The notes under the pieces are model-generated. The model saw nothing but the letters and a program-made list of their open reading frames with translations. It searched no databases and had not been told where the DNA came from. A DNA stretch of 53,251 bases from Flavobacteriales bacterium (lineage in GTDB: Bacteria > Bacteroidota > Bacteroidia > Flavobacteriales_D > Sanyastnellaceae): assembly GCA_027491215.1 (NCBI GenBank), contig JAIXWP010000019.1, forward strand, positions 1 through 53,251, read 5' to 3'. This document shows, piece by piece, positions 1 to 53,251 of this stretch; position 1 is the first letter of the stretch; each line of letters begins with the position of its first letter. The position numbers were made by a program, and so were the translations under genes.

Positions 1-250
1 AATTCGGAATTAGAAATTCGGGATTCGGAAGATTCGGAGCTCGAAATTCGGGATTCGGAATTGGTGGACTCTTCGGTTGAGACGGATGTTCCTGAATTAG
101 AAGATTTCGAATTGCGAATTTCAAATTTCGAATCTCGAATCTCGAATCTCGAATCCACCATCGAGAATCGAGAATTGAGAATTGAGAATTCCGAATTAAC
201 CACACCAGTAGAAGAAACACTCGAACAGAATTCCGAATTAGTTATCGAGA
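1..250 (+). repeat. Low-complexity GAATTC/CGAATC-type repeat inside a coding frame
   Basis: The DNA is made of short related words: ATTCGGAATT, GAAATTCGGGATTCGG, TCGAATCTCGAATC and GAGAATTGAGAATT. They stay in frame with the TPR gene and give NSEL, EIRDSE, FESRIS and ELRIEN peptides. A small relapse of the same words is seen near 556-582. This looks like an intergenic-type simple repeat that has expanded within a gene. Confidence 0.8.
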
Positions 251-891
251 ATCCGGAAGTTATTCGAGCGAAGGACCTCGATCCGATGGAGGCTAATTTC
301 ATTATCGAGGCCGTCCACTCGACCATTGAATTAGAAGCTGAAGAAGAGAAAGGAGAAGAGGAGAAGGGAGAAGAGGACAGAGGATATGGAGAAGAGGAGC
401 GTGCTCCTGTGACTTATGCCGAATATATGATGGCAAAGGCGAGGAAAATGAAGGGAGGAGAGGAGAAGGGATATGGAGAAGCGGAGAAGGAAGAAGGATA
501 TGGAGAAGCGGAGGTTGAAGATGGTAAAGGGGAATTACGGGAGGAAGAGAGTTTTGAGTCTCGAATTTCGAGTTTTGAATCGAGTGCACGCAGAATACAG
601 AAGCCATCTGTTGTGGAGGTTCAAAAGAGTATTATCGATAAATTCATTCAAAAGCAGCCGAAAATCACGCCTGGCAAGGCTGCGGAATACACAAATACCC
701 TGAACTTGGGCAAAGACAGTCTCGAAGAGGATATGACCTTTGTAACTGAGACAATGGCCAAATTATACGCTGCGCAGGGAAAAATTGATAAAGCGAAGAA
801 GGTTTATCGTCAACTTATTGCGCTCCATCCAGAAAAAAGCATTTACTTTGCAGCCCAATTAAAAAATCTGAACCAGAATAAAAAGATATAA
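1..891 (+). CDS. TPR-type protein, 3' part, with low-complexity N-terminal half
   Basis: The frame is open from base 1, so the true start lies upstream of the window. The last ~90 residues form an ordinary conserved region: a helical segment (IDKFIQKQPKI), then a TPR-like helix pair (ETMAKLYAAQGKIDKAKKVYRQLIALHPEKS) ending in YFAAQLKNL. Proteins with this ending are commonly found directly upstream of secG in Bacteroidota. Everything before it is unusual: residues are built from repeated FESRIS, ELRIEN and NSEL words and then from Glu/Gly-rich EEKGEE and GYGEAE words, which reflect simple DNA repeats. I infer that the upstream part carries more TPRs. The function is unknown; a scaffold role near the envelope is only a guess. 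It ends one base before secG, so the two are probably cotranscribed. Confidence 0.8.
   Translation, partial: NSELEIRDSEDSELEIRDSELVDSSVETDVPELEDFELRISNFESRISNLESTIENRELRIENSELTTPVEETLEQNSELVIENPEVIRAKDLDPMEANFIIEAVHSTIELEAEEEKGEEEKGEEDRGYGEEERAPVTYAEYMMAKARKMKGGEEKGYGEAEKEEGYGEAEVEDGKGELREEESFESRISSFESSARRIQKPSVVEVQKSIIDKFIQKQPKITPGKAAEYTNTLNLGKDSLEEDMTFVTETMAKLYAAQGKIDKAKKVYRQLIALHPEKSIYFAAQLKNLNQNKKI
331..520 (+). repeat. Glu/Gly-rich repeat (GGATATGGAGAAG words)
   Basis: Purine-rich repeats such as GGAGAAGAGGAGAAGG occur, and the word GGATATGGAGAAG appears at about 382, 469 and 497. They encode EEKGEEEKGEE and GYGEEE/GYGEAE. This is a second, unrelated low-complexity block in the same gene, separated from the first by about 80 bases of normal-looking sequence. 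Confidence 0.75.
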
Positions 892-892
892 T

Positions 893-1213
893 ATGGAAAC
901 TCTAATCATTGTACTAATTGTAATCGTAGCCCTTCTATTGGGTGTTGTTGTGCTCATTCAGAATCCAAAAGGTGGTGGACTTGCTATGGGTTTCCAAGGC
1001 TCTACTCAGATTGGCGGTGTTCAGCGTACAGCTGACTTCTTAGAGAAAGCAACATGGTATTTGGCAGTGGCATTATTCGCTCTTTGTCTTGTATCTGCTA
1101 GCTTCTACTCTACTCGTCCAGTAAACAACGAAAAAGGAAGCGACGAAGCAATTGAAAACACACAAGGTGGAGCAACAGATGGCGCTACCAACGGTGGTAC
1201 TCCTCAGCAATAA
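893..1213 (+). CDS. secG: Preprotein translocase subunit SecG
   Basis: SecG is the small accessory subunit of the SecYEG inner-membrane channel and aids SecA-driven export. The 106-residue protein has two hydrophobic helices (about residues 3-22 and 54-72) joined by a conserved loop, QNPKGGGLAMGFQGS, which is diagnostic of the family. The C-terminal tail after the second helix is polar, Asn/Gly/Thr-rich and poorly conserved, as is usual. The ATG starts one base after the stop of the upstream TPR gene, so translation is probably coupled. A strong hairpin with a T-run follows, ending the unit before groES. Confidence 0.96.
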   Translation: METLIIVLIVIVALLLGVVVLIQNPKGGGLAMGFQGSTQIGGVQRTADFLEKATWYLAVALFALCLVSASFYSTRPVNNEKGSDEAIENTQGGATDGATNGGTPQQ

Positions 1214-1237
1214 GACATTCATTTTTTAAGATAATAG

Positions 1238-1272
1238 AATGACAGTGTGGCAATCGCACTGTCATTTTTTTT
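1238..1272 (+). terminator. Rho-independent terminator after secG
   Basis: A 10-bp perfect stem, AATGACAGTG (1238-1247) with CACTGTCATT (1257-1266), closes a 9-base loop and runs into a T-tract (1263-1272). Confidence 0.9.
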
Positions 1273-1377
1273 GCCATTCACTGACATTTTTTTCACTTAA
1301 AAAGCCAATATCTCGCTTGGCACAGTAAATGACAACCGCGAGACACAACTTTAAAAACATATTTAAATAATAACCAT

Positions 1378-1668
1378 ATGTCATTTCATTATTTACCTGT
1401 CGCGGGAACGAAGAACAGAGTAGTAATTCTTCCCGATCCCAAAGAAGAAAAAACAGCGTCAGGATTGTACATTCCTGAGTCCGCTAAAGAAAAGCCTCTA
1501 AGAGGAACTGTCATCGCCGTTAGCGAAATCGACGAGGATGGCAAGTCTCCAGTTTTGAAAGCTGGAGATGTTGTTATGTATGGCAAATATTCTGGTCAAG
1601 AGCTTCCATTGGAAGGATTGGATTATTTGATAATGAAAGAAACAGATGTTTTACTTAAAAAAATCTAA
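1378..1668 (+). CDS. groES: Co-chaperonin GroES (Cpn10)
   Basis: This is the heptameric lid of the GroEL folding chamber in the cytoplasm. At 96 residues it has family length and shows the start region NRVVILPDPKEEKTASGLYIPESA, a mobile-loop region (EEKTASGLYIP) and the conserved AGDVVMYGKYSG and YLIMKETDVL strands. groEL follows after 13 bases, forming the usual groESL operon. The 165 bases upstream hold the secG terminator and presumably the heat-shock promoter. I see no CIRCE element there. A weak inverted repeat (TCTCGC at 1311, GCGAGA at 1338) is the only other symmetry noticed. Confidence 0.97.
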   Translation: MSFHYLPVAGTKNRVVILPDPKEEKTASGLYIPESAKEKPLRGTVIAVSEIDEDGKSPVLKAGDVVMYGKYSGQELPLEGLDYLIMKETDVLLKKI

Positions 1669-1675
1669 TCGTTAG

Positions 1676-3310
<1,635 letters not shown>

Positions 3311-3316
3311 TTAAAT

Positions 3317-3334
3317 ACCGAATAAACATTCGGT
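3317..3334. promoter_or_regulatory. 18-bp palindrome ACCGAAY-N4-RTTCGGT (exact copy 1)
   Basis: ACCGAAT-AAAC-ATTCGGT is a perfect 7-4-7 inverted repeat, 7 bases after the groEL stop and before the terminator. It is the only exact copy outside a coding region. It may bind the TetR-family protein encoded just downstream (inference). Confidence 0.65.
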
Positions 3335-3343
3335 TTGAAAATA

Positions 3344-3376
3344 AAAAAGCCTCTTTACAATGTAAAGAGGCTTTTT
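3344..3376. terminator. Bidirectional terminator between groEL and the tetR gene
   Basis: AAAAAGCCTCTTTACA and its reverse complement TGTAAAGAGGCTTTTT are separated by one base. With A- and T-runs on the two flanks, it can end groEL on plus and the TetR-family gene on minus. Confidence 0.92.
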
Positions 3377-3392
3377 CTTTTTATATAAAAAA

Positions 3393-3962
3393 TTACTTCT
3401 TCAATGCTGACCAAGTAAGATCGCGAAGCGCTTCCGCTTCTTTTGGACCGTTCTTCTTCTTACCCTTTCCTACTTTGCGTGCAGCAGCAAATGCATTCGT
3501 ATAGAAGAACTCGAGGTGAGTGTTTGCTTCTCCTTTTGCAAAGTCTTTCGACTTGATTCCATCAGCGAAAAACTTCACCAACGCCAAGTCCATTTTCTCT
3601 GCAGCCTTTTGCTGATCTGCTGTAATAAGTGGACTTGCATTGTATTGATCAAGGAAAGAAACTTCAATTCCATTCGTCAACGAATAACCCTGGAAAGCTT
3701 CCCACATTTTCTCGAAACGCTTAGAGGTGGTAGCCTTTCCATCAAGAGCTGTTGTCAGAGCACCAACAAGATTTTCTTTACACATCAGGTACATTGCTCC
3801 AACCATTTCATCTTTATTAGCAAAGTGGTGGTAGATAGTACCTACTGCAACTTTTGACTTTGCAGCCAATTCAGAGATTGGCGCGCCTTGAAAGCCACCT
3901 GCAGCCACCATTTGAAGGGCTGTCTTAAGGACTTTTTCTTTTCTTGTCATCGACTTTTTCAT
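3393..3962 (-). CDS. TetR/AcrR-family transcriptional regulator
   Basis: A 189-residue cytoplasmic DNA-binding protein. The N-terminal TetR helix-turn-helix is clear at about residues 8-55: KVLKTALQMVAAGG, ISELAAKSKVAVGTIYHHFANKDEM. The rest is a helical ligand-binding and dimer domain without a recognisable specific ligand. The C-terminus is Lys-rich (GKGKKKNGPKE). A second Met at codon 5 is a possible start. Just upstream are a TATCTTTG -7 box and, between it and the ATG, ATAGAAT-GAAC-GTTCGGT, a 12/14 match to the palindrome scattered through the window. Autorepression through that site is a reasonable inference. The divergent neighbour encodes a YqeY-like protein; the regulator's targets are not otherwise known. 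Confidence 0.9.
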   Translation of the reverse strand: MKKSMTRKEKVLKTALQMVAAGGFQGAPISELAAKSKVAVGTIYHHFANKDEMVGAMYLMCKENLVGALTTALDGKATTSKRFEKMWEAFQGYSLTNGIEVSFLDQYNASPLITADQQKAAEKMDLALVKFFADGIKSKDFAKGEANTHLEFFYTNAFAAARKVGKGKKKNGPKEAEALRDLTWSALKK

Positions 3963-3966
3963 AGGA

Positions 3967-3984
3967 ATAGAATGAACGTTCGGT
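3967..3984. promoter_or_regulatory. Putative autoregulatory operator of the TetR gene (12/14 palindrome copy)
   Basis: ATAGAAT-GAAC-GTTCGGT: the right half is perfect and the left half has two mismatches to ACCGAAY. It starts 4 bases upstream of the tetR ATG and abuts the -7 box, so it would cover the transcription start. Operators of TetR-family proteins are typically short palindromes in this position. Confidence 0.6.
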
Positions 3985-3992
3985 CAAAGATA
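3985..3992 (-). promoter_or_regulatory. -7 box of the tetR promoter
   Basis: TATCTTTG on the minus strand matches the Bacteroidota -7 consensus TANNTTTG. No clear -33 TTTG is seen at the expected distance. Confidence 0.45.
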
Positions 3993-4057
3993 ACAAAAAG
4001 TGTTACATTACATTGCGAACGAGAACTTTAACATCACATTCGATGCCTATAGTTTTG

Positions 4058-4065
4058 TAAATTTG
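4058..4065 (+). promoter_or_regulatory. -7 box upstream of the yqeY-like gene
   Basis: TAAATTTG matches TANNTTTG exactly, 16 bases before the ATG at 4082. The -33 element is not obvious. Confidence 0.4.
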
Positions 4066-4081
4066 GAGAAAAATTCAAGCT

Positions 4082-4531
4082 ATGAACTTAACAGATCAAA
4101 TCAACGAGGATATCAAAACTGCAATGAAAGCAGGCGAAAAAGATAAACTCATGGCATTACGTGACATCAAGAGCAAATTGCTTCTTGAGATGACAAAAGA
4201 AGGCGGAGATGGTAGTGTTGATGATTCCAAGGGCATGGCCATTCTGAATAAGCTTTACAAACAACGTGTAGAGTCAATCGAAATTTATAAGACACAAAAT
4301 AGACCAGACCTTGCTGAAGAAGAGCAGAAGCAGGCTGATGTTATCGCGGCATATCTTCCCGAACAACTTACTGGAGAGAAATTAGAAGCGGCAGTAAAGG
4401 AAATTATTGGACAAGTTGGCGCTACAAGCATTGCTGACCTTGGCAAAGTAATGGGTTCTGCAAACAAAGCTTTGGCCGGCCGTGCAGATGGTAAAGCAAT
4501 TAGCGAATTGGTTAAGAAAATGCTTGCTTAA
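4082..4531 (+). CDS. GatB/YqeY domain-containing protein
   Basis: A 149-residue protein of the YqeY family, a stand-alone version of the tail domain of the GatB amidotransferase subunit. Family features visible are the start LTDQINEDIKTAMKAGEKDKLMALRDIKSKLL, the central SIEIYKTQNRPDLAEEEQKQADVIAAYLPEQL, and the C-terminal GKVMGSANKALAGRADGKAISELVKKML. It has full family length. Its role is not well defined; tRNA-related binding is suggested by homology only. A gene for a retropepsin-like protein follows after 5 bases, so they are probably cotranscribed. Confidence 0.93.
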   Translation: MNLTDQINEDIKTAMKAGEKDKLMALRDIKSKLLLEMTKEGGDGSVDDSKGMAILNKLYKQRVESIEIYKTQNRPDLAEEEQKQADVIAAYLPEQLTGEKLEAAVKEIIGQVGATSIADLGKVMGSANKALAGRADGKAISELVKKMLA

Positions 4532-4536
4532 TTCTC

Positions 4537-4977
4537 ATGGCAAAACATCACCAACAACCTTTGCAATTGATAGGTAGACGCGAGCGTATTGCATTGCCCG
4601 ATATTGGCGGTGTGGTGGTAGAAGCCAAGATTGATACGGGTGCTTTTCGCACTGCCTTGCACTGTGAATCATGCGAAGAAGTTCAGACAGAAAAGGGTCC
4701 CGCAGTAAAAGTGATTTTTAACTTGGATGAAATGGGAAATAAGACTTCCTATTTCCATAAATTTTCCCTGAAGGAAGTAAAAAATTCTTTCGGGCAAAGT
4801 GAAACACGATATTGTATCAAAACCCGCATTAGGATAGGTGGGCGTGACATTCGTTCAGAAGTCACGCTCACCGATCGCTCGGGGATGAAATATCAAGTAT
4901 TAATTGGAAGAAAAACCTTGCTTCGCAAGTTTCTTGTCGATGTGAATCAGACCCACATCCTTCCGCTTCACGTATGA
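4537..4977 (+). CDS. RimB/retropepsin-like protease (ATP-dependent zinc protease family)
   Basis: A 146-residue protein of the family once called ATP-dependent zinc proteases and now seen as retropepsin-like. The putative catalytic aspartate lies in AKIDTGAFRTALHC (about residues 30-43). VTLTDRSGMKYQVLIGRKTLL and a C-terminal VDVNQTH are also family features. Such genes usually sit next to rimK-type ligases, and here the convergent neighbour is exactly that, with the two stop codons back to back. I infer it trims the glutamate tails or related peptide modifications made by that ligase. Confidence 0.88.
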   Translation: MAKHHQQPLQLIGRRERIALPDIGGVVVEAKIDTGAFRTALHCESCEEVQTEKGPAVKVIFNLDEMGNKTSYFHKFSLKEVKNSFGQSETRYCIKTRIRIGGRDIRSEVTLTDRSGMKYQVLIGRKTLLRKFLVDVNQTHILPLHV

Positions 4978-5850
4978 TTATACGTGTTTTTCTATGTATT
5001 TTATGATTTGTCCTGCGATATCCTTGCCTGTCGCATTTTCAATTCCTTCAAGACCTGGTGAAGAATTTACTTCAATGATCAGTGGACCTCTATCACTTTG
5101 AAGAATATCTACACCTGCCACACCGAGTTTAAGCGCATTTGCGGCTTTAATTGCAGCTATTTCCTCTTCGTGCGTTAGTTCAATAACTTCTGCGGTACCA
5201 CCTCTGTGCAAATTCGAACGAAACTCTCCCTCTTTCGCTTGACGTTTCATTGCTCCTACTACGTGTCCGTCAACAACGAATGCGCGGATATCCGCACCCT
5301 TTGCCTCCTTGATGTATTCCTGAACAATTACACGTGCTTTCAATCCATTGAAAGCTTCCACTACTGATACAGCTGCTTTCTTATTTTCTGCTAACACAAC
5401 ACCAAGTCCTTGCGTGCCTTCCAATAGTTTGATCACCACCGGCGCGCCACCTGCCTCCTTCAATATTCTTTCTACGTCTCGAGAGTAATTAGTGAAGACC
5501 GTTTTAGGCAAACCTAGACCGGCTCTAGAAAGTATTTGTAAACTTCTCAGTTTATCACGACTTCTGACCAGTGCTTGTGATTCGACAGCAGTGAATACAT
5601 TCATCATCTCAAATTGACGCACCACGGCTGTTCCATAGAATGTAACAGACGCTCCGATACGTGGGATAACCGCTTGGAAATCCTTCAGCTCTTCGCCATT
5701 GTAAATGATTTTTGGATTCTTTTTTTCAATCACCAAGTTGCACTTAAGGTGATCGAGTACGCGAACGTTATGTCCTCTTTTCTCTCCAGCTTCAACCAAT
5801 CTTTTGGTGCTGTAGAGCTTCGGGTCGCGAGAAAGTATTGCGATGTTCAT
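4978..5850 (-). CDS. rimK: RimK-type alpha-L-glutamate ligase (ATP-grasp)
   Basis: A 290-residue ATP-grasp ligase. The N-terminal pre-grasp domain has [26 protein letters not shown], and the segment [21 protein letters not shown] is typical of RimK. The ATP-binding part shows [17 protein letters not shown] and [18 protein letters not shown]; the metal-binding end has [14 protein letters not shown]. RimK adds glutamates to the C-terminus of ribosomal protein S6 in E. coli; related enzymes modify other substrates, so the target here is uncertain. It converges on the retropepsin-like gene with no gap and no terminator between them. Confidence 0.92.
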
Positions 5851-5939
5851 GTGATATAAATCGTATGCAAAGTAATGACTAAATCAGGTGGCTATATTAA
5901 CGAAATGTGAAAATTATTTTTCCGAATAATTATGGAATT

Positions 5940-7076
5940 TTATTCGAATAAAGCCTTGTTTTGACGAATAGTCTCTGGCGTATTAGTTTTCTTCAAACCC
6001 ATATCTAGAGCGCCTTTCCGCCAGATCTGATAGGATTCGTTGTCCATATTTGTCGCATAAACAAGTTTATTGACAAAGGCATCCTGCTCCAAAGGGAGGT
6101 CCCAACCCGCTCTGCTCCCCTCTAAATCTCTCCAAGGCGTCCTGTCAGAAATGATTACAGGAACCCCATTTATTAGTGATTCTGCGATAGCATGTCCGAA
6201 ATTTTCACCCCATGTAGCCAATATGAAAAAGTGCGCTTGCTTAAGGATAGAAGGGATTTGATCTGGTGATACTTCACCCTTGAAAGAAATATTATGATTA
6301 CCTTTCTTGGACTCCACTAGACAATGCTCGAAATATGGCGCATCATTTTTGGATCCGTATATTTCCCACGAAACCGAATATTCATTCGGTATTGCATTTA
6401 TATATTGGATTGCCTCAAGAATCCCTTTTTCTGAACTGATTCTAGAAAATGTAACCAGCGAAACCTTGCCGACTTCTTTATCCACATGTTCAGATGAACT
6501 TTCACCCTTGGCGCTCAAAACAGGTGCAACCTTTATGCTACTGCTATCACCGAAGTGCATTCTTATTTCATTAGCTTCTATCTCACTTGTGGCGTGCCAC
6601 CTGACATTTCGGAACCAACCAAGCCACTTTGAAAGTTTCAGAAAAATGGTTTTCTTCTTCGACTTAATAGAAAGCGCACCAGATTTAAGCATTCCCCTTG
6701 GAGCAACAATTATTCTCGACCGAATATTCGTTCGGTTAAAATATCTCAAGGGAAAAATGGTAAACTTCGGTGAAAAAAGAGAGTTCAAATAAATCCAATC
6801 AGGCTGAATCTCGGCTTGGAGTACTTTCAAAAGCGAGGTGCTTAAATTTCCCTCCTCAATGTAAAACACCTTACAGTTGGAGGAAATCTCGGTCCAGACT
6901 CGAGGCGTGATATTCTGGTAGGGCTCTTCGGAGCGGTAATCGGTAATTCGAGTAACCACAAAAAAATCATGATCCACATGGTTGACCATTTGAAACAATG
7001 ACTGAATGGGCCCCCCAGCCCTAAAGCCCGGAACAAACCAATCAGAGAAAACTAATATTTTTTTTCTATTGCTCAA
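5940..7076 (-). CDS. Glycosyltransferase family 4 (GT-B) in the polysaccharide locus
   Basis: A GT-B sugar transferase of about 378 residues. The N-terminal half begins KKILVFSDWFVPGFRAGGPIQS, the glycine-rich acceptor-side loop. The C-terminal donor domain has VSLVTFSRISSEKGILEAI, then ATWGENFGHAIAESLINGVPVIISD, where Glu residues of the E-x7-E type contact the nucleotide sugar. I chose the TTG at 7076, which overlaps the asnB stop by 11 bases; an upstream TTG at 7109 is also in frame. No ATG is available near the start. The gene contains two exact copies of the window's 18-bp palindrome. Substrate sugars cannot be told from the sequence. Confidence 0.88.
   Translation of the reverse strand: MSNRKKILVFSDWFVPGFRAGGPIQSLFQMVNHVDHDFFVVTRITDYRSEEPYQNITPRVWTEISSNCKVFYIEEGNLSTSLLKVLQAEIQPDWIYLNSLFSPKFTIFPLRYFNRTNIRSRIIVAPRGMLKSGALSIKSKKKTIFLKLSKWLGWFRNVRWHATSEIEANEIRMHFGDSSSIKVAPVLSAKGESSSEHVDKEVGKVSLVTFSRISSEKGILEAIQYINAIPNEYSVSWEIYGSKNDAPYFEHCLVESKKGNHNISFKGEVSPDQIPSILKQAHFFILATWGENFGHAIAESLINGVPVIISDRTPWRDLEGSRAGWDLPLEQDAFVNKLVYATNMDNESYQIWRKGALDMGLKKTNTPETIRQNKALFE
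6373..6390. promoter_or_regulatory. 18-bp palindrome (exact copy 2), inside the GT4 gene
   Basis: ACCGAAT-ATTC-ATTCGGT, a perfect 7-4-7 inverted repeat. On the minus strand it reads as PNEYSV in the glycosyltransferase frame, so it is in a different codon phase from the copy at 6719. Confidence 0.6.
6719..6736. promoter_or_regulatory. 18-bp palindrome (exact copy 3), inside the GT4 gene
   Basis: ACCGAAT-ATTC-GTTCGGT matches ACCGAAY-N4-RTTCGGT, with the two variable half-site bases not complementary to each other. It encodes RTNIR on the minus strand. Confidence 0.6.
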
Positions 7077-8931
7077 TTTGATTCTTATTGACCCAATGCC
7101 CAAGAACAACTAACGGCCACATACGTGACCATGAAACTAATTTACTTCCGGATAAAAATTGATTCCACTGCACAATTACTTCCTGATGATCCAAGTCTTC
7201 TATTCTCTTCAGAGATCCTAAGCCCTCTTCGCAAAAAGATTTTAGCTCATTTTTCATCCAATGCGCCCATGGAAATGTAAATCCCATTTTGGGACGATTT
7301 ACAATACTATCTGGAATGACATCTGCACAACTCTCAACCAATAGTTGTTTTGGAGAATGTGGAAATTTTATATTGTCAGAAACGGATAGAACGTAGTCTA
7401 CCAATCGATGATCCAAGAAAGGCACTCGGATCTCTAAGGCACTGGCCATGCTCATTTGATCCGCATCTCTGAGCAAGACATTGAGCATATATGATTTCAT
7501 TTCACATTTGGAAACGTAGCTCAAAATTTTATTTGGTGAGGCCTCAAAGCTGCTAGCGATTTGATAGACCTGTGACTTACCAATATTGGTATTTGGGCAA
7601 AGCTTCGCTATGCTCTTATCCATCCAAAGCTGCCTGGTGAGAGCGTATGTAGAAGCTACATCTATTGATTCAGATTTAAGAAGCTCCCCAATTTTTTGTG
7701 AAGCGATGGATGGCTTAACCGTATTCAGTGCTGATGCGGCGAGCGCCCTTAGGGCACGGGGAGTCGCTGCAATCCACTTCTTTTGCTGCAAAGCATAAAC
7801 CCTTTTGAATACATCATAGCCAGCAAAGACCTCGTCGCCACCTAGACCAGACATTGCCATCTTCACTCCTGCTTCACGCGTTACTTTTGAGACAACATAA
7901 GTATTGGGGCCATCGCCACTAGGGTGATCCATGGCATTCAATGCTTCTGGAACAAGTTTCAAAAAGTCATTTGCGGACAGCTTGATATTGTGATGATCCG
8001 TCTTGTACAAATCAGCAATCAATGATGAGTATTCTTCTTCGTTGTACTCCGTTTCATGAAATGTGATCGAAAAAGTATTGACCGGTTTTGTAGCGAACTT
8101 CGACATTAAACCTACCACTATACTCGAGTCGATCCCTCCGCTCAAAAACGCTCCAAAAGGCACGTCAGCTCGCATTCTCAGCGCAACAGCATCTTCCAAC
8201 AATCTACGCACCTCTAGCTTTACCTCATCCCTTGATGCATTATTCAAATCAAATTTCGAATCACTGAGTGACCAATATTGAATGGTTTCGATTGCCTTAT
8301 CAGTTACTTTCAAAAAGCTACCCGGCATAAGCATATCAATACCCTGCAAAATTGTACTGGGAGCTTGAACAGATTGAAACTTCAGATATTCAATCAAAGA
8401 ATTCCCATCAATTTTAGCGGTGATTAAACCCGACCGAATGATCGCTCGGATTTCTGAAGAAAAGATTATTCCACCGCTATTTTGAGCGAAATAAATAGGC
8501 TTTACTCCAAGTCTATCCCTGAATATGAATAGCGTGTCCGAACGCTTGTCTAGTAGGGCTAACCCGAACATCCCTATAAATCGTTCGACACATTTCTCTC
8601 CCCATTTTAAATATGCCGCAATGATAACCTCTGTATCAGTGCTAGTATGAAAATGATAGTCCGATTGTAATTCCTCCTTGAGCTCGATATAGTTATATAT
8701 CTCACCATTGAATACAACAACTATATTTTTATCAGAAGAATAGAATGGTTGGTTTCCTGCTGCTGAAGTATCAATGATGCTGAGTCTACGGTGTCCTAGA
8801 CCGATATTTCCATCAACAAAAACACCTTCAGCATCTGGGCCTCGGTGTGCAATGGCATCGTTCATTTTGCCTAGAACGGAATGCATATCTGCACCGCTTT
8901 TCCAATAAGCTATACCGTTAATTCCACACAT
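7066..8931 (-). CDS. asnB: Asparagine synthase (glutamine-hydrolysing)
   Basis: A 621-residue two-domain enzyme that makes asparagine, or amidates a sugar acid, with ATP and glutamine. It starts MCGINGIAYW, giving the Cys2 nucleophile of class II glutamine amidotransferases, with RGPDAEG and LGHRRLSIID following. The synthetase domain shows the PP-loop SGGIDSS (about residue 265) and later GLGGDEVFAGY and EIRVPFLDHRLVDY. asnB-like genes recur inside polysaccharide loci, where they may amidate uronic acids or similar residues; that role is inferred here from location. It sits between two glycosyltransferase genes on the same strand. A 12/14 copy of the 18-bp palindrome lies at 8433. Confidence 0.94.
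   Translation of the reverse strand: MCGINGIAYWKSGADMHSVLGKMNDAIAHRGPDAEGVFVDGNIGLGHRRLSIIDTSAAGNQPFYSSDKNIVVVFNGEIYNYIELKEELQSDYHFHTSTDTEVIIAAYLKWGEKCVERFIGMFGLALLDKRSDTLFIFRDRLGVKPIYFAQNSGGIIFSSEIRAIIRSGLITAKIDGNSLIEYLKFQSVQAPSTILQGIDMLMPGSFLKVTDKAIETIQYWSLSDSKFDLNNASRDEVKLEVRRLLEDAVALRMRADVPFGAFLSGGIDSSIVVGLMSKFATKPVNTFSITFHETEYNEEEYSSLIADLYKTDHHNIKLSANDFLKLVPEALNAMDHPSGDGPNTYVVSKVTREAGVKMAMSGLGGDEVFAGYDVFKRVYALQQKKWIAATPRALRALAASALNTVKPSIASQKIGELLKSESIDVASTYALTRQLWMDKSIAKLCPNTNIGKSQVYQIASSFEASPNKILSYVSKCEMKSYMLNVLLRDADQMSMASALEIRVPFLDHRLVDYVLSVSDNIKFPHSPKQLLVESCADVIPDSIVNRPKMGFTFPWAHWMKNELKSFCEEGLGSLKRIEDLDHQEVIVQWNQFLSGSKLVSWSRMWPLVVLGHWVNKNQIEQ
8433..8450. promoter_or_regulatory. 18-bp palindrome, 12/14 copy, inside asnB
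   Basis: ACCGAAT-GATC-GCTCGGA: the left half is perfect and the right half has two changes. It encodes IRAIIRS on the minus strand. Confidence 0.4.
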
Positions 8932-8974
8932 TCGTTAAGGCCTTTAATGTTGAGACGAAGGTAAAACAGGAAGT

Positions 8975-10018
8975 CTATGATTTCATCATACTGAGAATAG
9001 AATCTGCATATTGTTTTGCGTCGAGCTTGAGTCCTAGTGATCTGCTGATTTCTCCCATAGCCTGCAACTCTTCATTCGTTGATTTACTCACTTCTTCAAA
9101 TAGCTCAATGATGCCATTCTCCGTGTTATTTTCGAGTAGCCACCCATTCTTTTCTCTAAGAAGGGCTGTTCGCGCTCCGACCTTATTTGACAATACTAAA
9201 GGATAGCCAGCCACTGCGAATTCATTTACAACGACACCCCAAGGTTCGTATAGACTTGGCAGGACGAAAATATCACCATCCAGCATGGCCTGCTCCATCT
9301 CAGCGGGCTGTTGGAAACCATGATGAATAATTTGCGGGTGTTGAATGCGCGAGTCGAAAAGTGGACCAGTGCCAAAACAATGCAATTGATCCACTCGGTT
9401 TTCTTTTGTAACCCAAGTAACAAAGGCCTGACAAAGAGATTGAATATTCTTTTCTGGGGCATATCTACCCACATAATACCATTTTCTTATTGCACTATTT
9501 CGCAGTGCTCTTTTCTCATAAACTCTGCTGAAGCGATCCGTTTCACAGATATATGCGCCTTGCTTGATTTCATTTTCTCGAAATCCAATCTTCTTCGCAA
9601 ATTGAAATTGTTCCGCTCCTGGTACGAATGCATAATCGAAATGACCACGTATGAAAAGCCTTAGATACTTCGTTCGTAATTCGTCTTTAAGCCCCCCTTC
9701 CCATTGCTTGTCGAACCCTAGCAAAGAAGGAATATGTCTATTTGCAGCAACAGCTTTTATGTATTCTTTATCTGACCATCCTCCACAAAAGATTAGATCA
9801 TACTTAGAATCAGCAATATGTTGAGATAATTGGCCATCTGAGAAGGTACTTCTATCGAACCGATTTATTTTTCTACTAAATTCGAAACGGAAAGGAGCCT
9901 CGCTCTTTACGGGATACGCAATAATATCAATTTGCACATCATGATTATCAGCAAGATAATTCAGTGCATGCACGACATAGCCTGCCAATTCTCGATATAA
10001 GACGACCATTCTTTTCAT
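8975..10018 (-). CDS. Glycosyltransferase family 4 (GT-B)
   Basis: A 347-residue GT-B transferase. The N-terminal domain is short (MKRMVVLYRELAGYVVHALN). The C-terminal half has the family's YYVGRYAPEKNIQSLCQAF, then PSLYEPWGVVVNEFAVAGYPLVLSNKVGA, with the E-x7-E-like donor-binding stretch. It most likely adds one sugar to a lipid-linked surface polysaccharide at the cytoplasmic face of the inner membrane. It lies 43 bases upstream of asnB on the same strand and is divergent from the GNAT gene, with only 24 bases between start codons. The two starts must therefore share or overlap their control regions. Confidence 0.9.
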   Translation of the reverse strand: MKRMVVLYRELAGYVVHALNYLADNHDVQIDIIAYPVKSEAPFRFEFSRKINRFDRSTFSDGQLSQHIADSKYDLIFCGGWSDKEYIKAVAANRHIPSLLGFDKQWEGGLKDELRTKYLRLFIRGHFDYAFVPGAEQFQFAKKIGFRENEIKQGAYICETDRFSRVYEKRALRNSAIRKWYYVGRYAPEKNIQSLCQAFVTWVTKENRVDQLHCFGTGPLFDSRIQHPQIIHHGFQQPAEMEQAMLDGDIFVLPSLYEPWGVVVNEFAVAGYPLVLSNKVGARTALLREKNGWLLENNTENGIIELFEEVSKSTNEELQAMGEISRSLGLKLDAKQYADSILSMMKS

Positions 10019-10042
10019 AGAGATCCTTAACTACCCGCAAAT

Positions 10043-10990
10043 ATGAACATTTTAAGATACCAAGACTGGATGCGACCTCAAGTAATTGAGATGTTCGCTC
10101 AGGAATATGGCATTGACCCTGTTCAATTTGAGCATCAGTTCATCGAGTTTTATGAATCTCCGTTTCAAAAAGACCATTGTGTGCGAATCGTTGCAGAAGA
10201 AGACGGTAAAATCGGAGGCTTCCAATCTTTCTTCTATTGGCCTATAGCACACAAGGAAAAAACAATTCGGGCTTTTCAAAGCGGAAATAGTTTAGTACAT
10301 CCCGATTTTCGAGGCAAGGGACTTTTTGCGAAAATGCTTGACTGGATTCATTTACCAGAAAACAATATTGCGCTCGACCTACTTATTGGTTTTCCTGTGG
10401 AAGCTAGCTACAACTCATTTATTCGAAACAAATGGAAGAATCCATTTAATCTGCAGTGGTATATTAAGCCAATGCGTCCTGTGAGTTCCATGCTTAGCCG
10501 CCCTGCGGAAAAACTATCAAAGAAGTTTGGACCAAGGACTCCTAAAAGAATAGCACTATCACCTGACACTTTCTTTGTTGAGCAACAAGTAGACTTCGAT
10601 AAATATCGTTTTCAGTTCCAGCAAGGACATTATCACCGATTTGAATATTCAGAATCGGCCAATCATGTGCTTTTTGAGTTCAAAATCCAAACTCGTAAGA
10701 AGTACATAAAAGAATTGATCATCGGGAAAATTTGTCCAACATCAACTGAGAAACCCTTTATCCAAAGGGCATTTAAGTCATTTATAAAAGAAATAAATAG
10801 AACCACTGCTGTGGCTTTTGTTTCTATTGCCATTAATGATCATTCTGAGCAACAGCAATTGATCATTGAAGAGCTGGGCTTTAAAAAAATTGATCGAAAA
10901 ATTTACTTCATTGCGAAAGGCCCATTGGCAGATCAGATTTTAGATTGGTCAAATTGGTGGATGGGACGTGCAGATATAGATACTTGGTAA
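10043..10990 (+). CDS. GNAT-family N-acetyltransferase of the polysaccharide locus
   Basis: A 315-residue protein. The N-terminal half is a GNAT fold: IVAEEDGKIGGFQSFF, then QSGNSLVHPDFRGKGLFAKMLDWI, which includes the acetyl-CoA-binding R/Q-x-x-G-x-G/A-type loop (RGKGLF), and the GFPVEASYNSF motif typical of this subgroup. The C-terminal half is less conserved and ends WWMGRADIDTW. Similar proteins often occur in exopolysaccharide clusters and are thought to acylate an amino sugar; the substrate is not known here. The next gene, a deacetylase, starts one base after its stop, so the two form an operon running against the rest of the locus. Confidence 0.82.
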   Translation: MNILRYQDWMRPQVIEMFAQEYGIDPVQFEHQFIEFYESPFQKDHCVRIVAEEDGKIGGFQSFFYWPIAHKEKTIRAFQSGNSLVHPDFRGKGLFAKMLDWIHLPENNIALDLLIGFPVEASYNSFIRNKWKNPFNLQWYIKPMRPVSSMLSRPAEKLSKKFGPRTPKRIALSPDTFFVEQQVDFDKYRFQFQQGHYHRFEYSESANHVLFEFKIQTRKKYIKELIIGKICPTSTEKPFIQRAFKSFIKEINRTTAVAFVSIAINDHSEQQQLIIEELGFKKIDRKIYFIAKGPLADQILDWSNWWMGRADIDTW

Positions 10991-10991
10991 T

Positions 10992-11867
10992 ATGAAAAGA
11001 GCACTCATTCAACTATATAAATCTGTACTTGGCTATACCGAACGATTGTTCGGTAGTGCACCTTCAAAGAGCGAGCTTATCGTTGCATGCATGCACTCCA
11101 CACCAGCAGATCGATTATCTGATTTTGAAATGCTTGTTGAAAGACTCCATAGTAGGTTCACCTTCCTTGACCCATCAGACCTTCCCCTTTATTTAGAAAA
11201 TCCAAATCACTTTAATGATGGGCCGTACTTTCTTTTCACATTTGACGATGGTTTGTCCAACAATTTAGACTCGGCTAAAATTCTCGCAGCACATAAAATA
11301 AAAGCTATCTATTTTGTAGTCCCTGATTTCATTGATGCAATAGATCCGGAATCCTATTACCGAACATACATTCGCCCTCTTGTAGACACACGGATTGATC
11401 ATCAAATAAATGATGTGACCTCGATGTCGTGGAGTGAGATTTCAGCACTAAAAGACATGGGTCATAGTATCGGAAACCACACCCGAACACATCGTCTCCA
11501 TCAGGGCATGTCACAGAAAGAAATTGAAACAGAACTTGACTACACAGATCAAAAAATTCAAGAAAATATTGGTGTGAAGCCTTTGTTTTTTGCCTCACCT
11601 AATAACACATTAGACAGCGTTGGAAGTATTGCGGCTTCAATCATTTCAAAAAATCAATACTATCACTTCACTACCATTCCGGGTTTGCATAGCAGCGGTG
11701 AAAACCCCAAGAACTGGGTTTATAGAAGAAATATAGAAGTCCATTGGGGAAAAGGCGCTATTGAATTTGCGCTTGGCTCTTTTGATTTATCGCGATGGCA
11801 AAAGCAGCGATTCGCTCTTTCTCTTCTTCTTCGCGCTTCTCATCACGATACTTCCAGTTCTCTTTAG
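10992..11867 (+). CDS. Polysaccharide deacetylase (NodB homology, CE4)
   Basis: A 291-residue protein with the NodB motifs: FTFDDGLSNN (catalytic and metal Asp, about residue 80) and SIGNHTRTHRLHQ (the H-S/T-x-x-H zinc pair, about residue 158). It probably removes N-acetyl groups from a surface polysaccharide or modifies a precursor. No clear signal peptide is seen, so a cytoplasmic or membrane-side role is possible. Its last 110 bases overlap tail-to-tail with the O-antigen ligase-like gene on the other strand. Two palindrome copies lie near its 5' part, one exact (11037) and one 12/14 (11359). Confidence 0.88.
   Translation: MKRALIQLYKSVLGYTERLFGSAPSKSELIVACMHSTPADRLSDFEMLVERLHSRFTFLDPSDLPLYLENPNHFNDGPYFLFTFDDGLSNNLDSAKILAAHKIKAIYFVVPDFIDAIDPESYYRTYIRPLVDTRIDHQINDVTSMSWSEISALKDMGHSIGNHTRTHRLHQGMSQKEIETELDYTDQKIQENIGVKPLFFASPNNTLDSVGSIAASIISKNQYYHFTTIPGLHSSGENPKNWVYRRNIEVHWGKGAIEFALGSFDLSRWQKQRFALSLLLRASHHDTSSSL
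11037..11054. promoter_or_regulatory. 18-bp palindrome (exact copy 4), inside the deacetylase gene
   Basis: ACCGAAC-GATT-GTTCGGT, a perfect 7-4-7 inverted repeat. It reads TERLFG in the deacetylase frame, near its N-terminus. Confidence 0.6.
11359..11376. promoter_or_regulatory. 18-bp palindrome, 12/14 copy, inside the deacetylase gene
   Basis: ACCGAAC-ATAC-ATTCGCC: the left half is perfect and the last two bases of the right half are changed. It encodes YRTYIRP, 322 bases from the exact copy in the same gene. Confidence 0.4.
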
Positions 11868-13071
11868 CGATATAGTAGTACATCCAAAGGAAGAAAGGAA
11901 ATCCATTCAAGAAATAGTGTCCTTGGCGAACGAGGTACAACACTATGATAATCATCGTCGCATTTGACATTACCCAAAGTTCCGTGTCATGGGTTCTTTG
12001 CTTGGGCACCCAACATCTAACAAGTAGGAAAAACATTAGCGACAATCCGTATAAGCCCGTTTCAGACATCAAGCGCAACGCCATGGAGTTTGCATCCATC
12101 TTATTGAAGTCGATATCAACCGCACCTTCTAGATTTGTCAAACTGTACTTGTCAAATGCCGTAGGGTGCGACCCGAGTCCGGTTCCAAGAATTGGGTTTC
12201 GTTTGAAATTTTCAAGCGCGACGTGATAGTTATTGTACAATACGAAACTACTACCATTGATTTGATAGCTCTGATAGTTACCAGTGGAGAAGATCTCCGT
12301 AGTACCATCGTAGCGATCTCGGAATTCATCCACGTTTTCGTAGCTATAGTTGAAGAGCAAAATAGAAAGGGGGACAAAGACAATTGCGTATCTGAAGAAT
12401 CCGAAGTTGATCAACAAAAGAAGAATTGCTAAGAATATACCGATGATACCCACGCTCGAAAACGTTACACAATAGGCGATTATGATTAGCGCACTTTGTC
12501 TTCGCGTTACGAAAAGTGGGTCCTTTACAGCCCAGTTATAAATGGCTACGAAAAAGGCTGGGCCTATACTTGCGGCGAAGTAAGCCGGCTCACTAAATAC
12601 CGAATTTACACGAATACCAACACCTCCCCTTACAACGTTCCATTTGTTGAACACCCAGTGAAAATCGTATCCAGGTTTGAAGCCTACCCAAAAAGATACC
12701 AGCTGCATCAAGCCAATGAGTGAAATAATATAGGCGGCGATCATGTAATACTTGAAAAGCTGTTTCAAGTTGAATTGAAACAATTCAAGCACGTAGTGAT
12801 AGAATAATACAGATGAAAAGAATCCAATAAAGATTTTGTAAAACTGTCCCGCAGTATTTAATCCGATTGCAGTGTATGTCACACCAGCTATGAATAGCGG
12901 AATGAAGAGCAATACTGGCGCACGAGGCACTCCATATTTTACGAAGAAAACTGGGAAGAATAATGCGAAAATCGCATAACTGAAGTAGGCCTCAAAGGGA
13001 GTCGTAAAGAAGCGATAAGAGCTAATGAAGATGCTCAGGAAAATACTTATTACAACGAACCATCTAAACAT
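11758..13071 (-). CDS. O-antigen polymerase/ligase-like membrane protein
   Basis: A 437-residue inner-membrane protein with about ten hydrophobic segments from residue 1 (FRWFVVISIFLSIFISS) to about 400. A large soluble loop at about 270-340 (YDGTTEIFSTGNYQSYQ to NPILGTGLGSHPTAF) carries the GxGLGSH-type signature of the Wzy/WaaL ligase superfamily, and RVNSVFSEPAYFAASIGP is another family-typical stretch. It likely polymerises or ligates the repeat units made by this locus. The charged C-terminus (KREEEEKERIAAFA) overlaps the 3' end of the deacetylase gene on the other strand. It lies 6 bases downstream of the acyltransferase gene. Confidence 0.85.
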   Translation of the reverse strand: MFRWFVVISIFLSIFISSYRFFTTPFEAYFSYAIFALFFPVFFVKYGVPRAPVLLFIPLFIAGVTYTAIGLNTAGQFYKIFIGFFSSVLFYHYVLELFQFNLKQLFKYYMIAAYIISLIGLMQLVSFWVGFKPGYDFHWVFNKWNVVRGGVGIRVNSVFSEPAYFAASIGPAFFVAIYNWAVKDPLFVTRRQSALIIIAYCVTFSSVGIIGIFLAILLLLINFGFFRYAIVFVPLSILLFNYSYENVDEFRDRYDGTTEIFSTGNYQSYQINGSSFVLYNNYHVALENFKRNPILGTGLGSHPTAFDKYSLTNLEGAVDIDFNKMDANSMALRLMSETGLYGLSLMFFLLVRCWVPKQRTHDTELWVMSNATMIIIVLYLVRQGHYFLNGFPFFLWMYYYIAKENWKYRDEKREEEEKERIAAFAIAINQKSQAQIQ

Positions 13072-13077
13072 TGAACT

Positions 13078-14295
13078 CTATTTTGCATTTTCACCACTAA
13101 TCACGTGGCTAACCGCCTTCTTTCTTCTAATAAACGGCAACTCTAGATACTTGTAACTCAGCGCAGATACTAGAATAGTTAAAGAAAGCACTGCAAGATA
13201 AACAACAATAGACTCCATTGGATTCAAATCATTATTAAAGTGGAGTGTATTCTTGGCAAAGTGAAGGACCGCTGCAATAATCATCATATGATACATGTAT
13301 ATACCAAATGATATTTTTCCAAGAAAATCTAAAAACTTGTTTTCCAATTTGACAAAGCAATTCGGGTTGGTAGAAACATTGAGTATGATTACCAATGAGC
13401 ATATAGAGTAAAGAATATGCACCCCGTTTTGTAGGAACTTCGGAACGATCATAATCATTATAGGAATGATCAAGATGGAAAGAATAAAAACCAATGGATG
13501 GTATACCACTTTCAAAATGCGATCCTTTTTGTAATAAAGAACATAAGCTCCAAGTCCGCCCAAGGACATACATTCAAGCTTAGACATGGCAAAAAACTTT
13601 TTGAGAACGCCCATCCAGAAGCCCGAAATTTGAGAAGAAAACAATAGAACTCCGAGTTTGAAGACTATGATTACACCAGTGAACACGAGGATTGTTCTCA
13701 GAATGTTTTTTGATTTTTTCATAACCCATGGCCAAATCAAATAGAACTGCTCCTCCACTCCAATAGACCAAAGCTGTCCGATATTGGGTACAGCTAAGAA
13801 CATAGAAAAAGCTAGATTTGGAAGAAAGAACAAAAACAAGAAGAAATTTTCCCAGTAATAAAGTTCGAATGCCCTTGATTGCACGCGTACATCAAACAAC
13901 GAAAAATTTGGTAGTACGAAGAAACCTAGAATGAAAATTAAAAAATAGAGAGGCCAAATTCTCAGTATCCTTCGCATATAAAACTCTTTGATACGGATGA
14001 CACCTGTGGTTTCCTTTTCAACGAAAAGCAGGTAAGTAATGAGAAAACCTGAGAGCACGAAAAAGAACACCACTCCTAGCGGACCGCTATTAGAGATGAA
14101 TGGGGTTACCCAACTGATTTCTCTTCTAAATACAGCCTCTAGAGGTGTGGAATAGCTCAACTTCTCTAGGTCTAACCAGTGACTTCCATATCCTAAGAAC
14201 TTTTTTATGAGTTCAATGTGAGTGAAAATTACCGCAACTGCTGCAATAAATCGAAGTCCGTTGAGTCCAGGAAAATAAACTCGCGTCTTGCTCAT
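13078..14295 (-). CDS. Acyltransferase 3 family protein (OafA/YrhL type)
   Basis: A 405-residue polytopic membrane protein with about ten predicted helices. The start YFPGLNGLRFIAAVAVIFTHIELI carries the family's R-F-x-A and nearby His. GVVFFFVLSGFLITYLLF, FYMRRILRIWPLYF and WSIGVEEQFYLIWPW are also signatures of acyltransferase 3. Members transfer acetyl or other acyl groups to surface polysaccharides. The gene lies between a GT4 gene (23 bases) and the polymerase-like gene (6 bases), so it probably decorates the same polymer. Confidence 0.93.
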   Translation of the reverse strand: MSKTRVYFPGLNGLRFIAAVAVIFTHIELIKKFLGYGSHWLDLEKLSYSTPLEAVFRREISWVTPFISNSGPLGVVFFFVLSGFLITYLLFVEKETTGVIRIKEFYMRRILRIWPLYFLIFILGFFVLPNFSLFDVRVQSRAFELYYWENFFLFLFFLPNLAFSMFLAVPNIGQLWSIGVEEQFYLIWPWVMKKSKNILRTILVFTGVIIVFKLGVLLFSSQISGFWMGVLKKFFAMSKLECMSLGGLGAYVLYYKKDRILKVVYHPLVFILSILIIPIMIMIVPKFLQNGVHILYSICSLVIILNVSTNPNCFVKLENKFLDFLGKISFGIYMYHMMIIAAVLHFAKNTLHFNNDLNPMESIVVYLAVLSLTILVSALSYKYLELPFIRRKKAVSHVISGENAK

Positions 14296-14318
14296 TACTT
14301 TATTAAGGCGATGCGAAT

Positions 14319-15479
14319 TTAGCTATTCACCCTTGACTTTTCTATGTTTCGTTCAGTTAATTCTATGATCTTTTCCCATAAAAACTGATCCTTTACCTTT
14401 TGAATCGCATTATTACCCTTGGCTTGAATTGCGCTGTGAGTTTCATTCACAGCAGTTTGTATTGATTCCTTAAGCGCTTCCGTATCGCCTGGGGCAATGA
14501 GCCATCCCGTAGAATCATCCACCAATCGATCCACCGCGCCCACTGTTGTAGCTATTACAGCCATCCCTCTTGACATCGCTTCTAGTATCACGTTCGGCAT
14601 ACCTTCGGAATGAGAAGGACATAAAAGCACGTGACATTCGTCCATGATTTCTATGATTTTATCTGCTTCCTTAATTTCTCCGTGATAAATGATATCCTTT
14701 CGCTTAAAGCGCTTCGAGTGATCTATAGGACCAATGAAATGAAACTCAACTTCACTGTTTTCCTCTCTACTCAAAATTGCAGCGTGCAGCTCCTCAATAC
14801 CCTTGCGGCGTTCGTATCTTCCTATAAATAAAAATTTCCTTGGAGTAGTGCTACGTGTTTTTTGATTTGCAATCCAATGCGCTTCGATTCCTGTTGGAAC
14901 CTCCACGATTCGGTTAGGGTCAACACCTATGCGCTTTATCACTTCTGTGATTTTAGAGCCATAAGAGAAAACTACATCCGCATGCTGAGAGATCCACTGT
15001 ACCGTACCTTTCAGTAGATATTTTTTCAACTTCATGGTGAAGCTTCCCCCTGGTTGAAACATTTCATATCCATGAAACTTCACACCAATTGGCGGTAGTT
15101 TTTTTCCTTTTAATTTTTGTGCGATGAAATACCAACCTGTAAATCCTTTGGTATAGATAAAGTCAAAGGAATCAATCTCCTTTTGCACTGCGTCAAAAGC
15201 CTTATTTGAAAACTGATAGGAGGACTTTAAATAATGCCCCGGTAAGAATCCACTTGGCGGAAAATACAGTGTGATAATCTTTAGAGAAGCCTCTTGTAAA
15301 AGCCCCATTGATTCGCGTATTTCCTCATGTGATGGCTTATTGGTGCCGCTTGGCAAACAATGAATCATCGTTACATCATGCCCTCTAAGTGCCAAATATT
15401 TGATCAATCCAGCAGAGTGCTTTTGCATCCCTCCCACTACGTATGGACTGATACCGTCAGTTACTACCAGTATCTTCAT
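14319..15479 (-). CDS. Glycosyltransferase family 4 (GT-B)
   Basis: A 386-residue GT-B transferase starting MKILVVTDGISPYVVGGMQKHSAGL, with the glycine-rich GGMQKH acceptor loop. The donor domain has FLFIGRYERRKGIEELHAAI, then CPSHSEGMPNVILEAMSRGMAVIATTVGAV, where the SEGMPNVILEA stretch holds the E-x7-E nucleotide-sugar contacts. The start overlaps the previous gene's stop by 4 bases (ATGA), so translation is likely coupled to the next GT4. Confidence 0.93.
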   Translation of the reverse strand: MKILVVTDGISPYVVGGMQKHSAGLIKYLALRGHDVTMIHCLPSGTNKPSHEEIRESMGLLQEASLKIITLYFPPSGFLPGHYLKSSYQFSNKAFDAVQKEIDSFDFIYTKGFTGWYFIAQKLKGKKLPPIGVKFHGYEMFQPGGSFTMKLKKYLLKGTVQWISQHADVVFSYGSKITEVIKRIGVDPNRIVEVPTGIEAHWIANQKTRSTTPRKFLFIGRYERRKGIEELHAAILSREENSEVEFHFIGPIDHSKRFKRKDIIYHGEIKEADKIIEIMDECHVLLCPSHSEGMPNVILEAMSRGMAVIATTVGAVDRLVDDSTGWLIAPGDTEALKESIQTAVNETHSAIQAKGNNAIQKVKDQFLWEKIIELTERNIEKSRVNS

Positions 15480-16657
15480 GATATTTTCGAAATAATACTA
15501 GCACCCACATGTTTCCATAGGTGCTCATTCTTAACCTTTGATTCAAATGCCTCTCCCGCTCTCTTGCACTCTTCAGAAGATTGCAATGAAAACTCCAATG
15601 CGCTTACTAAATCCTCGTCGCTATTCTTCAACAACCACCCATGTTTTTTATCCTCCATCACATCTCGCACGGGCTGTGTATTTGGAGCTATAATATATTT
15701 CCCGAACAATCCATATTCGAAAATTTTCACCGGAGAGCCGTACCAATTTGAGTCCGCCATTACAGTCACATCCATCAAAGAAATGTATGTTGAAACATCC
15801 TTGTGAGGTACGTTTCCTGTAAAAATGACCTCACTAGAAACATTCAAATCAATCGCTAGCTGCTGTAACTCTGCCAGCACTTCTCCGTCACCAACAATAA
15901 GAAGTTTAGCTTTTAAATGAGAATGCTTCGACACTACCGACGCAAAACTTTTTATCAATTTATCTACCCCATGATAAGGAAAAATAGACCCCACAAATCC
16001 TATGACCCGATTACCGTTAAACTTTGAAATCATTGATTCTCTCAATGCTTGATTTATATCTAAAAAAGAGAGGTTCACGGCATTCGGAGTAACAATAATC
16101 TTTTCAGAAGACACATTATGTTTTCTTTCAAAATAATCTTTCATAGCTGAAGAAACCACAATGATTTGTGAAGCCAGTCGAGACTGTTTTTTCTCTGCTG
16201 TTTCAGTAAAAGAAGAAAAGACACCTGATCCCGACATTGCCTTTATTTCCTCAGGGTACGGAGCGTTTAATTCTAAGAAAATAGGAATATCATTTCTATT
16301 AGCCAACTCCACTCCTGCAGTCATGAATGCATATCCTCTTTCATAGATAAAATCTGGTTGTACATTCAAAATTGCTCCTTGCAATTGAGCCATCATCTTT
16401 TGATTGTGCATCAGTAATCGCCATTCTTTTAAAGACTCCCAGAGTAGTTTTGGAATGAATTTTTTCCATGACTTTTTTGAAAAACGGATAGCTGTCTGAC
16501 CCGGCTCCATTTCTTCTCCCCCTGCAATGAATGTATGCACTTCATAGCCTTCATCACGAAAAGCCTTTATTACTTCTCGCATGTGCGTACCCGGCCCGCT
16601 TGGCGCTGCCAAGTTGAGATGTGGATGAGTCGAGACATATAAAATTCGCTTCTTCAA
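15476..16657 (-). CDS. Glycosyltransferase family 4 (GT-B)
   Basis: A 393-residue GT-B transferase. It starts KKRILYVSTHPHLNLAAPSGPGTHMREVI. The donor half shows VIGFVGSIFPYHGVDKLIKSF, LLIVGDGEVLAELQQLA and SPVKIFEYGLFGKYIIAPN, the last resembling the S-P-x-K-x-x-E-Y motif common in this branch. It overlaps both neighbours by 4 bases. No sugar specificity can be read from the sequence. Confidence 0.92.
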   Translation of the reverse strand: MKKRILYVSTHPHLNLAAPSGPGTHMREVIKAFRDEGYEVHTFIAGGEEMEPGQTAIRFSKKSWKKFIPKLLWESLKEWRLLMHNQKMMAQLQGAILNVQPDFIYERGYAFMTAGVELANRNDIPIFLELNAPYPEEIKAMSGSGVFSSFTETAEKKQSRLASQIIVVSSAMKDYFERKHNVSSEKIIVTPNAVNLSFLDINQALRESMISKFNGNRVIGFVGSIFPYHGVDKLIKSFASVVSKHSHLKAKLLIVGDGEVLAELQQLAIDLNVSSEVIFTGNVPHKDVSTYISLMDVTVMADSNWYGSPVKIFEYGLFGKYIIAPNTQPVRDVMEDKKHGWLLKNSDEDLVSALEFSLQSSEECKRAGEAFESKVKNEHLWKHVGASIISKIS

Positions 16658-17979
16658 TTCTTTTGATTCAATTTATCATTTCGATATCCAATCAAATTTT
16701 TCTTAATGAAAAATTGATCTTCACTCAAAGATGAAATTTCACTTACCTGATCTTCTAAACCTTTTACATCCTCGAATGTAATTGCATTCAGCGAGCTATT
16801 TTTCATAGGAAAATTCTGAATACCATAATTACAGATGATAGTCTTGTAACCCGCGTGCAATCGCTCGTACACGATCGTAGAAAATGTTGACACCCCAATG
16901 TCTGCTTGCTCAAATGCATGAGAAGAAGGAGTATTCAAATCAGAAAATCTCCAATTAAAACCACTAAACAATTTTTCGTAATGCAATTGAGTATCCTTCC
17001 AATTCTGCCTTGATTTTTCTCGTGGATGAGCAAAAATCACTAACGAAAAATTCGGGTGTAGTTGTAAAAAATCCTTGATTAATACCACGCATTGATCTTC
17101 AGCTCCTGCTAGATTCATCTCCGTTTGCACATGTCCTAGTTTCAATCTGAGCCAACTACCGTGTGAATAAAAACCCATTGTCTGCAAAGCAGTACTTGGT
17201 CTATTGTCTAAATAGCGTTGAATATACCCATAAGCCTTTTCAGGTCCCCATCTTAGTACTTTATCAAAGCGCATTGTATCGCTAAAAACAACTTTTTCTT
17301 CATCATGATATGGTGTGCTGAAAACGACTTCATCGCAAATCATTATACGGTTCCAAGTACCCAGCGGCCCCGATGAAGGAATGAAAGCAACTTTTACTCC
17401 TGCTTGCTTCAACAACAATGATTGCAGATTAGAGTCTACTTCAAATGGAACAAAATTGTAGACCTTCTCAATTCCGAAGCGCTCTACTTTTTTCAATAAA
17501 AAATAGTTCACTTGTGCTGCTCGAAGGAGCAAAGCTAAGTTCACTCGCTTCTTTGAAAAGAAACAGCGAAGAGTGATGGTTAATGCAAATAAGTGAAAAG
17601 CAAATTTATCCGTACCAGAAATTTCTTCCCATGCATTGATTTCATCTCTTGAAAAAACACAGCCAACATCACCACCATTTGAATATTGAATGTACTCTAC
17701 CACTGCCTTCGAAGAAGGCATTCCTCCTAGTGAAACTAGGATTTTCGAATCACTTAATTTTTTAAATCCAGATGATTCAACCTTCCATCTTCTGTTGGCG
17801 CGAACCCACTCTCTTAATCCAATCAATCTATCATTTGTAGATTCGGATGTCAACTGAAATGAACGTCCGTTAAGTAGGCAATTGCCCGCCAATCCTTTGT
17901 CCGTATTACCTTTTGAGGCCTTCAAACATTCCTTCATAAAACGAAGGAGCGTATTCATATCTATGCTCTTCTGACTCAT
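16654..17979 (-). CDS. Unrecognised probable GT-B-like transferase of the polysaccharide locus
   Basis: I do not recognise this 441-residue protein with confidence. It has no signal peptide or clear membrane helix. The C-terminal third looks GT-B-like: LHPNFSLVIFAHPREKSRQ, then HAFEQADIGVSTFSTIVYERLHAGYKTII, which resembles the nucleotide-sugar side of capsule-type or epimerase-like transferases. The middle has VYNFVPFEVDSNLQSLLLKQAG and FIPSSGPLG. It sits between a GT2 and a GT4 gene with 4-base overlaps on both sides, so a role in making or initiating the polymer is the likeliest inference. The N-terminal 80 residues are Lys/Ser-rich and less structured. Confidence 0.75.
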   Translation of the reverse strand: MSQKSIDMNTLLRFMKECLKASKGNTDKGLAGNCLLNGRSFQLTSESTNDRLIGLREWVRANRRWKVESSGFKKLSDSKILVSLGGMPSSKAVVEYIQYSNGGDVGCVFSRDEINAWEEISGTDKFAFHLFALTITLRCFFSKKRVNLALLLRAAQVNYFLLKKVERFGIEKVYNFVPFEVDSNLQSLLLKQAGVKVAFIPSSGPLGTWNRIMICDEVVFSTPYHDEEKVVFSDTMRFDKVLRWGPEKAYGYIQRYLDNRPSTALQTMGFYSHGSWLRLKLGHVQTEMNLAGAEDQCVVLIKDFLQLHPNFSLVIFAHPREKSRQNWKDTQLHYEKLFSGFNWRFSDLNTPSSHAFEQADIGVSTFSTIVYERLHAGYKTIICNYGIQNFPMKNSSLNAITFEDVKGLEDQVSEISSLSEDQFFIKKNLIGYRNDKLNQKN

Positions 17980-18920
17980 TTTTTCAAAAGAGATTTTATT
18001 TTTTCCGCAAATTCAAAACCACCAACACGCATTAATGCGTGGAACAATTTCCCTGTTGCTGGTGATCTTTGAACAGTATATTTTCCTTTAATAAACTCCT
18101 CATAAACACCTTTTGCTTCTTCAGGGCAATGGGGATATGCGATATGTATCGTGTCAAAAAATGATTGGTAATAAAAGTCGCGATTTGTATCAAATTCACC
18201 CACATGATTTATTTGAAGCTCGTTAAAAATCTGTTTGCGCAAATTCAAATAATTCAACCATCTCCCCTTAGGATCAGATGTAGAAATTTGTCCACTGGGT
18301 CGGTCCAAAACCACTGTCATTATTTGATCATCGATCACAACATTTTTTCCTGCTTTCATTAATCGAAACATCAAGTCGTATTCTTGACTACTGGATAGTT
18401 TCGTATTCCAACCACCAATGGATTTTACATCATTTGTATTGAACAAAGCGCAGGATGTGATGCCTAGTCTTGTAATAAAAAGTCCTTTCCAAATATTTTT
18501 TTCTGGAAAAATTGGTAGTTCTCCCGACAGCCCTTTTCTAATATATGGTGCTACCAGTATGCTGTTTTCCGATAATAAACCTACTTGATGAATAATCTTG
18601 CCTTCTAAAAGCCGATCGTCTGCATCTAAAAATTGAATGTACTTACCAATTGCTAGTGCCAATCCCTTGTTTCTTGCATGATTCGCCCCCTTTTCTTTCT
18701 CCTCCGTGATTACCAATTCGGGAAATTCAGACTTCAGTTTTTGTAAGATTAAAACAGTTTGATCTGTACTGTTATTGTCTACACAAATGACTTGTAGATT
18801 CACCTTTTGTTGAAAGACAGAGCGGATACAATCTTCAATGTACTCAGCAACATTATAGCACGGAATGACTACTGACACTAAGTCTTCGTTTATTGCACTA
18901 CTCATTCCGTTTTCTATCAC
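17976..18920 (-). CDS. Glycosyltransferase family 2 (GT-A)
   Basis: A 314-residue GT-A transferase: LVSVVIPCYNVAEYIEDCIRSVFQQ, VICVDNNSTDQTVLIL, ANHARNKGLALAIGKYIQFLDADDRL, with the DADD (DxD) metal-nucleotide site near residue 97. A second Met at codon 6 (18905) could be the real start, because the conserved fold begins after it. The C-terminal part (about 200-314) is less typical. It lies 2 bases after the ThiF-type gene and overlaps the next gene by 4 bases. Confidence 0.93.
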   Translation of the reverse strand: MIENGMSSAINEDLVSVVIPCYNVAEYIEDCIRSVFQQKVNLQVICVDNNSTDQTVLILQKLKSEFPELVITEEKEKGANHARNKGLALAIGKYIQFLDADDRLLEGKIIHQVGLLSENSILVAPYIRKGLSGELPIFPEKNIWKGLFITRLGITSCALFNTNDVKSIGGWNTKLSSSQEYDLMFRLMKAGKNVVIDDQIMTVVLDRPSGQISTSDPKGRWLNYLNLRKQIFNELQINHVGEFDTNRDFYYQSFFDTIHIAYPHCPEEAKGVYEEFIKGKYTVQRSPATGKLFHALMRVGGFEFAEKIKSLLKK

Positions 18921-18922
18921 AA

Positions 18923-20044
18923 TTAATAACGCTGTAATGTTGAATCCACTTCATCAATCCAGGCAAGAATACCCCCTTTTAGATTGAACAGATTATTATA
19001 TCCGTGTTCTTCTTGAAGAAAGCGAATAATATTAGCGCTTCTCACGCCACTACGGCAATGGACTACTACTTTTCCTTGTGATGGAATATCAGACCATCGC
19101 TCGCCAATGATAGACATTGGTATGAGCTCGCCACCGATGTTGCAGATGTCAAATTCATTTTGTTCCCTCACATCAATGAGCCAAAAGGCTTCGCCTTTTT
19201 CCATCATTTCGTGAAGTTCCTTTACAGAACATTCGTTTACCATGGTTTGAGAGGTAGAATTAGTACTGAGACAAAAGTCGAGATTATTATTCAATTCCCT
19301 TCTATCTATTTGCAGATCCCTCAATGGATTTTTTGGATGAGGTAGCACTTTTGTGAGTTGAATTTCAAACGAGAGTAAGTCAAGTTGAAGTAAAACACCC
19401 GTCAATCTTGGACTCCCGAGTATAATATTGATAACTTCTCTTGCCTGAATATTACCAATAATAGAAGTAGAAGTTCCTAAGACCCCTTCTATTTCACAAT
19501 TCGGCGTCAATTCCTCTGATGGTGGAAATGGGAAAATATCCCTCAGGTTTGGGCCGTTTTCATAATTGAAAACCGAAACTTGTCCAAGATCCTTGTAAAC
19601 AGCTCCAAATACCAATGGCTTTGATAATTCGAAACAAACATCGTTGATGATATATCTAGCATTGAAATTGTCCGTTGCGTCGACGATTACATCAAAATCC
19701 GAAATCGCTTTCTCCGCATTTTCATTGCACAGAAACTCAGGAATAGCTTCTACCGCAATCATGGAGTTTCGCTTTTTCACAAAATCCGCTAGAGATTGAG
19801 CCTTGTTTGAGCCGATCTGTGATTCTTCAAATGCCCACTGTCTTGAAAGATTCTGTTCTTCAATATGATCAGCATCCATGATGCAAATGTTGCCCACACC
19901 TGCAGCAGCCAGCGAAGTAACAATAGGGCAACCTAAACCACCAGCACCAATTACTAGAACTGATGCTTTTGATAAAAGCTCTTGGCCTTGAGAGCCTATT
20001 GACTCTAAGGAGACTTGTCGCAGATATCTGTAGCTATTTTGCAC
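18923..20044 (-). CDS. ThiF/MoeB-type adenylyltransferase fused to a rhodanese domain
   Basis: A 373-residue fusion. Residues about 1-250 are an E1-like adenylating domain: VIGAGGLGCPIVTSLAAAG (nucleotide loop), DADHIEEQNLSRQ, DATDNFNARY, and TPNCEIEGVLG with the conserved Cys. Residues about 270-373 are a rhodanese with VVHCRSGVRS, the persulfide-carrying Cys. Such enzymes adenylate the C-terminal glycine of small sulfur carriers (MoaD or ThiS type) for cofactor or thiamine synthesis. The two CxxC pairs that bind zinc in E. coli MoeB are absent (here NLRD and PLRD). No carrier gene lies nearby, so the pathway is uncertain. It is first in the minus-strand run that enters the polysaccharide genes. 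Confidence 0.88.
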   Translation of the reverse strand: MQNSYRYLRQVSLESIGSQGQELLSKASVLVIGAGGLGCPIVTSLAAAGVGNICIMDADHIEEQNLSRQWAFEESQIGSNKAQSLADFVKKRNSMIAVEAIPEFLCNENAEKAISDFDVIVDATDNFNARYIINDVCFELSKPLVFGAVYKDLGQVSVFNYENGPNLRDIFPFPPSEELTPNCEIEGVLGTSTSIIGNIQAREVINIILGSPRLTGVLLQLDLLSFEIQLTKVLPHPKNPLRDLQIDRRELNNNLDFCLSTNSTSQTMVNECSVKELHEMMEKGEAFWLIDVREQNEFDICNIGGELIPMSIIGERWSDIPSQGKVVVHCRSGVRSANIIRFLQEEHGYNNLFNLKGGILAWIDEVDSTLQRY

Positions 20045-20213
20045 TGATTAAGTTGATATTGGGAGTGCAAGGTAGATTTTGAGACACATAATTGTGCTTG
20101 AAAATGCTAAAATTACCAACGATTCACACATTGCACTAGAACCCATTCTTTTGATTATCAGTAACTTTAATTACATTTGACGACTGTCAAAAGTGTTGAG
20201 TTTTAAAATTTTG

Positions 20214-20243
20214 TTTGCAAAGTGCCGAAAACATTTACTTTTG
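20214..20243 (+). promoter_or_regulatory. Promoter of acpP-fabF-rnc
   Basis: A -33 TTTG (20214-20217) and a -7 TACTTTTG (20236-20243, TANNTTTG) with 18 bases between them match the Bacteroidota housekeeping promoter well. The acpP ATG follows 31 bases later. The rest of the 230-base intergenic region shows nothing else. Confidence 0.7.
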
Positions 20244-20274
20244 ACGCCGCATTTAACCATTAAAAATTTTTACA

Positions 20275-20511
20275 ATGTCTGAAATCGCAAAGAAAGTCAC
20301 CGCTATCATCGTAGATAAGCTTGGTGTTGACGAAGCAGAAGTAACACGTGAAGCAAGCTTCACAAATGATCTTGGTGCAGATTCTTTGGATACGGTTGAA
20401 CTCATCATGGAATTTGAGAAAGAGTTCAATATCGCTATTCCAGATGATCAAGCTGAAAAGATTGCCACAGTAGGTCAAGCAGTTGACTACATCGAGGCGA
20501 ACAGCAAGTAA
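20275..20511 (+). CDS. acpP: Acyl carrier protein
   Basis: A 78-residue acidic carrier of fatty-acyl intermediates. The phosphopantetheine attachment serine is in [15 protein letters not shown] (about residue 39). The length and four-helix pattern are typical. fabF follows after 26 bases and rnc overlaps fabF by one base. This acpP-fabF-rnc order is widely conserved. A good promoter precedes it. Confidence 0.98.
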
Positions 20512-20537
20512 TAACTGAATTTTCATCCTTTCCGCCT

Positions 20538-21785
20538 ATGGAGCTCAAAAGGGTTGTTGTAACAGGACTTGGAGCGCTCACGCCACTTGGAAATAATGTC
20601 AATGATTATTGGCAGGGTTTGATTAATGGTGTAAGCGGAGCCAATCTTATTACCCGTTTCGACGCGTCCAAGTTTAAGACTCGTTTTGCGTGTGAACTAA
20701 AGAATTTCAATATTGAAGATCATATTGAAAGGAAAGATGCACGCAAAATGGACCCTTATACTCAGTACGCTATGGTAGTAGCCAAAGAGGCTATTATCGA
20801 TTCTGGCCTTGACCTTGAAGCGGTCAACAAAGATCGAGTGGGTGTAATTTGGGGATCAGGAATTGGTGGACTCTATACCTTCCAGGAAGAGTGCTTCAAT
20901 TTCGCTAAAGGAGATGGAACACCACGTTTCAATCCTTTCTTCATTCCAAAAATGATTGCAGATATCGCCTCTGGGCATATCTCAATAACTTATGGATTTA
21001 GAGGCCCTAACTACACAACTGTTTCAGCTTGTGCTTCTTCAACCAACGCATTGGTAGACGCTTTCAACTATATCCGTTTGGGTAAAGCTGATATGTTTAT
21101 TAGCGGAGGATCTGAGGCAGCCATCACAGAGGCTGGAGTGGGTGGATTCAACGCATTGAAAGCACTTTCCGAGAATAATGATAACTTCTCGACTGCTTCT
21201 CGTCCATTCGACCAAACCAGAGATGGTTTCGTACTTGGTGAGGGCGCGGGATGTATCATTCTCGAGGAGTATGAACATGCGAAAGCTCGCGGAGCGAAAA
21301 TCTACTGCGAACTTGTAGGCGGCGGAATGTCTGCTGATGCTTACCACATCACTGCTCCACACCCAGAGGGTATTGGTGCGCGCAATGTGATGAGATACGC
21401 ATTGGAAGATGCTGGCATGTCTCCAGAAGAAATCGATTATGTAAATGTTCACGGAACTTCTACTCCTCTTGGGGATGTTCAAGAAGCGCGCGCTATTCAA
21501 AGCGTATTCGGTGAGCACGCATTCAAATTGAATATTTCTTCAACGAAATCAATGACTGGTCACCTCCTTGGAGCTGCCGGTGCCATTGAATCGATAGCGA
21601 CAATCCTCGCTATTAAATATGGAATCGTGCCTCCTACCATCAACTTTACTACTCCTGATCCAGAACTTGACCCGAATTTGAATTTCACTTTCAATCAAGC
21701 TCAAAAACGTGAAATCCGCGCAGCTATAAGCAACACTTTTGGCTTCGGAGGACACAATACATCGGCAGTATTCAAGAAGATCTGA
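20538..21785 (+). CDS. fabF: Beta-ketoacyl-ACP synthase II
   Basis: A 415-residue condensing enzyme that elongates acyl-ACP with malonyl-ACP. The catalytic triad is visible: Cys in VSACASSTNAL (about residue 163), His in HGTSTPLGD (about 303) and His in STKSMTGHLLGAAGA (about 340). The start VVVTGLGALTPLGNNV and the end NTFGFGGHN are canonical. Confidence 0.98.
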   Translation: MELKRVVVTGLGALTPLGNNVNDYWQGLINGVSGANLITRFDASKFKTRFACELKNFNIEDHIERKDARKMDPYTQYAMVVAKEAIIDSGLDLEAVNKDRVGVIWGSGIGGLYTFQEECFNFAKGDGTPRFNPFFIPKMIADIASGHISITYGFRGPNYTTVSACASSTNALVDAFNYIRLGKADMFISGGSEAAITEAGVGGFNALKALSENNDNFSTASRPFDQTRDGFVLGEGAGCIILEEYEHAKARGAKIYCELVGGGMSADAYHITAPHPEGIGARNVMRYALEDAGMSPEEIDYVNVHGTSTPLGDVQEARAIQSVFGEHAFKLNISSTKSMTGHLLGAAGAIESIATILAIKYGIVPPTINFTTPDPELDPNLNFTFNQAQKREIRAAISNTFGFGGHNTSAVFKKI

Positions 21786-22504
21786 TGCGTTGGAATTTCT
21801 CGTCTCTTTTTAAGAAGAAAAATAGTAATCACCAAATAAAGGCGTTCGTTTCGAGCGCCTTTGGTATTTCTATTCGTGACACAGGTTTATACGAGCAAGC
21901 ATTGCGTCATAGCAGCGCTGCGCAAAAAATAAAACCCGGTCTTAAGAATAGTAATGAACGGCTCGAGTTCTTGGGCGATGCCGTGCTCGACGCCATCGTA
22001 GCACATTACCTCTACAATAAATATCCAACCATAGCAGAAGGCGAACTCACGAAAATGAAAAGCAAAGTGGTGCGTCGTGAAAACCTCAATATGATTGGCT
22101 ATACACTCCATGTAGATCAAATGCTCGATTTAAATCTCGGCCGACAAGAGATGCACGACTCTATTGTAGGTAATGCTATGGAAGCATTGATTGGCGCCAT
22201 TTACGTTGATAAAGGCTATGTGGTCACAAGAGATATCATCTTAAAACTCTTGAAACAACACGGTCTCGATACTCGTGTCCACGACGACATCGACTACAAG
22301 AGTAAACTCCATGAGTGGAGTCAGAAATACAAACGCATCATCGAATTCAAGGTACTCTCTCATCGCAATGAAGGCGGAGCGAGTCATTACGAAGTGGCAC
22401 TCTACATAGATGATAAAGAATACGGTCGTGGTCAGGGGGGATCGAAAAAAGTAGCTGAACAAAAAGCCGCCAAACAAGCCAACGATTCATTATTCAGGGC
22501 TTAA
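21785..22504 (+). CDS. rnc: Ribonuclease III
   Basis: A 239-residue double-strand-specific endoribonuclease. The catalytic signature NERLEFLGDAVLDAIV (about residues 58-73) and the second acidic site GNAMEALIGAIYVDKGY are intact. A dsRNA-binding domain fills the C-terminus (YKSKLHEWSQKYKR to GSKKVAEQKAAKQA). The first ~20 residues (FSSLFKKKNSNHQIKAFV) are a short basic extension. The ATG overlaps the fabF stop by one base (TGATG). Confidence 0.97.
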   Translation: MRWNFSSLFKKKNSNHQIKAFVSSAFGISIRDTGLYEQALRHSSAAQKIKPGLKNSNERLEFLGDAVLDAIVAHYLYNKYPTIAEGELTKMKSKVVRRENLNMIGYTLHVDQMLDLNLGRQEMHDSIVGNAMEALIGAIYVDKGYVVTRDIILKLLKQHGLDTRVHDDIDYKSKLHEWSQKYKRIIEFKVLSHRNEGGASHYEVALYIDDKEYGRGQGGSKKVAEQKAAKQANDSLFRA

Positions 22505-22543
22505 GTCTTAGGCTGTATATTCGCAGCACAAAAGAATTACACG

Positions 22544-23734
22544 ATGTACGGAAAAATGAAAGATCATCTGCAACAAGAATTGCAGTCGATTCAAAACGCG
22601 GGTCTCTATAAAAGAGAGCGTATCATTATCACACCGCAAGATGCTGTTATCAAAACAGATGATGGCAATGAAGTACTAAACTTCTGCGCTAATAACTATC
22701 TAGGACTATCGAGTCATCCTGTAGTTTTAGAGGCATCTAAAAAAGCCATTGATACCCATGGTTTCGGAATGAGCAGTGTTCGCTTCATCTGCGGAACTCA
22801 AGACATTCATAAAACACTCGAGCAAAAAATAGCTGAGTTCCTACATACCGAAGACACCATTCTTTACGCGGCTGCATTCGATGCAAATGGTGGGGTTTTC
22901 GAGCCACTTTTAGGAGAACAAGACGCAATTATTAGTGATGAGTTAAACCACGCTTCTATCATTGACGGTGTTCGTTTATGTAAGGCACAACGATATCGTT
23001 ATAAAAACAATAACATGGAAGACCTCGAAGCACAATTAAAAGCTGCTTCAGGTGCGCGTTTCAAGTTGATCGTAACAGATGGCGTATTCTCAATGGATGG
23101 CTATGTCGCTCAACTCGATAAAATCTGCGACCTCGCGGATCAATATGATGCAATGGTGATGGTAGATGAATGTCATGCCTCTGGCTTTATTGGTAAAACA
23201 GGGCGTGGAACAATAGAATTAAAAAACGTGCTTGGTCGTGTAGATATCATCACTGGTACACTAGGTAAAGCATTAGGTGGTGCCATGGGCGGGTTTACCA
23301 CTGGCCGTAAAGAAATCATCGAGCTTTTACGCCAACGATCTCGTCCGTATCTTTTCTCTAACTCCCTCGCACCATCAATAGTTGGAGCTTCGATTGCCGT
23401 TTTTGATTTATTGTCAAAAACCACTGAGTTACGTGATAAATTGGAAAGCAATATCACACAGTTCAAAGAAGGTATAAAAGCAGCGGGATTTGATATTAAG
23501 GATGGCGACTCTGCGATTGTTCCAGTAATGTTATACGATGCGAAGTTGTCTCAAGATTTTGCTGACGCATTATTGAAAGAAGGAATTTATGTTATTGGGT
23601 TCTTTTATCCTGTAGTACCGAAGGACCAAGCGAGAATTCGCGTGCAGCTTTCTGCAGCGCATGAGCCAGCGCACATCGACAAAGCAATTGCAGCGTTCAC
23701 GAAAGTTGGAAAACAACTAGGTGTGTTGAAATAA
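22544..23734 (+). CDS. kbl: Glycine C-acetyltransferase (2-amino-3-ketobutyrate CoA ligase)
   Basis: A 396-residue PLP enzyme of the alpha-oxoamine synthase family; Kbl converts 2-amino-3-oxobutyrate and CoA to glycine and acetyl-CoA. Signatures are [58 protein letters not shown] (cofactor Asp) and [15 protein letters not shown] with the PLP lysine. [11 protein letters not shown] favours Kbl over BioF or serine palmitoyltransferase. No tdh gene is adjacent. A TATATTCG box at 22515-22522, 22 bases before the ATG, resembles a weak -7 element. Confidence 0.93.
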
Positions 23735-23740
23735 GTAAAC

Positions 23741-24793
23741 ATGCAAAAAGAAAATATATTGATTGTAGGCCAAGGCATTGCTGGAAGTGTCTTGGCCTTT
23801 CAATTTCCTGAGGATCGGTTTCATGTTACAATTTTAGATGACGGCCATCTCTCCTCTTCGAGTATGGTGGCTGCCGGTATGTGGAATCCACTGTCATTTA
23901 AAAAGCCTTCTATTGGCTGGAACTCTGAGCAATTGCTAGATTCAGCGCGATCAGCTTACGGCAGAATATCAGAGAAATTAAAGATTGATTTTTTTTATTT
24001 TTTACCACTAAACCGAATCTTTCCAGATCAAAGAAGTGCGAATGACTGGGATGATAAATCAACCGAACGAACGTTCGGTCAGTTTGTAATAAACAATTAC
24101 GGTAAGAAGCTACATGCCTTGGTAAAACAACCATTTGGGCATGGTACCGTGAATCATGCAGGGTGGTGTGACTTACCAAAATTACTGAACACATCCCGTG
24201 ATTTTTTTTCTAAAAAAAATCAATTAATAGAAGGCACATTCGATTCAAATAAACTTCATTTTGATGAAGATGTCTGGAGTTATGATGGAATAAAATATAA
24301 CCGCATCATCCTGGCTATTGGCTCTAAAAACAGCACAGTAAGCTACTTCGATTGGGTACCGCTGTATCCTAATAAAGGCCAAGTTTTAACTGTTCGACCA
24401 AAAGAGTATTACTCTGAAGAAATACTAAATTACGGCAATTTCGTATTACCTATTGGTGACGGTAAATACCGTGTTGGTGGTACTTACGAGTTCAACGACC
24501 CCAATCCCAGTGTCACCGAAGAATCGAAGCAAAAGCTTCTCAATAAACTCCAGTCAGTTATTTCAGACGAATTTGAGATCGTTGATCAAAAGGCGGGCTA
24601 TCGCCCGACCATACCAGATAGACGCCCTACCGTGGGAGAGCATCCGAACATAAAAAATCTTTATTTGTTTAATGGGTTTGGATCCAAGGGAGTGATGTAT
24701 GCACCTGATGCTGCAAGGCAACTAGTAGATTTCATTATGCATGGAACACCCATAGACACCGACATCTCTGTTAGGAGATATTTTAAATCATAA
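23741..24793 (+). CDS. FAD-dependent oxidoreductase (DAO family)
   Basis: A 350-residue flavoprotein with an N-terminal dinucleotide-binding fold, ILIVGQGIAGSVLAFQF, and the DAO-type ends GKYRVGGTYEFNDPN and LYLFNGFGSKGVMYAP. VAAGMWNPLSF is the segment that usually follows the FAD site in this family. It probably oxidises an amino acid or amine; the substrate is unknown. It begins 6 bases after kbl, so the two may share a transcript, but a metabolic link is only suggested. An exact copy of the 18-bp palindrome is inside the gene. Confidence 0.85.
   Translation: MQKENILIVGQGIAGSVLAFQFPEDRFHVTILDDGHLSSSSMVAAGMWNPLSFKKPSIGWNSEQLLDSARSAYGRISEKLKIDFFYFLPLNRIFPDQRSANDWDDKSTERTFGQFVINNYGKKLHALVKQPFGHGTVNHAGWCDLPKLLNTSRDFFSKKNQLIEGTFDSNKLHFDEDVWSYDGIKYNRIILAIGSKNSTVSYFDWVPLYPNKGQVLTVRPKEYYSEEILNYGNFVLPIGDGKYRVGGTYEFNDPNPSVTEESKQKLLNKLQSVISDEFEIVDQKAGYRPTIPDRRPTVGEHPNIKNLYLFNGFGSKGVMYAPDAARQLVDFIMHGTPIDTDISVRRYFKS
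24062..24079. promoter_or_regulatory. 18-bp palindrome (exact copy 5), inside the DAO gene
   Basis: ACCGAAC-GAAC-GTTCGGT, a perfect 7-4-7 inverted repeat. It reads TERTFG in frame. Confidence 0.6.
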
Positions 24794-24854
24794 ACGTCTT
24801 ATTTAGATTGTTTAATTTTAACGGTGTAATTAGTTAGAGGTAAAATAGAATCAG

Positions 24855-24862
24855 TAATTTTG
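24855..24862 (+). promoter_or_regulatory. -7 box upstream of the ferritin gene
   Basis: TAATTTTG matches TANNTTTG, 20 bases before the ATG at 24883. GTTAG near 24832 is a poor -33 candidate. No iron-responsive operator was recognised. Confidence 0.4.
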
Positions 24863-24882
24863 GTAAGCTAAAATTTAAGAAC

Positions 24883-25392
24883 ATGCTAAATAAAAAGATA
24901 GAAAAAGCCTTGAACGATCAAATCAAGGTAGAAGCAGAAAGCAGTCAGGCTTATCTCGCTATGGCAAGCTGGGCTGAGCGTGCAGGCCTTTCTGGCACCG
25001 CTGCATTTTTGTACAAACACAGTGATGAAGAGCGTCAACACATGTTGAAGCTCGTTAAATTCGTTAACGATCGTGGCGGTCAAGCTGTGATCCCAGAATT
25101 AAAGCAACCAGCAAAAGATTACAAAACACTACAAAATGTATTTGCTCTATTGTTAGAACACGAGACAAACGTGACCAACGAAATCAATAGTGTGGTGGAT
25201 GTTTGCTTAAAAGAGAAGGACTACACCACACACAACTTCATGCAGTGGTATGTATCTGAGCAAATTGAAGAAGAGACCCTTGCTCGCAATATCCTCGATA
25301 AATTGAAATTAGTGGGTAATGACAATGGTGCGATGTATATGTTTGACCGCGATCTATTGGCAGTTGCGGCAGCACCTGAAAGCGAAAAATAA
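24883..25392 (+). CDS. ftnA: Ferritin (non-heme)
   Basis: A 169-residue cytoplasmic iron-storage protein that forms 24-mers. The ferroxidase ligands fit EAESSQAYLAMASWAE (helix A), DEERQHMLKLVKFVNDRGG (the E-x-x-H motif of helix B), and helix C/D glutamates in LLEHETNV and SEQIEEETLARNI. The length suits a bacterial FtnA rather than bacterioferritin; no heme methionine was sought. A strong terminator follows. Confidence 0.96.
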   Translation: MLNKKIEKALNDQIKVEAESSQAYLAMASWAERAGLSGTAAFLYKHSDEERQHMLKLVKFVNDRGGQAVIPELKQPAKDYKTLQNVFALLLEHETNVTNEINSVVDVCLKEKDYTTHNFMQWYVSEQIEEETLARNILDKLKLVGNDNGAMYMFDRDLLAVAAAPESEK

Positions 25393-25409
25393 CCCTCTTT
25401 AAAAATATT

Positions 25410-25448
25410 AAAAGCCTCGTAAACAGATATTTACGAGGCTTTTTGTTT
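25410..25448 (+). terminator. Terminator after the ferritin gene
   Basis: A 14-bp perfect stem (25410-25423 with 25430-25443, AAAAGCCTCGTAAA and its complement) closes a 6-base loop and merges into a T-rich tail. Confidence 0.93.
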
Positions 25449-25506
25449 TAACACCCGTAGGTGAAGAACAATAGTTGCTCTCAGTCTTGAGCTGTTTTGG
25501 TGTTAG

Positions 25507-25514
25507 TACTTTTG
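25507..25514 (+). promoter_or_regulatory. -7 box upstream of the YfiR-like gene
   Basis: TACTTTTG matches TANNTTTG; a TTGA 16 bases upstream (25487-25490) may serve as the -33 box. It lies 31 bases before the ATG at 25546. Confidence 0.45.
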
Positions 25515-25545
25515 GTAGACCGCTAATTATTGCCCTTTCTAATCC

Positions 25546-26076
25546 ATGAGAGCTCGTCTTTATGCAATCTGCGCTTTATTCCTACTCCTAATTGGGGGTT
25601 ATTCCGCGCGTGCACAAAAACTAGACGAGAGTGATACACGGGCCTTGATTCATGCTAATTTCATGTATCAATTCGCTACCAATTGTAATTGGCCGGCAGA
25701 GTCTAAAAAAGGTAAATTCTATATTGGAGTATTAGGCAATGCTGATGTTTTTGAGGCTGCAAAAGAAAAATTCGGTGCAAAACCAGTAGGTAGCCAGATT
25801 ATCGAAGTAGTATCACTCACCGAGATACCCACCACACAGTTATTTCACATCATTCTAGTCGATAAAAGCAAGAAAGCCGAACTCCCTAAGGCCCTGCGTG
25901 AATTGAAAAACAAAAGTACACTCATCGTTACCAACTGGGAAGGTGCACTATCAACAGGTGCTCATATCAATTTCAAATCACTTGATGGCAGCATCCGGTA
26001 TGAAATGAACGAGAATGCAATTCTCGATCGAAAGATCACCCCAGGTGTAAAGATTATACAATGGAAAGTAGGCTAA
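25546..26076 (+). CDS. YfiR family protein (DUF4154), periplasmic
   Basis: A 176-residue exported protein with a signal peptide ending about residue 23 (YAICALFLLLIGGYSARA). The mature part fits the DUF4154/YfiR family: ANFMYQFATNCNWP, FYIGVLGNADVFEAAKEKF, VGSQIIEVV, and the ending INFKSLDGSIRYEMNENAI. In Pseudomonas, YfiR restrains the diguanylate cyclase YfiN from the periplasm. Here the gene leads an operon with a TPR-like protein and a membrane SpoIIE-type phosphatase, so I infer that it controls the phosphatase instead. The next gene begins one base after its stop. Confidence 0.88.
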   Translation: MRARLYAICALFLLLIGGYSARAQKLDESDTRALIHANFMYQFATNCNWPAESKKGKFYIGVLGNADVFEAAKEKFGAKPVGSQIIEVVSLTEIPTTQLFHIILVDKSKKAELPKALRELKNKSTLIVTNWEGALSTGAHINFKSLDGSIRYEMNENAILDRKITPGVKIIQWKVG

Positions 26077-26077
26077 T

Positions 26078-26980
26078 ATGAAAAAAGGGATCTACATATT
26101 GCTTTGCATTCTCTGGGTTACCATTCAGAGCGCAGCACAATCTACACATCCACTCACGGATGAGGCCACTCGCCTATTCGATCAAAAGGATCTCAAGTCT
26201 GCTCAAACTATTATTCAAAAAGCGCTAAACGACCCAAAAGAAAAAGGAGATTCATATACTTGGTATGTAGCAGGATTTATCCAAAAAGAAATTTATAAAG
26301 CCAGCGAAACCAATAACAGAACCAGCCCAGCCCGTAAGGAGGCAGTGAGACTCTTGGAAAAATCAATCGTGCTCGACTCCAAACGCGAGCACACCGAAAT
26401 GAGCCATGCCGCTTTGCGTTATCTTGCCGTTAGCTATTTCAATGATGGACTTACCCGAACAAGAGAAATCACAAAAGAATCTGCTCATGAGCCAGAAGAA
26501 CTTTACACAGAGTTCCGCAGAATCATGCGCATTATAAATCCCTCTGCAGACTTCAATGAATACGATAAGCAAATCTTCAAGGCATTAGGAGAAGCTCACT
26601 ATAGCATGTGGGAAAACGATTCAAAAGATGCGGCAGCAGCAGCGAAGGCAAACGAGTATTTTCAAAAAGTATTGATCATTGATGATAATGACTGTGAAGC
26701 TTTATTCGACCTTGTCATTCTCAATTACAATCAAGGAGTTTACAAGATCAGATCTATTGATTTAAATACTGATCTAAGTGACCTCATACCCATGCAAGAA
26801 TCTGCAATTCGATACTTCAACATTGCATTACCTTATGCGGAAAAATGCTTCGAGAATTGTCCTAAGAAAGTAGAATACTATAAAGGCCTAATGTTTTGTA
26901 ATCGATCTCTCGGAAAAGAAGAAAGATATCTTGAGCTTAAAAATGAGCTTGAGCAATTTGTGCAAAATCAGAAGAGATAA
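26078..26980 (+). CDS. Exported TPR-like protein
   Basis: A 300-residue protein with a signal peptide of about 20 residues (KKGIYILLCILWVTIQSAAQ). The mature part is all-helical with TPR-like pairs: RLFDQKDLKSAQTIIQKAL near the start, YFQKVLIIDDNDCEALFDLVILNYNQGVY around 190-220, and AIRYFNIALPYAEKCFENCPKK near 245-265. No enzymatic motif is seen. It sits between the YfiR-like and phosphatase genes with gaps of 1-2 bases, suggesting a periplasmic adaptor role (inference). Confidence 0.78.
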   Translation: MKKGIYILLCILWVTIQSAAQSTHPLTDEATRLFDQKDLKSAQTIIQKALNDPKEKGDSYTWYVAGFIQKEIYKASETNNRTSPARKEAVRLLEKSIVLDSKREHTEMSHAALRYLAVSYFNDGLTRTREITKESAHEPEELYTEFRRIMRIINPSADFNEYDKQIFKALGEAHYSMWENDSKDAAAAAKANEYFQKVLIIDDNDCEALFDLVILNYNQGVYKIRSIDLNTDLSDLIPMQESAIRYFNIALPYAEKCFENCPKKVEYYKGLMFCNRSLGKEERYLELKNELEQFVQNQKR

Positions 26981-26982
26981 AA

Positions 26983-28764
26983 ATGAAGTTTAGATTTTCC
27001 ATATCACGAAGAATAACATTAGGCTTTGGTCTATTTATCCTGGTTGTGGCAATTCTATTCCTCATCACTACGTCTACCCTCCGTCAAAGCAGAGCCATCA
27101 ACGAGCGTATCAACCAAAACTTTGTACCCTCACTCTATGCATTGCAAGAACTCGACAACCGCTTGATGCGAAGTCAGGACCTCGGCAGACAATGGGCCTT
27201 TGTGCAGCGACTAGAAGACGATCAGGAGCGACTAGAGATGACGATGTTGTGTGAGAAAATTATTCCTGCACAATTATTCAAGCTCAATGAATGTTCGGTT
27301 GGTTGGAATCAACAAGACCGCAAGTTGCACGAACAACTCGTACATAATGTACGTCAGTTACTAGCTCATTATTCATCCATCCAAAAACTGCTTCCTTCGT
27401 TTGATAGTTATAGTGATCCATTGGCTACTATGGATGCAGAATCCTACTTTCTTGAAGGTGGCCAAATACCGCAGACTTACGCCAATATCCGATCTACGAT
27501 TGATCAATTGATTCAGCATCAGCAGCAATACATGGATAGCGATATCGCTCTAATGAATAATTCATTTGATCAATTGAAAATGCTATTGATCAATATCTCC
27601 ATTAGCGTAATTGTTGCTGGTATTTTCATTGCATTCTTTACTTCACGTTCAATCGTAAAACCGATTAATTCTCTTCGAAGAAAACTGTCCAACCTATCAT
27701 TGGGTATATACTCTCTTCACCCCACCAAAGCTGGGAATGACGAAATTGGAGATATGGCCGTAGCGGTGAATAAACTCATCACCAATTTTGAGAAAACAAA
27801 AGAATTTTCGATCAATGTAGGTGCTGGTAATTTTGACGTTCAATTCGAGCCCTTGAGCGATCATGATGAAATGGGAAAATCGCTTCTCCGAATGAGAGAT
27901 GATCTCCTTTCCTATCGGAGTGAGATGGAGCAAAAAGTGCAGCAACAAACTCAAGAGATTCGGAAGCAAAAAGAAGAAGTCGAAGCACAAACAGAAAAGA
28001 TAACAGCGCTCTATATCGATCTTCAATCGAGTATCGATTATGCACAACGATTGCAAGAAACTATTCTACCCAACGATGCTACCATCAAGAGAATGTTTCC
28101 TGACTCCTTTGTCTTCTTCCGTCCTAAAGCTACGGTCAGTGGTGACTTTTATTGGTTCAAAGAATTGGGTGGTAAAAAAGTTTTTGCCGCTGCTGACTGC
28201 ACCGGCCATGGTGTGCCAGGGGCATTCATGAGCCTCGTGGGACATAATGTACTCAACACCGTTACAAAAGTATTTACGAAGCCTTCGCAAATTCTCAATA
28301 ATGCCAATCGTCTGGCAGTGGATGTATTGCGATCCAATGACGGCACAACATACATGCGCGACGGAATGGACATCGCTCTTTGCACCATCGATTTCAAAAC
28401 GATGACCCTCGAATACAGCGGTGCCCATAACCCTGCATACATCATTAGAAATGGTGAGATGATTACCATTGATAGCGACCCATTCAGTATAGGTAGCTAT
28501 GTAAACAACGAACGTGAGTTTACCAATCACGTCTTCAATCTTCAAAAAGACGACTGCCTCTATGTGTTCAGCGATGGATATGTCGATCAGTTTGGTGGTC
28601 CTAAAGGCAAGAAATTTATGCGCAAACAATTCCGTCAACTACTGATAGAAATTGCGCATTTGCCAATGCCAGAACAGAAATGGAGGCTAATGGATACACT
28701 CGATCGTTGGCAAGGTCAGCAAGAACAAGTCGATGATATCCTTGTATTAGGAATTCGTATCTAA
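26983..28764 (+). CDS. Membrane-bound SpoIIE-type serine phosphatase with HAMP
   Basis: A 593-residue signalling protein. A membrane helix at about 10-30, a periplasmic helical sensor at about 31-190, a second membrane helix at about 198-218, a HAMP region (SRSIVKPINSLRRKLSNLS), a coiled coil (RSEMEQKVQQQTQEIRKQKEEV), then a PP2C/SpoIIE domain from about 355. Metal-site motifs are intact: SGDFYWFKEL, AADCTGHGVPGAFMSL, YSGAHNPAYI, YVFSDGYVDQFGG and DDILVLG. It probably dephosphorylates an anti-anti-sigma-type or other phosphoserine partner. It is the last gene of the YfiR-TPR unit. A degraded palindrome copy (10/14) is at 27282. Confidence 0.92.
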   Translation: MKFRFSISRRITLGFGLFILVVAILFLITTSTLRQSRAINERINQNFVPSLYALQELDNRLMRSQDLGRQWAFVQRLEDDQERLEMTMLCEKIIPAQLFKLNECSVGWNQQDRKLHEQLVHNVRQLLAHYSSIQKLLPSFDSYSDPLATMDAESYFLEGGQIPQTYANIRSTIDQLIQHQQQYMDSDIALMNNSFDQLKMLLINISISVIVAGIFIAFFTSRSIVKPINSLRRKLSNLSLGIYSLHPTKAGNDEIGDMAVAVNKLITNFEKTKEFSINVGAGNFDVQFEPLSDHDEMGKSLLRMRDDLLSYRSEMEQKVQQQTQEIRKQKEEVEAQTEKITALYIDLQSSIDYAQRLQETILPNDATIKRMFPDSFVFFRPKATVSGDFYWFKELGGKKVFAAADCTGHGVPGAFMSLVGHNVLNTVTKVFTKPSQILNNANRLAVDVLRSNDGTTYMRDGMDIALCTIDFKTMTLEYSGAHNPAYIIRNGEMITIDSDPFSIGSYVNNEREFTNHVFNLQKDDCLYVFSDGYVDQFGGPKGKKFMRKQFRQLLIEIAHLPMPEQKWRLMDTLDRWQGQQEQVDDILVLGIRI

Positions 28765-28799
28765 AAAAAAGACCCATCTAATTCGACGGGTCATTTTTC
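28763..28799. terminator. Bidirectional terminator between the phosphatase and usp genes
   Basis: An A-run, GACCC (28771-28775), a short imperfect inner stem, GGGTC (28788-28792) and a T-run. It serves the two convergent genes. Confidence 0.75.
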
Positions 28800-28819
28800 T
28801 TTATTCTATCCAATTCCAA

Positions 28820-29656
28820 TTAAGGAATGAAGATCGGTCTGTCTGCTACATAAGTATCTACTGGATTCACGCACAATACAGGGATCTGCGCTTCATTCGT
28901 AATAACTTGTTGCTCGTAGCTTTGATTGAAAATACTCATGATGCTATTGTCGTAGAAGTTCATGATACAAATCAAATCTGCTTCTACTCCTGCACTGTAT
29001 TTCAAAAGAGCTTTTACAAAACCATCTGATTTTGATTCTGTAATCTCAACTTCGTAAGGAATGTTTTTTTCTGAAAAATATTCTTCTGCGAAGCGAATAT
29101 TTCTTTGCAATTGATTTCTCAAGAATTCATCTGTTTCACCTGGGGAAATCAAGTGAACTTTTGATCCAAAGTAATTGGCCATGTCTGCAACCAGACTAAG
29201 CTTCTGCTTTGTCTCTTTATGCAAATCCAATGGCACTACTAATTTGTGATAACCATGTGTGCGAATTGGGCGCTCTTGTACCACGATAAATGGAACACTG
29301 CTTTCAGTGACAATCTTCAAAGCTCTGCTGCCTGTTAAGAATTGCATGCCTCTCAAACCGTGCGTTCCCATAATGATGAGAGACGCATCAATTTCAGTTG
29401 CAACCTTATCAATATCTTCGAAAATGCTACCAATACGAATGATGGTATTGATTTCCACATTCGATTCTTTTGCGATCATCTCTTTCAAAGCATCAAGCTT
29501 TGCGCGAGCCTCAAGAATATTCTTTTTATTATCGATGATGTGAATGACATAAATGTCAGCACCGATTGTCCTAGCCATCAGAAGAGCGTGATCGATAGCG
29601 GTATCGCTCACCTTTGTAAAGTCTGTTGGCACTAGTATTTTTTTGTCAAAGGCCAT
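28820..29656 (-). CDS. Universal stress protein with two tandem UspA domains
   Basis: A 278-residue cytoplasmic protein. Domain 1 (about 1-145) has KKILVPTDFTKVSDTAIDHALLMA and IIMGTHGLRGMQFLTGSRALKIV, a G-x2-G-x9-G-S/T-like ATP site. Domain 2 (about 150-265) is more diverged, with KLVVPLDLHKETKQKLS and a weaker nucleotide loop (MNFYDNSIMSIFNQSYEQQVI). The pairing of an intact and a degenerate domain is common. A -7 box, TAGATTTG, lies at 29679-29686 on the minus strand. Confidence 0.94.
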   Translation of the reverse strand: MAFDKKILVPTDFTKVSDTAIDHALLMARTIGADIYVIHIIDNKKNILEARAKLDALKEMIAKESNVEINTIIRIGSIFEDIDKVATEIDASLIIMGTHGLRGMQFLTGSRALKIVTESSVPFIVVQERPIRTHGYHKLVVPLDLHKETKQKLSLVADMANYFGSKVHLISPGETDEFLRNQLQRNIRFAEEYFSEKNIPYEVEITESKSDGFVKALLKYSAGVEADLICIMNFYDNSIMSIFNQSYEQQVITNEAQIPVLCVNPVDTYVADRPIFIP

Positions 29657-29678
29657 TTGAATTGCGTTTAGTGTGGTA

Positions 29679-29686
29679 CAAATCTA
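29679..29686 (-). promoter_or_regulatory. -7 box of the usp gene
   Basis: TAGATTTG on the minus strand matches TANNTTTG, 22 bases before the usp ATG. The -33 box is unclear. The 96-base gap holds nothing else. Confidence 0.4.
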
Positions 29687-29752
29687 ATTGTTATCAGTGT
29701 TTTTTAGCGTGACTCAGGTCATTTTAAAAACTGAAGTTACTCACTACTTATT

Positions 29753-30517
29753 TCACGAATTGGCCAAAAAATCTTGGACAGCGTCCATAAACTCCACCGG
29801 AGTCTCAGCGTGTACCCAGTGTCCAGCTTGTTCAATAACCACGAATTTCGCTTGTGGCACCAATTCCAAAATAGATGGAAAATCTGCTTTTGGCACGTAT
29901 CCACTCTTTCCTCCTACCAGAAATAGAGTATTAACATTGATTTCCTTTAGGGGTAAACCCTGAATGATGACATTAATTTTTTCAAATAATACATCCAGAT
30001 TAAACCTCCAAGCCAACTCAGTTTGAGTCTTCCAGTAAAGGTTTTTCATTAAAAACTGAGCTGTGGAAGGCTCCGTAACGTATTCGAGCAGTCTTTCTTC
30101 CGCTTCCTTTCGACTTGCCACATGAGGAACTTTAACATTATAAAGTCCTTGAAAAATCACATCGTGATGGGGCGCATATGCTTTGATGCCCATGTCTACC
30201 ACAATCATTTTATCAATTAAAAAATCATGTTCCTGAGCAAATCGCATAATAGTCTTTCCACCCATGCTGTGCCCAATAAGAATCACATCCCGCAGTCCTT
30301 CGGCAGCTATCAGCTCGAGTAAATCTGCCGCCATCAAATCGTAAGAAAATTCTTCGCTGTGAGGTGAGTGCCCGTGATTTCTTTGATCTATCAGATATAC
30401 ACAGTAATTCTCTGCGAGTTTCTTAGCATGTGTTTGCCAGTTATCGCTGCTTCCGAAAAGGCCATGGAGAATCAAGATGGGCTGACCTTCGCCTATTTTC
30501 TTAAAATGCAATTTCAT
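29753..30517 (-). CDS. Alpha/beta-fold hydrolase (YbfF-like esterase)
   Basis: A 254-residue alpha/beta hydrolase. The oxyanion region is [15 protein letters not shown], the nucleophile elbow [10 protein letters not shown] (Ser about residue 98), and the late catalytic His in [27 protein letters not shown] and this layout resemble the YbfF esterase group. The substrate is unknown. Its start overlaps the pdxJ stop by 4 bases, so it is cotranscribed with pdxJ. Confidence 0.9.
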
Positions 30518-31227
30518 CGGAGTTCTCGCTTGTAGAGATTAACAGTATTTTCCAAACCCAAATAGAGCGCATCTGATATCAACGCATGGCCAATAGAGAC
30601 CTCTAATAATTGAGGAATATTTTGAGAAAAGTATCTTAAATTATCCAGAGACAAATCATGGCCGGCGTTAAGTCCAAGTCCCACGCGTTGAGCGGTTTCA
30701 GCCGCCATGACGAATGGAGCGATAGCCTCCTCTCGATTTGATAGATAGTGACTTGCATAAGCCTCAGTGTAAAGTTCCACGCGATCCGTTCCTGTAGCCA
30801 CCGCGGCTTCAATCATGTCTGCGACAGGGTCAATAAAAATACTGACGCGCATCCCTGCATCCTTTAACCTTGAAACAATATCTTTTAAAAATGCTGCATT
30901 TTCAATTGTATTCCACCCTGCGTTACTCGTCAAAACCCCTGGTGGATCTGGAACGAGCGTAACTTGATGAGGGCGGGTTTCTAATACAAGCTCCATAAAA
31001 CCACTGTCAGGATAGCCTTCCACATTAAACTCTGTGGTGACAACCTTCTTCAGATCTCGTACGTCTTGATATCTAATATGACGTTCATCGGGCCGTGGAT
31101 GTACTGTGATTCCCTCTGCTCCAAACTTTTCAATTTGGATGGCGGCCTTTATTACGTCTGGGGTGTTGCCACCTCGTGCATTTCGAATTGTAGCTATCTT
31201 ATTGATATTCACACTCAGCTTCGTCAT
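30514..31227 (-). CDS. pdxJ: Pyridoxine 5'-phosphate synthase
   Basis: A 237-residue TIM-barrel enzyme that joins 1-deoxyxylulose 5-phosphate and 3-amino-2-oxopropyl phosphate in vitamin B6 synthesis. Signatures: [48 protein letters not shown] and [14 protein letters not shown]. It has full length and is divergent from the CBS-domain gene across a 196-base gap in which I see no clear promoter box. Confidence 0.97.
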
Positions 31228-31423
31228 TTCCTTCTATTTGTTATTAATGAGCCTCATTATGTGCAAAACTCCGAACTATATCCTTTGGCTGTACGTCCTA
31301 GACCTGCAATTTTTGGCTCGATATTTAACTGCAGAACTAAACAAGATTTAATTCCGTATGTATAAGCAGTAGGGAGTTTCCCAAATGCGCTGTAAAAGTA
31401 GTAACACCTAACAAGATAAAACG

Positions 31424-32086
31424 TTGATAATAGCACGCAACATAATTGATCCAGTGTTCCCTTGTTTGGGAGCTTCTGAAGATCCGTCTCACGCTCTTCA
31501 ATTGATGGATGAGTTTCACGTTGCTCATTTACCAATCGTTGAAAACGGAAAATATGTCGGAATTGCGTCAGAGACAGCTATGCTTTCTGCCACCGATGTC
31601 ATCAGCAGTGAGTCATTTTCCTACGGCAATTTGATTCAAGGCCGAGTGTTAGCAAATGAACACATCCTAGATGTGCTTCGTGTAGCGAGTGAGTTTCACT
31701 TGACTGTTGTTCCTGTTGTAGATGCAGAAAGCAACTATATCGGAGCCATTACTTTAGAAGATTTAGTAGAAAAATTATCTCAGATGCAGGGTGCTACGCG
31801 TAAGGGCGGAATCATTGTTCTCGAGATGAATGAAATCGATTATAGCCTCCAACAAATCGCTCGAATTGTTGAGGAAAATGACGCAAAAATTCTAAGCACT
31901 TCAGTAAGCCCTGGTGATGATGGTAAAATTGAAGTCAATCTTAAAATTAGTGAGCCAGATGTGAACGCCATTCTGCAAAGTTTTGGTCGCTTCGGATTTG
32001 ATATTAAGGCCAGCTATCAGGAGCCAGAATACACTGAAGACATGAAGAAGCGTTACGAAGAATTAATGAGATATCTCAATATTTAG
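31424..32086 (+). CDS. CBS-domain protein
   Basis: A 220-residue cytoplasmic protein read from a TTG start, since no earlier ATG is available. Two CBS motifs fill about residues 5-125 (LMDEFHVAHLPIVENGKYVG and VASEFHLTVVPVVDAESNYIGAITLEDL), followed by a C-terminal ACT-like beta-alpha fold (GGIIVLEMNEIDYSLQQIARIVEENDAKI). CBS pairs usually bind adenosine nucleotides. It leads the cluster that continues with nadK, and this neighbourhood is common in Bacteroidota; a nucleotide-sensing role for the cluster is inferred. Confidence 0.88.
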   Translation: MIIARNIIDPVFPCLGASEDPSHALQLMDEFHVAHLPIVENGKYVGIASETAMLSATDVISSESFSYGNLIQGRVLANEHILDVLRVASEFHLTVVPVVDAESNYIGAITLEDLVEKLSQMQGATRKGGIIVLEMNEIDYSLQQIARIVEENDAKILSTSVSPGDDGKIEVNLKISEPDVNAILQSFGRFGFDIKASYQEPEYTEDMKKRYEELMRYLNI

Positions 32087-32099
32087 GATTAACTTCGTA

Positions 32100-32117
32100 C
32101 TCCCAAAAACAAGGGAG
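32100..32117 (+). promoter_or_regulatory. Small hairpin covering the nadK Shine-Dalgarno
   Basis: CTCCC (32100-32104), an 8-base A-rich loop and GGGAG (32113-32117). The GGGAG is the ribosome-binding purine run, 5 bases before the ATG. A 5-bp stem is weak by itself. Confidence 0.35.
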
Positions 32118-32122
32118 CTTTC

Positions 32123-32998
32123 ATGAAATTTTGCATCTACGGAAAACGATTTGAACCCGACTACGCCTCACACGTTGAGCAGTTGTTTCAAACCCTCATC
32201 AGAAGAGGAGTCAAGATTTCAGTTTATGATCAGTTCTATCATTTTCTAAAAACAAACTTTTCTGTTCCAGAAAATATAGAAACTTACTCTTCATTTGAAG
32301 AAGTAAAAGACGCGTCATTCATGTTGAGCGTTGGTGGTGATGGAACCGTGCTCGACACCGTTAGCATTATTCGAGACAGCAAAGTTCCTATTCTCGGCGT
32401 GAATACCGGCCGTCTCGGTTTCTTATCCCATGTAGATGTAGAGCAAATTGAAGAAGCTGTAGAAGCATTGATCAATGGAGAGTTTACTTTGGATAAACGT
32501 TCCTTGATTGAAGTTAGAAGTGAGCAACAAAGTTTTGGGGAGTTTCCTTTTGCCTTGAACGATGTGACCTTGATTAATAATGAGCGCAGCAGTATGATTA
32601 CTGTTCATGCTTATGTCAATGATCAATACATGAGCACATACTGGTCTGATGGTTTGATTGTAGCCACTCCAACTGGATCTACGGCTTACAGTTTAAGTTG
32701 TGGCGGCCCGATTGTGACTCCAGACTCGAACAATATTATCATCACACCGATTGCGCCTCACAACTTAAATGTGCGCCCATTGATTCTTTCAAACACGAAT
32801 AAAGTTTCGATTCGACCCGAGGGGCGTTCTTCAGAATTTCAGTTGACAGTAGACAGCAAAACCTATATCGTTCATCCTGAAACAATTATTGATTTGACTC
32901 GTGCCTCATTTGAGATCAATTTGGTGAGGCTAGAGAATCAAAACTTTTTCAACACCATCCGCAAGAAAATGGGTTGGGGAATGGATAAAAGAAACTAG
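32123..32998 (+). CDS. nadK: NAD kinase
   Basis: A 291-residue enzyme that phosphorylates NAD to NADP. The GGDGT ATP-site motif (MLSVGGDGTVLDTV, about residue 72) is intact, as are GVNTGRLGFLS, ALNDVTLINNERSSM and TPTGSTAYSLSCGGPIV. AAGGGAG lies 5 bases before the ATG, a rather good Shine-Dalgarno for this phylum, and it can pair with CTCCC at 32100-32104, so translation may be modulated by that small hairpin. Confidence 0.97.
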   Translation: MKFCIYGKRFEPDYASHVEQLFQTLIRRGVKISVYDQFYHFLKTNFSVPENIETYSSFEEVKDASFMLSVGGDGTVLDTVSIIRDSKVPILGVNTGRLGFLSHVDVEQIEEAVEALINGEFTLDKRSLIEVRSEQQSFGEFPFALNDVTLINNERSSMITVHAYVNDQYMSTYWSDGLIVATPTGSTAYSLSCGGPIVTPDSNNIIITPIAPHNLNVRPLILSNTNKVSIRPEGRSSEFQLTVDSKTYIVHPETIIDLTRASFEINLVRLENQNFFNTIRKKMGWGMDKRN

Positions 32999-33008
32999 TT
33001 ACAATCCT

Positions 33009-33016
33009 TAAATTTG
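33009..33016 (+). promoter_or_regulatory. -7 box upstream of the DUF6089-type gene
   Basis: TAAATTTG followed by C matches TANNTTTG exactly, 42 bases before the ATG at 33059. There is no TTTG at the usual distance. Confidence 0.35.
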
Positions 33017-33058
33017 CGTACCACGCAATAAAAACCCTATAACAGCGATAAGCAACCG

Positions 33059-33910
33059 ATGAAATTTAGGCTTTTAGCCATATTATTTTGCCTCTTCCAA
33101 TTAGCATCTTACGGTCAAGCGAGTAAATACGATAAGAGTAAAGAAATCGGACTACTGGCTGGAACTGCGTATTACCTAGGAGAAGTGAACCCTCATAAAC
33201 ATTTTGGCACAGCGCTAAAGTTGAGTGGAGGCTTGTCTTTTCGTAATAATTTCAATAAGCGATGGACCATGAAAGCTTCGCTGCTTTATGGTCAGATAGA
33301 GGCATACGATGCCGACAGTGATGATCCTTGGATCCGCAATCGCAATCTTCACTTTAGAAATCAATTTATCGAAAGTAGTCTTCAATTTGAGTTGAATTAT
33401 TTTGAATATCAAATTGGAAGTGAGAATAGGATTAGTCCCTATTTATTTATGGGACTTTCATACACTTCGATGAAACCACAAGCGAGCATCAATGGTGTTT
33501 GGTTTGAGTTGCAGCCTCTTGGAACAGAAGGTCAAGGCACCTCGGAAGGCGAGGCAAAATATAATACCGGCATTGTGACCATGCCTTTGGGTATTGGACT
33601 GAAAGTGAATATCTATAAAATCTTTGGATTTTCTATGGAATGGGGGATTCGAAGAACATTCACTGACTATTTCGATGATATTTCTGGTGTTTATGTCAAT
33701 CCAGAGTTTTTGGCAGACCAAAACGGGGCGCCCGCGGCACTTTTAGCTGATCAGAGTATTGTGAAGGCTGGACCAGACGGCACAAACACAGGTTATCAAA
33801 GGGGTGATCCTGGCCGTAAAGACCTGTATTTCTTTGTTTTAGGGTCATTAAATGTAAGAATTGATAAAAAGGCAACTTCCTGCTGGAATGGGCAGCTATT
33901 AACCCCTTGA
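33059..33910 (+). CDS. DUF6089-type outer-membrane beta-barrel protein
   Basis: A 283-residue exported protein with a signal peptide of about 20 residues (LLAILFCLFQLASYGQA). The body has alternating aromatic beta strands: EIGLLAGTAYYLGEVNPHKH, ESSLQFELNYFEYQIG, ISPYLFMGLSYTSM, FGFSMEWGIRRTFTDYFDDISGVY, ending FVLGSLNVRI. This matches a Bacteroidota family placed between nadK and uppS. It has no known function; an outer-membrane barrel is inferred from the strands. Confidence 0.85.
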   Translation: MKFRLLAILFCLFQLASYGQASKYDKSKEIGLLAGTAYYLGEVNPHKHFGTALKLSGGLSFRNNFNKRWTMKASLLYGQIEAYDADSDDPWIRNRNLHFRNQFIESSLQFELNYFEYQIGSENRISPYLFMGLSYTSMKPQASINGVWFELQPLGTEGQGTSEGEAKYNTGIVTMPLGIGLKVNIYKIFGFSMEWGIRRTFTDYFDDISGVYVNPEFLADQNGAPAALLADQSIVKAGPDGTNTGYQRGDPGRKDLYFFVLGSLNVRIDKKATSCWNGQLLTP

Positions 33911-33916
33911 AAACCG

Positions 33917-33924
33917 TACATTTG
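33917..33924 (+). promoter_or_regulatory. -7 box upstream of uppS
   Basis: TACATTTG followed by CACC matches TANNTTTG, 35 bases before the uppS ATG. It may start the uppS-bamA-skp transcript. Confidence 0.45.
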
Positions 33925-33959
33925 CACCCCTAAATATTGCTTTCCGTTTTTTAACCAAA

Positions 33960-34724
33960 ATGAATTACCTAGATCAAATAGATCAACACAATGTGCCGAA
34001 GCATGTAGCCATCATCATGGATGGCAACGGTCGTTGGGCTAAAAGCCAAGGTAAAGAAAGAATATTCGGACATTTTAATGGTGTTGAAGCCGTTCGTGCT
34101 TCTTTAAAAGCGGCAACTCGCGCAGGTGTCAAATACCTCACTCTCTACGCTTTTTCTCTAGAAAATTGGAATAGACCAAAAGAAGAAGTGGACGCACTGA
34201 TGAATCTTCTTGTTCATACTATCATGAGCGAGATTGATGAATTGGATAAAAATGGTGTTCGACTTCAAACTATTGGAAATATTGAAAACCTTCCTTTGAG
34301 TTGCAGAGCAGAGCTCGAAAAAGGAATGGAGCGCACAAAACATCACACCACCATCAATCTCATTCTCGCATTGAGCTACAGTGCGCGTTGGGAAATTAAT
34401 CAAGCTTTGAGACAAATTGTGGCTTCAGGAATTTCAGAAAATGAAATTACCGATGAACTCATCTCTAAACACCTTACTACTGCGGCATTTCCTGATCCCG
34501 AGCTTCTTATTAGAACAAGCGGAGAACGTCGGTTGAGTAACTTTTTGCTATGGCAAATCGCCTATGCAGAGTTATATTTTACCGAAACCCTTTGGCCTGA
34601 TTTCAATGAAGAAGATTTTTATAAAGCCATTTGTGATTACCAGCAACGTGAAAGAAGATTTGGCAAAACTTCAGAACAGCTTGTGTCAACAGATATTAAT
34701 TCAACGACCGACACCAAGCTTTAG
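33960..34724 (+). CDS. uppS: Isoprenyl transferase (undecaprenyl diphosphate synthase)
   Basis: A 254-residue cis-prenyltransferase that makes the C55 lipid carrier for peptidoglycan and surface polysaccharide. The signature HVAIIMDGNGRWAKSQGKERIFGH (about residues 15-38, catalytic Asp) and the late RTSGERRLSNFLLWQIAYAELYF are intact. bamA starts 13 bases after its stop. The product supplies the carrier that the 6-19 kb polysaccharide locus probably needs. Confidence 0.97.
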   Translation: MNYLDQIDQHNVPKHVAIIMDGNGRWAKSQGKERIFGHFNGVEAVRASLKAATRAGVKYLTLYAFSLENWNRPKEEVDALMNLLVHTIMSEIDELDKNGVRLQTIGNIENLPLSCRAELEKGMERTKHHTTINLILALSYSARWEINQALRQIVASGISENEITDELISKHLTTAAFPDPELLIRTSGERRLSNFLLWQIAYAELYFTETLWPDFNEEDFYKAICDYQQRERRFGKTSEQLVSTDINSTTDTKL

Positions 34725-34737
34725 TCTTAAACATTCC

Positions 34738-37299
34738 ATGACCATAACCCTTCAAAATATTCGTCCTGTACTCCTCAGTGTTATAATGATCTTGTCGTTT
34801 GTTGCTACCAACCTATCGGTTAGTGCGCAAACATTGATTGGATCTGGAGTTGATTACAAAGAGCCTAAAGCCTATCGTATTGCAGGCATTTCAGTGGTTG
34901 GCGCTAAGTACAGTGATGTTCAAGCCATCAAACTTTTTAGCGGATTGCAAGAAGGACAGGAGGTTTTGATTCCTGGCGATGCAATCACAGATGCGATTAG
35001 AAAACTTTGGAAGCAAAAGCTTTTTTCAAATATAAAAATTGAAGTCGCTGAATTCAGAGGCCAAGATGTGTATCTAGCGATATACCTCGATGAGCAGCCA
35101 CGTATGGCACGTTACTCTTTCGAAGGCGTAAAAAAATCTGAAGCAGAAAATCTTCGTGAAAAATTAGACATCCGCACTGGTATTGTTTGCAACGAAAACC
35201 TAAAGTCGAACTCTGTCAACATCATTAAGAGCTATTACATCGAGAAAGGTTTTTACAATGCTAATATTTCTGTTATAGAATTGCCTGATGAGATCATGCA
35301 AAACAGCGTGAAACTCATTTTCAAAATTGATCATGGCAATCGTGTAAAAGTGGAAGACATCACTTTTGTAGGCGTATCTCAAATTTCAGAAAAGAAGCTT
35401 CGTCGCACGATGAAGAATACAAAAGAGCGTAATTTCTTCAGAGTATTCAAAGCATCAAAATTCATTGAAAGCGAATACAAAGATGACAAAGCAAAAATCA
35501 TCGCGAAGTACAACAAAGAAGGTTTTAGAAACGCGAAGATTGTTAGCGACTCTGTCTATAGAATCAATGCTGAGCGCCTTGGTGTTCGTATTGTGATTGA
35601 CGAAGACAAGAAATTCTATTTCAGAAATATCACATTTGCAGGTAACGTTAAGTACCGCACATCTACTTTGGACAGCGTACTCAACATCAACAAAGGAGAT
35701 ATTTATAATCTCGAGTTGCTTTCAAGTCGCATTAGCTACAATCCAAACGGTAGAGATATTTCCAGCCTCTACACCGATGATGGATACTTGACATTCCAAG
35801 CATATCCTGTAGAGACCCTTATTTATCCTGACAGCATAGACGTAGAAATCCGCATGGAAGAAGGACGTCAGTATCGCGTAGGGACAGTAAGAATTACGGG
35901 GAATACAAAAACAAATGACCGTGTGGTTTATCGTGAAATCAGAACACGTCCGGGTGATTTGTTTAATCGAAGCGACTTATTGAGAACACAGCGTGAATTA
36001 ATTGCACTCGGTTATTTCAATCCAGAGGCAATGGACGTTCAAACCAATCAACGACCTGAAGAAGGCTTGGTTGATTTGACTTATGTTGTTGAAGAAAAAC
36101 CATCCGACCAGATTCAGCTTTCAGGTGGTTGGGGCGGTGGACGTGTGGTTGGATCTTTAGGATTGAGCTTCACGAACTTCTCTATGAGAAAAGTATTTAC
36201 GAAAGGAGCTTGGACCCCACTTCCATCAGGCGATGGACAGCGATTAAGCATCAATGCAACATCGAACGGTCTTTTCTTCCAATCATATAACTTGAGTTTT
36301 ACTGAGCCATGGTTAGGTGGTAAAAAGCCTAATTCATTGACCGTTTCTGCCTATCGTTCTTTGCAGACCAATGGACAGAGAAAATTCATTGGAGATGAGT
36401 TGAACCCAGCGCGACAATCGTTGGCCATTAATGGTATGTCTGTAAGTTTTGGTCAGAGATGGCAGCGACCAGATGACTGGTTTGTATTCTATGCAGGACT
36501 TAGCTATCAGCATTTCGACTTGAATAAATTTGGATCCTTCTTTAGTTTCAATGAAGGATTCTCTAACAACATGGCATTAAGCTTCACCTTGGAGCGTAAC
36601 TCAGTAAGTGAGCCGATCTATCCAACGTGGGGATCTAAGATTACTTTGACCTCGAAGTCGACGCTACCATATACCTTCTTAGGTGAAAAGCTTTTCTCTA
36701 AAGAATATGACTTTGAAGACATGACCGATCAAGAGAAGTTTGATTGGGTGGAATACTATAAAATCAAATTCACAGCTAATTGGTACACTTCATTAAACAA
36801 GCATAAGACCCACAAGCTTGTGCTGCATACAAATGTTGGGTTTGGATTCTTGGGAGCATACGATCAGCGGATCGGAGAATCTCCATTTGAGCGATTCTAT
36901 CTCGGTGGTGTATTCTTGAGTGGATTCTTGTTGGATGGTCGTGAAATCGTAAACTTGAGAGGTTATGACGATCTTTCGTTGACCGAGCCAAGTGACAATG
37001 TGGGTGCGCCACTTATTTCGAAATACGGAGCAGAACTGCGTTACCCGCTTTCGACCAATCCTAATGCTACAATTTATGCATTAACATTCTTGGAAGCAGG
37101 TAGAACCTGGGAGAATTTTAAAGATTATGATCCGTTCAATCTTTACAGATCGACCGGTGTTGGTTTGAGAATATTCCTTCCTATGTTTGGTCTTCTAGGA
37201 TTTGACTATGGATGGAGATTAGATGACCTACCTTCTGCACCAGCGATGGCACGTGGCCAATTCCACTTCTCAATTGGTATGAATTTAGGTGAACTTTAA
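34738..37299 (+). CDS. bamA: Outer-membrane assembly factor BamA
   Basis: An 853-residue Omp85 protein that folds and inserts outer-membrane barrels. I start at ATG 34738, where a signal peptide begins (LLSVIMILSFVATNLSVSAQ); an upstream in-frame ATG (34564) would run through uppS and hide the signal. The N-terminal half has POTRA repeats (e.g. IKIEVAEFRGQDVYLAIYLDEQP, VKVEDITFVGVSQISEKKLR, FYFRNITFAGNVKYRTSTL, YRVGTVRITGNTKTNDRVVYREI). The C-terminal half is a barrel starting at about residue 470 (IQLSGGWGGGRVVGSLGL) and ends FHFSIGMNLGEL. Confidence 0.95.
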   Translation: MTITLQNIRPVLLSVIMILSFVATNLSVSAQTLIGSGVDYKEPKAYRIAGISVVGAKYSDVQAIKLFSGLQEGQEVLIPGDAITDAIRKLWKQKLFSNIKIEVAEFRGQDVYLAIYLDEQPRMARYSFEGVKKSEAENLREKLDIRTGIVCNENLKSNSVNIIKSYYIEKGFYNANISVIELPDEIMQNSVKLIFKIDHGNRVKVEDITFVGVSQISEKKLRRTMKNTKERNFFRVFKASKFIESEYKDDKAKIIAKYNKEGFRNAKIVSDSVYRINAERLGVRIVIDEDKKFYFRNITFAGNVKYRTSTLDSVLNINKGDIYNLELLSSRISYNPNGRDISSLYTDDGYLTFQAYPVETLIYPDSIDVEIRMEEGRQYRVGTVRITGNTKTNDRVVYREIRTRPGDLFNRSDLLRTQRELIALGYFNPEAMDVQTNQRPEEGLVDLTYVVEEKPSDQIQLSGGWGGGRVVGSLGLSFTNFSMRKVFTKGAWTPLPSGDGQRLSINATSNGLFFQSYNLSFTEPWLGGKKPNSLTVSAYRSLQTNGQRKFIGDELNPARQSLAINGMSVSFGQRWQRPDDWFVFYAGLSYQHFDLNKFGSFFSFNEGFSNNMALSFTLERNSVSEPIYPTWGSKITLTSKSTLPYTFLGEKLFSKEYDFEDMTDQEKFDWVEYYKIKFTANWYTSLNKHKTHKLVLHTNVGFGFLGAYDQRIGESPFERFYLGGVFLSGFLLDGREIVNLRGYDDLSLTEPSDNVGAPLISKYGAELRYPLSTNPNATIYALTFLEAGRTWENFKDYDPFNLYRSTGVGLRIFLPMFGLLGFDYGWRLDDLPSAPAMARGQFHFSIGMNLGEL

Positions 37300-37321
37300 T
37301 AATTGATTTAACGAAAGCCTC

Positions 37322-37978
37322 ATGAAAAAAACACTTTCATTACTTGCTATCCTCTTCACTTTCGCTGGATTTGTTCAAGCGCAGAAGTTTGGATATGTAG
37401 ATTCAAAATACATTTTGAGTCACGTTCCAGAATATCAGCAAGCACAAGCACAAATCAATAAGTTGAGTGCTGATTGGCAAAAAGAAATTGAATCTAAATA
37501 CACCACGATTGAAAAGCTTGAGGCAGCATATCAAGCAGAAAAGATACTGTTGACGGAGGATATGCGCAAAAAACGCGAAGAAGAAATCGCAGCTAAAAAA
37601 CAAGAGGCGAAAGAGCTTCAAAAATCAAAGTTCGGAGTAGGTGGAGAGCTTTTTCAGAAGAGAGAAGAGTTGATTAAACCCATACAAGACCAGATTTATA
37701 CAGCTATCAAAGATGTTGCAAGCCAAAGCGCATTGATGGTTGTTTTTGATAAGGCAAACCAAAGCAACATGCTTTACACCAATCCGAAACACGATATCAG
37801 TGATAAGGTATTACGCAAGATGGGCTTAAAGCCGGGTGATGTGTTAGAAGGAGAAGAAGAGGATGAAGAAGAAGGTGGTGAAAAACCAGGTGGTTCAGCC
37901 CCAGATCCAAAAGGTGCGGGTGGCGGAAAAGAGCCACGTGGTGGTGAAAAATCACCTGCAAAAGGTGGTGGTAAGTAA
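37322..37978 (+). CDS. OmpH/Skp family periplasmic chaperone, with Gly/Lys-rich tail
   Basis: A 218-residue protein with a signal peptide of about 20 residues (KTLSLLAILFTFAGFVQAQ) and the Skp start KFGYVDSKYILSHVPEYQQAQ. The middle is a long coiled coil (EIESKYTTIEKLEAAYQAEK, RKKREEEIAAKKQEAKEL). It ends with an acidic then Gly/Pro/Lys-rich tail (about 178-218: EGEEEDEEEGGEKPGG and onward) that the second Skp copy lacks. Skp carries unfolded outer-membrane proteins to BamA, fitting its place after bamA. Confidence 0.93.
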   Translation: MKKTLSLLAILFTFAGFVQAQKFGYVDSKYILSHVPEYQQAQAQINKLSADWQKEIESKYTTIEKLEAAYQAEKILLTEDMRKKREEEIAAKKQEAKELQKSKFGVGGELFQKREELIKPIQDQIYTAIKDVASQSALMVVFDKANQSNMLYTNPKHDISDKVLRKMGLKPGDVLEGEEEDEEEGGEKPGGSAPDPKGAGGGKEPRGGEKSPAKGGGK

Positions 37979-38056
37979 GTACGTTGTATTTTGGCCTCGC
38001 TTTTGCTTTGGGCGGTGAGGTTCCAAAGAAAATAAACCAGATTAACATTAACAGAA

Positions 38057-38587
38057 ATGAAAAGAGTATTGATTTTAACCGTGGCTATATTGTCTTCAGT
38101 GGTAGCATTTAGTCAAAAGATTGGTCATATCGACCGTGCTGCATTGATCAAGGCGATGCCAGAGACAGCAGATGTAGAAAAGAAATTGGCGGATATTCAA
38201 CAAGAGTATGTTACAGCATATCAGAATTTCGAGCAAGAGTACAACACATTGATACAAGAATATCAGGCTAATGAGAAGACTTGGCCTGCTGCTATTAAAG
38301 ACAGCAAAATCAAGGCAATTCAAGCGAAAGAACAACAATTAGGAGAGTTTGAGCAAAGTGCTTCAACGGATGTACAAGCACAACAACAGACACTTTATCA
38401 ACCAATCATCGATAAAGCTGCAAAGGCCATCGAAGAGGTAGCTAAAGAAAATGGATTCACTTACATTATTGATAGTGGATTAGGCGTATTGCTTTACATG
38501 GGTGGTGAAGATATCTTGGAATTGACCAAGAAGAAATTGCAGATTCCTGCAACTCCAGCGACACCGGCTCCAGCACCAAAAAAATAA
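38057..38587 (+). CDS. OmpH/Skp family periplasmic chaperone
   Basis: A 176-residue second Skp copy with a signal peptide of about 19 residues (ILTVAILSSVVAFSQ), the start KIGHIDRAALIKAMPETADVEKKL, coiled coil EYVTAYQNFEQEYNTLIQEYQ, and a conserved end ENGFTYIIDSGLGVLLYMGGEDI. A Pro/Ala-rich tail (ATPATPAPAPKK) follows. Two adjacent Skp genes after bamA are typical of Bacteroidota. A strong terminator follows. Confidence 0.94.
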   Translation: MKRVLILTVAILSSVVAFSQKIGHIDRAALIKAMPETADVEKKLADIQQEYVTAYQNFEQEYNTLIQEYQANEKTWPAAIKDSKIKAIQAKEQQLGEFEQSASTDVQAQQQTLYQPIIDKAAKAIEEVAKENGFTYIIDSGLGVLLYMGGEDILELTKKKLQIPATPATPAPAPKK

Positions 38588-38605
38588 TTGAATAATATTT
38601 CAAGG

Positions 38606-38640
38606 AAATCCCCGCCCAATGGCGGGGATTTCTTTTTTTT
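38606..38640 (+). terminator. Terminator after the second skp gene, next to the murI start
   Basis: An 11-bp perfect stem, AAATCCCCGCC (38606-38616) with GGCGGGGATTT (38621-38631), a CAAT loop and an eight-T run. The murI ATG begins at 38647. Confidence 0.93.
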
Positions 38641-38646
38641 GTAGGA

Positions 38647-39459
38647 ATGAAAAATATTGATCGACCTATTGGCATTTTTGACTCCGGCATTGGAGGTTTG
38701 ACAGTGGCGAGTGCCATTAAGAAATTATTGCCAAATGAATCGTTCATTTATTTCGGAGACACAGCTCACTTGCCCTACGGAGATAAGTCTCCCGAGAGCA
38801 TTCGCCATTACTCGGCTCGCATTGCAGCTTTTTTATTAGAAAAAAAATGCAAGGCCGTTGTGATTGCGTGTAATACAGCCTCTGCGCACGCATTTAAGAC
38901 CGTTCAGGATATCTGTGGTCCAAAGATTCCTGTAATCAATGTGGTTGACCCTGTGGCTCGCTACACGGCAGATCATTACAACAATTGTAAGGTGGGAGTA
39001 ATTGGCACAAAGGGAACGATTCAAACAAGAATATACGTGAATCGAATTGAGAAGTTGAATCCCAGTTTAAAAGTGTTATCGAATGCGACTCCCCTACTCG
39101 CTCCAATGATTGAAGAAGGCTTCTTCAATAATAGCATTTCACAAACTGTTATTGATAGTTACTTATCCAAAAGAACATTCAGTGGCATTCAAGCGCTAAT
39201 CCTCGGTTGTACGCACTACCCTTTGATTAAAAAAGAAGTTGAATCTTTTTACAAGAAAAAAATCGAAATCATCGACAGTGCTGGAGTTGTTGCAAATGAG
39301 GTGAAAAACATTTTGACCGATTCAAAACTCATTCAAACGCAAGAACTGGAAGCGAAATATTCCTTCTTCATTTCCGACTTTACCGAGTCGTTTGAAAAGA
39401 GTACTAAGACATTTTTTAAAGAAAAAATCAAGCTTGAAGAAGCCCGAATTTGGGATTAG
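38647..39459 (+). CDS. murI: Glutamate racemase
   Basis: A 270-residue enzyme supplying D-glutamate for peptidoglycan. The two catalytic cysteines are in VIACNTASAHA (about residue 75) and LILGCTHYPLIK (about 187), with the early IFDSGIGGLTV. It starts only 6 bases after the T-run of a strong terminator, so either read-through or a start site inside the hairpin region must serve it. Its 3' end overlaps the convergent lspA gene by 4 bases. Confidence 0.97.
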   Translation: MKNIDRPIGIFDSGIGGLTVASAIKKLLPNESFIYFGDTAHLPYGDKSPESIRHYSARIAAFLLEKKCKAVVIACNTASAHAFKTVQDICGPKIPVINVVDPVARYTADHYNNCKVGVIGTKGTIQTRIYVNRIEKLNPSLKVLSNATPLLAPMIEEGFFNNSISQTVIDSYLSKRTFSGIQALILGCTHYPLIKKEVESFYKKKIEIIDSAGVVANEVKNILTDSKLIQTQELEAKYSFFISDFTESFEKSTKTFFKEKIKLEEARIWD

Positions 39460-40163
39460 ACAGCGGGTTGCTGAGGAGCAGACTCTTCATCCTTGTGAAG
39501 AATAGTCACTGTGGTTTCTTCCAATTTTTCACCACCATCTTCTTGAGTGTCATTTTCTTCTTTATCATCCTCTTTGAAGAATCTTTTCTGGAAAAGAAGA
39601 ATAAGGATGATACCTACTGTTATAGCTGAATCTGCGACATTGAATACAGGAGGAAAAAGCTCTATCGTCTTTCCATTCCAAGTGATTGTTTTATTGAAAT
39701 GCAGCATATCAACTACATTTCCCATCAGAGGGGCTGCATACTGCCCTCCTATTTCAGCTTTGCCATGGTACATCGTGTAATCATCTAGAAGTTCGTCATA
39801 TCGAGAACCTCTATCGAAAATAACACCATATACTGCGCTATCTATAATGTTTCCAAGTGCGCCAGCAACGATGAGAGAAACGCAAATGATATAGCCTGTT
39901 CTAGCTTTTTCTTTGATTATTTTCCACAGATACCAAGCGATACCTGTAACAACGATAATTCGGAAAATACTAAGAGCAAGTTTACCTCCATTTCCTGGAA
40001 TCATCCAGCCGAAGGCCATACCTGGGTTTTCTACAAATTGAAGATCGAACCACCCTTTTAGGACAGTCACACTTTCTCCATAATTGAAATTGAGTTTAAC
40101 CCAAATTTTAAGAATTTGGTCAATTAGGAGTACACCGATAATGGTGAAGAGCGCCTTCTTCAA
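39456..40163 (-). CDS. lspA: Lipoprotein signal peptidase (signal peptidase II)
   Basis: A 235-residue inner-membrane aspartic protease that cleaves lipoprotein signal peptides. The catalytic aspartates lie in GALGNIIDSAVYG (about residue 111) and VFNVADSAITVG (about 177), with four membrane helices. The C-terminal ~40 residues (FKEDDKEENDTQEDGG and onward) are an unusual charged tail beyond the fourth helix. It follows the DksA-like gene by 24 bases on the same strand. Confidence 0.95.
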   Translation of the reverse strand: MKKALFTIIGVLLIDQILKIWVKLNFNYGESVTVLKGWFDLQFVENPGMAFGWMIPGNGGKLALSIFRIIVVTGIAWYLWKIIKEKARTGYIICVSLIVAGALGNIIDSAVYGVIFDRGSRYDELLDDYTMYHGKAEIGGQYAAPLMGNVVDMLHFNKTITWNGKTIELFPPVFNVADSAITVGIILILLFQKRFFKEDDKEENDTQEDGGEKLEETTVTILHKDEESAPQQPAV

Positions 40164-40187
40164 CTTGAAAAATTATTTCATGAAAAA

Positions 40188-40598
40188 TTATGACTGCATG
40201 TTCTTCGCCTCAATGCTAAGCGTAGCGTGAGGTACAAGACGCAATCTTTCTTTTGGAATCAATTTACCCGTTACACGGCAAACACCGTATGTGCGGTTTT
40301 TAATTCTCAAAAGAGCATTTTCTAGCGCTTGGATGAACTTTTCCTGACGAGCAGCCAACTGAGCGACTTCTTCGCGGCTCATTGTATCGCTTCCATCTTC
40401 CATCATTTTGAAAGTAGGTGAAGTATCATCCGTGCTATTATCGCCTTCATGAGAAAGGGATTGCTTAAGTTCATCTAAATCTGATTTAGCTTGAGCCAAT
40501 TTAACATGGATCAACTCTTGAAACTCTTTCAAATCAGCATCAGAGTAGCGAGTAGCTTCTGCCTTTGCTGGTGTTTCTGTTTCTTTTTTCTTTGCCAT
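40188..40598 (-). CDS. TraR/DksA-family zinc-finger-like protein
   Basis: A 136-residue protein with a long N-terminal coiled coil (SDADLKEFQELIHVKLAQAK to RQEKFIQALENALLRI) and a C-terminal DksA-like module, YGVCRVTGKLIPKERLRLVPHATLS. Only one cysteine of the zinc site remains (C-x-x-T instead of C-x-x-C), as in many Bacteroidota members, so it may not bind zinc. DksA-type proteins act in the RNA polymerase secondary channel; the target here is unknown. It lies 3 bases after ileS. Confidence 0.9.
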   Translation of the reverse strand: MAKKKETETPAKAEATRYSDADLKEFQELIHVKLAQAKSDLDELKQSLSHEGDNSTDDTSPTFKMMEDGSDTMSREEVAQLAARQEKFIQALENALLRIKNRTYGVCRVTGKLIPKERLRLVPHATLSIEAKNMQS

Positions 40599-40601
40599 AA
40601 T

Positions 40602-43600
40602 CTACATTTTTTGAATTTGGATTAACGTTGTTAATCCGTCTTCTATTTCAACGTTATGTCCTTCCGTTAGGTTTTGCGCAATTTCTAGGCTTCCTGCCAA
40701 AACTTGCGCGCGAATATATTCTGAATTCGAGTTAATTGCATCATTTAGGGCCTCATTCGCCAAAATCTTCACACTTATTTTATCTGTCACCTCAAAACCA
40801 GAGTCTTTGCGGAGATTTTGAATTCTATTAACGAATTCTCGAGCGATACCTTCCTTCCTCAACTCAGGAGTTAATGTTACATCCAATGCAACTGTTAGTG
40901 CGCCCATATTGGCAACCTTCCAACCTGGAATATCCACTGGTATGATTTCCACATCCTCTTCAATCAATTCAATTCCACCATCAGTTGTATTAAAAACGTA
41001 CGATCCTTTAGATTCAATTGAGTGGATTATTTCTTTATCGTTCGCTGCAGCAAAAGCTTGAAGATCTTTCATGTGCTTTCCACACTTTCTTCCGAGCGTT
41101 TTAAAGTTCAATTTCAACTGCTTTACAATCTGAGCTTGTGACTCATCAACGAACTCCAATGTTTTAACATTTACTTCAGCAGTGATCAAATCGGCCACTA
41201 ATTGAATACGTTGTTTCATTGCCTCATCAAGAATTGGAATTCTGATCGCAGCTAGTGGTTGTCTCACTCGTAAATTTTCCTTCTTACGAATAGAGAGAAT
41301 CATTGATGAAATCTTCTGCGCCAACTCCATTCTCATCTCCAACTCTGAATCGATTGCATTCGCGTTGTGCGCCTTCAAAATAGAAAGATGCACACTTTGA
41401 GTTTGTCCATTCAAATTTCTATATAACCACTCACCGAAGAATGGTGCGAAGGGGCTCATGAGTTGAGAAATGCTCTGCAAACATTCAAATAAAGTATCGT
41501 ATGCAGCGCGCTTGTCATCTGTAACTTCTCCGTGCCAGAATCTCTTTCTTGCTAAACGAACATACCAATTTGAAAGATGTTCATCGACGAATTCCTCGAT
41601 TGCTCGGGCAGCAGGTGTTGGGTTAAAATCTTCGAGGTATTCATTCACTTGTTTGATCAAATTGTTCAAACGTGAAATGATCCAACGATCTAGCTCACTT
41701 CTTTTCTCAAGAGGTATAACGGTATCTGCAGTGTGTTGATACTTGTCAATATTTGCATAGATCGTAAAGAAGCCATAAGTATTGAAAAGTGTACCAAAGA
41801 ATTTACGTTGTACTTCTGCGATTCCATCGACATCAAACTTGAGGTTATCCCAAGGTTGAGCGTTGGTGATCATGTACCATCTTGTAGCGTCTGGGCCAAA
41901 TTTCCCGATGGTTTCGAATGGATCAACTGCATTGCCTAATCGCTTAGACATTTTATTTCCATTCTTATCTAGTACGAGTCCGTTTGAGATCACATTTTTA
42001 TATGCAACACTATCGAAGCACATCGTAGATATTGCATGCAAGGTATAGAACCAACCACGCGTTTGATCAACCCCTTCAGCAATGAAGTCAGCAGGGAAAT
42101 TCGAACGATTATCGATCAATTCTTTGTTCTCAAATGGATAGTGAAGTTGCGCATAAGGCATTGCTCCGCTGTCAAACCACACGTCAATCAAATCAGATTC
42201 ACGAGTCATTTTTTCCCCATTAGAAGAAACTAAAATGAAATCATCAACATAAGGTTTATGCAAATCAAAGAGATTGTAATTTTCAACCGAATGATCATTC
42301 GGTACAAAATTCTCAAATGGATTTGATGACATAAAACCTGCAGCAACAGATTTTTCTATTTCTACTTTAAGCTGTTCGACACTAGAAATACATATTTGTT
42401 CTGTACCACTTTCATTGCGCCAGATAGGGAGAGGAATTCCCCAAAAGCGCGAGCGCGAGAGGTTCCAGTCGTTTGCATTTTCCAACCAATTACCGAAACG
42501 TCCTGTACCCGTAGATTCAGGTCTCCAGCCAATGGTGTTATTGAGCTCTACCATTCTATCTTTCACGGCAGTGACCTTCACAAACCACGAATCTAGAGGA
42601 TAGTACAATACAGGCTTATCTGTTCTCCAACAGTGTGGATAGTTGTGATCGTATTTTTCAATTTTAAAAGCTCTATTCTCGAGTTTCAATTTTAGCGCGA
42701 TGATTTCATCAGCGCTCATGAATTTATCGAGCGAAGGAATGATTGACTTGAGAGCTTCTTTTTGTTTTGGCAATTCAGCAGCTTTTTCTTCATCCGAATA
42801 ATATGCTTCTTTCACAAAAATTCCTTCTAGAGGGAAAAGAGCATCTTTTATTTCAGGAGTGAATCGACCTGTTTTATCAACTAGTGTAAGTGATCCGATT
42901 CCGTTTTGTTTTGCAACACGAAAGTCATCTGCACCAAAGCTAGGAGCGATGTGAACGATACCTGTACCATCTTCTGTGGTAACGAAGTCACCAAGAATAA
43001 CTCTGAATGCATCACCATCTTCAGGTTGTGCAAATGGCAGAAGCTGGTGGTATTTCAAATCTTTAAAGTCTGCTCCTCTATATTCCTTCAATACTTTGAA
43101 AGGAATATTTTTATCTCCTGCTTTATAGTCTGCTAATTGCAGTTCAGCATTTTTTTCAGAAAAGTATTTTCCAAAAAGATTTTTAGCTAGGACTACAAAA
43201 ATTTCTTCGTGCGTGTATTGATTGAAAGATTGCACAGCGACATACTCGATATCCTTACCAACAGCTAGCGCAGTATTTGACGGTAGTGTCCACGGAGTGG
43301 TGGTCCAAGCGAGGAAGAATGTTTTTCCACTTGTTGGGAGCCCTAGTTGTGCGGCACTTTCAGTTGTCATCTCGAACTGAGCGATGACAGAAGTATCTTT
43401 TACATTCTTGTAGGTACCAGGCTGGTTTAGTTCGTGCGAACTAAGACCTGTTCCAGCGGCAGGCGAATAAGGCTGGATAGTAAATCCTTTGTAAAGAAGA
43501 TTTTTAGAATAAAGCTCACCTAGCAACCACCAAACACTTTCAATGTATTTGTTATCATAAGTGATATATGGGTGTTTCATGTCGACCCAATAGCCCATCA

Positions 43601-44015
43601 CTTTGGTAAGTTCTTCCCATTTGTCGGTGTACTTCATCACTTCAGATCTACAAGCTTTGTTATAGTCCTCAACAGTGATTTTTTTGCCGATATCTTCTTT
43701 TTTAATTCCTAATGTTTTTTCCACAGCAAGCTCAATAGGAAGTCCGTGAGTATCCCATCCCGCTTTTCTTTTCACTTGCTTCCCTTTGATGGTATTGAAT
43801 CGACAGAACACATCCTTAAGAGTGCGTGCCATGACGTGGTGAATACCAGGCATGCCATTCGCGGAAGGAGGTCCTTCAAAAAAAACGAATGATGGGGCTC
43901 CCTCCCTTTCCGTCACACTCCTTTCGAAGATATTCTCTTCATTCCAGAAATTTTGAACTTCGTTCGCGATTTCTGGAAGGTTGAGCCCTTTATATTCTTT
44001 AAAACTCTGCGTCAT
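40602..44015 (-). CDS. ileS: Isoleucyl-tRNA synthetase, long eukaryote-like type
   Basis: A 1137-residue class I synthetase, started at ATG 44015 (MTQSFKEYKGLNLPEIANEV); a longer frame to 44093 adds 26 residues with no family match. The HIGH-region is GMPGIHHVMART, then AGWDTHGLPIELAVEK, and the second signature is KMSKRLGNAVDP. Insert and editing segments (TTPWTLPSNTALAVG) are present. The length and motifs suit the IleS2 branch, which includes mupirocin-tolerant enzymes. It is followed by dksA-like and lspA genes, a common Bacteroidota order. An exact 18-bp palindrome is inside. Confidence 0.96.
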   Translation of the reverse strand: MTQSFKEYKGLNLPEIANEVQNFWNEENIFERSVTEREGAPSFVFFEGPPSANGMPGIHHVMARTLKDVFCRFNTIKGKQVKRKAGWDTHGLPIELAVEKTLGIKKEDIGKKITVEDYNKACRSEVMKYTDKWEELTKVMGYWVDMKHPYITYDNKYIESVWWLLGELYSKNLLYKGFTIQPYSPAAGTGLSSHELNQPGTYKNVKDTSVIAQFEMTTESAAQLGLPTSGKTFFLAWTTTPWTLPSNTALAVGKDIEYVAVQSFNQYTHEEIFVVLAKNLFGKYFSEKNAELQLADYKAGDKNIPFKVLKEYRGADFKDLKYHQLLPFAQPEDGDAFRVILGDFVTTEDGTGIVHIAPSFGADDFRVAKQNGIGSLTLVDKTGRFTPEIKDALFPLEGIFVKEAYYSDEEKAAELPKQKEALKSIIPSLDKFMSADEIIALKLKLENRAFKIEKYDHNYPHCWRTDKPVLYYPLDSWFVKVTAVKDRMVELNNTIGWRPESTGTGRFGNWLENANDWNLSRSRFWGIPLPIWRNESGTEQICISSVEQLKVEIEKSVAAGFMSSNPFENFVPNDHSVENYNLFDLHKPYVDDFILVSSNGEKMTRESDLIDVWFDSGAMPYAQLHYPFENKELIDNRSNFPADFIAEGVDQTRGWFYTLHAISTMCFDSVAYKNVISNGLVLDKNGNKMSKRLGNAVDPFETIGKFGPDATRWYMITNAQPWDNLKFDVDGIAEVQRKFFGTLFNTYGFFTIYANIDKYQHTADTVIPLEKRSELDRWIISRLNNLIKQVNEYLEDFNPTPAARAIEEFVDEHLSNWYVRLARKRFWHGEVTDDKRAAYDTLFECLQSISQLMSPFAPFFGEWLYRNLNGQTQSVHLSILKAHNANAIDSELEMRMELAQKISSMILSIRKKENLRVRQPLAAIRIPILDEAMKQRIQLVADLITAEVNVKTLEFVDESQAQIVKQLKLNFKTLGRKCGKHMKDLQAFAAANDKEIIHSIESKGSYVFNTTDGGIELIEEDVEIIPVDIPGWKVANMGALTVALDVTLTPELRKEGIAREFVNRIQNLRKDSGFEVTDKISVKILANEALNDAINSNSEYIRAQVLAGSLEIAQNLTEGHNVEIEDGLTTLIQIQKM
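42286..42303. promoter_or_regulatory. 18-bp palindrome (exact copy 6), inside ileS
   Basis: ACCGAAT-GATC-ATTCGGT, perfect over all 18 bases including the centre. It encodes PNDHSV on the minus strand, in the same phase as copy 2 but a different peptide. Confidence 0.6.
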
Positions 44016-44354
44016 GTAATGATTTTTTAGGACGCGCGAAGATACGAAATGGCTTAATAAGGTGGCAGAGAATATTGACATGTTGATTATCAAGGTTCTA
44101 AAAAATCCTACTAGTCAACAATCTGCTATTCATAACCCTTTTACAACACCTTATGTACCTATTTATGTATTTTATTGCTTTACATCCGAAAACGTGTGGT
44201 TTCATTCGCACATACCGATGAGGGATGAATCGACACTTATTCAACGAATTAATAGTGAGATATCCCTCAGTGTTTTAGTTATTAATAAAACACTGATTAT
44301 AAATACCTTAAGGGCATCCCCCTTATTTCAGCCAAAACCAAAAAGTTCATCAAA
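44016..44354. other. 339-base intergenic region with nested hairpins
   Basis: This separates divergent ileS and the giant gene. On the minus strand TATCTTCG (44037-44044) is a possible -7 box for ileS. From 44219 to 44295 there are two adjoining inverted repeats: TGAGGGAT (44219-44226) with ATCCCTCA (44262-44269), and CAGTGTTTTA (44268-44277) with TAAAACACTG (44286-44295). I find no convincing TANNTTTG box for the giant gene and no tRNA. Confidence 0.6.
44268..44295. promoter_or_regulatory. 10-bp perfect inverted repeat upstream of the giant gene
   Basis: CAGTGTTTTA, 8-base loop, TAAAACACTG. It is not followed by a T-run in either direction, so a simple terminator is unlikely. It may be an operator or part of a leader RNA, 59 bases before the ATG at 44355. 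Confidence 0.45.
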
Positions 44355-47300
44355 ATGAACCTGACACGTATTCTAGCTCTTGCACTTAGAAGTATCCTTT
44401 TTCTAGTGTTGGTGGTTTCCACCAGTAGACTTTCCGCGCAGCTCAATGTGAATGAGAACGCAAATAATGCAACCATGAGCAACTTGATTCAAGGCTCGGG
44501 TGTAATCATTAGCAACTTCACTGTTATCTCAGGAACTAACCAGCAAGTTTCATCCTTTACCAATACTAATGCTGTTGGCAATCCCTTGAATATTCCCAAC
44601 GGATTGTTGCTTTCGACAGGGCGAGGCACCCAGGCAGTTGGTCCGAATAACAACGTTGGAAGTTCCGTTGGTAATGGCATTAACTATGTTGACCCAGACA
44701 TCACTGCCATTCAGGGTAACGCTACCAATGACGTGGTAGTAGTAGAATTTGACGTGATACCTCTTTGTGATACAATGCAGTTGACTTTCGTATTTGGCTC
44801 GGAAGAATATGCAGAGTATACGTGTGCGGATTTCAATGATGCCTTTGGATTCTTTGTGAGTGGTCCGGGAATTTCTGGTCCTTATTTAAATGGTGCTGAA
44901 AATTTTGCTCGTCTACCTGACGGCACTCCGGTTTCTATTGGGACAGTAAACCAAGGGTCAGCTGGGGCTTTTGGAGACCCTGCCAACTGTGCGAGTTTTG
45001 CTAACTCAGCCAGCTACTTAGACAATACGGGTAATGCATTCTTACAAGCTGATGGATTAACCGTTAGATTAAGAGCAAGTGGCGTGGTTCAGCCATGTCA
45101 AGTTTATCACGTGAAGTGCGTACTAGCGGATGCTGGTGATGACGCTTATGATTCTTTTGTTTGGTTGGATGGATTTACATGTCAAGGACAAAACGTAAAC
45201 ATTTTCCCAACTACTGCAGGTGGATCTGCGGTGGAAGGTTGTGGAAGTCTGACATATAATGCTGTGCGGGCAGGTGACTTGAGTGTTCCATTGACCGTAG
45301 CTTTGAGTTATTCTGGAACTGCCACTTATGGGGTTGACTATAACAACTTGCCCACTGTGTTGAGTTATACCTCTGGTCAAAGCTTGATTCCATTTACGAT
45401 TCTTCCAACGAATGATGGTATTGTGGAGGGTACTGAGACACTGATTATCACCTCCACGTATAACGTCTGTTCGACGAGTTACTCCCAAGTATTCAATTTC
45501 CAAATACAAGAACCCCAGTTAACGCTGGACTGCTCGCCTCTGGTTTTTAATACCGGGCCCGGCACGTGTCAAGCTGTAGTGACCTTCGCGAATCCTACAG
45601 CAACGACCAATTGCGGAAATGCTACAGTAACAAGAACTGATGGGCTCCCGATTACATCGGGCATGTCACTTTCTCCTGGTACTTATACTTTGAGCTATTC
45701 CGCAACTACCGATGGTTCAGTTCCATTAACAACAACTTGCAATAGAACTTTAACGGTTGTAGATAATATTAACCCAACCTTTACTTGTCCTGCTGATGTC
45801 ACTGTAAACGCTGGTGGTGCATGTTCTGCAGTAGTGACAGTTCCCGCATTGACTGCAACAGACAATTGTGGTATTGCGTCCATCACGAACTCTTTTAATG
45901 GAACTAATAATGCGAGTGGCACCTATTTCGGTGGACCAACAAATGTTGTTTGGACCATCACCGATGTTAATGGAAATGTAAGTACCTGTACACAGACCAT
46001 AACAGTCACAAATACAAGTGCTGGTCGTGCTTTTGCAATGGTGGTTCCACCAACAGCATCGTGCGCATTTGTTTCAGGGCCAGCAATATTCGGCACCCTG
46101 ACAAATATGACTTGGAATGGAATTAATCTCACCAAGACAAACAATAATAACGTAACCACTGCTGATGCATTTTCAACCAATGCCGTTTATAATAATGGTT
46201 ACGTTTACGCTATCACGCCGGCAGGTAACCAGCAGAAATTTATAGGTCTGAGTGCTGCCAATGATGGACCAACTGGATGGAATGGTATCGACTATGCTAT
46301 CTATACTAGAAATAATAACACTCTAAGAATTTATGAAAACGGCACTCTTATAGTTAACAATGCTGGTAGTTATGCTACAGGTGATACCTTGAGAGTCATG
46401 CGTGATAATGGAGTTATTCGTTACATGCGAAACAGCACCGTTATTTATACCTCAACTGTAGCTCCAGCCGCAGGGCCTTACTACGCAGATATGACTATTG
46501 AAACCAATGGTACGCAATGGTTAGAAGTGACAATTGTAAACCCCTCATGTGGATCTTTTCAAGCAGGTGCCATAGGATATACAGGTCCATATTCTTATCA
46601 GTGGTTCCGCAATGGAGTTGCAATTTCTGGTGCTACTTCGCAGACTTACTCAGCCTCATTACTCAACCTGAATGATATCTATTCCGTTCAGGTATCGAAT
46701 GCTACATGTACATTAAACTCAAATGATCTCACTGTAATACAAAAAACTGCTGCGAGCTGCACAAATGCAGCTTTAACATTTACTGCCGCAGGTGCATCCT
46801 GCTCGGCAAATGCCACGGTACCAAACCCTGCAGTGATAGGGGGTTGCTCTTCTGTTGTCATTACGAACAGTTTTAATGGAGGTACTGCGAATGCCAATGG
46901 TGTATACAATATTGGTAATACTCCTGTGACCTTTACACTTTCATCTGGATGCGGAGAAGTGTTAGGCACATGTATTACGACAGTAACTGTTGTAGATAAT
47001 ATCGCTCCAACCATTACCTGTCCTGGAAATACCTCATATAATTTTTCCGCTGGCTGTACGAATGTACTTCCTGATTTCTTGCCAAGTATAACTGCAACGG
47101 ATAACTGCACTGGCTCTCCAGTTACATTAACACAATCACCGGCATCCGGAACGATTGTAACCGGACCTGTGACTGTTACTATCACAGCTGCTGATCAAAA
47201 CTTTAATACTAGCACATGCACCTTCACTGCGACCGCTGTGGATAATGCTGGACCATCATTCACCTGTCCTAGTAATACCAACCTTAGTATTAATCCCACA

Positions 47301-50300
47301 ACATGTACTGCATCGTTACCAAACTATGCATCTTCAATTACGGCTACAGACAATTGCAGTCCATCAAGTTCAATAACAATAACACAAAGTCCTGCTGCTG
47401 GAACAAACATTACTTCTGCTACGACTATCACGATAACCGCTACCGATGGATCTGGTAATATCAGTACCTGTACTTTTGTAGTTACTCCTGTTGATACAAC
47501 TCCTCCAACATTCACTTGTCCTGCGAATATTTCAGTGAATGCAGCAACAGGATTATGCACTGCGCCAGTCACCTATACAGTTTCTGCGACAGACGCTTGT
47601 AACAATTGTCCTACGACCATTGCTAATTTTACCTTAATAGGAACATTTGGCGGTCACAGCTATTTCGTTTCTAATGCTGGAGCAAACTTCACCACTGCGA
47701 ATGCAGCATGCGTGAGTGCAGGAGGTTATCTGGCAGCAATTGGTTCAGCAGCTGAAAACACATTTGTAAGAACTTATATCGATGCTCAGAATTATAATGC
47801 GTGGATTGGATATAACGATGCAACAACTGAGGGAAGCTTCGTTTGGACCAATGGTGAACCAAACGTTTACTCCAATTGGGAGACAGGATCTCCCTCCACT
47901 GGAGCCAATACAGACGATGCTGTCAGAATGGAGGAAGATGGAGAGTGGGACGATAGACCTCTCAGTAATACCGAGCGTTATATTCTCGAACTCGACTGTA
48001 CACCATTTACAGTCACTCCAGTTCTAACTGCTGGATTAACGAGTGGAAGCAACTTCCCAGCTGGTACAACAACAGTCACTTACACAGCAGCCGATGCTGT
48101 AGGTAATACTTCGACATGTTCATTTACAGTAACAGTAACCGATACTACTAATCCTAGCATCACATGTGGTCCAAACGTCACAGCGACTACAGGTGCTGGT
48201 TCTTGCAGTGCTGCAGTTACGTTGACTGCACCGATGAATATTAACTCTATTACATCCGGTTGCTTTGCTCTTCCAGCATCAGGTGCATGCAGTGGTGGAA
48301 ATGGTGCTGCAACCTCAGGCATTACAATTAATGCGGGTCAGACTTTTTGGTATTCGGCAACGGGAACATTTGCAAATATCACATTGAACGGCGGAACGCT
48401 TAGAATATGTGGAAACCTCACTCTAACCAATATCAATTTTACATCTGGCACAATTGCCATTGAGCAAGGAGGAACGTTAACTATCAATGGTTCTGGAACA
48501 CTCAATCTAAATGGAAACAGTTCGATTATAAATAGAGGCACGCTAAATATTAATAGAAGTGTAACACTTCAAAATGCCAATAACTTAATTGGAAATGCTA
48601 TCCCATCTGCAGTTATCAATATGAATGGTGGCAGCTATACTTTAACATTAAATAGCGCAACTTCAAGATTTGTAAACTTCGGTTCTTCTAATATCAGAAG
48701 CATAGTAATTCAAGGAGCTACAAATGGTGTTATATGTCTTGGTTATGGTAGTACTTCTGAATTTGGAACTGTAACTAATAATACTGCAAATTCTGTCAAC
48801 GCGCCAGATGGAATTGCTTGCTTTAAAATTAATACTAGTGCTACTTTAAATAGTGCTTTGACAAACACTGCCAACGTAAATGTTTGTCAGGCTCCAGCCG
48901 CAACAATTACAGGAAGTTATGGAAGTGCAACAGTAAATACAAATTGTACAGCTTGCACAAGTGTGCCCGTATACTCTGACAACTGCGGAATAGCATCAAT
49001 TACGAATAGCTTCAATGGTACTAGTAATGCCAGTGGTAACTACCCTGTTGGAACTACAACAGTGACCTGGACCGTCACCGATGTGAACGGTAACATTTCA
49101 ACATGCTCTCAAACTGTAACAGTTACAGATAATATTGCGCCTACAATTACTTGTCCTGCGAATCAGACATTGACACTTGGATCATCGTGCACAGCTGCTT
49201 TACCTAATTACACTTCATTGGCAATAGCTGCTGACAACTGCGGTACACCAACGATTACACAATCTCCTGCTGCTGGAACAACAGTTTCTTTAGTAGGTGC
49301 AATGACTGTGACGTTGACAGCAACAGATGCAGCTGGGAATATTTCGACTTGTAATTTCACTGTTAATAAAGTTGACACCTCTGCGCCTTCAATAACGTGC
49401 CCATCTAATATTACAACAACAGCTACTCCTGGTTTATGTGGTGCAGCAGTTAACTATACTGTGACTGCAACAGACAACTGTGATTGTTTTGCTCAAACTG
49501 GTGCTATCACTGGATTTACTTTAATCGGAACTTTGAATGGTCATAGTTATTATAGATCAACTGCGTCTGCCCTTTGGCCAGCAGCAAATACAGCAGCTCA
49601 AGCACTAGGTGCCCATTTGGTAACAATAAGTAGCGCTGCAGAAAATGCATTGCTTGGTGGAATTGGATTGCATTGGGGTGGTATGACAGACCAAGCAGTT
49701 GAAGGAACTTGGGTTTGGATTAATGGTGAACCAGTAACCTACACTTCATGGACAGCTGGTGAGCCAAACAATACTGGCAACCAAGATTACCTTTTATTAA
49801 ACTGGAGCGGATTAAACTGGGATGACCAAGGAACGACAACAGCTGGGTCATATCCTTATGTTATCGAATTTGATTGTGTAGCTCTGAATCTTGTTAGTGG
49901 TCTTGCAACCGGAAGTTTCTTCCCAGTTGGCACTACCACTGTAACCTATAATGCAACAGATGCTTCTGGAAATTCTTCGAGCAATTGTTCGTTTACTGTA
50001 ACAGTAACAGAAAGCGCTGCTCCAACCATTACATGTCCTGCAAACATTACAGCAAATGTTGCAGCTGGAACTTGCGCTGCAACAGTGTCATATACAACAC
50101 CAACCGCAGTAGACAACTGCGGAAACTGCAGCACACCTCCTACTCTAGCTGGATTCACCTCATTAGGAACATATAACAATAACGCATACTATCTATCGAA
50201 TGCAACAGCAACTTGGACAGCTGCTAATACAGCAGCAGCCGCTACAGGTGGTTACTTGGTTGCTATAAACGACGCAGCAGAAAATACATTTGTGCTAAAT

Positions 50301-53251
50301 GCTGTAACAACTACAAACGGATCATTTGTTTCTTATTGGACAGGATTAAATGACGTAGCCACTGAAGGCACTTATGTTTGGTCAAACGGCCAACCTAATA
50401 CATATACTAACTGGAGTGCGGGACAACCTGACAATGCGGGAGGTGCAGAAGACTGTGTTCAAGTTGTCGTTGCTGGAGTTTGGAATGACTTACCACCGAC
50501 TAGTAGTTTGCGATATGTGCTTGAATATCCTTGTATCCCTGTTGTTCGAACAGCAGGACCTGCATCTGGAGGAAGTTTCCCTGTTGGTGTAACTACTGTT
50601 AGTTATAGCGCTACAGATGGAAGTGGAAATTCTAGCTCATGCAATTTTACTGTAACAGTAGTAGACAATATTGTTCCGACAATCAGCTGCCCTGCTAATA
50701 TCACGGGCACTGCAGGAGCGGCATGTACGGCTTCTGTTGTAACAACGAATCCAACCACAGCAGATAACTGCGGAGTTACGCTATTGACTTGGGCAATGAC
50801 TGGAGCGACAATTGCGACGTCACCTGCAACTGGAATTAATAACGTTGGCACATATACGTTCAATAATGGTGTTACCACAGTAACTTACACTGTTCGTGAT
50901 GCTGCGAACAATAGTGCGACTTGTTCATTTACGGTAACAATTACTGATACTGCTGTTCCAACAATTTCTTGTCCTGCGAATATTATTACAACCACAGGAG
51001 CAACTTGTAATGCATCTGTTGTAACTCCTAACCCAACAACAGCAGACAACTGCGGAGTGAATAGATTAACATGGGCAATGACAGGGGCTACAATTGCAAC
51101 TTCAGCTGCAACGGGAATTAATAACGTTGGTACATATACATTCAATAGTGGTGTGACAACGGTGACATATACTGTAAGAGATGCAGCAGGCAATATTGCG
51201 ACATGCGCTTTCACAGTAACAGTAACTGATCCGATTCTCCCTACAATTTCTTGTCCTGCAAACATTGCAGTTGCGGGAGGTGCATCTTGCACAGCATCAG
51301 TTGTGACAACTGCACCTACAACATCCGACAACTGTGGAATAACAGTGCGCACTTGGGCAATGACCGGTGCGACCACGGCAACTTCCGCAGCTACTGGAAT
51401 TAATAGCGTTGGAACCTACACATTCAATTCTGGTGTTACAACTGTAACGTATACTGTTCAAGATGCTGCTGGAAATTCAGCCAATTGCTCGTTCACTGTA
51501 ACAGTAACTGACACTACTATTCCTACAATTACTTGTCCTGGAAACATGGCAATTAATTCAAATACTATATTCTTCGAAAACTTTGAAACAGGTGCTACGG
51601 GATGGAGCAACAACACTACAGAGACTGATGCAGCTACAACGCGCATACTTGGAAGATTCGGCGGTAGCGCTGGTGCTCAAGCAGTGAGCAAAACATTTGT
51701 GATGCCAGGCACCTTAAGTAAAACCGTATCCTTTGACCTTTATAGAATAGATTCATGGGATGGAGAAGCATTCAGAATATTTATAAATGATGTTCAAGTG
51801 GCCTCTTACAATCCAGCTGTAACAACAAGTGGAACAGTTGGAAGTGTATCATGGACATCCACTGTAATTGGAACAACCACACCTAATGCTTTCAGTGCAA
51901 CATGGGCAGACCAATTGGTTAGAGTTGTTTTGACTATCAATGATGGAAATACGAATTGTAAAATTGGTTTTGGTAGCTTACTTGATCAAACAATACCTGA
52001 CGAATCTTATGGTATTGACAATTTTACCATTAATTATTCTGGCATTACAACTTGTGCATCTACCCTTGCGATAGCAAATCCAACAACTGCAGACAACTGC
52101 GGCGTTACACAATTAACATGGGCAATGACGGGGGCTACAACAGCTACGTCACCTGCAACTGGAGTTAACAATATTGGCACTTACACTTTCAATACTGGAG
52201 TGACTACTGTTACATACATTGTAAGAGATGCCGCGAATAATTCTGCGACTTGTTCATTCACAGTAACAGTAACAGACAATATTCTTCCGACAATAACTTG
52301 TCCTGCGAACCAAACACTTGTACTAAACAGCTCTTGTACTGGAACTATTCCTTCATATACTTCACTTGCCACTGCAACAGATGGATGTCCGGGAACTGTT
52401 ACTATCACTCAGTCACCTGCAGCTGGAACAACTGTTACTGGTGTTGGTACAACGACAGTGACACTCACTGCGACGGACGCGGCAGGTAACACTGCAACAT
52501 GCACATTCACTGTAACACGAGTTGATAATACACCGCCAACAGTTACCTGTCCTGCGAATCAAACATTGACTTTAAATAGTTCATGCACTGCTACTCTTCC
52601 TAACTATACAACACTTGCCACAGCTACTGACGGATGCACAGGTACAGTTACTAGAACACAATCTCCTGCATCAGGCACAGTATTAACAGGAGTTGGTACA
52701 ACTACTGTTACCATTACTGCAACAGATGCAAATGGTAATACTGCAACTTGCACATTTACTGTTACACGAGTTGATAATACTCCGCCTGCGATTACTTGTC
52801 CTTCGAACCAAACGCTTGTATTAAATAGCTCTTGTACTGGAACTATTCCATCATACACTTCACTTGCTACGGCAACAGATGGTTGTGCGGGAACTGTTGC
52901 TATCACTCAGTCACCAGCAGCTGGAACTACAGTAACGGGTGTTGGTACAACAACTGTTACACTCACTGCGACAGACGCTGCGGGTAACACAGCAACTTGT
53001 ACATTCACTGTAACACGAGTTGACAATACACCTCCTGCGATTACTTGTCCTGCGAACCAAACGCTTGTATTAAATAGCTCTTGTACTGGAACCATTCCAT
53101 CATATACTTCACTTGCAACTGCAACTGATGGTTGTGCTGGAACGGTAACTATCACACAATCACCTGCAGCTGGTACTACAGTAACGGGCGTTGGTACAAC
53201 CACTGTTACACTCACTGCAACGGATGCTGCAGGTAACACTGCGACTTGTAC
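44355..53251 (+). CDS. Giant secreted HYR-repeat protein with inserted C-type-lectin-like domains (5' part)
   Basis: Open for 2965 codons and cut by the window end. Signal peptide about 1-29 (LALALRSILFLVLVVSTSRL). Then a choice-of-anchor L domain (about 35-260, VFGSEEYAEYTCADFNDAFG), a Calx-beta-like domain (about 292-390, VEGTETLIIT), and a long chain of HYR repeats (TCPAN, ATDNC, GTTTVTYTATD, STCTFTVTVTD). Inserts: a lectin-like plus Ig-like part (about 559-794), three C-type-lectin-like domains (about 1094-1215, 1723-1841, 1937-2060), a beta-helix-like stretch (about 1292-1535) and a jelly-roll-like part (about 2402-2563). The start is the only ATG with a signal peptide. Likely a cell-surface or released adhesin, perhaps exported by type IX secretion; the C-terminal sorting domain would be outside the window. 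Confidence 0.9.
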   Translation, partial: MNLTRILALALRSILFLVLVVSTSRLSAQLNVNENANNATMSNLIQGSGVIISNFTVISGTNQQVSSFTNTNAVGNPLNIPNGLLLSTGRGTQAVGPNNNVGSSVGNGINYVDPDITAIQGNATNDVVVVEFDVIPLCDTMQLTFVFGSEEYAEYTCADFNDAFGFFVSGPGISGPYLNGAENFARLPDGTPVSIGTVNQGSAGAFGDPANCASFANSASYLDNTGNAFLQADGLTVRLRASGVVQPCQVYHVKCVLADAGDDAYDSFVWLDGFTCQGQNVNIFPTTAGGSAVEGCGSLTYNAVRAGDLSVPLTVALSYSGTATYGVDYNNLPTVLSYTSGQSLIPFTILPTNDGIVEGTETLIITSTYNVCSTSYSQVFNFQIQEPQLTLDCSPLVFNTGPGTCQAVVTFANPTATTNCGNATVTRTDGLPITSGMSLSPGTYTLSYSATTDGSVPLTTTCNRTLTVVDNINPTFTCPADVTVNAGGACSAVVTVPALTATDNCGIASITNSFNGTNNASGTYFGGPTNVVWTITDVNGNVSTCTQTITVTNTSAGRAFAMVVPPTASCAFVSGPAIFGTLTNMTWNGINLTKTNNNNVTTADAFSTNAVYNNGYVYAITPAGNQQKFIGLSAANDGPTGWNGIDYAIYTRNNNTLRIYENGTLIVNNAGSYATGDTLRVMRDNGVIRYMRNSTVIYTSTVAPAAGPYYADMTIETNGTQWLEVTIVNPSCGSFQAGAIGYTGPYSYQWFRNGVAISGATSQTYSASLLNLNDIYSVQVSNATCTLNSNDLTVIQKTAASCTNAALTFTAAGASCSANATVPNPAVIGGCSSVVITNSFNGGTANANGVYNIGNTPVTFTLSSGCGEVLGTCITTVTVVDNIAPTITCPGNTSYNFSAGCTNVLPDFLPSITATDNCTGSPVTLTQSPASGTIVTGPVTVTITAADQNFNTSTCTFTATAVDNAGPSFTCPSNTNLSINPTTCTASLPNYASSITATDNCSPSSSITITQSPAAGTNITSATTITITATDGSGNISTCTFVVTPVDTTPPTFTCPANISVNAATGLCTAPVTYTVSATDACNNCPTTIANFTLIGTFGGHSYFVSNAGANFTTANAACVSAGGYLAAIGSAAENTFVRTYIDAQNYNAWIGYNDATTEGSFVWTNGEPNVYSNWETGSPSTGANTDDAVRMEEDGEWDDRPLSNTERYILELDCTPFTVTPVLTAGLTSGSNFPAGTTTVTYTAADAVGNTSTCSFTVTVTDTTNPSITCGPNVTATTGAGSCSAAVTLTAPMNINSITSGCFALPASGACSGGNGAATSGITINAGQTFWYSATGTFANITLNGGTLRICGNLTLTNINFTSGTIAIEQGGTLTINGSGTLNLNGNSSIINRGTLNINRSVTLQNANNLIGNAIPSAVINMNGGSYTLTLNSATSRFVNFGSSNIRSIVIQGATNGVICLGYGSTSEFGTVTNNTANSVNAPDGIACFKINTSATLNSALTNTANVNVCQAPAATITGSYGSATVNTNCTACTSVPVYSDNCGIASITNSFNGTSNASGNYPVGTTTVTWTVTDVNGNISTCSQTVTVTDNIAPTITCPANQTLTLGSSCTAALPNYTSLAIAADNCGTPTITQSPAAGTTVSLVGAMTVTLTATDAAGNISTCNFTVNKVDTSAPSITCPSNITTTATPGLCGAAVNYTVTATDNCDCFAQTGAITGFTLIGTLNGHSYYRSTASALWPAANTAAQALGAHLVTISSAAENALLGGIGLHWGGMTDQAVEGTWVWINGEPVTYTSWTAGEPNNTGNQDYLLLNWSGLNWDDQGTTTAGSYPYVIEFDCVALNLVSGLATGSFFPVGTTTVTYNATDASGNSSSNCSFTVTVTESAAPTITCPANITANVAAGTCAATVSYTTPTAVDNCGNCSTPPTLAGFTSLGTYNNNAYYLSNATATWTAANTAAAATGGYLVAINDAAENTFVLNAVTTTNGSFVSYWTGLNDVATEGTYVWSNGQPNTYTNWSAGQPDNAGGAEDCVQVVVAGVWNDLPPTSSLRYVLEYPCIPVVRTAGPASGGSFPVGVTTVSYSATDGSGNSSSCNFTVTVVDNIVPTISCPANITGTAGAACTASVVTTNPTTADNCGVTLLTWAMTGATIATSPATGINNVGTYTFNNGVTTVTYTVRDAANNSATCSFTVTITDTAVPTISCPANIITTTGATCNASVVTPNPTTADNCGVNRLTWAMTGATIATSAATGINNVGTYTFNSGVTTVTYTVRDAAGNIATCAFTVTVTDPILPTISCPANIAVAGGASCTASVVTTAPTTSDNCGITVRTWAMTGATTATSAATGINSVGTYTFNSGVTTVTYTVQDAAGNSANCSFTVTVTDTTIPTITCPGNMAINSNTIFFENFETGATGWSNNTTETDAATTRILGRFGGSAGAQAVSKTFVMPGTLSKTVSFDLYRIDSWDGEAFRIFINDVQVASYNPAVTTSGTVGSVSWTSTVIGTTTPNAFSATWADQLVRVVLTINDGNTNCKIGFGSLLDQTIPDESYGIDNFTINYSGITTCASTLAIANPTTADNCGVTQLTWAMTGATTATSPATGVNNIGTYTFNTGVTTVTYIVRDAANNSATCSFTVTVTDNILPTITCPANQTLVLNSSCTGTIPSYTSLATATDGCPGTVTITQSPAAGTTVTGVGTTTVTLTATDAAGNTATCTFTVTRVDNTPPTVTCPANQTLTLNSSCTATLPNYTTLATATDGCTGTVTRTQSPASGTVLTGVGTTTVTITATDANGNTATCTFTVTRVDNTPPAITCPSNQTLVLNSSCTGTIPSYTSLATATDGCAGTVAITQSPAAGTTVTGVGTTTVTLTATDAAGNTATCTFTVTRVDNTPPAITCPANQTLVLNSSCTGTIPSYTSLATATDGCAGTVTITQSPAAGTTVTGVGTTTVTLTATDAAGNTATC
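47634..47999 (+). other. C-type-lectin-like domain 1 of the giant protein
   Basis: HSYFVSNAGANFTTANAACV, GGYLAAIGSAAENTFV, NAWIGYNDATTEGSFVWTNG, then EWDDRPL and YILELDC. At the usual EPN/QPD site it has SPS (ETGSPSTGANTDDAV). Confidence 0.82.
49521..49877 (+). other. C-type-lectin-like domain 2 of the giant protein
   Basis: HSYYRSTASALWPAANTAAQ, GAHLVTISSAAENALL, EGTWVWINGEP, AGEPNNTGNQDYLLL, NWDDQ and YVIEFDC. EPN at the sugar site is the mannose-type motif of animal C-type lectins. Confidence 0.82.
50163..50534 (+). other. C-type-lectin-like domain 3 of the giant protein
   Basis: AYYLSNATATWTAANTAAAA, GGYLVAINDAAENTFV, YWTGLNDVATEGTYVWSNG, AGQPDNAGGAEDCVQV, VWNDLP and YVLEYPC. QPD at the sugar site is the galactose-type motif. 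Confidence 0.85.
50688..51533 (+). repeat. Tandem HYR repeat, 282-base (94-residue) period, three units
   Basis: The SCPAN cysteine codons fall at 50688, 50970, 51252 and 51534, exactly 282 bases apart. Units share LTWAMTGAT, ATGINNVGTYTFN and TTVTYTVRDAA. A fourth unit follows, split by the jelly-roll-like insert. Confidence 0.88.
52299..53251 (+). repeat. Tandem HYR repeat, 249-base (83-residue) period, running off the window
   Basis: TCPAN/TCPSN cysteine codons fall at 52299, 52548, 52797 and 53046, exactly 249 bases apart. The nucleotide identity between units is high (long runs such as TTAAATAGCTCTTGTACTGG), suggesting recent duplication or gene conversion. Confidence 0.9.

Follow-up and report, generated by a model that had tools for sequence, protein, structure and literature searches.

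The window, meaning the whole stretch of 53,251 nucleotides that was analysed, comes from a Flavobacteriales bacterium and ends in the gene for a giant surface adhesin. This gene (44355..53249, on the forward strand, as are all features of the adhesin described below) is the last on its contig (G000:C93) and runs open for 2,965 codons, without a stop, to the contig edge, so the protein has at least 2,965 amino acids and its C-terminus lies off the contig. Eight frames were scanned upstream (33960-44093), all with ordinary functions: isoleucyl-tRNA synthetase, a dksA-type zinc-finger protein, signal peptidase II, a racemase, two OmpH-like proteins, an Omp85 protein, and a prenyltransferase. Near the N-terminus of the adhesin lies a choice-of-anchor L domain (NF038133; 44475..45170; E 2.2e-54), and much of the remainder is made up of HYR domains, which Pfam recognises in 19 stretches (E 2.2e-132).

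Within this array, three HYR units are each interrupted by a C-type-lectin-like domain (CTLD). In unit 1, the N half of the HYR (47505..47600) runs to position 35 of our own HYR model and is followed by the CTLD insert with its neck (47601..48008) and by the C half (48009..48149), which both Pfam and our model recognise. Unit 2 consists of an N half (49383..49499), a CTLD insert (49500..49892), and a C half (49893..50018). Unit 3 adjoins it without a linker and again has an N half (50019..50123), a CTLD insert (50124..50534), and a C half (50535..50669); the halves of both units are supported by Pfam, our model, and AlphaFold2. The three units are not all in tandem, since an HYR interrupted by a G8-like domain (48147..49133) and one intact HYR (49134..49379), the internal reference in our first structure model, lie between units 1 and 2.

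The initial annotation of this DNA proposed that the HYR fold tolerates a domain in one loop. This holds for the loop occupied by the lectins and is too narrow for the protein as a whole, in which two more HYR loops hold inserts. The G8-like insert (48234-48968) follows model position 29, scores 22.3 bits, slightly under the cut-off of 22.9, and is predicted to resemble a beta-helix. Further along, an HYR (51516..52280) contains, after model position 17, a domain of 160 aa (51567-52046) that begins FFENFETGATGWSNN and has no Pfam match. Both inserts have counterparts in a locus seemingly from the same genus (L045), which carries the same series of intact HYR, CTLD-HYR, and G8-HYR. Elsewhere in the source genome, one more HYR is split, with a low score, by an insert of 266 aa (L010, G000:C103).

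Lectin domains inside HYR units

The three CTLDs match the Pfam family PF00059 (Lectin_C) with 65.3 bits (47682-47981), 35.8 bits (49575-49832), and 60.7 bits (50208-50519) against a cut-off of 22.6, and they are the only ones in the contigs of the source genome at E <= 0.001. Around each of them, the HYR profile of Pfam (81 positions; our own model has 82) breaks off at positions 37-40 and restarts at 44-46, and the two parts do not overlap. In unit 1 the parts are 47490-47597 (profile positions 1-37), which at 21.4 bits falls narrowly under the cut-off of 21.7, and 48024-48137 (44-81). In unit 2 they are 49371-49484 (1-39) and 49890-50006 (44-81), and in unit 3 they are 50019-50126 (5-40) and 50553-50660 (46-81). 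Pfam gives two partial HYRs per unit because its profile has no provision for insertions. Taken together, both flanks of a CTLD match one HYR profile (PF02494; also HYR_4C, PF23237) over all 81 positions of PF02494, and one flank alone gives a partial match.

Our own model, allowed one long insertion anywhere, put the junction after position 35 in unit 1, 41 in unit 2, and 36 in unit 3, always within the short loop that follows the “DNC” cysteine. Scored jointly, the halves reached 84.9, 83.2, and 100.3 bits in units 1 to 3, compared with a median of 71.8 for intact HYRs, and these joint scores are slightly flattering because the junction position was optimised. The ends of all three units lie at most two residues from the neighbouring HYRs, and each unit takes up one slot of the array. 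The domain families and the junctions are established by these matches, and the observation itself is confirmed: three CTLDs each interrupt one HYR of the adhesin. The flanking motifs that the initial annotation had read from the sequence hold broadly, with slight deviations in unit 2 (TGSFFPVG and SSNCSFTVTVTE) and unit 3 (SSCNFTVTVVD).

An AlphaFold2 model of the intact HYR with units 2 and 3 (model 1; 512 aa, 15 aligned rows) had a mean pLDDT of 86.6 and a pTM of 0.49. Units 2 and 3 each consist in this model of the first-half HYR strands, the CTLD after DNC, and the remaining HYR strands, and in the DSSP strings both split HYRs have the same strand pattern as the intact one. The DNC turn of the intact HYR (residues 34-36) lies between a short strand (31-33) and a strand at 40-44; in unit 2, the short strand is at 111-113, DNC ends at 116, and the HYR is re-entered as the strand 249-255. 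A second model, of an HYR, unit 1, and the G8-interrupted HYR (627 aa, 15 rows, pLDDT 76.7, pTM 0.41), gave unit 1 the same HYR-CTLD-HYR strand order. There the next HYR encloses a long series of short strands resembling a beta-helix, parts of which have a pLDDT <50, and the G8 unit had an aligned relative from L045 only. The outcome named beforehand as incompatible with an insertion, namely the lectin as a bead flanked on either side by a full HYR, was not seen.

The lectin fold is complete in the model. The unit 3 CTLD (residues 333-466 of model 1) superimposes on the lectican CTLD 1tdq_B with a Z score of 21.5 and 1.4 A over 123 residues, and sequence profile and fold agree in placing it in the CTLD family (PF00059). 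Structure searches with model 1 were uninformative on the HYR fold, since all of the top rows were CTLD-bearing chains, and no PDB match better than E 0.16 was found by sequence. Judging from the DSSP strings and the confidence values, the two HYR halves would pair with each other in three dimensions. At these pTM values the orientation of the domains is undefined in both models; the sideways display of the CTLD from the stalk that the initial annotation envisaged would fit a CTLD whose N and C ends are neighbours.

Nested units in other genomes

Relatives were collected in a scan with one genome per species, from which the best 80 of 192 relatives gave 79 loci; further samples covered 395 genomes of the phylum, 114 of the same family, and 299 of the same order. 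Across the loci there were 107 CTLDs after the removal of exact copies, with at least three truncated copies still included. Nested CTLDs at HYR positions 34-43, with scores of at least 45 bits, numbered 42 in 25 loci, including the three of the window. Thus, the insertions that the initial annotation suggested seeking in other Bacteroidota do occur, and the arrangement is conserved in relatives. The bearers among the named records of the scan are filed under Bacteroidota (Flavobacteriales, Saprospiraceae, Chitinophagaceae, and unplaced), with the exception of one record filed under Alphaproteobacteria (L047). In that record the nested units are on a 5.6-kb contig of a metagenome-assembled genome; the contig may have been mis-binned and stem from Flavobacteriales, or a transfer may have taken place. 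The only other CTLDs above 45 bits are those of L062, which uses another HYR loop, and L159, which is cut by a contig end; the rest score at most 43. The CTLD version of the adhesin is uncommon, since full-length matches at E <= 1e-50 were found in 6 of the 114 genomes of the family and only in the source genome itself in the phylum sample, and the next best full-length match in the order sample (G594) had an E value of 1.3e-50.

Alignment A3 replaced A2, in which single-unit tails were misplaced. In a tree of 32 units, unit 2 groups with the unit at 425 of L045 (97/89), unit 3 has a weaker grouping with that at 1338 of L048 (90/65), and unit 1 has no resolved position. Units 1 to 3 look like old paralogues. 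The initial annotation stressed that the insertion point is the same in all three. The loop is indeed the same, and this does not imply three insertions: a single CTLD insertion followed by duplication possibly produced the CTLD-HYR units. The CTLD of L062 (aa 142-278) lies in the HYR loop after position 8, so CTLDs have entered the HYR in at least two places. To account for this CTLD and for the other domains found in the DNC slot, further independent insertions, or the exchange of an existing insert, have to be assumed.

The DNC slot is not reserved for lectins. The scan yielded 79 split HYRs, or 66 after the subtraction of 13 copies of the window’s units in overlapping loci (the near-copies L032/L033 and L087/L110 were kept). 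Of these, 53 are split at positions 35-43, comprising all 32 CTLD units and 21 of the 34 others, a share that is biased upward because the two patterns of the genome scan were derived from the query and one of them spans the DNC slot. We scanned 18 of these 21 non-CTLD inserts with Pfam. Laminin_G_3 was found in four (L048 twice, L069, and L087), CBM_4_9 in one (L057), P_proprotein in one (L121), and a propeller-like DUF4394/DUF6923 stretch in one (L092). Weak matches under the cut-off were obtained in three (L087, L064, and L099), and eight of the 18 had no Pfam match at E <= 0.05.

Probable pairing of the halves and predicted ligands of the lectins

Whether the two flanks of a CTLD belong together can be assessed from sequence. 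Of 641 aligned intact HYRs, 635 were free of gaps at the cysteine positions 7 and 72, in the first and last strands; 538 of these had both cysteines, 91 had neither, and six had a single one (two and four). Across the insert of the 66 split units, 59 had both, seven had neither, and none had only one. Yet the cysteine 7 of the previous unit agreed about as well with the cysteine 72 of the split unit (33 both, 4 neither, 0 single), the next unit’s cysteine 72 disagreed in 6 of 37 cases, and whole proteins tend to have or to lack both cysteines. Consequently, we dropped the cysteine rule as proof of pairing after this neighbour control, keep it as mild support for pairing across the insert, and added a test with swapped halves. 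In this test, a coupling model trained on intact HYRs compares a unit’s own halves with halves swapped inside the same protein. For intact HYRs held out by protein, the true halves were preferred in 4260 of 5034 comparisons. For units split at the DNC loop, own halves were preferred in 20 of 27 same-protein pairs (p 0.019), and for CTLD units in 13 of 18 (p 0.10). Two of the three pairs in the window prefer their true halves, and the pair of unit 1 and unit 3 prefers the swap. The cysteine and coupling tests are not independent of each other.

These results bear on two other readings of the array. In a circular permutation, a single permuted HYR would be built from the C half of a unit together with the N half of the following one, leaving the lectins as beads; this would accommodate the direct abutment of units 2 and 3 and the seven of 27 coupling pairs that favour swapped halves. 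It is at odds with the majority of those pairs, with the ordinary HYR strand order in both AlphaFold2 models, and with split units that stand between intact HYRs (L048 1641, L057 444, L063 184 and 1337), where the N half has no alternative partner because intact HYRs flank it on both sides; we consider it very improbable. Similarly little credence can be given to a bead on a string, with the CTLD between two degenerate partial HYRs that fold by themselves or serve as linkers. Single halves do match HYR in our own model (31-43 bits for N halves and 48-55 bits for C halves), as this reading would have it. Against it, the halves in the window are complementary and their profile positions never overlap, each of the cysteines 7, 35, and 72 is conserved in 31 of the 32 aligned CTLD units, and CTLDs that do look like beads (L038, L145, and L149) occur in different surroundings. 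Profile matches, array register, half coupling, and two AlphaFold2 models support the claim of the initial annotation that a CTLD sits in the same HYR loop in all three units.

A third alternative accepts the nesting and takes the CTLDs for protein-binding or purely structural modules rather than sugar lectins. CTLDs often bind proteins, and calcium site 2 of sugar-binding C-type lectins consists of EPN or QPD plus WND. Unit 3 (QPD/WND) fits this and unit 2 (EPN/WDD) nearly does; unit 1 has SPS and WDD at these positions and does not, and the SPS of unit 1 and the WDD of units 1 and 2 speak for a role other than sugar binding. The wider set points the other way. Among the 42 nested CTLDs, 20 have EPN, 10 QPN, 9 QPD, and 3 another triplet (in L060 the pattern chose an adjacent triplet; by eye, the motif there is QPG); W-x-D is present in all 42, as WND in 28. 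That 39 of 42 carry EPN, QPD, or QPN and that W-x-D is invariant suggests selection on calcium site 2, and we regard a general lack of sugar binding as rather unlikely, though a good deal more plausible than the two readings above. In C-type lectins, EPN directs binding to mannose/glucose/fucose-type sugars and QPD to galactose/GalNAc-type sugars. By these motif rules, unit 2 should be a lectin of the first type and unit 3 of the second, and unit 1 would bind something outside the sugar rules, or no sugar.

The inserts share their fold with known C-type lectins (PF00059; lectican 1tdq, mannose receptor, Endo180), and units 2 and 3 also share the calcium-site motifs. In the mannose receptor family, tandem CTLDs are beads. 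Here, in contrast, the CTLD is inside another domain, and most carry a pair of neck cysteines outside the core, one a short way past DNC and the other immediately following the last strand of the CTLD. Both are present in 32 of the 42 nested CTLDs, neither in nine, and one case is mixed. The first 32 units had shown 24 with both and eight with neither, and the pair as a perfect rule was given up when the wider set brought this one exception. On supported branches of the tree the pair amounts to a single independent change. This pattern suggests that the two cysteines probably form a disulfide at the base of the lectin in most nested CTLDs.

Secretion and the split-domain plan

Eleven nested-CTLD proteins have a complete C-terminus (L050, L052, L055, L056, L057, L058, L059, L144, L154, L156, and L164), and every one of them bears a type IX sorting domain above the NCBIfam cut-off, ten TIGR04183 (type A) and one TIGR04131 (type B, L164). 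The scores of L154 and L156 (26.0 and 26.5) pass the NCBIfam cut-off of 23 narrowly and lie under that of Pfam. The L164 protein, from G594, combines SprB repeats with its type B domain, which may hint at a link to gliding adhesins. In the source genome, a 960-aa HYR frame at the end of another contig (L009, G000:C1) starts part-way through an HYR, at the edge of that contig, and terminates in a type B sorting domain (TIGR04131, 46.9 bits, cut-off 35). It may be the missing end of the adhesin gene; an exact overlap of 11-400 bases joining the contig ends was looked for and not found. RTX repeat or type I signal families were not found by Pfam at E <= 1 in the 2,965 amino acids that precede the off-contig C-terminus. 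The signals in relatives and in this candidate end suggest that the adhesin of the window is secreted by the type IX route.

We consider it highly probable that the protein is a long secreted adhesin with an HYR stalk in which split HYRs each project a complete CTLD from the DNC loop. The stalk would consist of Ig-like HYR domains joined end to end. In some of them the HYR chain would halt in the short loop that follows the DNC cysteine, build a complete CTLD whose ends lie side by side, and return to complete the HYR, and the neck cysteine pair would staple the base of most lectins. The axis of the stalk would remain unbroken, with the calcium/sugar site of each lectin facing away from it, and one stalk could hold several glycans through differing lectin heads. 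Adhesion would then be the function of the protein.

The general plan has been described. In the main texts of two papers on RTX adhesins, including AhLap of Aeromonas hydrophila, FrhA of Vibrio cholerae, and MpIBP of M. primoryensis, discontinuous Ig-like split domains project ligand-binding domains (CBM, SBD, PA14, and PBD) from the stalk; their N and C ends lie next to each other, and the part most distant from the stalk is the binding site (PMC12077191, PMC10865825). Sequence and AlphaFold2 models agree with this plan for the adhesin of the window, which, like the RTX proteins as presented there, is long and has a discontinuous Ig-like stalk domain from which another, putatively ligand-binding domain emerges. 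It differs in several respects. The RTX adhesins treated in those texts belong to Gammaproteobacteria and carry a type I secretion signal, whereas the bearers here are Bacteroidota with type IX signals in relatives; and in the present case the stalk domain is a cysteine-bearing HYR that projects a CTLD, and sequence profiles reveal the split. The main texts of PMC12077191 and PMC10865825 do not mention C-type lectin, Bacteroid, or HYR, and our literature searches, whose coverage left out most subscription journals, found no report of HYR-CTLD nesting. The statement of the initial annotation that no described protein has this plan is thus uncontradicted for HYR and CTLD and does not extend to split domains as such: the HYR/type IX variant is new, and the plan is known from RTX adhesins.

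The same plan may be more widespread in these bacteria. In L160 and L169, from the same bacterial family, all 11 CTLDs lie between “ICxGES” and “WSTG” stretches and, judged by pattern only, likewise interrupt an Ig-like stalk domain, but this scaffold is not HYR. We lean towards the view that the HYR arrays of Bacteroidota serve generally as a split-domain chassis, with the DNC loop as a plug-in site for numerous unrelated kinds of binding domain (CTLD, laminin-G/concanavalin, CBM, propeller-like, and unknown ones), further loops in use, and a second Ig-like stalk family that evolved the same plan in the same bacteria. If this is true, the content of the DNC loop would provide a sequence-only listing of the heads with which type IX adhesins throughout the phylum bind their ligands, and many such heads would be domains without a Pfam match.

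For the adhesin described here, the finding extends the split-domain plan from RTX adhesins to HYR adhesins of Bacteroidota with type IX sorting signals. As a split HYR is recognisable from sequence, it marks the position and identity of ligand-binding heads as well as the boundaries of constructs. With EPN and QPD heads on one stalk, a multi-specific lectin is predicted.
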